A stretch of 28,431 bases of DNA from a virus (IMGVR_UViG_3300027974_000129:1-28431); one strand, 5' to 3'. Shown: positions 1 through 28,431, counted from the stretch's first letter. The notes: generated by a model from the letters alone, not told the origin. Program-made: numbers and translations.

Positions 1-1
1 T

Positions 2-252
2 GGCAGTACTCAGCTCACTTATAACACCACAGGAGCTAACACCTTTAGTGTTTCTCAGTCAACTACTGAAGCTACAGTAGCTGCTGGTACTGCTGGTGTT
101 AATAGTTATTATTTACCAGCACCCAGTGCTATGAGTGTTGATGCTGCATACACTGATGTTGTGGTAACAATAAGAGATGCAACAGGGACCGCACTGGCCA
201 GTACTATTACTAGAAGAATAAGTTATAGTTTGAGCCGTACAGGTGCTACAGG
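2..252 (+). repeat. Direct repeat in tail tip gene, copy 1
   Basis: This stretch is repeated almost exactly at 677-924 (copy 2). The two differ by roughly a dozen bases plus one extra codon in copy 1, near 199. The offset is 675 bp, which is 225 codons, so frame is kept and each unit is one domain pair of the protein. The window starts inside copy 1, so the true array may have more units upstream. Confidence 0.9.
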
Positions 253-2257
253 TCTTTCAGCCGCCAGATTTAGTATTGACAATGCAGCCTCAACATTTGC
301 CAAAGACAAAGCAGGAGTGATATCTCCTAGTGTTGGTATAACACTAACCACTAGTGCAAGTAATTTTACCAGCATTACTTATCAGTGGCAAAAGAACAGT
401 GTTAATATAGCTGGAGCTACTAACAGTAGTTATGTGGTACCTGTTAGTGACTATGAATCTGTAAACACCAATACTTATCGTTGCAATGCTACAGGAACTA
501 TTAACGGAGTAATAAATCAAACACTAAATGACAGTATAACAATTCCCAGACTAGATGATGGTACTAGCTCTCCAACCGTTGTACTGACTAATGAAAATGT
601 AACATTTCCTGGTCCCTTGAGTGGCTATAGTGGTATTATCTTTACCGGTGGTGACTGTACAGTTACAGCCTACTTGGGCAGTACTCAGCTCACTTATAAC
701 ACCACAGGAGCTAACACCTTTAGTGTTTCTCAGTCAACTACTGGAGCTACAGTAGCTGCTGGTACTGCTGGTGTTAATAGTTATTCTGTACCAGCACCCA
801 GTGCTATGAGTGTTGATGCTGCATACACTGATGTTGTGGTAACAATAAGAGATGCAACAGGTACAGCACTGAGCACTATTACTAAAAGAATAAGTTATAG
901 TTTGAGCCGTACAGGTGCCACAGGCGCTGACAGTACAGTACCGGGTAGTCCAGGGGCTTCAGTAAAAACTGCTACTACATATATCTACTATCAAACTGCT
1001 CAGGCAGCTAGTACAGGTATTAATAATCCAGTTTTTGATACTACTGCTCCTTCGTACCCGTACAACTTTATCACTGGTGCTCTTACATTTCAAACTGCTA
1101 ACGGTTGGGCCCAAACACCCCCAACCTACCAAGCAGGTACTAGCTCAAATAACTATTGGTATAAACTAATCACAATTTCGCAAACTGATAATGGTGAACA
1201 AACTATAACTCAAGGAAGTACACTATTAGGAACCAGTTTTACTAATCTGGTAACTTTTACTAGTTTGAGTAGTACTGGAACGACCACAATAGATGGTGGA
1301 AGAATTGACACCAATACACTTTCAGTTGACCGACTTACAGAAACTAGTAAAGTTCTTTCTACTGGCAGAACTTTTAGATTGGGTGGCTCCAGTTTAGTAG
1401 ACATATTTAATGGGGTAATTCAAACTCGTGCTGGTCTTGATCAATATGGTACAATAGTAGATCAAGCAGCAATAGCTGCTGCTTGTCAGTCGACTAACTA
1501 TCCTGCTATTGGAGGAGTAGGTTTTACCACAGTAGTTAGTAGTCAAACAGTCAGTAGTTGGGGAGGCGGTTTTTATAACTTTTCAGGAAGCACTAAAAAT
1601 AGCCAAGGTGTTATTGGACACAATACTTATGCTGGGGATTTTTTATTCAACATAAGTGGTGGCATTAGAAAAATACAGCTCGCAAACTCCAGTTATGCTG
1701 CGCAAGCTGCTCTTAATCAAGGTAAAATTATTGCTGCAGATGGCTTTACGCCTTTTACAGGAGTACACGATGGTCTTATTGCCAGATCTATTGCTCCAAG
1801 TATTGGAGATATATTGATTGATCACGAAGTCTTATTAAAACTAGATGTGTCTAACATCATTGCTGAGTATGTTGTGTCTTCAATACCAAATCAAAAAGGT
1901 GTTATAGGTATATGTAATACTCTATATGATAAGGAACCAACTGACTGGCAGGCAGACACAGAACCAAAAAATTTCCATAACCAAGACACTCCGCCAAAAC
2001 CAGACTACTACCCTATTCCATCAACTCACCAAGTTGTACACGTAAATGCACTTGGCGAAGGGATGGTAAATGTATGTGGAGAAGGCGGTGCCATTGAAAA
2101 AGGAGACTTAATTGTTACCAGTTCTATACCAGGAAAGGGCATGAAGCAAGGTGATGATATTGTAAGAAGTATTACTGTTGCAAAAGCCCGTGAGTCTGTG
2201 ACATTTAGCAATTCAACCGAGATTAAACAAATAGCCTGTATCTATATGTGCGGCTAA
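2..2257 (+). CDS. Tail tip/fibre protein with Ig-like domains (5' partial)
   Basis: The frame is open from the window edge, so the true start lies upstream; the ATG at 131 is internal to a repeat. At least 751 residues are visible. A beta-rich module (residues 1-83 of the visible part) is followed by an Ig-like module with a Y-Q-W-Q core and a Y-R-C strand (DNA about 385-495), and then by a second copy of the first module. Next comes a tail-tip-like stretch containing GRIDTNTLSVDRL (about 1300-1335), as in lambda J-type host-specificity proteins. The last 170 residues contain HVNALGEG, CGEGG, GDLIVTSS and KARESV, which I recall from the C-terminal chaperone-like ends of phage fibres. The role is inferred to be host recognition at the tail tip. 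The gene ends directly at a terminator. Whether the C-terminus self-cleaves cannot be read from sequence. Confidence 0.75.
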   Translation, partial: GSTQLTYNTTGANTFSVSQSTTEATVAAGTAGVNSYYLPAPSAMSVDAAYTDVVVTIRDATGTALASTITRRISYSLSRTGATGLSAARFSIDNAASTFAKDKAGVISPSVGITLTTSASNFTSITYQWQKNSVNIAGATNSSYVVPVSDYESVNTNTYRCNATGTINGVINQTLNDSITIPRLDDGTSSPTVVLTNENVTFPGPLSGYSGIIFTGGDCTVTAYLGSTQLTYNTTGANTFSVSQSTTGATVAAGTAGVNSYSVPAPSAMSVDAAYTDVVVTIRDATGTALSTITKRISYSLSRTGATGADSTVPGSPGASVKTATTYIYYQTAQAASTGINNPVFDTTAPSYPYNFITGALTFQTANGWAQTPPTYQAGTSSNNYWYKLITISQTDNGEQTITQGSTLLGTSFTNLVTFTSLSSTGTTTIDGGRIDTNTLSVDRLTETSKVLSTGRTFRLGGSSLVDIFNGVIQTRAGLDQYGTIVDQAAIAAACQSTNYPAIGGVGFTTVVSSQTVSSWGGGFYNFSGSTKNSQGVIGHNTYAGDFLFNISGGIRKIQLANSSYAAQAALNQGKIIAADGFTPFTGVHDGLIARSIAPSIGDILIDHEVLLKLDVSNIIAEYVVSSIPNQKGVIGICNTLYDKEPTDWQADTEPKNFHNQDTPPKPDYYPIPSTHQVVHVNALGEGMVNVCGEGGAIEKGDLIVTSSIPGKGMKQGDDIVRSITVAKARESVTFSNSTEIKQIACIYMCG
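677..924 (+). repeat. Direct repeat in tail tip gene, copy 2
   Basis: Near-identical partner of 2-252. Differences include a Glu to Gly codon change (near 69-71 in copy 1), a change near 111-115 and one missing codon. The high DNA identity, not just protein similarity, points to recent duplication or ongoing gene conversion between units. Confidence 0.9.
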
Positions 2258-2260
2258 TCA

Positions 2261-2292
2261 AAATACCCCACCCACAAGGTGGGGTATTTTTT
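2261..2292 (+). terminator. Rho-independent terminator after tail tip gene
   Basis: A perfect 12 bp stem (2261-2272 with 2278-2289) and a 5-base loop run into a T tract (2287-2292). It begins 3 bases after the TAA stop of the tail tip gene and is followed at once by a promoter. Confidence 0.9.
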
Positions 2293-2295
2293 CAC

Positions 2296-2324
2296 TTGAA
2301 ACAGTTTTGCTTACATGGTATAAT
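2296..2324 (+). promoter_or_regulatory. Sigma70-like promoter for 2382-4354 genes
   Basis: TTGAAA (2296-2301) and TATAAT (2319-2324) are separated by exactly 17 bp. The -10 box is followed by AGTACCAAAATA, which recurs after the promoter at 7889-7917. The T-rich arm of the terminator lies directly upstream of -35. Transcription should start near 2331, giving a leader of about 50 bases before the ATG at 2382. Confidence 0.88.
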
Positions 2325-2381
2325 AGTACCAAAATAAAAGCACCAGAATATAATGTTGGTGTATATCAACAAGGAGTTAAG

Positions 2382-2786
2382 ATGGCAACCACACTATACT
2401 TTGTACAAAGTGACACCTTACCGCAAATCAAATTAACCCTTACAGATGAAGTCACCAGTGCACCCAAAAATTTAACTAATACAACTGTACAGTTGAATGC
2501 TAAACCTAGTACAGGCACTGGAGTGGCTTTTGTACGACCTGCAACTATACTAAACAGTACGGACTTGGCAAATGGAATTGCCTATGTGATATGGGAGAAC
2601 GGCGACCTCAATCGTCCAGCAGGAACTTACACAGCAGAAATCGAACTGTACAATACAAACACTGGTTTAAGAGAAACTGTGTACGAAACGTTCAACTTGG
2701 TAATACGTGAAGATATCGCTGATATACTACCACTTCCCACAACCCCCAATAACACTCCGCCACCTAATGCCAATCCCGGAGGCTGA
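2382..2786 (+). CDS. Small baseplate/tail fibre adaptor-like protein
   Basis: A 134-residue beta-rich protein. I chose the ATG at 2382 because AAGGAG sits 5 bases upstream; an ATG at 2307 would lie upstream of the -10 box. The pattern (N-terminal strand, 'D-x-L-P-Q-I-K-L-T-L', 'L-T-N-T-T-V-Q-L', 'G-T-Y-T-A-E-I-E-L') resembles the N-terminal domain of BppU-type upper baseplate proteins, and the protein appears to be a shorter relative of the one at 7976-8563. The tail is Pro/Asn-rich (last 20 residues). It is the first gene of its transcription unit and ends 2 bases before the next ATG. A structural role in linking fibre to baseplate is inferred from family resemblance and position. Confidence 0.6.
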   Translation: MATTLYFVQSDTLPQIKLTLTDEVTSAPKNLTNTTVQLNAKPSTGTGVAFVRPATILNSTDLANGIAYVIWENGDLNRPAGTYTAEIELYNTNTGLRETVYETFNLVIREDIADILPLPTTPNNTPPPNANPGG

Positions 2787-2788
2787 CC

Positions 2789-3865
2789 ATGGCTTCTCTT
2801 AAGGTACTTATAGAAAAGGTTTCTAGTACTATAATTACTGAGGCCTCCTACGCCAGCAGAACCATAGCGGAATATCTTACGGGACTATTCTCCATACCTT
2901 GGAGGCGTTTTACAACAGATGTAATTAACTTAGCAGAAAGCTTGACCAATCTGTTTGGTAAAAATACACAGGATGGAGTAAATGTTAGTGATCAGATTGG
3001 TCAGATTGACTTTGGCAAAAGACCTGTTGATGTCATCAACATTTCTGAGGTGGTACAATCAGACTTCAACAAAAACACAACAGATCAATTAAACCTAGTT
3101 GAAAATTTTGAAAAAGGTGTTGGTAAAAACACATCAGATCAAACAAACATTTCTGATGTTCAACCCACAGTAGACTTTGAAAAAGGATTGTCTGATAGTG
3201 TTAACACAACAGATGACCTCAATGGTGCTGCGGTAGATGATGATCAGTTAGTGTCCTACTTTAAGGCATCAGATGATCAGCTCAACCTTACAGACAACTT
3301 CAGCAGAGACATACAGTTCTTTAGAGATTTAATACACCAAGCAAACATTAGTGAATCTGACGTTATAGATTTTAACAAGGTTGTACAGGATCAGTTCAAT
3401 GTCAGCGAATCAGACGTTATAGAATTTGGTAAAAACACACAAGATATTTTAAATTTTAGCGATATCTTTGATCGTACCATACAATTTTTTAGAGAGCCCA
3501 CTGACAGTTTAAACATTACGGACCCTCTACAATCAAGTTTTGGTAAACCGTTTCAACACACTACTCAGCTGTCGGACACTGCCTTTGTGGAGATGTTGTT
3601 CAATGTTGGGTTAACCGACCCGTTAAATGTAACAGACGATATCAACGGTGCTGCTATAGATGATGACCAACTGGTCACATTCTTTAAGGTGTCCACAGAA
3701 CAGATCAATTTTAGCGATCAACTGGACTTGGTCTTACTGTTTGACCGAACCCCCACTGATCAAGCAAATATATCCACAACAGGATTAATTGTTAGTCAGA
3801 ATTATATAAACGGAGCCGACTACTTCTCACAGGATTATGTAGGGGTTTCCAGGACAATTACATAA
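2789..3865 (+). CDS. Tandem-repeat virion structural protein (DxxN repeats)
   Basis: 358 residues. GGAGG lies 6 bases before the ATG. From about residue 48 the chain is made of 16-22 residue units with the pattern F-x-K-x-x-x-D-x-x-N-[hydrophobic]-[ST]-[DE]; GKNTQD and GKNTSD recur. A larger internal duplication is also visible: residues about 140-170 (DDLNGAAVDDDQL) match about 282-312 (DDINGAAIDDDQL). The C-terminus ends NGADYFSQDYVGVSRTIT; I recall similar D-Y-x-G-x-S-R-T endings in repeat-rich structural proteins of marine phages, which I have not verified. The chain is acidic with no cysteine in the repeats. It is probably an extended fibre or virion-surface protein; the function is unknown. 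Confidence 0.65.
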   Translation: MASLKVLIEKVSSTIITEASYASRTIAEYLTGLFSIPWRRFTTDVINLAESLTNLFGKNTQDGVNVSDQIGQIDFGKRPVDVINISEVVQSDFNKNTTDQLNLVENFEKGVGKNTSDQTNISDVQPTVDFEKGLSDSVNTTDDLNGAAVDDDQLVSYFKASDDQLNLTDNFSRDIQFFRDLIHQANISESDVIDFNKVVQDQFNVSESDVIEFGKNTQDILNFSDIFDRTIQFFREPTDSLNITDPLQSSFGKPFQHTTQLSDTAFVEMLFNVGLTDPLNVTDDINGAAIDDDQLVTFFKVSTEQINFSDQLDLVLLFDRTPTDQANISTTGLIVSQNYINGADYFSQDYVGVSRTIT

Positions 3866-3880
3866 CCAGAAAGGTTTTCT

Positions 3881-4354
3881 ATGAACTCCCAAGAAAATTT
3901 GAAAATTACAGGCAAGTTAAACATCGTGGTCACGGACGAACACGGTGTAGTAAAAGACAAGAGAGATGTGGACAACCTGGTTGTTACCAGTGGTTTGACG
4001 TACATTGCTAGCAGAATGGCTACAGCCACAGCCGGTGCAGCAAGCCACATGGCTGTTGGTACAAGCAGTACTGCTGCAGCTGCAGGTCACGTCAATCTAC
4101 AAGCAGCAGAATCTGCCAGAGTTGCCCTAACCAGTACAACTCCCGGCAGTACCAGCATTGTTTATGTAGCCAGTTTTGGTCCAGGTGTTGGTACAGCTGC
4201 ACTTCAAGAAGCAGGTATATTTAACTACGGCACGTACACAGCTTCACCAGGTGCCAACCAGCACATGTTGTGCCGTACAGTGTTCAGTGTGATCAACAAA
4301 GCTGCAAACGATACCATGACTATTACTTGGACAATTAACCTAGTAGCAGTTTAA
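3881..4354 (+). CDS. Small conserved virion protein
   Basis: 157 residues, with GAAAGG 6 bases before the ATG. The sequence shows an N-terminal strand-rich segment (residues 8-27), 'DNLVVTSGLTYIASRM', then 'SHMAVGTSS', 'ARVALTST', 'EAGIFNYG' and 'MLCRTVFSVINK', ending in T-I-T-W-T-I-N. This order of motifs is familiar from a small phage virion or tail protein family widespread in aquatic phages; no enzyme motif is present. It is the last gene before the double hairpin at 4364-4420. Confidence 0.6.
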   Translation: MNSQENLKITGKLNIVVTDEHGVVKDKRDVDNLVVTSGLTYIASRMATATAGAASHMAVGTSSTAAAAGHVNLQAAESARVALTSTTPGSTSIVYVASFGPGVGTAALQEAGIFNYGTYTASPGANQHMLCRTVFSVINKAANDTMTITWTINLVAV

Positions 4355-4363
4355 TCTATCTAT

Positions 4364-4387
4364 AAAAGAGCTCCTAGGAGCTCTTTT
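4364..4387 (+). terminator. Perfect 24 bp palindrome, terminator-like
   Basis: A fully self-complementary 24-base sequence (arms AAAAGAGCTC and GAGCTCTTTT around CTAG) starts 10 bases after the stop of the gene ending at 4354. It has only a four-T end that lies within the stem, so it may terminate weakly or act as a processing or partial-readthrough site. No promoter is visible before the next gene. Confidence 0.65.
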
Positions 4388-4391
4388 ACCC

Positions 4392-4420
4392 TACCAATAA
4401 ATTTTAGGAATTTATTGGTA
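4392..4420 (+). other. Second hairpin upstream of fibre gene
   Basis: TACCAATAAATT (4392-4403) pairs perfectly with AATTTATTGGTA (4409-4420) around a 5-base loop. There is no T tract after it. It lies 5 bases after the palindrome and 27 bases before the fibre ATG, upstream of AAGGGG, so it may shape readthrough or translation of the fibre gene. Confidence 0.6.
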
Positions 4421-4447
4421 TGGTAACATCAACCACAAGGGGCACAG

Positions 4448-6877
4448 ATGGCACAAATTACTACAAGACAAACAGCAGGTGTTGGAGCTACAGTTGCTGG
4501 AGTTCCTCTAACCAACGCTCAACTAGATCAAAACTTTATCAACTTAAATACTGATAAACTGGAGTTAGGTGGTACGTATTCCAGCGGCACCGCGTCCGGC
4601 GTGACCTACCTCAACGGCAGCAAGGTGCTGACCACGGGGAGTGCGCTGACGTTTGATGGGCAATATGTAAGTATTGGTGCAGGTGCATCAAGCCCAAATG
4701 GCATTAAATTTCTTGCAAATGGCGGTGGGTTGGCAGCAAATTTAACTGTCAATCACTCAAGTGGAGAAATTCAAAACTTTGCCACTACAAATTATTTTCA
4801 AACTTGGTACGCCAACAACGCCGAACAAATGCGCGTCGACTCCTCCGGCAACCTCGGGATTGGGACGAGTTCGCCTGCTTATAAGCTGGATGTTCAAGAT
4901 TCAAACCCAAACATTGCACAATTCACATCATCAGGCTCTTCCACCTCTTTGCGGATTAACAACACCAATGCCAATGCTTGGGGCAGCAACATTGGAATTT
5001 TTACGGGTGGTACAGCGGCTGGTTACTTCGGCACGATTGGTTCGTTGCTTGGAAACACTACGCAAGACTTGGCTGTGTACGCCACCGCAGGGAACGGGTT
5101 CCGCGTTTACACAAACGGCAATAACCTCAGAGCCACCCTCGACTCCTCCGGCAACCTCGGGATTGGGACGAGTTCGCCTGTAAACAAACTGGTTGTGTCC
5201 AACGCAGGGGCCGCAGGGTTTGAGTTTGATCCGGCTAACGGCATCATGCAGACCTACAACAGGTCTGGCGCTGCCTATACCGCCGCAAAGGTATACGGGC
5301 TAACTTTTGAAGTTAGAACTGGAGCTTCTCCAGCGGCTAACACTTTCTTTATCGACTCCTCCGGCAACCTCGGCTTGGGGGTGACGCCGAGTGCGTGGAG
5401 TACAAACTACAAGACCCTTCAAAGCGGTAACGGGTCAGCATTTGTTGGTTTTGTTGGGAATGATCAAACATTTGTTGTTAGCAATGCTTACAACGATGGC
5501 TCATGGAAATATAAAAACACAGCAGGTGCAGGTTATTACTCGATTTCAGGTGTAAGTAGCGGCGCTCACTCTTGGTTCACCGCCCCCTCCGGCACCGCAA
5601 ATAACGCGATCAGCTTCACGCAGGCGATGACGCTGGATGCGAGTGGTCGGTTGTTGGTTGGCGTCACTTCTGCATCAGGAAACGCTGCGCTGCAAGTCAA
5701 AGGCGCTACGTCTGGTTATGCCAGACTTGAAGGTACAAGCAGCACGCTGTTTGCAGGAGATGCAAGTCTATTGATTATTGGCGGCGGGGCGACCGAATCC
5801 GCTGTTCGCGCAGAAGGGGCGTTGTTGTTTGCTTCTGGTGGTGCCACCGAACGCGCCCGCATCTCCTCCGACGGCACCTTCCGAGTCAAGGGAGCAGGCA
5901 CTGCTGGAAGCACGGATGCAGTGCAGTTCAGTGGTAGCGCCCCGGCGTCAGCGATGACGCTGGATGCGAGTGGTCGGTTGTTGGTTGGGGCTACAAGTGC
6001 TTCTTCTGGCGCAAGGGCTACATTAACAAGTGCCGCTCAATCATCAGGGGCCGCTTGTGCAGATTCAGGGATTTTGCTTTACCCCACAGCAAGTCTTGCC
6101 ACTGGCGAATACGCTCCGTTTATTACTTGGTCTGGTAATTCCACAAACCCCAACCGCGCACGGGCTGCTATTGGGGCCGTTTCTTCAGGTACTAGCACTG
6201 CATTAGATTTAGTTTTCTTGACCAGAAGCGCAGCAGATGCCTCTGAAATTGGCACAGGTTCCGAACGCGCCCGCATCACGAGCGGGGGGTACTTTAAGGC
6301 GAGTAATGCTGGTACTTATCAAAATGCGGCTGCTGCATACCACGAATTAAGGCAAACTGCATCTGATTGGATTGGATATTTTGTAAATACAAACGCGACT
6401 CCTTATGGAATTCAGTTTGGGCATATAACTGATGCAAATAGCACTGGGAGTCCATTTTTCCAATGCACAGCAGGGGCGGCACTTGGCACGTTAAGAGCAG
6501 AAATCCGCTCCAACGGTGGCCTTGCCAACTACAGCGCCAACAACGTCAACCTCTCCGACCGCCGCGAAAAGACCAACTTTGCTCCTGCCAAGTCTTACCT
6601 CGACACCATCTGCGCCATCCCGGTTCAGACGTTCAACTACATCGACCAATCGGAAGATGACCCCGGCCTGACGCTGGGTGTAGTCGCGCAGGATGTTCAA
6701 GCGGTCGCGCCTGAGTTGGTTATGGAGTCCAACTGGGGCACAGAAGACAACCCCAAGATGCGCCTGAGCATCTACCAGACTGACCTGCAATACGCGCTGA
6801 TGAAGTGTGTGCAGGAACTCAAATCCGAACTTGATTCCGTCAAGGCGGAACTCGCAACCCTGAAAGGACAACCATGA
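4448..6877 (+). CDS. Tail fibre with C-terminal S74 intramolecular chaperone
   Basis: 809 residues, with AAGGGG 5 bases before the ATG. Residues 1-40 (including PLTNAQLDQNFINLN) look like a virion-anchoring N-terminus and are AT-rich. From about codon 42 the DNA is GC-rich. The shaft holds repeated modules: SGNLGIGTSSP twice, SGNLGLG once, and MTLDASGRLLVG twice. The end is a peptidase S74 chaperone: NLSDRREK (S703, D704), then TFNYI, VVAQDVQAVAPELV and a terminal coiled coil (about 780-805). In this family the chaperone drives fibre trimerisation and then cuts itself off near the Ser-Asp. This is probably the receptor-binding fibre. It overlaps the next gene by 4 bases (ATGA). Confidence 0.88.
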   Translation: MAQITTRQTAGVGATVAGVPLTNAQLDQNFINLNTDKLELGGTYSSGTASGVTYLNGSKVLTTGSALTFDGQYVSIGAGASSPNGIKFLANGGGLAANLTVNHSSGEIQNFATTNYFQTWYANNAEQMRVDSSGNLGIGTSSPAYKLDVQDSNPNIAQFTSSGSSTSLRINNTNANAWGSNIGIFTGGTAAGYFGTIGSLLGNTTQDLAVYATAGNGFRVYTNGNNLRATLDSSGNLGIGTSSPVNKLVVSNAGAAGFEFDPANGIMQTYNRSGAAYTAAKVYGLTFEVRTGASPAANTFFIDSSGNLGLGVTPSAWSTNYKTLQSGNGSAFVGFVGNDQTFVVSNAYNDGSWKYKNTAGAGYYSISGVSSGAHSWFTAPSGTANNAISFTQAMTLDASGRLLVGVTSASGNAALQVKGATSGYARLEGTSSTLFAGDASLLIIGGGATESAVRAEGALLFASGGATERARISSDGTFRVKGAGTAGSTDAVQFSGSAPASAMTLDASGRLLVGATSASSGARATLTSAAQSSGAACADSGILLYPTASLATGEYAPFITWSGNSTNPNRARAAIGAVSSGTSTALDLVFLTRSAADASEIGTGSERARITSGGYFKASNAGTYQNAAAAYHELRQTASDWIGYFVNTNATPYGIQFGHITDANSTGSPFFQCTAGAALGTLRAEIRSNGGLANYSANNVNLSDRREKTNFAPAKSYLDTICAIPVQTFNYIDQSEDDPGLTLGVVAQDVQAVAPELVMESNWGTEDNPKMRLSIYQTDLQYALMKCVQELKSELDSVKAELATLKGQP
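4836..4877 (+). repeat. 42 bp exact repeat in fibre shaft, copy 1
   Basis: Exact partner at 5139-5180, with a 22 bp partial third copy at 5352-5373. It encodes the SGNLGIGTSSP shaft motif. Exact DNA identity makes it a site for in-frame recombination that could shorten or lengthen the fibre. Confidence 0.9.
5139..5180 (+). repeat. 42 bp exact repeat in fibre shaft, copy 2
   Basis: Identical to 4836-4877. The spacing is 303 bp (101 codons), so recombination between copies would keep frame and delete one shaft module. Confidence 0.9.
5624..5661 (+). repeat. 38 bp exact repeat in fibre shaft, copy 1
   Basis: Exact partner at 5951-5988. Encodes the MTLDASGRLLVG motif common in S74-type fibres. 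The spacing is 327 bp (109 codons), in frame. Confidence 0.9.
5951..5988 (+). repeat. 38 bp exact repeat in fibre shaft, copy 2
   Basis: Identical to 5624-5661 and in the same frame. Confidence 0.9.
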
Positions 6878-7206
6878 CTACCTTCACTTGGATTATTGAA
6901 TGGATGCAGTGCAAGCCCACTGAGGGCGACAACACCGACGTAGTTGTTACTGCTGGCTGGCGCTGCAACGGCGCTGACGGCGACTACGCGTCGACGGTGT
7001 ACGGCACCTGTTCATTCCCTGCGCCCGAGGGCTCTTTCACGCCCTATCCAGACCTCACCCAAGACATGGTGCTCGGCTGGATCTGGGCAGGCGGCGTGAA
7101 CAAGGACGCAACTGAAGCTGTGGTGCAGTCGCTGATCAACAACCAGATCAACCCGCCCGTCGTGCAATTGCCGCTGCCATGGTCGTCCGCCCCGCAAACG
7201 GCCTGA
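6874..7206 (+). CDS. Small fibre-associated protein in foreign cassette
   Basis: 110 residues, starting in a 4-base ATGA overlap with the S74 fibre gene, so probably translationally coupled to it. The pattern 'MTTFTW-I-x-W-M-x-C-K-P-x-E-G-x-x-T-D-V-V-V-x-x-x-W', a central 'YGTCSFPAP' with 'FTPYPDLTQDMVLGWI', and an end in N-P-P-V-V-Q-L-P-L-P-W matches a small family I recall next to S74 fibres in phages (possibly DUF7936; not checked). No catalytic motif. A role in fibre assembly is inferred only from linkage. GC-rich, as expected for a member of the imported block. Confidence 0.65.
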   Translation: MTTFTWIIEWMQCKPTEGDNTDVVVTAGWRCNGADGDYASTVYGTCSFPAPEGSFTPYPDLTQDMVLGWIWAGGVNKDATEAVVQSLINNQINPPVVQLPLPWSSAPQTA

Positions 7207-7439
7207 TTGGCTGGACCCTGCGCCGCACGGGCTTCGCGGGAGTAACGCTCCCGTGGGGCATCTACATCTTGCCCGAGCGCTTGCAAGATGCGAGACTTGT
7301 GCGGCATGAACAAGAGCACGCTAGGCAGATTGAGCTTGGTGTGATCGGGTTCTACGCCAAGTATCTATGGTTCACCCTCCGCTATGGATACCGTAATAAC
7401 CCTCTGGAGGAACAAGCCCGAAAGGCAGAAGACAAATGA
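7179..7439 (+). CDS. Small HExxH protein, putative zinc metalloprotease-like
   Basis: 86 residues, overlapping the previous gene by 28 bases. The chain contains RHEQEHARQ (residues about 45-53), an HExxH zinc-binding motif, followed by a Y-x-K-Y-L-W segment and GYRNNPLEEQARKAE at the C-terminus. The glutamates near the end could supply a third zinc ligand, as in gluzincin-like folds; that is inference. I recall short phage proteins with this H-E-x-x-H...G-Y-x-x-N-P-x-E-x-E-A-R layout near the fibre end, of unknown role. There is no signal peptide and no long hydrophobic segment. Candidate roles are host-surface or virion proteolysis; a non-catalytic structural role is also possible. Confidence 0.6.
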   Translation: MVVRPANGLIGWTLRRTGFAGVTLPWGIYILPERLQDARLVRHEQEHARQIELGVIGFYAKYLWFTLRYGYRNNPLEEQARKAEDK

Positions 7440-7537
7440 ACGAACCCAAGATCACTCTCAACGATCTGTCCATCAACGACATGAACGTGCTGCTCGCTGG
7501 CCTGGGCAAGCTGCCGCTGGACGCTGCGGTCCGATGA
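7436..7537 (+). pseudogene. Truncated small phage gene (33 codons) at module junction
   Basis: ATG at 7436 overlaps the previous stop (ATGA). The 33 residues start MNEPKITLND and contain NVLLAGLGKLPLDA, then stop abruptly at TGA 7535-7537. The 48-residue gene at 18281-18427 has the same core (N-M-I-L-A-G-I-Q-E-L-P-A) but continues with a Gln-rich tail, so this copy seems to have lost its C-terminus. GC-rich DNA gives way to AT-richer DNA in the next few tens of bases. The evidence favours a remnant cut by recombination; a genuine short peptide is less likely. Confidence 0.5.
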
Positions 7538-7851
7538 GGGCTCCGACTTCGGGGACAAGTGTGTTTAGTCCTGTTGCATCTGCGGGCGTTGCAGGAACCG
7601 TTGTTAATACTGAATTCCCAATTGACATGCAGATGCTTGGGCTTCATGGCGGGTGGGCATACAGCTTTGCCGTATATGACAGATTGCGTGGTTTACCCTC
7701 AGACACAACTACAGAAAACCTACCCGAAACAACCTCAGTAAAAGACCACATTCAACTAGTTGTTAATCGAATGGTTCAAGAATCGTCCTATCAGGAATCC
7801 AACATGCCTTGGGCTCCAACTCCAGCCCCCGTTCCTGCACCCACACCTTGA
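7534..7851 (+). CDS. Hypothetical protein at cassette edge, Pro-rich tail
   Basis: 105 residues from the ATG at 7534, which overlaps the TGA of the truncated gene (ATGA). There is no good Shine-Dalgarno, so translation likely depends on coupling. An open frame continues upstream to 7384, but that part is a shadow of the previous two genes. The real part shows 'GTVVNTEFPIDMQMLG', 'HGGWAYSFAVYDRLRGLP', 'DHIQLVVNRMVQESSYQES' and a Pro/Ala/Thr tail. I do not recognise it. The Pro-rich end resembles that of the protein at 2382-2786, which also ends in Pro/Asn repeats. It may be the C-terminal part of the gene that stood here before the foreign cassette arrived. It stops 1 base before a terminator. 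Confidence 0.5.
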   Translation: MRAPTSGTSVFSPVASAGVAGTVVNTEFPIDMQMLGLHGGWAYSFAVYDRLRGLPSDTTTENLPETTSVKDHIQLVVNRMVQESSYQESNMPWAPTPAPVPAPTP

Positions 7852-7852
7852 C

Positions 7853-7885
7853 AAAAATACCCAGCACTACAGCTGGGTATTTTTT
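7853..7885 (+). terminator. Rho-independent terminator after fibre cassette
   Basis: A 13 bp perfect stem (7853-7865 with 7872-7884), a 6-base loop and six Ts (7880-7885). It starts 1 base after the stop. Its AAAATACCC...GGGTATTTTTT flanks match those of the terminator at 2261-2292. Confidence 0.92.
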
Positions 7886-7888
7886 CGC

Positions 7889-7917
7889 TTGAACACTTTT
7901 TCCTTGTATGATATAAT
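7889..7917 (+). promoter_or_regulatory. Sigma70-like promoter for 7976-16009 genes
   Basis: TTGAAC (7889-7894), a 17 bp spacer and TATAAT (7912-7917), followed by AGTACCAAAATA as in the promoter at 2296-2324. It sits 3 bases after a terminator in the same layout. It probably drives the structural and lysis genes up to the terminator at 16012. Confidence 0.88.
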
Positions 7918-7975
7918 AGTACCAAAATACAGTAAGACCAAATTTTTGTGTCTTGTTTAGATCAAGGAGCGCCCT

Positions 7976-8563
7976 ATGGCAAGTCCAACAAAACTGAACC
8001 TAAAAGTTTATCAGGGCAGTACCTTTCGTGAAACCTTACGTTGGGAAAGTGCCTTAAAAGTATACGCACCTATTACCAATATTTCAAAAACTGCACCCAT
8101 GGTGGTCACTGCCTCTAATCACGGAGTACCAGTCGGCTGGAGAGTAAAGATCAGTGGTGCTCTTGGCATGAAAGAAGCCAACACTGGTGACAATTACCTA
8201 ACCACTAGTGAAGTTGCTGCCAACACAGCGACCTTTAACTCAGTTAATGCACTGAACTATACAACCTACACTGGTGGTGGGGTCCTGGAGTACAATCAAC
8301 CTGTCGACTTGGCCGGCTATACTGCACGAATGCAGATTCGTGAAAAAATTACCAGCAACACTGTGTTAGAAAGTCTAACCTCCAGTAACGGAAAAATATT
8401 ACTAGACAATACTAACAAGAGTATTAGTTTAATTATTAGTGCCACTACCACAGCAGCCTATATTTGGAAAACTGGTGTTTATTCTTTAGAACTGGAAAAA
8501 GATGGAGCAGTCATACCTTTGATATACGGCTCAGTAAGTGTTGAACCAGAGGTAACCAGATGA
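7976..8563 (+). CDS. Baseplate/tail fibre adaptor-like protein
   Basis: 195 residues, with AAGGAG 6 bases before the ATG. It has the layout of a phage family I recognise from fibre loci: 'QGSTFRETLRWES' near the start (residues 13-25), 'VDLAGYTARMQIREKI' in the middle (about 115-130), 'NGKILLDN', 'ISLIISATTTAAYIW' and 'GVYSLELE' ending 'GSVSVEPEVTR'. A segment at about residues 35-90 (VTASNHGVPVGWRVKISG) looks like an inserted beta domain. The core resembles the N-terminal domain of upper baseplate (BppU-like) proteins and the protein at 2382-2786. It overlaps the next gene by 4 bases (ATGA). A structural role is inferred from family and position. Confidence 0.65.
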   Translation: MASPTKLNLKVYQGSTFRETLRWESALKVYAPITNISKTAPMVVTASNHGVPVGWRVKISGALGMKEANTGDNYLTTSEVAANTATFNSVNALNYTTYTGGGVLEYNQPVDLAGYTARMQIREKITSNTVLESLTSSNGKILLDNTNKSISLIISATTTAAYIWKTGVYSLELEKDGAVIPLIYGSVSVEPEVTR

Positions 8564-8955
8564 AGTTGAGTGCTGCTATTAGAAACAGTATGATTTCACA
8601 ATATGAAACATACTTAGGAACTTCACCAACGATCGAGTTACGTACAGGACTGGTACCAGCGTCTACTACTGATGTAGACACAGGAACTTTATTGGCTGTT
8701 ATAACATTGCCACTAGACTGGTTGAGTGCTCCTGTTAATGGTACCGTATCGCTACAAGGATCTTGGGTTGGTACTACAATATCTAGTGGTACAGCCACAC
8801 ACTATAGATTAAAAAATAGTAGCGGTATTACCCATGAACAAGGTTCGGTATCTATTACCGGAGGTGGTGGTGATTTAGAGTTAGACAACACCAATTTAGC
8901 ATTGAATCAAATAGTTCAAGTAACAACTTGGACACGAACACAAGGAGGCCAATAA
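8560..8955 (+). CDS. Small virion structural protein, paralogue A
   Basis: 131 residues; start ATG overlaps the previous TGA. The chain reads like a single beta-sandwich: 'ISQYETYLGTSPTIELRTG' (residues about 12-30), 'DVDTGTLLAVITLP', 'DWLSAPVNGTVSLQGSW', 'GTATHYRLKNSSG' and 'LALNQIVQVTTWT'. The next gene has the same motif order, so the two are tandem paralogues. This motif order occurs in small proteins of many phage tail loci; the function is unknown. No Shine-Dalgarno is needed if it is coupled to the upstream gene. Confidence 0.62.
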   Translation: MKLSAAIRNSMISQYETYLGTSPTIELRTGLVPASTTDVDTGTLLAVITLPLDWLSAPVNGTVSLQGSWVGTTISSGTATHYRLKNSSGITHEQGSVSITGGGGDLELDNTNLALNQIVQVTTWTRTQGGQ

Positions 8956-9327
8956 ATGGCAGTAACTTACACAACAGCAGTAAAAAATGCTCGTCTTAAT
9001 GCGGTAACGACTGCCATTGGCACTACCGGAGTACTAGAGATTGGTACCTCAGCTATGGGAACAGTATTAGCCACTATAAACCTAGCAAATCCGGCCGCCC
9101 CTGTGGCAGCGAGCGGAGTATTAACATTTACTATGCCACAGAGCGATACAGCAGCGGATGCCACAGGCACTGCAGCAGCAGCTCGTATTCGTACTAGCAG
9201 TGGCGGTACCGACATTGTAACTGGTTTAACAGTGGGTACTAGCGGTACTGATATTGTCCTAGACAATATCAGTATCAATACAGGACAAACCATCACTATT
9301 ACTAGTGCAACTATCACACACGCCTAA
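8956..9327 (+). CDS. Small virion structural protein, paralogue B
   Basis: 123 residues; ATG follows the previous TAA directly, with GGAGG upstream inside the preceding gene. Shared order with paralogue A: an N-terminal helix (KNARLNAVTTAIG), 'GVLEIGTSAMGTVLATI', 'AARIRTSSG', 'DIVLDNISINTGQTITIT'. Composition is Ala/Thr/Gly-rich with no Cys or Trp. It is probably a beta-sandwich virion component; its partner and place in the particle cannot be told. Confidence 0.62.
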   Translation: MAVTYTTAVKNARLNAVTTAIGTTGVLEIGTSAMGTVLATINLANPAAPVAASGVLTFTMPQSDTAADATGTAAAARIRTSSGGTDIVTGLTVGTSGTDIVLDNISINTGQTITITSATITHA

Positions 9328-9339
9328 GGAGCTTGAACT

Positions 9340-9780
9340 ATGTCAATGACCAACACGGCCGAAGCCAATTTCTTAGGCTTGCTATTTCAAAATATAAACT
9401 GGGCTAACATTGGAGACGCCACCGGCTTGAGGAATGCCTCAACAGCTGGCTCACTATTTATCAGCCTACACACAGCCGATCCAGGCGAGACAGGTACTCA
9501 AACTACCAACGAAACAACATATACCTCATACAGCCGAGTAGGTGTAGTAAGAAGCAACAGTGGATTTACGCTTACTGCACAGACTATTACCAACGCAGCT
9601 CTGGTACAGTTTCCACAGTGCACAGGCGGTACTTCAACAGTTACCCACTTTGGTATTGGCACAGACAGCTCAGGAGCCGGCAACTTGTTGTTAAAGGGTG
9701 CCCTAGCTTCACCTCTATCAGTTAGTAACGGTATTCAACCTCAATTTGCAGCGGCTGCTCTGAGTGTAACGGTTGACTAA
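9340..9780 (+). CDS. Conserved phage tail-type protein
   Basis: 146 residues, with AAGGAG 8 bases upstream of the ATG (a second ATG lies two codons later). Motifs 'LFISLHTADPGETGTQTTNE', 'YTSYSRVGVVRS', 'FPQCTGGTSTVTHFGIGT' and 'GNLLLKGAL' form a pattern common in phages of many hosts, often annotated as tail fibre or tail protein. There is no enzyme signature. It sits in the middle of the structural operon; a place in the virion is inferred. Confidence 0.65.
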   Translation: MSMTNTAEANFLGLLFQNINWANIGDATGLRNASTAGSLFISLHTADPGETGTQTTNETTYTSYSRVGVVRSNSGFTLTAQTITNAALVQFPQCTGGTSTVTHFGIGTDSSGAGNLLLKGALASPLSVSNGIQPQFAAAALSVTVD

Positions 9781-9785
9781 TTGTA

Positions 9786-10655
9786 ATGTTTAATACTATA
9801 AGTGACATTGCCAATTCTTGGGATACCAATAGGGTATGGCGACAACACTGGCATAAAACTGCAAACCCACAGTTATCAACTGCAACTGGGGGATTTTGGT
9901 TAGATCTTTCCATGGCAGCCGGTACCCCCAAGTACAATGCTTATGTAGGTGATCAGTTGGCATTTACTCCCTTAATAGGGGCTAGTAATAATGGTATTAA
10001 CTGTGGTACTGGTGGAGACAGCTGGATACACAGATACAACTTGAGTGGTGGTGGTAGTACAACAGCAGCATGGCCTGCTGGAGTGGTTATGTTAATGGAC
10101 TATGTAGGGTTCTATCCGCTCGTAGACATGGACAACATAGACGAACAGGTCTTTGACAACACTCTTTTGAGTTCTCGCTATGCCTCTGGTATGCGTTGTA
10201 TGGTTGTTACTACGACACCTCAAACGGCCGCCAGTCCTACACAGGTCCTTTTAGAGTATGAAGGTAGTAACGGTGTAACCACAGTATCCAGCTTTTTTGT
10301 AAATTCTACAGTTGCCGCAGGTGCCCTCAACTGTTTTTCTAGCGTTACCGGTGGCAATGTTTCTGGTGTTGCTGCTCCATTTGTACCTCTTGGTCCTGGT
10401 ACTTTTGACGTAAAAAAATTAAATAGTGTAAGAGTAACTGGTTCCTCTGGTGGATTTTGTGCTTTTGTTTTAGTTAAACCAATTTTAGAAGCGATCATTG
10501 TGGATACCGCTACTCCATACGAGATCGAAGCGCCTCGAAATATGCTGCCCTACTACGTACCAAACGGAGCATATTTAAATCATATAGTGTGTGGTAATAA
10601 TGGTAGTGCAGCTGCTGGTATTACCAGAGGTCATATAACATTTGTAAGGAGATAA
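9786..10655 (+). CDS. Virion structural protein, short paralogue
   Basis: 289 residues. The Shine-Dalgarno is poor, 5 bases separate it from the previous stop, so it may be read by coupling. Landmarks: W18/W22 (RVWRQHWHK), 'GGFWLDLSMAAGTPKYNAYVGD', 'DYVGFYPLVDMDNIDEQ', 'SSRYASGMRCMVV', 'FVPLGPG', 'CAFVLVKPI' and 'NGAYLNHI'. The following protein carries the same landmarks in the same order (W-x-x-x-W-x-K, DL-x-x-S-x-I-D, PRY, P-L-Q-A-G, CKPI), so they are paralogues; this one lacks the insertion in the longer copy. Family unknown to me; a virion component by context. Confidence 0.6.
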   Translation: MFNTISDIANSWDTNRVWRQHWHKTANPQLSTATGGFWLDLSMAAGTPKYNAYVGDQLAFTPLIGASNNGINCGTGGDSWIHRYNLSGGGSTTAAWPAGVVMLMDYVGFYPLVDMDNIDEQVFDNTLLSSRYASGMRCMVVTTTPQTAASPTQVLLEYEGSNGVTTVSSFFVNSTVAAGALNCFSSVTGGNVSGVAAPFVPLGPGTFDVKKLNSVRVTGSSGGFCAFVLVKPILEAIIVDTATPYEIEAPRNMLPYYVPNGAYLNHIVCGNNGSAAAGITRGHITFVRR

Positions 10656-10656
10656 A

Positions 10657-11928
10657 ATGGGATTTGCAAGCTATGACGATCTGGTAAATCAGGTCACAAC
10701 AAACAATAAAATCTGGCTACAGCCCTGGAATAAGATCACACCCACAACAATGGCTGCGGGACGTTGGTATGATTTATTTTTAGGCAGCAGTGATCGCGGT
10801 CAAGGATACCACGGCAATTACGTTCGTAACTGGGGTTTTGATTCTATTGCCGAGTGGACCGGTGTAGGTGCAGGGGGTTGGGCGTGGAATATTGCTGGTA
10901 CCGTGGTACATACTGCTGGTACTCCAGGGTCCTTATCCCAAACGCCACTAGCTACTATCGAGGCTAATACACCCTACACAATTATTGTAACCACCAGCGC
11001 TCCCGCAGGGTCGGGTGGTATCACTATTGATATTGGTGGTACAGCATCCTCTTCTATTACTACAGCTACTACTTCTACAATACAAGTTACCACAGGTGCA
11101 TCACCTACTCAGACTATAGCAATCACGGCGGCCAGTGCTCAAACGATGACTGTAGATAACTTGATTGTTATTGCAGGTACTAGCACCGGTCAGTCTCCTC
11201 GATTCATGCCCTATAACCAAAACATGCAGGGAAGTATTTGGCCAGGAGACTTAATTGGTGGTAGTGCAACCAAGCACCTACTCACCATGAGCGCACAAAC
11301 AGCTGGTGCAACCACTGTACCAATCACACTGTTGTTGGTTGACCTATTGGGCAGCTACTCACGTATTGACAGTAATATAGGTACCGCTATTACCTTAGCC
11401 AACACTTTGACTCTTCCACGTTATACAACAGGTGCAGGTGTACTGGCATATTCTGTTGTAGCTCCTACAACAACAGGTGTTAATGCGCACAATATACTTA
11501 CTACTTATACCAATCAGGCCAACGTAGGTACCAGAAGTCTGCCTCAAACCGTAGCAGCCACAGTAAGTGCAGTAAACTCACACATCTACCACAGTGGAAC
11601 AGCTGCCAACAATATTGGTCCGTTTTTGCCACTACAGGCTGGCGACACAGGTATTCGATCTGTACAAACTTGGCAACAAACTGCTGCCAATGGTACTGCA
11701 AGTACCTTTACGAACTTGGTATTATGCAAGCCCATTATGGAACTTCAACTTACCACTCAGTTCTTATTAGCCGAGCGTGATATGTTAAACCAGTTCCCTA
11801 GTTTACCACTGATACAAGAAGCAGCCGCTGCATCAGGTGCTTGTTTAGGATTTTTAGCTTATGCAGGTAATACTACGCCAGGTAATACTAACTTTTTTGG
11901 TGTCAACAGATACGCCTGGGGTGGTTAA
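10657..11928 (+). CDS. Virion structural protein with inserted CBM-like domain
   Basis: 423 residues; AAGGAG lies 5 bases before the ATG. The backbone is shared with the preceding 289-residue paralogue (W20/W24, 'GRWYDLF', 'LPRYTTGAGVLAYSVV', 'PFLPLQAGDTGIRSVQTW', 'LVLCKPI'). Between residues about 54 and 172 there is extra sequence absent from the paralogue: 'NYVRNWGFDSIAEWTG', 'GGWAW', 'LATIEANTPYTIIVTTSA', ending 'MTVDNLIVI'. N-x-G-F-x-x-x-x-x-W at the start and D-N-L/V-x-V at the end are typical of carbohydrate-binding-module-like jelly rolls (CBM4/9 type), so sugar binding is plausible but unproven. The backbone family is unknown to me. Confidence 0.6.
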   Translation: MGFASYDDLVNQVTTNNKIWLQPWNKITPTTMAAGRWYDLFLGSSDRGQGYHGNYVRNWGFDSIAEWTGVGAGGWAWNIAGTVVHTAGTPGSLSQTPLATIEANTPYTIIVTTSAPAGSGGITIDIGGTASSSITTATTSTIQVTTGASPTQTIAITAASAQTMTVDNLIVIAGTSTGQSPRFMPYNQNMQGSIWPGDLIGGSATKHLLTMSAQTAGATTVPITLLLVDLLGSYSRIDSNIGTAITLANTLTLPRYTTGAGVLAYSVVAPTTTGVNAHNILTTYTNQANVGTRSLPQTVAATVSAVNSHIYHSGTAANNIGPFLPLQAGDTGIRSVQTWQQTAANGTASTFTNLVLCKPIMELQLTTQFLLAERDMLNQFPSLPLIQEAAAASGACLGFLAYAGNTTPGNTNFFGVNRYAWGG

Positions 11929-12543
11929 ATGGCTTTGCGCTTTAACGGTCAAAGCCCAACGTCAGTAAGCGGTTCTTTTTCTTCTTTTCCAAACAGAGTT
12001 ATTGGTACGGTAGTTGGTAACACCGTCCACACTGGTATGACACCACTGTGGGGGGCTAGAAGAGCTGCATTAACCGCCTTTGGTAAGTTAGCGGGTATAC
12101 CAGACGGTACTACCCATCCGATATCTTGGCAAATGCCTAATCGTGCCGGAACGATCTCTTCTCGCTATAATGAAATAAGGGTTACACCTTCGGCATCGGG
12201 TACTAGAGGTCTACCGACGTCCGGATCTGTAAGTATTACATTTGCGGTAGATCCTGCACAGCTTCAGTTGATCGTGTCTACTCAAGGCACCACTGCTATA
12301 ACTTTTACACTAACGGGTAATGCTGGGGCCGTTCTGGATGCTGTAGCCAACATACAGCTACAATTTACTGTTCAAAATGCTCAAATTGAAGCTAAAGCCA
12401 ATACAGAAGGTACTTCTTCTATGGTGTTTACCGCAACCGCAACTCCAAAAGCATTGGGTAATATAGAGGGCACTATTACACCATTTACAGAATTAAGTCC
12501 ACAGAGCCTAGCACAAGCAGTTTGGTCCTATCAGCTGCCATAA
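11929..12543 (+). CDS. Hypothetical virion structural protein
   Basis: 204 residues; ATG directly follows the TAA of the previous gene. The first 100 residues include 'SFPNRVIGTVVGN' and 'PISWQMPNRAG', and the second half is beta-rich and low in charge ('QLIVSTQGTTAITFTLTGNAG', 'IQLQFTVQNAQIEAKA', 'SMVFTATATPKALGNIEGTI'), with 'LAQAVWSYQLP' at the C-terminus; A-x-A-V-W-S-Y endings are seen in phage adaptor or structural proteins. I do not recognise the family. No membrane segment or enzyme motif. Confidence 0.55.
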   Translation: MALRFNGQSPTSVSGSFSSFPNRVIGTVVGNTVHTGMTPLWGARRAALTAFGKLAGIPDGTTHPISWQMPNRAGTISSRYNEIRVTPSASGTRGLPTSGSVSITFAVDPAQLQLIVSTQGTTAITFTLTGNAGAVLDAVANIQLQFTVQNAQIEAKANTEGTSSMVFTATATPKALGNIEGTITPFTELSPQSLAQAVWSYQLP

Positions 12544-12561
12544 TACTCTTAGAGGTATAAT

Positions 12562-14220
12562 ATGACCACAGCAGCACAAAAACTGGTTGCACTATCTGGA
12601 TTGACCGGTGTTAGTGCTGCAAATCACTTAATAGCAATAAGTACTGGCGGCACCACTGCAGGTTCTAGACTGTTGAGCAGGTCTGGAATTGCCAGTGGTA
12701 CTGCTGCTGAACATTTAAACAGTATAGTAATTGGTGGTAGTAGAACCGGTACTTTAACAGTTGTAGAAACTGGTCTAGACCAATTTAATGCTACCAATAT
12801 TAGCGGTGCTGTTAATGGGTACTTAAGTGGTATTGAGACTGGCACTGACAGTTTCCAAGGACTAGCAAGATCTATAATATCTGGCACGTTAACAGGTCAA
12901 GAATTAGGTCAAGATACTGCTTTAATAATTAGTAAATCTATTACCCTTGGCATCCTTACCAGCCAAGAAGTAGGTCAAGATACAGCAGATTTAGCAGCAA
13001 AACTACTAGTAAGTGGTACACTATTGCCCACTGAACTGTCTGATATCGCACAGCTATTGGGCAAGTTATCTGTTAATGGTACTCTAGCAGCCACAGAACT
13101 GACCGACACAGTTCAAGCTATTGCCAAGATTTTAATTCGTGGTAACATAACAACTAGCGAATTAAATTTAGATAGTACCCAAGCAGTAGCTAAATTATTA
13201 GTAAGAGGTGCTCTGGTTGCCTCAGAGACTGGCAACGATGTAGCTCTTAGTGTAGCCAAGGTACTTGTTAACGGTACTTTGAGTGCCACAGAGTTTGGTG
13301 GCCAAGACCTATTCTCTAGTGGCGGCGTAGCAAAAATTGCTTATGGTACCGTTAATGCTCTAGAATCGGCAGACTATGGCTCAGTAATAGCAAAATTATT
13401 AGTCAATGGAACACTTGCTCCAACAGAGCTAACTACAGATCAGGCCGCTATACTGGCTAAATCTATAGTTACAGGTACGGTGGGCGTATCAGAGGCCCAA
13501 ACAGACCAAGCTCAGATAGTAGCCAAAGCTATATTTAAGGGCCAACTGGCTGGTATAGAGCCAACTGTTGACATTGCCCAAGCACTGGCCAGGTCTATTG
13601 TTACAGGTTACTGGACCTCAACAGATTCTATAGATCAGGCAAGCAGTACTGGCAGAGTAGCCATAACAGGACTTGCTTCAGCACTTGAAAATCCAGATCA
13701 GTCCAATTTAATAGCTAAATTACTGATTCGTGGTAACTTTAGTGCAACTGAAACAGAAACAGATAGTCTTCAGGGTCTTGCTAAATCAGTTATTTCTGGC
13801 TACTCTTCTACTACAGAGTTTGGTAGTGATTTTGCTCAATTTAGTGCTAAACTTTTACTAAAAGCGTCTTCTGTTAAATCAATAGATATAGCATATACTT
13901 CTATTGGTCAAACCAAAGTAGCGGTACTAAGTAATGTAGTAATACCAATTACCGGATCTGGCTCAGCAGTAAGAATAGCTATAAGCTCAAGGGTATCAGA
14001 AACCTACATAAGACAAGTAGAAGATGGCATAGTTATTAGTGCTTCCATACCTGAGCCCTTATTTATAACTGTTATATCTAAAGATAGTATAGTCTACCAC
14101 GGAGTAGCCAGCGAGTTTATTATTACTCAAACTGTTGATGACATATTTGTCAGTACAGATAACGCAGTTCAAAATGTAACCGATGTTGGAGTAAAACAAG
14201 TAGTAATTACTGAACTATGA
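12562..14220 (+). CDS. Long tandem-repeat virion protein (about 17 units)
   Basis: 552 residues; AGAGGT lies 5 bases before the ATG. From about residue 65 to 435 the chain consists of about 17 units of 20-24 residues with consensus G-[TYN]-[LV]-x-x-x-E-x-x-x-D-(5)-A-K-x-[LI]-[LIV]-x (for example GTLAPTELTTDQAAILAKSI). Units diverge but keep G, E, D and the A-K pair. The last 110 residues are beta-rich and non-repetitive (SIGQTKVAVLSNVVIPITGS onward). Regular spacing suggests a solenoid or extended fibre. I know no function for it. It is the last structural gene before the lysis pair, a position where fibre or fibre-adaptor genes are often found. Confidence 0.62.
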   Translation: MTTAAQKLVALSGLTGVSAANHLIAISTGGTTAGSRLLSRSGIASGTAAEHLNSIVIGGSRTGTLTVVETGLDQFNATNISGAVNGYLSGIETGTDSFQGLARSIISGTLTGQELGQDTALIISKSITLGILTSQEVGQDTADLAAKLLVSGTLLPTELSDIAQLLGKLSVNGTLAATELTDTVQAIAKILIRGNITTSELNLDSTQAVAKLLVRGALVASETGNDVALSVAKVLVNGTLSATEFGGQDLFSSGGVAKIAYGTVNALESADYGSVIAKLLVNGTLAPTELTTDQAAILAKSIVTGTVGVSEAQTDQAQIVAKAIFKGQLAGIEPTVDIAQALARSIVTGYWTSTDSIDQASSTGRVAITGLASALENPDQSNLIAKLLIRGNFSATETETDSLQGLAKSVISGYSSTTEFGSDFAQFSAKLLLKASSVKSIDIAYTSIGQTKVAVLSNVVIPITGSGSAVRIAISSRVSETYIRQVEDGIVISASIPEPLFITVISKDSIVYHGVASEFIITQTVDDIFVSTDNAVQNVTDVGVKQVVITEL

Positions 14221-14233
14221 TAGGAATATAACT

Positions 14234-14719
14234 ATGCTAGAATTTGCAGCAAGTGGGATACTGGGATCAATCTTTGGTGGATTGTTCCGTCTAGCCCCAG
14301 AGGTGTTAAAGTTTTGGGATCGCAAAGACGACCGCAAACACGAACTGGCAATGTATGGCTTACAGATTGACTTGGAAAAGACCAAAGGCCAAGCCAAGAT
14401 CGAAGAAAAATACATCGACTACAGCATTGCACAAACTCAGGCTATTCAGAGTGCTTTTGAGGGTCAGGCAAAAGAAGCCGCGGCAAGTTACCGTTGGGTA
14501 GCTGCATTGAGTGCTTTAGTGCGGCCCATGGTAACATACATCCTGTTTGGTATGTATGTGGCTTTCAAGATTACCATCATTGTGCACGCTGTGAACAGCG
14601 GTGCTAATTGGATCGACATAGCTCGCAACCACTGGACTGCAGACGACTTTGCAATGTTAAACATGATTTTAACATTCTGGTTTCTAGGTCGCTCTATTGA
14701 AAAGCGTGGTAATTCATGA
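14234..14719 (+). CDS. Putative holin (3TM type)
   Basis: 161 residues; AGGAAT upstream. N-terminal hydrophobic helix (residues 3-22, ASGILGSIFGGLFRLAP), a charged middle rich in K/D/E (27-80), and two hydrophobic segments (97-119 and 137-153) with R97-P98 before the first. The layout and the motif 'SYRWVAALSALVRPM' match what I recall of the GTA-type 3TM holin family. It directly precedes and overlaps (4 bases, ATGA) the endolysin gene, the classic holin-endolysin arrangement. It would make the inner membrane permeable at the end of infection. The family assignment is from memory. Confidence 0.68.
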   Translation: MLEFAASGILGSIFGGLFRLAPEVLKFWDRKDDRKHELAMYGLQIDLEKTKGQAKIEEKYIDYSIAQTQAIQSAFEGQAKEAAASYRWVAALSALVRPMVTYILFGMYVAFKITIIVHAVNSGANWIDIARNHWTADDFAMLNMILTFWFLGRSIEKRGNS

Positions 14720-15252
14720 CTTCACAAGCCGTCAAACTATGTACAGATGCCCTTTTACACCCGTTTGAGGGCTATCACAAAAAGATGCCAAACGGTGACT
14801 GTGAAAGCTACCCAGACCCCGCGAGTCCACTAGGTCGGGGTCTGGTGTCAAAGGCCCAAGCCGCGACCATGACACCAGATGAGCTACTCAAGGCAGGTCA
14901 CCCTTGGACTATTGGCTGGGGTGTTACTGGACCTGACATTGTGCCTGGTTTGACTTGGACACGCCAACAGGCAGACGAACGCTTTGAAGCAATGCTCTCA
15001 AAGTTTGTCGCAGGAGCACTAAGCCTTAGTCCAGACTTGATAAATGAACCGCCCAGAAGGTTGGCGGCAATCATTAGTTTTTGTTACAACTGTGGTTTAG
15101 GCAACTACAGGATTAGCACTCTTCGTAAGAGGGTCAATCAGGGTGACTGGAACGGTGCTTACGAAGAAATACAAAAATGGAATAAAGCGCAAGGTGTTGT
15201 GTTAAATGGATTAACACGCCGACGCTTAGCAGAAGGCAGATTTCTTCTGTAA
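14716..15252 (+). CDS. Endolysin, GH24 (T4-type) lysozyme
   Basis: 178 residues. The family triad is visible: E18 (PFEGY), D34 in YPDP, and T65 in TIGWG, with the C-terminal 'GVVLNGLTRRRLAEGRF' typical of phage lysozymes. It cuts the beta-1,4 bond between MurNAc and GlcNAc in peptidoglycan. Compared with T4 lysozyme, about 25 extra residues lie between Asp and Thr (ASPLGRGLVSKAQA...), a form I recall in other phage lysozymes. No signal peptide or anchor is seen, so release depends on the holin upstream. It ends 28 bases before phoH. Confidence 0.92.
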   Translation: MTSQAVKLCTDALLHPFEGYHKKMPNGDCESYPDPASPLGRGLVSKAQAATMTPDELLKAGHPWTIGWGVTGPDIVPGLTWTRQQADERFEAMLSKFVAGALSLSPDLINEPPRRLAAIISFCYNCGLGNYRISTLRKRVNQGDWNGAYEEIQKWNKAQGVVLNGLTRRRLAEGRFLL

Positions 15253-15280
15253 GCACTTCATCAACCAACCTTCAAAATCT

Positions 15281-16009
15281 ATGGCAAATCAGCGTAATTC
15301 CGGTAAGCGTGCACGTAAAAATGAAATTTTATATACTGATATGGGGAACCATTCTCCTCAAAAAGTAAGTGTAAAGTTTCCTAGATTAGAGGCCCAAACA
15401 TATAGGCAACAAGATTATTTAGATGCTATAAATAATAAAGATATTGTTTTTGCTACAGGAGCAGCAGGTACGGGTAAAAGTTATGTAGGAATTCATTATG
15501 CAGCGGAGCAGTTATATTACAAAAAAATAAATAAAATTATTCTTACTCGTCCTGCTGTAGAAGCATGTGGGGAAAATCTTGGGTTTTTACCTGGAGAGCT
15601 GATAGATGGCAAACTTATGCCTTATCTTATTCCTTATACAGAAACCCTTAATGAATTGCTAGGAAAAAGTTTTGTAGAATATTGCTTAAGAACTAATATT
15701 ATTGAACCAGTACCACTAGCATTTATGCGAGGACGCTCATTTAAGAATTGTATTATTCTAGCGGACGAAATGCAATCAGCTTCCCCAATGCAGCTTAAGC
15801 TGCTACTGACTCGTATTGGTGAAAATACTAAGCTTTTAATTAATGGAGATATTGCACAAAGAGATATTATTGATGCTACAGGCCTAGAGGATGCTATTGG
15901 AATTCTTAGACATATTCCTGAAGTAGAAGTAATCAATTTCTCGGACGATGATTGTATTAGAAGCAATTTATGTAAAAAAATATTGCGCGCATATAGTGGA
16001 TATAGATAA
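15281..16009 (+). CDS. phoH: PhoH-like ATPase
   Basis: 242 residues. Walker A GAAGTGKS (residues 60-67) follows the PhoH-typical QxDYLDAI (Q-motif-like) region; Walker B ends in I-I-L-A-D-E (D162, E163), followed by 'QSASPMQLKLLLTRIG' and 'LLINGDIAQRD'. PhoH is a P-loop RNA/DNA-dependent ATPase common in phages; its role in infection is unclear and it is not diagnostic of phosphate stress. The ATG at 15281 has no clear Shine-Dalgarno, and the gap after the lysozyme is 28 bases. The DNA is more AT-rich than the lysis genes before it. The gene ends at a bidirectional terminator. Confidence 0.92.
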   Translation: MANQRNSGKRARKNEILYTDMGNHSPQKVSVKFPRLEAQTYRQQDYLDAINNKDIVFATGAAGTGKSYVGIHYAAEQLYYKKINKIILTRPAVEACGENLGFLPGELIDGKLMPYLIPYTETLNELLGKSFVEYCLRTNIIEPVPLAFMRGRSFKNCIILADEMQSASPMQLKLLLTRIGENTKLLINGDIAQRDIIDATGLEDAIGILRHIPEVEVINFSDDDCIRSNLCKKILRAYSGYR

Positions 16010-16011
16010 TT

Positions 16012-16044
16012 AAAAAGCACCTAACTTTATAGTTAGGTGTTTTT
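16012..16044. terminator. Bidirectional terminator between phoH and GIY-YIG gene 1
   Basis: Stem of about 11 bp (16016-16026 with 16031-16041, one G-U pair) around TTAT, with A-rich and T-rich flanks on both sides. It can end phoH on the plus strand and the converging homing endonuclease gene on the minus strand, whose stop is at 16046. Confidence 0.85.
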
Positions 16045-16045
16045 A

Positions 16046-16942
16046 CTACGCAAGTGTCCAACCCTTATGTTGCCTATATACACCTTTTAATAGTCTATGA
16101 AAGTTTGAAGGTAATAATCCATGTGTATTTGCAAATTTACGTGAGTTTTCTACTTTGTACACTATTCCACTTGGCGACTTTACATCTGGGTAATTATTTC
16201 TGTTTGTAGTACCTTTACGCCTTTTACCACTAAGAGCTATCATTTGTGAGTATTCAACAGGGTATAAATTTTTAAGGTAAATATGCTGGTAACCATAAGT
16301 AATATTTTTTACCACACTTATATTTAGCCCTGTAGCGGTTACAATGTCTTGTAGGGTATTATTTTTGTTACTTGCAAGTAATACTACTTGTTTATAGGTA
16401 TTTTCTTCATATATTAAACCTTTTCTAGTACCACATTTAGCGCTTACTTTACTCCACAATTCTGGAAATCTATCAGCTAACCAAGAGTGTTCGCTACCGT
16501 TAGATATTTTTTGTACGATACTGTATTCTACCCCTAATTCTTCTGAAATATTGCTTAAAAGTTTATCTGTATTAGCAAGTAATTCTAATATTTCTATATA
16601 AGTTTTTTCGGTGTAATACGAGTACGGAGTATTTGCTCCGAAACCGAGACCGTCTCCTCCAATTGTTTCATTCATACCATTTTTAAAAGAATCAAGTGTT
16701 TTTATCCAATATACTTCTCTAGAGGATTGATCAGCTAAGTTAGTTACTTCTTCCAATGGCTCCATTGTTGGTAATCCGTAAATGTAATATCCTGCCTGTA
16801 AGTTTTTATTTATGTGCGTACCTGCTTTTAGTTTTCTACAGTGTTCCTTATATCTTTGATTAAAATTACCGCTTTTACCTATGTAGTACTGACCATCTGC
16901 GCACTCAAAGTACAATACATAGATTCCCGAATTTGTAGTCAT
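16046..16942 (-). CDS. GIY-YIG homing endonuclease 1
   Basis: 298 residues from the ATG at 16942, which has GGAGA 8 bases upstream; an open frame from 17017 lacks such a site. Catalytic landmarks: GIY (6-8), YYIGKS (19-24), R30, H34 and E76 (SREVYWI). The middle carries two helix-turn-helix-like repeats (about 112-165 and 180-240: 'ISEELGVEYSIVQKISNG...HSWL' and 'IVTATGLNISVVKNITYG...HIYL'). The C-terminus is a DNA-binding module, 'SPSGIVYKVENSRKFANTHGL' to 'HKGW'. In the family this is a free-standing site-specific nuclease that spreads its own gene. It runs opposite to the flanking genes and has its own promoter. Confidence 0.9.
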   Translation of the reverse strand: MTTNSGIYVLYFECADGQYYIGKSGNFNQRYKEHCRKLKAGTHINKNLQAGYYIYGLPTMEPLEEVTNLADQSSREVYWIKTLDSFKNGMNETIGGDGLGFGANTPYSYYTEKTYIEILELLANTDKLLSNISEELGVEYSIVQKISNGSEHSWLADRFPELWSKVSAKCGTRKGLIYEENTYKQVVLLASNKNNTLQDIVTATGLNISVVKNITYGYQHIYLKNLYPVEYSQMIALSGKRRKGTTNRNNYPDVKSPSGIVYKVENSRKFANTHGLLPSNFHRLLKGVYRQHKGWTLA

Positions 16943-16964
16943 AAAAGTTTCTCCATAAAAATTT

Positions 16965-16993
16965 ATTTTACTACAAAAGCAATGACTTGTCAA
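16965..16993 (-). promoter_or_regulatory. Promoter for GIY-YIG gene 1
   Basis: On the minus strand TTGACA (16988-16993) and TAAAAT (16965-16970) are 17 bp apart, a near-consensus sigma70 promoter. It is preceded by AAGTTTGTATC. It points away from the plus-strand promoter 35 bp to the right, so the two are divergent. Confidence 0.8.
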
Positions 16994-17027
16994 GATACAA
17001 ACTTTAAATACCGGCATAAATTTAGAT

Positions 17028-17056
17028 TTGCAAAATGGTAGATATTGGTGTATAAT
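17028..17056 (+). promoter_or_regulatory. Promoter for 17141-18243 genes
   Basis: TTGCAA (17028-17033), 17 bp, TATAAT (17051-17056). The AT-rich AAATTTAGAT lies upstream of -35. Transcription would start near 17063, right before the hairpin at 17068. Confidence 0.82.
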
Positions 17057-17067
17057 TACTAATTAAC

Positions 17068-17108
17068 CTATACGCGCCATATTTCTAGGCCATCATCATG
17101 GCGTATAG
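17068..17108 (+). other. 5' leader hairpin
   Basis: Left arm 17068-17080 pairs with right arm 17098-17108 (CTATACG...CCAT with ATGGCGTATAG), a stem of 11 bp with a 2-base bulge and a 17-base loop. It lies at about +5 of the predicted transcript and ends 32 bases before the ATG at 17141. It could stabilise the RNA 5' end or act as an operator. Confidence 0.6.
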
Positions 17109-17140
17109 AAACTAATTTATTTTAAGTAAAAGAGGAGACC

Positions 17141-17911
17141 ATGGCCAAAGAACTGTGTCCAGTGGGTACAATGTATCCAGATATTAATTTGAGCAACCAC
17201 TTGGCAGCGGTTCAGTACGCCAACTATGGACCTGCTGAAAGTCGTGACAGTAATCCCGAGTTTTGGGAACTCAAGCAAGAAGTTTGGGGTGTCAGTGAAG
17301 GCCAAGCCCGTATGAGGGTATGCGCCAGCTGTCATCATCACGATCGCAAACCAGAGACCTTGGACTGCATCATCGAGGGTCCGGTGGGTGAGTGGAGTGA
17401 AAGCCAGCTTCCAGTTACCCCCAGGTTTACAGACGTTGACGGTATGCCGGTCTGGTACTGCAATCGTTGGAATATGACAGTCTCACCAATCAGAGTATGT
17501 GATCAGTGGGAAACAGAAGAAGAGCATGGGGACGACATGGCTGAGGAAGAACCTGAAAAAGGTTACTTTGAAAAGGCAGCAGCAACCTACAAGCCCACAA
17601 CAGGCATGGCCTCAGCAGCTCGCCGTGCCTTAAAGTGGAAAAAAGAAGGCCACTCGGGCGGAACTCGTGTAGGCCTGGCCAGAGCAAATCAACTTGTGAA
17701 CCGTGAAAACCTGACTGCTAGTACAGTAATGAGAATGCACTCATTCTTTAGCCGTCATGAAGTAGACAAAAAGGCAACAGGATTCAACAGTGGAGAAGAA
17801 GGTTTTCCAAGCGCCGGCAGAGTAGCTTGGGACTTGTGGGGTGGAGATGGTGGTCAAACTTGGGCTAAAGCTAAGAGGGATCAAATAGTAACAGCTAGAA
17901 ATAGCGATTAA
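17141..17911 (+). CDS. Cys-rich protein fused to 'HEVDKK/SAGR' phage domain
   Basis: 256 residues, GAGGAG 3 bases before the ATG. N-terminal half (1-120): six Cys (C6, C61, C64, C76, C107, C120) with CASCHHHD and 'VWYCNRWN'; a zinc or Fe-S site is plausible but untested. Then an acidic linker (121-140), then a domain (about 155-250) with 'ARRALKWKKEG', 'VGLARANQLVNREN', 'MRMHSFFSRHEVDKKATGF', 'SAGRVAWDLWGGDGGQTWA'. I recall this second domain from many phage genomes, sometimes attached to capsid-protease or portal-region proteins; its function is unknown to me. The gene has its own promoter and is flanked by minus-strand homing endonucleases. Confidence 0.65.
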   Translation: MAKELCPVGTMYPDINLSNHLAAVQYANYGPAESRDSNPEFWELKQEVWGVSEGQARMRVCASCHHHDRKPETLDCIIEGPVGEWSESQLPVTPRFTDVDGMPVWYCNRWNMTVSPIRVCDQWETEEEHGDDMAEEEPEKGYFEKAAATYKPTTGMASAARRALKWKKEGHSGGTRVGLARANQLVNRENLTASTVMRMHSFFSRHEVDKKATGFNSGEEGFPSAGRVAWDLWGGDGGQTWAKAKRDQIVTARNSD

Positions 17912-17943
17912 ATATAGTTTAATTATTAATGAGGTAGCCGAGT

Positions 17944-18243
17944 ATGGATATCGTAGAATTGGCCAAAACTTTAAAAGACAACTGGGGGCTTTTAGTCACA
18001 GTATTTGCATTAGGCAGTGCATGGTATCAGGGCAAGGTGTGGTTTAATAAGTTTAATGACACCTTGGACTCTACCTCTAAACAAATAGCTGAACTAAAGA
18101 AATCACTACAAGAACTAACAGAAAAAGTAGAAGCCTTACACACAAATGTTGGAGACGCACAAGAAGACGTTAAAAAGATTCTTTCTGTTCAACACTTCCA
18201 AGAAGTAAAGCTGGCAATTTTGGCTGGCAAAAAAGAGCAATAA
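17944..18243 (+). CDS. Small membrane-anchored coiled-coil protein
   Basis: 99 residues, GAGGT 8 bases before the ATG, co-transcribed with the gene before it (32-base gap). One hydrophobic segment (residues about 14-31, WGLLVTVFALGSAWYQG) is followed by a heptad-like charged region (39-80). An N-in, coiled-coil-out arrangement would resemble an inner-membrane spanin or a membrane anchor, but there is no outer-membrane partner gene nearby, so the function remains unknown. It ends in the stem of the terminator at 18243-18278. Confidence 0.6.
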   Translation: MDIVELAKTLKDNWGLLVTVFALGSAWYQGKVWFNKFNDTLDSTSKQIAELKKSLQELTEKVEALHTNVGDAQEDVKKILSVQHFQEVKLAILAGKKEQ

Positions 18244-18278
18244 AAAAGCCCCTCAACTTTTAGGTTGAGGGGCTTTTT
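18243..18278. terminator. Strong bidirectional terminator
   Basis: 15 bp perfect stem (18243-18257 with 18264-18278) with a 6-base loop and T tract. Its first base is the last base of the TAA of the gene ending at 18243. It also lies 2 bases past the stop of the minus-strand 48-residue gene, so it serves both. Confidence 0.93.
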
Positions 18279-18280
18279 CT

Positions 18281-18427
18281 TTATTCAGCAGGCTGTTTTG
18301 GCATCTGTTCTTGTGCTTGGGTCTGCAACTTCTGCGTCAGTGGATTGGCCACTTTTGCAGGAAGTTCCTGAATCCCTGCTAGGATCATATTAGCTTCTTG
18401 TTCTGTTACTGTAAATGTAAAGTTCAT
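18281..18427 (-). CDS. 48-residue small phage protein
   Basis: A short gene easily missed by length cut-offs. The ATG at 18427 has AGAGGA 5 bases upstream. The product starts MNFTFTVTEQEANMILAGIQ and ends in a Gln-rich helix (TQKLQTQAQEQMPKQPAE). N-[VM]-[IL]-L-A-G-[LI]-x-x-L-P is shared with the truncated gene at 7436-7537. I recall small proteins of this kind (N-terminal strand, N-x-I-L-x-x-L-x-x-x-P core, Gln-rich tail) in many phages, with no known function. It lies 18 bases after the homing endonuclease gene on the same strand, so one transcript from 19175-19203 probably covers both. There is no membrane segment. Confidence 0.75.
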   Translation of the reverse strand: MNFTFTVTEQEANMILAGIQELPAKVANPLTQKLQTQAQEQMPKQPAE

Positions 18428-18445
18428 GTTTTCCTCTTGTTAAGG

Positions 18446-19144
18446 TTATTTTAGTTTCCAGCCTTTATGGCTGTTATATTTTGGTCGCTTCTTTAATACT
18501 TTAGCCAATGAACTGCTATCTAGTCCATGTTCCTTGGCAAAAGCTGCAATATTGGTAATATTATACTCTTGCCCAGTTGGGGAAAGTATTGTAGGGTAGA
18601 CTATACCTCTATCTATTGCTGTATTTTTACCAGTTGATCTTTTACCTTTCAAACTCCTCAGTTGTGAGTATTCCAAAGGATATTTTTGTTCTAACCAGTT
18701 GTGAGCCTCTTGATTTGCAATATGCCGTATAGTACTTTCACTTACACCTGTAAGTGATTCTATTTGCTTGTAGGTATTATTAATATTTAGTAATAAAAAT
18801 AATACTTCTATTATTTCTTTATTTGAATACTTAGAACTAGGATTAAGTTCTCCATTGCCGTGAATACTCGGTTGTTCAGCTATATTAAATCCATTGGATA
18901 TTGAATTGTAGATTTTAAAAGCCTCATATTCGGTTGAATTTAATTCCTCTTTGGTTAGATCTGCAAGCACTATTTCTAAGTCTGGTAATCCATATTTTTT
19001 ATATGCTTCCTGCATTTTGCAGTTATGTTCACCTCTTTTAAGTCTTTGCAAATGCTTTTTATACCTGTATTCAATATTTTCAGATTGGCCTACATATACC
19101 TTGTTGGTATCTTTAAATTTTAATATGTATATACCACATGTCAT
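18446..19144 (-). CDS. GIY-YIG homing endonuclease 2
   Basis: 232 residues from the ATG at 19144, with GAGGGGG 10 bases upstream. Landmarks: GIY (4-6), KVYVGQS (15-21; YVG replaces YIG), R27, H31, E72 (STEYEAF). It has only one helix-turn-helix-like unit (about 105-150, 'IESLTGVSESTIRHIANQ...HNWL') where gene 1 has two. The C-terminal module ('SPTGQEYNITNIAAFAKEHGL' to 'HKGWKLK') matches that of gene 1, so the two are paralogues. It sits next to the ribonucleotide reductase gene, a frequent neighbour of homing endonucleases in phages. Inferred role: spread of its own locus by cutting phages that lack it. Confidence 0.9.
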   Translation of the reverse strand: MTCGIYILKFKDTNKVYVGQSENIEYRYKKHLQRLKRGEHNCKMQEAYKKYGLPDLEIVLADLTKEELNSTEYEAFKIYNSISNGFNIAEQPSIHGNGELNPSSKYSNKEIIEVLFLLLNINNTYKQIESLTGVSESTIRHIANQEAHNWLEQKYPLEYSQLRSLKGKRSTGKNTAIDRGIVYPTILSPTGQEYNITNIAAFAKEHGLDSSSLAKVLKKRPKYNSHKGWKLK

Positions 19145-19174
19145 AAATACTTGTCCCCCTCAAATTATCCATCA

Positions 19175-19203
19175 ATTATAGCATGGATGCTTTGTAGAGA
19201 CAA
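19175..19203 (-). promoter_or_regulatory. Promoter for GIY-YIG gene 2 and the 48-residue gene
   Basis: Minus strand TTGTCT (19198-19203), 17 bp, TATAAT (19175-19180), with AAATTTGTAC directly upstream of -35. The 50-base stretch 19175-19224 matches 26930-26979 at 38 of 50 positions. Confidence 0.82.
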
Positions 19204-19221
19204 GTACAAATTTATTTTGCT

Positions 19222-21078
19222 TTATAGTATTTCGCAAGCTCCGCCACTACAGGCTAATTCACTTGCAAGATCTACTGCTCTCCCATTATTCTCAAAAACC
19301 TGACTAATATCAATATTTTTCAGGAAAGGCAGCAGTTTTTCATACTGTTCTTTGGTAATATCTTCAAAAGGCAGTTGCGGATACGCTTCTGCGCCGAAGT
19401 ACGGAAGTACTGATATACCGTTGTAGTACTCTCTATTTTTCCACATCCACTCTGTTAGCGGTACCCACTCGTTGTCTTTAACAGAAATAGTACAAGATAC
19501 GTTATGCTTGTTATCTCCGTCAGTATGTCCCGTAGCTACCCAGCTTTGGCTCACATGTTTTACTCGTTCAAGTAGGTCAAACATTGATTCGGTACGTACT
19601 TTAGCATTTTCTGGAGCTTTTTGGGGGAAGCTTAGTACAACCTGCTTGTCATTCATTACATCTTGCTCTACAAGCTCAGGTGCAGCAATACTCATATACT
19701 TAGCTAAAGCCTCATCTTTGCCGGCTCTCATACGACGTATGTAGTATGGAGCATGCCAAGCATGAATACCGCTACTAGTTCCTAATACTAAGCTAGTAGT
19801 ACCTGCTGGTTTGACAGTGGTTATACGAGCAGCTGGATTAATACCAATATCTCTGGCAGTTTCTCTATTTTGCTCAACAGCCTCTTCTGAAGCCCAAGTA
19901 CTGTCCAATTGTTCAATAGTTCCGCTGGCAATTCCAGTCATAGACACACCTAATAGGGCATCTTTTTCACAAGCAATTTTCCATTTTGGATTTAGGTAAT
20001 GAAAATCTGTATATCCTGCTTGCAACGTACCAATAAAACTAGCTGCACGACTTACTTTATTAAAGTCTTTTTGAGAATTAATAGCACCCGCATTAATTTC
20101 TGTTAAATTACACATCTGGTACGGACGCAGAGCAATTTCGCAGCATGGGTTTGTTCCCCAGTCTTTATTGTTAGTCCAATAAACCCCAGGTTCTCCGCAT
20201 CCACTCTGTTCTACTCTTTTCATCAAGAGCTTAAATTCTTGTTCTGTTACTTCGCCTCGTGGTAGTACAGCAGAATTATTTGCTCGTGCTCTGGCAGGAT
20301 AATTTTTCCACCATTCTCCGGATTTGCAAGTTAACATTTCTTCATCAAATCTGTCAAATAGACAAATCATTGCAGCTCTACGAATACCTCCTGCTAATAC
20401 AGCGTCAGCAATAATACATGCTAAATCGTGTACTTCTACAGGTTTTAATTTACGTCCAACGGCATTCCTAAAAATAGGAATCATATTTTCAATACAGGTT
20501 CTGAGAGGATCTGGTCCTGGAGCTTGACCTCCGGTTGTAATTAAATCAGCACCTTTTTCGCGAATGTCTCTGTAGTCAAACACAGGCAAAGTACCTGCAT
20601 TAAAAAACGCTTTACATACTACTTTTACTGCGTCACTCCAGCCTACAATACTATCTTGAATTTGATACTTGTATTCATTATCGCTTTCAGGAGCTTTAAT
20701 TTTTGGTAACTTGTTTATGTGTCGACTTTGTACAGAATACCCAACACCTGTCCCACCTAAAAGTAGAAACATAAGTTCACTAAAAAACTTTGTAGATTCT
20801 GCAGGCATATACGCGCAGTTGAAAATTCTGTTTTCTGCCATTAGAATAGGTTTGCCGCCAAACTGCAGTGATCTCATAGATGGCAATACCTTTTTGGTAT
20901 AAACAAATTCCTTATAAATTTCATCGATCTTGCTACTCATATGCGGATACTTAGTTTTGTGCATATTCATATTGCGAGTAACAATTTCACTCCAATTTTC
21001 GCGCCTATTTAAGTTGTGATCAAATCGAGCGTATTTGTTAAATACTGTAATATCTGCCAATGCTTGTTTGTCGTCCAT
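19222..21078 (-). CDS. nrdJ: Ribonucleotide reductase, class II (adenosylcobalamin-dependent)
   Basis: 618 residues from the ATG at 21078, one base after the dUTPase stop, with AAAGG 6 bases upstream (a longer frame to 21129 lies inside dut and is not favoured). Reduces ribonucleotides to deoxyribonucleotides using a thiyl radical made from B12, so it needs no oxygen. Key residues: C88 (FNCAY) and C323 (MCNLTEIN) as the redox pair; C312 in NPCCEI (310-315) as the thiyl radical, E314. The usual NPCGEI has Gly where this has a second Cys (C313). PAGTTSLVLGTSSGIH is typical of the single-chain class II (RTPR) group. The C-terminus carries a CSGGAC shuttle pair. The partner reductant may be the nearby glutaredoxin or host thioredoxin. 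Confidence 0.93.
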   Translation of the reverse strand: MDDKQALADITVFNKYARFDHNLNRRENWSEIVTRNMNMHKTKYPHMSSKIDEIYKEFVYTKKVLPSMRSLQFGGKPILMAENRIFNCAYMPAESTKFFSELMFLLLGGTGVGYSVQSRHINKLPKIKAPESDNEYKYQIQDSIVGWSDAVKVVCKAFFNAGTLPVFDYRDIREKGADLITTGGQAPGPDPLRTCIENMIPIFRNAVGRKLKPVEVHDLACIIADAVLAGGIRRAAMICLFDRFDEEMLTCKSGEWWKNYPARARANNSAVLPRGEVTEQEFKLLMKRVEQSGCGEPGVYWTNNKDWGTNPCCEIALRPYQMCNLTEINAGAINSQKDFNKVSRAASFIGTLQAGYTDFHYLNPKWKIACEKDALLGVSMTGIASGTIEQLDSTWASEEAVEQNRETARDIGINPAARITTVKPAGTTSLVLGTSSGIHAWHAPYYIRRMRAGKDEALAKYMSIAAPELVEQDVMNDKQVVLSFPQKAPENAKVRTESMFDLLERVKHVSQSWVATGHTDGDNKHNVSCTISVKDNEWVPLTEWMWKNREYYNGISVLPYFGAEAYPQLPFEDITKEQYEKLLPFLKNIDISQVFENNGRAVDLASELACSGGACEIL

Positions 21079-21079
21079 A

Positions 21080-21523
21080 TTATGCCTTTCCAGTACTGCC
21101 GAATCCGCCAGTACCGCGTTGTGTATCATTCCATTGTTCGTCTGACCAATTGCCTACTTCTAGTTCAGGAAGTAGAATTGGAACTACTACCAGCTGAACA
21201 ATTCGTTCACCTGCTGGTAGTTCTGTTTCGCTAAGATTTCCTGGGACCCCGTTAAACATGAGTGAAGCCAGTATTTCGCCACGATAATCACTGTCAATTA
21301 CACCAACCGAATTGGTCATTGTAATGCCCTGTTTGCTCAGTGAGCTACGTGGAAACAGCAAGCCCACGTGATTTACAGGAATTTTTACGCTTACACCAGT
21401 CGGTACCAGTGTTCTTTTGCCCATTTGCATGGTGATCGTTTGTTTGCATCGCAGGTCCAATCCAGCATCAGTAGGATTGCTGCGAGTAGGCATACATGCA
21501 GGATGTTCTAGTTTAATTTGCAT
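21080..21523 (-). CDS. dut: dUTPase (deoxyuridine 5'-triphosphate nucleotidohydrolase)
   Basis: 147 residues, the usual length for the trimeric family. All five motifs are visible: 1 DAGLDLR (19-25), 2 PRSSL (58-62), 3 GVIDSDYRG (74-82, with D77 and Y80), 4 AGERIVQLVVVP (104-115), 5 RGTGGFGSTG (136-145). It splits dUTP to dUMP and pyrophosphate, keeping uracil out of DNA and feeding dTMP synthesis. It overlaps the 5' nuclease gene by 11 bases and is followed by the reductase one base later; both overlaps suggest coupled translation. There is no clear Shine-Dalgarno of its own. Confidence 0.96.
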   Translation of the reverse strand: MQIKLEHPACMPTRSNPTDAGLDLRCKQTITMQMGKRTLVPTGVSVKIPVNHVGLLFPRSSLSKQGITMTNSVGVIDSDYRGEILASLMFNGVPGNLSETELPAGERIVQLVVVPILLPELEVGNWSDEQWNDTQRGTGGFGSTGKA

Positions 21524-22364
21524 AATTTAGAAGTGTGGTGTTGATAGTTTTACAGTTTTGTGGCCCCAGTGCTTCGTCGCAGAACTCCAGCAAATCCATT
21601 AGTTGATAGTTTAACATGAGTGCATCAGCTCCAAAAGCATTCAAATTTTGAATATACTTGTATTTGCTGGAGATAGGCATGTTGGCAATAATGTCATAAG
21701 TACTACCGTAGGCGTCTACCAATGACTGAGCCTTTTTAGGACCTACTCCCGGAACGCCACGAATATTGTCGCCAGCGTCCCCAGTAAGACATTTAATACT
21801 AATATGATGTTCAGGACTGTAGTCATAGTGCTCACTCCAATTTTCCCAAGTAATTTCCTTGCGTGTAACGTAACTGAATCGCATTACGTCCTCACTTACT
21901 AACAGATCCCAATCACGGTCTGAAGATATTAAGACAACTCTATCAAAACCTAACTTTTTACGATTCTTAACTATGTAGGCAGCAATATCGTCGGCCTCAC
22001 ACTTCTCAAAACGGAACAGTGGGTGCTTTGAGTTGGTCTTGTAGTAATCCATTACACGATTGAATTCTGTAAAGAACCGTTCAAATGCCAGTTGCTCTTC
22101 TGGAGTTTGTTGGTCAAACTTGTCTTTGCGGTTCTGTTTGTAGTCAGGATAGATACCTTTACGGTAGCTACTACTGCCACTGTCACAAGTTAAAATAATC
22201 CTACCTGCTTTATAGCTTTTACGTAGGCTGTCTACTGTTCTCACATAACTGTCGAGAAAGTCGGTGTCACCGCTGTGTTTCCACCGAAAACCCAAGTTTA
22301 GGCAATCCACAATGATGGCAGTGTTGGGTTCTAGTTCTTGCACTTTGTTAAATTCAATACTCAT
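21513..22364 (-). CDS. rnh: 5'-3' exonuclease / flap endonuclease (RNase H-type)
   Basis: 283 residues. FEN superfamily markers: D20 (IIVDCLNL), D61 (TCDSG), the R68-K69 and YK helical-arch region (66-80), E123, D125, D126 (CEADD), D149 and D151 (SSDRDWD), and D196 and D199 in GDAGDN, followed by the helix-hairpin-helix GVPGVGPKKA (203-212). It corresponds to T4 RNase H / T5 exonuclease: it removes RNA primers and flaps on the lagging strand. It has its own promoter at 22388-22416 whose -35 overlaps the stop of the upstream gene. Shine-Dalgarno is weak (AAGATATAACC). Confidence 0.94.
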   Translation of the reverse strand: MSIEFNKVQELEPNTAIIVDCLNLGFRWKHSGDTDFLDSYVRTVDSLRKSYKAGRIILTCDSGSSSYRKGIYPDYKQNRKDKFDQQTPEEQLAFERFFTEFNRVMDYYKTNSKHPLFRFEKCEADDIAAYIVKNRKKLGFDRVVLISSDRDWDLLVSEDVMRFSYVTRKEITWENWSEHYDYSPEHHISIKCLTGDAGDNIRGVPGVGPKKAQSLVDAYGSTYDIIANMPISSKYKYIQNLNAFGADALMLNYQLMDLLEFCDEALGPQNCKTINTTLLNYAN

Positions 22365-22387
22365 GGTTATATCTTAGTTAATTTACT

Positions 22388-22416
22388 ATTATACAATATT
22401 GAATACTGAAATTCAA
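22388..22416 (-). promoter_or_regulatory. Internal promoter for 5' nuclease, dut and nrdJ
   Basis: Minus strand TTGAAT (22411-22416), 17 bp, TATAAT (22388-22393), then AGTAAA. CAATTTGTATG lies upstream. The -35 box overlaps the TGA of the 22413-22865 gene, so its position is fixed by the coding sequence on one side. The transcription unit is the nucleotide and primer-removal block. Confidence 0.8.
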
Positions 22417-22865
22417 CATACAAATTGCGGATGTTCCAGTTTGATCCACTCTTCTAACGCTGCCACATAGAACTCAAAACCGTTGCGGCTTACATACATA
22501 AATGGCAGGTGTGAATTAGGCATTAGTTCAAAAGCACAAAACATTTTGCTGCGATCAAACTTGAAGATCAACAATGGTTCTCGGTTGACTTGATCTGCTT
22601 GACGTTTGCACTGTTCCCACCAGTGAAATAGCTGTGGAACTTTGTCTGTTAAGATCTTGCTGGTAATGTGGTCGTCTTGATAGTGCTTTACTTCTATGCA
22701 AAATACGTTGCCAACACCTGGAAGGTAGAGGTCGCCTTTCATCAAGTGTTTGGCATCCAGTGCACCACTACCAGGAGTGCGCTGCCAATCTAAACCGGTA
22801 AGATCCTTTAAGGTCTTTTTTACAGCAGTTTCTGCTCTGCTACCTTTGTCTCTACTATCAACCAT
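22413..22865 (-). CDS. Hjc-like PD-(D/E)xK nuclease, putative Holliday junction resolvase
   Basis: 150 residues. N-terminal KGSRAE (7-12; E12), then GSGALDAKHLMKGDLYL with D45, and C-I-E-V-K-H (E58, K60): the E...D...ExK order of Holliday-junction resolvases of the Hjc type. RT-PGSGA before the catalytic D is also typical. It overlaps the Rad50-like gene by 8 bases and ends at the promoter for the 5' nuclease. In T4 this step (branch resolution before packaging) is done by gp49, an unrelated endonuclease VII; here an Hjc-like enzyme would take its place. Resolvase activity is inferred; a different role in branched-DNA cleavage is possible. Downstream half (70-150) has no motif I recognise. 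Confidence 0.78.
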   Translation of the reverse strand: MVDSRDKGSRAETAVKKTLKDLTGLDWQRTPGSGALDAKHLMKGDLYLPGVGNVFCIEVKHYQDDHITSKILTDKVPQLFHWWEQCKRQADQVNREPLLIFKFDRSKMFCAFELMPNSHLPFMYVSRNGFEFYVAALEEWIKLEHPQFVC

Positions 22866-24657
22866 TATCTATCCTAGAAATGTTGTTTTGTTTTACCACT
22901 GTGATCTTTTCTAGGAGAGGATGAGTAAAGCCGTGTGATATAACAAATGTGTTTAGGTACTCTTCTCGCAACAACACTTCTACCAACTTTTCCTTGCCTT
23001 CAAGATCCAAGTTCTCGATGGTTTCGTCCAAGATGAGCAGATTTATGCGTGTATTGCTCAAACTCTGCATCAGCTTACGAATACCCAGTAGTGCTGCTGC
23101 ATTAACTCTGGCCCTTTCGCCGCCGCTCAGTGCCAAGATTTCAATGTCTTTGCCGTGGTCTGTGATAACTACGTTCAATTTATCACTGCCTGCAATTCTA
23201 AATCCTAGCTGAAAACGGCCGCCACTTAGTTCACCCAAGTATTCATTAGTGGTAGACTCCAAGTCCTTCACTAAGCATTCAATTTTGTAAGCCACCAAAC
23301 CCGTAGGGCTAAATGTCTTCACCAATACTTGCAGTGTAGATAGTCTGGCACTAGCTTCTTCTAGTTCGTTTCTGTGTACGACTAGACTGTCTTCCATCTC
23401 TTCTAACTGACCTAAAATAACTTCAACTTTTGCATTGTGAGCAATTGCTTTACTGTTATTGTCAGCGATCTTTTTGATGGTATCCTTTACTTGCTGTATA
23501 GAGAGTTCTGTAGACTTAATAGTTTGTTCCAGAGTCTTTTTATCCAGTATTTCACTAGCAATACTGGGATCATACAGAGCATGGTATTCTTCGTAGAGCT
23601 CTTTGGTTTCGTTGAGCTTTTCCCACTCTTTGACCTCGACTTCTAAATTTCGGATCAGGGCTTCGAGTTCTTGAACTCTGACACTAGCATAGCTCTTGGA
23701 AGACCTTTGCTCTTCTAATAGACTATCAATCTTGTGCTTGTCAATGTCCTGTAGGCACGTAGGACATACACTACCCAGCTTACCCATCTTGGAAATAAAG
23801 CCGTCACAATCTTTGACAGTTTTAGCCAATTCAATTTTTTCGCGAGTATACTCGGGTATTTGACTACCGGGTTTTGCGCCGACAGGTTTAACTACCAGAC
23901 CTTCCAACAGCTCTTTGTACTTGTTGTTTTGTACAATAGTTTTATTTTTTGACTCTATATCTCGCAAACTGTCCCTGACTTCTTGACAGGTTTCTTCCAG
24001 TTCTTTTGGCTGATCTGGTACTGGTTGTACCTCTTGTTTGGTCAAGTCAGCAGCTCGGTATTTCTTTAGCCAGTCGTCACAACTTGCTATTTTTGCATTT
24101 GCAGTAGTAACAGCATTGTCAACACCCTTAGCCAAGTCCTTGAATACGTCCCCCAACTCTACATACTTTGTCAAGTTGAGTAAGTCAATCAAAAACTTTT
24201 TACGGTTGCCATCGGTTGCTGTTAAAAATTCTAAGCTAGCGCTGCTACTTTGATAAACAATCTGACAAAATGTCTTGTGATCGTACCCGACGAGTTCTTC
24301 AACAGTCTTGTAGGTAGCAGTAGAGGTATGGCTACTAATGTCTTCGCCGTCACACGTCAATTTAACAGTTTGTGTGGTACCACGTACTGTTTTGACAACA
24401 TAATTACTGCCAGCTTTGTCAAATTCCAGTTCTATAGAGTAGTTCTTGGCTTTTACATTACGATTTAGAATGTCTGCCTTTTTAATACCCTTAGAATTTT
24501 TGTTGTATAGTACTTCTTCTAAGATAAGTGCTATACTACTCTTTCCGTGTCCGTTTTTGCCTACAATTTGCGTTAGTGGAGAACTGGAAAAATCTAGTTC
24601 GTTATTTTCACCATAACTAAAGAGATTGCTCCACTTCATCTTTTTCAGGATGATCAT
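22858..24657 (-). CDS. 46: SbcC/Rad50-like ATPase, T4 gp46-like
   Basis: 599 residues from the ATG at 24657, in a 4-base ATGA overlap with the glutaredoxin stop (a GTG two codons upstream is also possible). Walker A GKNGHGKSS (33-41); two long coiled-coil arms around a zinc hook CPTC (about 298-301); ABC signature LSGGE (510-514); Walker B LLILDE (540-545). With the SbcD-like subunit it forms the MR complex that processes DNA ends for recombination-dependent replication. In T4 the homologues are genes 46 and 47. The order 47-(glutaredoxin)-46 is kept with a small gene between. Confidence 0.95.
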   Translation of the reverse strand: MIILKKMKWSNLFSYGENNELDFSSSPLTQIVGKNGHGKSSIALILEEVLYNKNSKGIKKADILNRNVKAKNYSIELEFDKAGSNYVVKTVRGTTQTVKLTCDGEDISSHTSTATYKTVEELVGYDHKTFCQIVYQSSSASLEFLTATDGNRKKFLIDLLNLTKYVELGDVFKDLAKGVDNAVTTANAKIASCDDWLKKYRAADLTKQEVQPVPDQPKELEETCQEVRDSLRDIESKNKTIVQNNKYKELLEGLVVKPVGAKPGSQIPEYTREKIELAKTVKDCDGFISKMGKLGSVCPTCLQDIDKHKIDSLLEEQRSSKSYASVRVQELEALIRNLEVEVKEWEKLNETKELYEEYHALYDPSIASEILDKKTLEQTIKSTELSIQQVKDTIKKIADNNSKAIAHNAKVEVILGQLEEMEDSLVVHRNELEEASARLSTLQVLVKTFSPTGLVAYKIECLVKDLESTTNEYLGELSGGRFQLGFRIAGSDKLNVVITDHGKDIEILALSGGERARVNAAALLGIRKLMQSLSNTRINLLILDETIENLDLEGKEKLVEVLLREEYLNTFVISHGFTHPLLEKITVVKQNNISRIDNG

Positions 24658-24902
24658 TGACACCCCAAGAACTGTTTTAGTTGAGGCAGCCCACCAACAT
24701 AGTAATCACCAACAAAGATTTGAGGCACACTGCGGGCATCTGGTACCAGTTCTAATAGGTCTTGTTTAGTCCAAGTACTATCGCCGCCAATCTTGCGTAC
24801 TTCTACTGTATAGCCTTCTCTTTTTAGTAGAGATATGGCAATATTACAACCCATACAATTTTCTTGACTAAATACGACGGCATTAGTTGAGTTTATGTTC
24901 AT
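24654..24902 (-). CDS. Glutaredoxin
   Basis: 82 residues, the usual size. Active site CMGC (C16-C19) after the first beta strand (AVVFSQENC), the cis-proline V-P (59-60) in SVPQIFVG, and a GG pair (70-71) for glutathione binding. Phage glutaredoxins usually serve as reductant for ribonucleotide reductase, so it probably works with the reductase at 19222-21078, although class II enzymes more often use thioredoxin. It is sandwiched between the two subunits of the MR nuclease, overlapping the SbcD-like gene by 20 bases and the SbcC-like gene by 4, so its expression is tied to recombination genes. Confidence 0.93.
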   Translation of the reverse strand: MNINSTNAVVFSQENCMGCNIAISLLKREGYTVEVRKIGGDSTWTKQDLLELVPDARSVPQIFVGDYYVGGLPQLKQFLGCQ

Positions 24903-25839
24903 TGTCTCTTAGTTCCTTTAATGCTTTTTCTATTGCGTCTTCATTTAAGTTTAATACATAACGCAAGTATTCACCAACTTCTTCACTCAGCGTTAGTTCT
25001 GGGGCCAGGATGAGCGCTGTGTCGGTTTCTCGACGAACAATCTTTTTGTCGATCAATTCGTTATCTTCTACACCACTCAATTCGCTCATGTCGCCCTCAA
25101 CTTCATACACTGTGTGGTGGTAGTCTGTGGCAGTCATTGGCTCGCCTGCTTTGACAGTCTTACGTATCAATTGTGGTACTTCTATCTTCTTCCAAACATG
25201 ACTGAGAGTATCAATATCCACAATAATAACGCCGGTGTCGACAAGACCACGGTGAAAGCTAGTGGTAACGGGACTACCAGGGTAAAGAATATTACGCTGG
25301 CAATTGTCGTAACTGTGAAGGTCACCGGCGAGAACCATGTCCCACTGGTCAAAGATTTCCAAATCAACTTCGGGTTTAACATGTGGTGGAATCTCTCCTC
25401 TAACGTGAGTGCACAGTATACGATTTTTACGTACAAAGCTGGCAGGATCTTTTTCAAAGTCTTTTAGCCGGTTGTAGGGTATAATGTCTACAAATTGGTC
25501 ACTGTAGTAGTCATCAACAACGACCACACTTTCATTGATCTTGTTAGTAACTGTTTTAAGACTGGTCAAAAAAGTAGTATTACGCTTGACTGCTTCGTGA
25601 TTGCCACTGTAAATATAGGTAGGAATACGGCAGCTGGCCACAAAATCAAAGTAGATTTCTAGCTCTTCCATGTTGGGTAGCTTGTCAAATACATCACCAC
25701 CAACAATCATTAAATCACATTCTTTTTGCAGTTCCCACATCTGGTCCATCATGAGTTCGTATCGATTACGAGCCCAGTCTGTTGGAACGTTTTTCTGACC
25801 TAGTTTAATGTGCAAATCCGCAGTAAATAGTATTTTCAT
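24883..25839 (-). CDS. 47: SbcD/Mre11-like nuclease, T4 gp47-like
   Basis: 318 residues, GAGGAA 2-3 bases before the ATG at 25839. Calcineurin-type metal sites: DLH (D8, H10), GGDVFD (D49), GNHE (N80, H81), H145 in CTHVRGE, and GDLH (H175). The C-terminal third (about 230-318) is acidic and helical, as expected for the region that binds the coiled coil of the ATPase. Mn-dependent 3'-5' exonuclease and endonuclease working with the SbcC-like partner. The gene begins 15 bases past a terminator, with no promoter visible in between, so transcription presumably comes from readthrough. Confidence 0.95.
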   Translation of the reverse strand: MKILFTADLHIKLGQKNVPTDWARNRYELMMDQMWELQKECDLMIVGGDVFDKLPNMEELEIYFDFVASCRIPTYIYSGNHEAVKRNTTFLTSLKTVTNKINESVVVVDDYYSDQFVDIIPYNRLKDFEKDPASFVRKNRILCTHVRGEIPPHVKPEVDLEIFDQWDMVLAGDLHSYDNCQRNILYPGSPVTTSFHRGLVDTGVIIVDIDTLSHVWKKIEVPQLIRKTVKAGEPMTATDYHHTVYEVEGDMSELSGVEDNELIDKKIVRRETDTALILAPELTLSEEVGEYLRYVLNLNEDAIEKALKELRDNEHKLN

Positions 25840-25853
25840 AGTTCCTCAGTGAG

Positions 25854-25889
25854 AAAAGCCCCTAAGAGGTTTATATCTTAGGGGCTTTT
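25854..25889. terminator. Terminator between SSB and the recombination nuclease
   Basis: 14 bp perfect stem (25854-25867 with 25876-25889), 8-base loop, with T tracts on both sides. It starts 2 bases after the SSB stop (minus strand) and would cap SSB transcripts while letting some polymerase through to the 46/47 genes. Confidence 0.92.
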
Positions 25890-25891
25890 TG

Positions 25892-26524
25892 TTAACCTAG
25901 TTCTTTAATAGATTCTGGATCTACACTCTCGTCTTCAGCAGCACCGGCCACTAGCTTTTCTAGCGCAGCCTTTACTTCGTCTGGTGTGGGACGAGGAAAC
26001 TTTGAGTCAATGTCTTCTGCTTTATCTGCCAAGGCCCTTTCATCTGCTGTCAATGCGCGACGCTTGCACTTCAATACTGACAGATTGTACTCTACATTAA
26101 ATGGCAGAGGTCCGGTCTTGCTACGCTTGAATACAACATCCCAACCATCATCGTAGTGGGTTGGGTCGCCCAGGTCTTCGGCCGCACTAAGAATCTGCTC
26201 AAACAGCTTCTTCTTCAGGTTAAGAGCCTTGACCTTGCCGTCCTTGGGATCGATACAGTTGATTGAGTAAGCCCAGCTGCACTTCTTGTCAGAGAAATAA
26301 GCAGGAACATGGTCCACTTCTGAGTTTGTAAACTTCTCTTTTTCACGATCAAAAGCGAGACACTCGATTGGAATGTCCTTGTTGTTGGTGCCCTTCAGCC
26401 AGTACACATATCGTGGCAACACACCACCGATTAGACGGACACTATTCTCGCCCTCCTTGTACTCATAAGCCTCAACGGACTTCTTAACTGCCTTGCCTTT
26501 GGTTTCGCCAAACTTTAGAGCCAT
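25892..26524 (-). CDS. Single-stranded DNA-binding protein, gp32-like
   Basis: 210 residues; GAGGAA 7 bases before the ATG. A conserved core (about 30-155) carries 'RLIGGVLPRYVYWL', 'KKCSWAYSINCID', 'LNLKKKLFEQIL' and 'YDDGWDVVFKRSKTGPLPFNVEYNLSV', a set seen in T4 gp32-type proteins. C55, C82 and C90 could be zinc ligands, but the pattern is not the T4 His-x-Cys set. The last 20 residues are acidic (AAEDESVDPESIKE), like the partner-binding tail of SSBs. It protects ssDNA and recruits replication proteins. It has a 41-base overlap with the preceding gene. Confidence 0.8.
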   Translation of the reverse strand: MALKFGETKGKAVKKSVEAYEYKEGENSVRLIGGVLPRYVYWLKGTNNKDIPIECLAFDREKEKFTNSEVDHVPAYFSDKKCSWAYSINCIDPKDGKVKALNLKKKLFEQILSAAEDLGDPTHYDDGWDVVFKRSKTGPLPFNVEYNLSVLKCKRRALTADERALADKAEDIDSKFPRPTPDEVKAALEKLVAGAAEDESVDPESIKELG

Positions 26525-26906
26525 TGTAAATTTCCTCGTATTTAAATTTGATTAGATTGGTTTCAATAATTAATAATGGATTTCTTTTCAATTTCTCCAA
26601 GAGGAGATCAGGAAAGAACGATCTGTCTAGTGTTATTACGCTATGTGTTTTATAGAGGAACCAGTCACGCCTTCCTGCCAGTCTTATGTATTGTGTTCTG
26701 TAACCAGGGTCTATGTTTTCTAGGTTCAATACAGGATCAGGATTCAGTATGTAACTGGTACCTTTAAGCGATGATTTACTAGGTTTATATTTAGATGTAG
26801 ATTTAGAGGGGATGCTGCCACGGTGATGATAGTTAAGCAGTGCTAGGAATTTATCTGGGTCACCTGCAGCTTCCCGCTCTAAAATCTCCAAATTAAAAAA
26901 TAAAGC
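26484..26906 (-). CDS. Hypothetical protein overlapping SSB gene
   Basis: 140 residues from the ATG at 26906, with AAGG 6 bases upstream; a longer frame starts at a TTG that I do not favour. I do not recognise it. N-terminus has 'FFNLEILEREAAGDPDKFLALLNYHHRG', then a Ser/Lys-rich segment (35-55) and 'YRTQYIRLAGRRDWFLYKT', 'FFPDLLLEKLKRNPLLIIE'. Overall basic, no membrane segment. It shares a 41-base overlap with the SSB gene and a promoter at 26930-26958; in T4-like phages this neighbourhood holds accessory replication genes (such as helicase loader 59 or 33), but I see no clear match to them. Confidence 0.55.
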   Translation of the reverse strand, partial: ALFFNLEILEREAAGDPDKFLALLNYHHRGSIPSKSTSKYKPSKSSLKGTSYILNPDPVLNLENIDPGYRTQYIRLAGRRDWFLYKTHSVITLDRSFFPDLLLEKLKRNPLLIIETNLIKFKYEEIYNGSKVWRNQRQGS

Positions 26907-26929
26907 CATTATTTGCCTTAAGAACAACT

Positions 26930-26958
26930 ATTATAGCATTTCTACTTTGTGTGTGCAA
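26930..26958 (-). promoter_or_regulatory. Promoter for the 26484-26906 gene and SSB
   Basis: Minus strand TTGCAC (26953-26958), 17 bp, TATAAT (26930-26935), preceded by AAATAAATTTTGAC. Transcription start would lie about 15 bases before the ATG at 26906. Confidence 0.83.
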
Positions 26959-26976
26959 GTCAAAATTTATTTTGCC

Positions 26977-28287
26977 TTACAGCTTCTCTACTGCCCAGCC
27001 CTTGTCCATATAGAAACCAAGTCTGAGTGCTGCCTGACGGCGTTCTGGTCCACTGGCAAATGCTATATCTAATACCACTGGATCGGGTTTGTCTGGGTGT
27101 AGTCTCATGATTCGTCCAATTATTTGTTCTAAGCTAATTGGATTTGAGGTAGGCACGGCCAGGATAACGCAACTAAGTCTGTTGACAGAGATTCCTTCGG
27201 AAAAGATCTGGCGGGAACCAGCAACGCACACCTTTTTGCCACACTCAAGCTCTTCGATGATGTCCTTACGTTGTTCGTATGTTGTGGACCCTGTAACAAG
27301 CGCGCAATTTTCTCCAACTTTGTCCTTTACTTTCTCTAAAAACTCGGTTCGGTCTGCTACTACTAACACACTATGCCCGTGACTGATCTGTATTTTAGCC
27401 ATCGACGCAATAAAGGTCTGATAGTCCTCGTCGTATAGTAGGTGGTTGATCTTTTCTACCCAAGTGCCATCGTTTTTTAGGTGAAGACCTGTGTTGACAA
27501 TCTTTACGACCGGATTTAAGGTATGAGCCTGTGGTGGTCTATAAATCTTATCGCCAAAGTAGTCACGAAACACTATATGCTTGCCATCAGTACGCTCCAT
27601 TGTACCACTCAGTGCAATACGATAACGACTGTACATGCCATCTATCAAACTGCTGAAAGTATCGGCCGGCACATGGTGTGCTTCGTCTAAGATGATTGTA
27701 CCAAACTCTTTGCTCAATACAGCCATGTGCTTGGTAACAGTTTGAATATTGCCAATTACCACAAAGTGGTCTTCAATATCAAACTCACCACTGCCAATCA
27801 CACCAGGTGTTAGACCGTATAAGCTTTCTACTTCGCCTACCCACTGGTCTCGTAGAAAGGTGTTGTGTGTGATTACCAGTGTTTTTTGACCCAGTTTGCG
27901 TGCCAAGTGTAGTGCGGTAAAAGTCTTGCCCCAGCCCACTAGGGCGTTGATAAAGCAAGTATCGTCTATCTGATCGTATATTGGCTGTTGACTGTCGCGC
28001 AGAGGAAAACGTGGGTTAGGAAAGGGAACTTCGTGAGTTACACGCTTGTCTAACACCTCATACCCTTCTGGTATGAGGTCCAATCGACCCTGTGGCACAC
28101 TAACAATGTCTTTGGGTAACACCTTGTAGTTCTTGATAGTCTCAATCTTTTTAGTCTTGCCCTTATTGCCGCCTTTCATTTCGATACGATAGGTCAAGGC
28201 CTCCATGATTTGTTTTAGGTGGTCATGGTCTCTGGGTTTAAAGTATATTCGATTGCTTACTATTGCTTTGGGTTTGTCCGTTGTCAT
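26977..28287 (-). CDS. uvsW: UvsW-like SF2 DNA helicase
   Basis: 436 residues. SF2 motifs in order: Walker A VGWGKT (117-122), Ib region, DEAH (201-204), SGT (227-229), the C-terminal RecA fold with 'VLVVADRTE', and motif VI QIIGRIMR (388-395). Length and order fit T4 UvsW, which unwinds D-loops and R-loops and drives branch migration, switching replication from origins to recombination. The first 100 residues match no motif I know. ATG at 28287 overlaps the stop of the preceding gene (ATGA). It is followed by the 50-base promoter-bearing element seen also after the reductase gene. Confidence 0.9.
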   Translation of the reverse strand: MTTDKPKAIVSNRIYFKPRDHDHLKQIMEALTYRIEMKGGNKGKTKKIETIKNYKVLPKDIVSVPQGRLDLIPEGYEVLDKRVTHEVPFPNPRFPLRDSQQPIYDQIDDTCFINALVGWGKTFTALHLARKLGQKTLVITHNTFLRDQWVGEVESLYGLTPGVIGSGEFDIEDHFVVIGNIQTVTKHMAVLSKEFGTIILDEAHHVPADTFSSLIDGMYSRYRIALSGTMERTDGKHIVFRDYFGDKIYRPPQAHTLNPVVKIVNTGLHLKNDGTWVEKINHLLYDEDYQTFIASMAKIQISHGHSVLVVADRTEFLEKVKDKVGENCALVTGSTTYEQRKDIIEELECGKKVCVAGSRQIFSEGISVNRLSCVILAVPTSNPISLEQIIGRIMRLHPDKPDPVVLDIAFASGPERRQAALRLGFYMDKGWAVEKL

Positions 28288-28430
28288 ACCATTCTTACCG
28301 TGTCCGGCAGTTTGTCTTCATACAAACCGTACAGCAAATAACCAGTACCCACCAATAACAATCCAGCATATTTTGTGTGTTGGTTTGGCGCGTGCAAAAC
28401 TTTGAATCTGGTTCCAATGCCCTGAACTTC
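28284..28430 (-). CDS. Membrane protein, C-terminal part (partial)
   Basis: Frame open from the window edge with no ATG before the end; the last 48 residues are visible. One hydrophobic segment (YAGLLLVGTGYLLYGLY) near the C-terminus and a short polar tail (EDKLPDTVRMV). It ends in a 4-base ATGA overlap with uvsW, so it belongs to the same unit. The function is unknown. Confidence 0.65.
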   Translation of the reverse strand, partial: EVQGIGTRFKVLHAPNQHTKYAGLLLVGTGYLLYGLYEDKLPDTVRMV

Positions 28431-28431
28431 T

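Follow-up and report, generated by a model that had tools for sequence, protein, structure and literature searches.

An exchange slot in an AT-rich tailed phage, very probably filled by an imported GC-rich fibre cassette

Introduction

Retention of the N-terminal anchor with exchange of the distal fibre between distant phages is a known class of mechanism (PMC10579305, PMC10684548). The Alteromonas phages A5, V22 and P24 have a host recognition module in common (PMC10579305) and, as at the locus described here, phages of unrelated families share the fibre, a chaperone and small neighbours as a block. In those phages a separate protein, of the DUF4376 type, serves as chaperone, and the ten-gene block is shared at the protein level. 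Here, an S74 domain within the fibre takes this part, the homology is found at the nucleotide level, the entry point lies inside the fibre gene and the seams are placed to the single base or to some 30 bases. For the swapping of receptor-binding proteins, conserved DNA motifs were proposed as recombination hotspots (PMC10408124, which cites Tetart 1998). There too, the anchor is retained and the receptor-binding part is exchanged across genera, with conserved motifs near the joints. However, those motifs border the receptor-binding part, whereas the linkers found here recur many times in a single fibre and exceed in GC the inserts that they separate. A protein-profile survey of domain shuffling in phage receptor-binding proteins, in which breakpoints are not mentioned, described fibre fragments common to otherwise unrelated proteins (PMC10684548). 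Such fragments are also found here, but with breakpoints and leftover pieces resolved in the DNA. That distal fibres are exchanged while the anchor is conserved, also by recombination at conserved motifs, is thus already known, and the present locus is a well-resolved new example.

Results

The virus and its gene context

The window analysed is an entire IMG/VR contig of 28,431 bases from a tailed phage, an uncultured bacterial virus. Its general layout is given by two features.

131 to about 14,220, + strand: probable structural genes
14,716-15,252: endolysin gene, 3' of the probable structural genes

Beyond the endolysin gene follow phoH, homing endonucleases, ribonucleotide reductase, dUTPase, SbcC/D-like subunits, SSB and a helicase. 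Two homing-endonuclease-like genes on the - strand (16046-17017 and 18446-19144) lie where the window is richest in AT (GC 0.32-0.33). The 708-residue protein encoded at 131-2257 contains a near-exact internal repeat, MSVDAAYTDVVVTIRDATGTA...RISYSLSRTGATG. When a backbone probe (14234-16009) was compared with isolated-phage records, no similar DNA was found.

The left seam and the contents of the slot

Backbone relatives were retrieved with the gene just upstream and one gene just downstream of the locus, and cassette relatives with the fibre and with an 86-residue protein encoded behind it. The comparison divided the start of the fibre gene into two parts.

4448-4554, + strand: native N-terminal fibre anchor, residues 1-36 (...PLTNAQLDQNFINLNT), matched by the DNA of backbone relatives
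4555-4586, + strand: left seam interval, between backbone homology (to 4554) and homology to other fibres (from 4579-4586)

The anchor DNA matched the backbone relatives L113, L114 and L125 at 72-76% and the match ended at 4554. In L113 and L114, the homology to the left of the slot ran up to this base at 72% over about 760 bases. The cassette relatives matched the window from 4579-4586 onwards. At the protein level, residues 1-36 (weakly to 61) were the only part common to the fibres at the same place in backbone relatives (L111, L112, L113, L114, L125 and L131), showing that the anchor is conserved within this phage group. Beyond residue 36 (weakly 61), the fibre matched fibres of phages with unrelated flanks, a positive outcome of the check suggested with the preliminary description. 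The preliminary description, which placed the onset of GC-rich DNA at about codon 42 and regarded the N-terminus as native, is borne out by these matches.

Between 4554 and 7853, the backbone relatives carried unrelated genes with only small patches that matched the window, and this distal fibre was absent from all backbone relatives compared. In L125 this slot is occupied by other genes over about 9.7 kb, and the gene sets differed again in L126, L127, L112, L131 and L111, so the distal part is unrelated among backbone relatives. Upstream of the slot (6593-8551), L111 has a GC 0.53 fibre of its own that shares these linkers and ends in an S74-like part. Three glycine-rich genes with a GC of 0.54-0.57 were seen inside the slot of L125 (1647-5252), among neighbours of 0.41-0.43. 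Because these genes stand among AT-rich neighbours, GC-rich DNA has probably been imported into the slot more than once.

Base composition and codon use

The GC content was about 0.38-0.46 in most of the flanks and 0.51-0.59 across most of 4750-7500, and dropped again after 7500. GC3 in the fibre gene was 0.21 for codons 1-43, 0.48 for the distal part before S74 and 0.72 for S74, and the three satellite genes had values of 0.75, 0.67 and 0.79 in their order. The frame at 7534-7851 had a GC3 of 0.39 and the backbone genes a mean of 0.34. For the imported part of the fibre (4577-6877) GC3 was 0.52, whereas contiguous backbone runs of the same size never exceeded 0.47. The codon use of the cassette genes deviated from the backbone by 0.33-0.53 bits per codon, compared with 0.15 for the frame 7534-7851 and at most 0.13 for every remaining gene. 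Codon use is therefore not uniform across 4448-7851; it changes at the left and at the right seam, as does GC3, and the compositional step proposed from a first inspection is real. Within the fibre the composition alternates, with high GC in the linkers and inserts near the backbone level.

The cassette and its relatives

Behind the variable part of the fibre, three imported features follow each other.

6503-6877, + strand: S74 intramolecular chaperone at the fibre end (Pfam PF13884, E 3.7e-13)
6874-7206, + strand: imported DUF7936 protein of 110 residues (PF25590, E 4.2e-26)
7179-7439, + strand: imported 86-residue HExxH protein, 87-96% identical in amino acids in most of about 30 contigs

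The S74 domain (residues 703-758) scored 50 bits against a Pfam cut-off of 22. It contains the motif LSDRREK; as an S74 chaperone it would cut itself at the Ser-Asp site once trimers have formed. In 51 of the 69 distinct loci with enough downstream sequence, a DUF7936 gene lay immediately 3' of S74, and from this position a role in fibre assembly may be assumed. The DUF7936 variants are exchanged: in L021 and L031 the fourth gene is the same but is preceded by a different DUF7936-like gene. The predicted DUF7936 model (pLDDT 93) has three long strands and two helices; in a structure search it matched no solved structure, and its significant matches were other DUF7936-like viral proteins only.

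The 86-residue protein accompanies S74 fibres in about 30 viral contigs. Its residues H43, E44, H47 and E77 are invariant, giving an HExxH motif with a later Glu as in zincins. The structure search with its model returned insignificant matches only, several of them zincins. By its motif, the protein is possibly a miniature zinc protease. A scan of genome contigs yielded no relative of it that would point to a host.

The satellite genes occurred at about 87-93% nucleotide identity in contigs with unrelated left flanks, and homologous distal fibre parts also stand on unrelated backbones. The left flanks of the contigs with the 86-residue gene that were long enough to compare formed four groups besides that of the window, whereas the right flanks were less clear-cut: single linkage merged most of them, the window among them. 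The flank GC of the cassette carriers ranged from 0.41 to 0.70, compared with 0.51-0.61 for the satellite pair. The best cassette relatives were 90-95% identical, and individual pieces at 97-99% came from different contigs. Among isolated-phage records, a BLAST search with the cassette found only MW202825.1, at 70%. Only one contig, 3300027973_000448, was found to share both the fibre and the flanks, and it is the same virus.

The right seam and the border of the slot

The right edge of the slot consists of four features.

7436-7537, + strand: fourth gene of the cassette, cut short by the seam to 33 codons (L107 has 56; homology stops at 7528)
7529-7695, + strand: internal fragment of a family of 650-700-residue proteins (PMRAPTSGTSVFSPVA...DRLRG), found in MW202710.1 (49% in amino acids) and many contigs
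7696-7851, + strand (start about 7696): C-terminal remnant of a DUF7936-like gene (61% in amino acids, with a 78% nucleotide patch)
7853-7929, + strand: right border, a terminator followed by a promoter-like TTGA...TATAAT, where backbone homology resumes

In about 20 cassette relatives, the homology to the window ended at exactly 7527/7528. In these relatives, ...GACGCTGCG|TACCCTGTG leads on into a gene of full length; the window has ...GCG|GTCCGATGA at this place. In L107 the full-length fourth gene has 56 codons (MNEP...GLSD). Since the relatives continue as TACCCTGTGTTCATGAAGGTCAAGGCGCAAGCTGAAGCGCAG to complete the gene and the window diverges to GTCCGATGA, the fourth gene is truly truncated. 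The cut at 33 codons had been noticed beforehand and is exact, with the TGA overlapping the ATG of the next frame at 7534. At 7528, no more than about three bases could be microhomology with the second protein family, which suggests illegitimate joining. In L107, the HExxH gene is separated from the fourth cassette gene by an ORF (7804-8481) resembling by eye an HNH-type homing endonuclease.

The DNA to the right of this seam had been taken for intact recipient sequence. This view had to be given up, as 7529-7851 consists of two joined gene fragments and the native register returns only at 7853. A native gene at 7529-7851 was dismissed because its two halves match different families. From 7529 to about 7695, the sequence encodes PMRAPTSGTSVFSPVASAG...DRLRG, which is internal (around residues 340-410) in MW202710.1 and in many contigs. 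As this family adjoins an annotated tail fibre in MW202710.1, it is probably a tail fibre family. The remnant at 7696-7851, with the translation VKDHIQLVVNRMVQESSYQESNMPWAP, corresponds to the C-terminal third of a DUF7936-like gene. It is 61% identical in amino acids to residues 71-106 of the intact gene L130:4062-4409, with 78% nucleotide identity over 7738-7830. In the backbone relative L130, this intact gene stands behind an AT-rich S74-type fibre, and in L112 a homologue is the last long gene before the terminator. The layering of these fragments suggests repeated refilling of the slot.

The relatives L123-L127 matched the window from exactly 7853, at about 91% nucleotide identity over 6.9-7.4 kb. 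Thus, foreign homology does end near 7540, at 7528 with a visible seam, but the exchange slot extends to 7852. Terminator-plus-promoter elements (GGGTATTTTTT...TATAATAGTACCAAAAT) that are about 81% identical occur at 2256-2336 (the copy aligned over 2260-2336) and at 7853-7929. The two copies, both kept in backbone relatives, frame the tail-gene block 2307-7851, and the right copy is the exact border of the slot.

The fibre body

The variable part of the fibre is a patchwork, in which two inserts could be traced to other contigs.

4580-6502, + strand: imported fibre body with GC-rich linkers alternating with AT-richer variable inserts; patchy nucleotide homology
5619-5863, + strand: insert common to L021 (97% in nucleotides), ending at repeated motifs at 5624 and 5847-5863
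6261-6532, + strand: insert common to L037/L038 (97% in nucleotides), from the motif CCGAACGCGCCCGCATC to the S74 start

Nucleotide homology to other fibres was found as short patches at 4580-4660, around 4836-4880, at 5139-5180, 5352-5401, 5573-5661, 5847-5981 and 6261-6320, and in the S74 domain. The patches encode linkers such as DSSGNLGIGTSSP, several of which are repeated within the fibre. In the window, GC3 was 0.73 for the linkers plus S74 and 0.38 for the variable inserts, with the backbone at 0.34. Contrary to the original description, the fibre is therefore not uniformly GC-rich. The linkers had a higher GC3 than the inserts in 80 of 84 distinct fibres. When codons were pooled by amino acid, this excess was seen for most single amino acids (Ala, Gly, Ser, Thr, Leu and Val) but not for Glu and Phe. 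Both linker GC3 and insert GC3 track the genome GC (r about 0.7). Here the window is an outlier: for a flank GC of 0.41 the fitted line gives a linker GC3 of about 0.46, but the value is 0.84.

Judged by their identity, the inserts 5619-5863 and 6261-6532 have recent relatives in different phages. Among 70 fibres, 26 of 63 ends of shared segments lay within 30 bases of a linker, compared with 10.2 +/- 2.9 at random, a clustering that is inflated because alignments of shared inserts naturally run on into the conserved linkers. For the DSSGNLGIGT motif, the pairwise codon identity was 0.50 where 0.33 was expected. An exact 20-mer of a linker had six scattered matches in genome contigs. Linkers as frozen DNA signals were also considered; strict DNA conservation is ruled out, as AT-rich phages have AT-rich codons there. 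We regard it as a tentative and rather doubtful proposal that the GC-rich linkers (DSSGNLGIGT, YLNGSKVLTTGSALTFDG, ERARI, MTLDASGR) are kept as joints for recombination, at which fibres are assembled across families from a common pool of AT-richer inserts.

Discussion

The locus has two seams, relatives with unrelated slot contents, and cassette homologues with unrelated flanks; the fourth gene is truncated and fragments of two other genes lie to the right of the seam. We conclude that an exchange slot at 4555-7852 was, with high probability, filled in this virus by an imported GC-rich cassette of fibre, S74 and satellites that replaced older contents. The preliminary interpretation of a swap with other phages was largely right but needs two corrections: the fibre is a patchwork, and the DNA at 7529-7851 consists of two joined gene fragments instead of an intact native gene, with the exchanged slot reaching to 7852.

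The slot is bounded by the native fibre anchor on the left and by the terminator-promoter element on the right. The distal fibre, the S74 chaperone, the DUF7936 and HExxH genes and the start of the fourth gene very probably came from phages of about 55-60% GC; among the cassette relatives no single source was found, the best being 90-95% identical. The right seam may have formed by illegitimate or microhomology joining, and the fibre body would have been built by swapping inserts at the GC-rich linkers, which offer short stretches of homology. Since the DUF7936-like gene left as a remnant at 7696-7851 is intact behind an AT-rich S74 fibre in L130, the recipient very probably carried, like L130, an AT-rich S74 fibre followed by its own DUF7936-like gene. 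The allele before the swap would then have had the same backbone, this fibre and an intact DUF7936-like gene ending VKDHIQLVVNRMVQE; no such allele of this virus was found among the relatives, and the recipient state is reconstructed from relatives of 70-90% identity. The swap may also have altered which bacteria the phage binds.

An artificial join of an AT-rich phage contig to a fragment of a GC-rich phage has to be weighed, as the contig is metagenomic, its left seam is known from one assembly only and lies outside the second contig, and repeated, conserved linkers invite misassembly. We consider such a chimera very improbable. The second contig is 99.99% identical over 5615-15436 (9.8 kb) and includes the right seam, the reading frame is unbroken over the left seam, and the DNA to either side of the slot is that of one phage group, in unchanged order (L112, L113/L125, L131). 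The composition could also belong to an ancestral fibre, shaped by translational selection or protein composition without import. Because almost every fibre has linkers with more GC than its inserts, part of the GC contrast is indeed intrinsic to the protein family. Nevertheless, an ancestral origin is just as improbable as a chimera: the distal fibre was found in no backbone relative, the nucleotide identity to phages with unrelated flanks is about 90%, the non-fibre satellites are equally GC-rich, and the linker GC3 of 0.84 stands against an average of about 0.5 in phages of the window's GC.

The internal repeats and hypervariable inserts might instead point to a dedicated variation machine, that is, a diversity-generating retroelement or an invertible tail-fibre switch, in place of exchange between phages. 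This explanation is the least probable, and we give it hardly any weight. The fibre is neither flanked nor interrupted by substantial inverted repeats; between 4400 and 8000 only chance-like pairs occur (22 nt at 73% and 14 nt at 93%). The inserts are whole segments common to other phages and not mutated copies of a template. Among the window proteins scanned with PHROGs, no reverse transcriptase, integrase or invertase family was found, in a contig that may be a fragment.

With import into the slot as the preferred explanation, the locus presents a natural swap of host recognition that can be dissected almost base by base, with its point of entry, what was displaced and what remained. The sequence itself shows the two seams as well as broken pieces of two further genes. 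If the linkers are indeed maintained as joints, phages of different families and GC content would have a multi-joint construction kit for fibres in common. The contrast in GC between linkers and inserts suggests a testable rule for recombination sites in such fibres.
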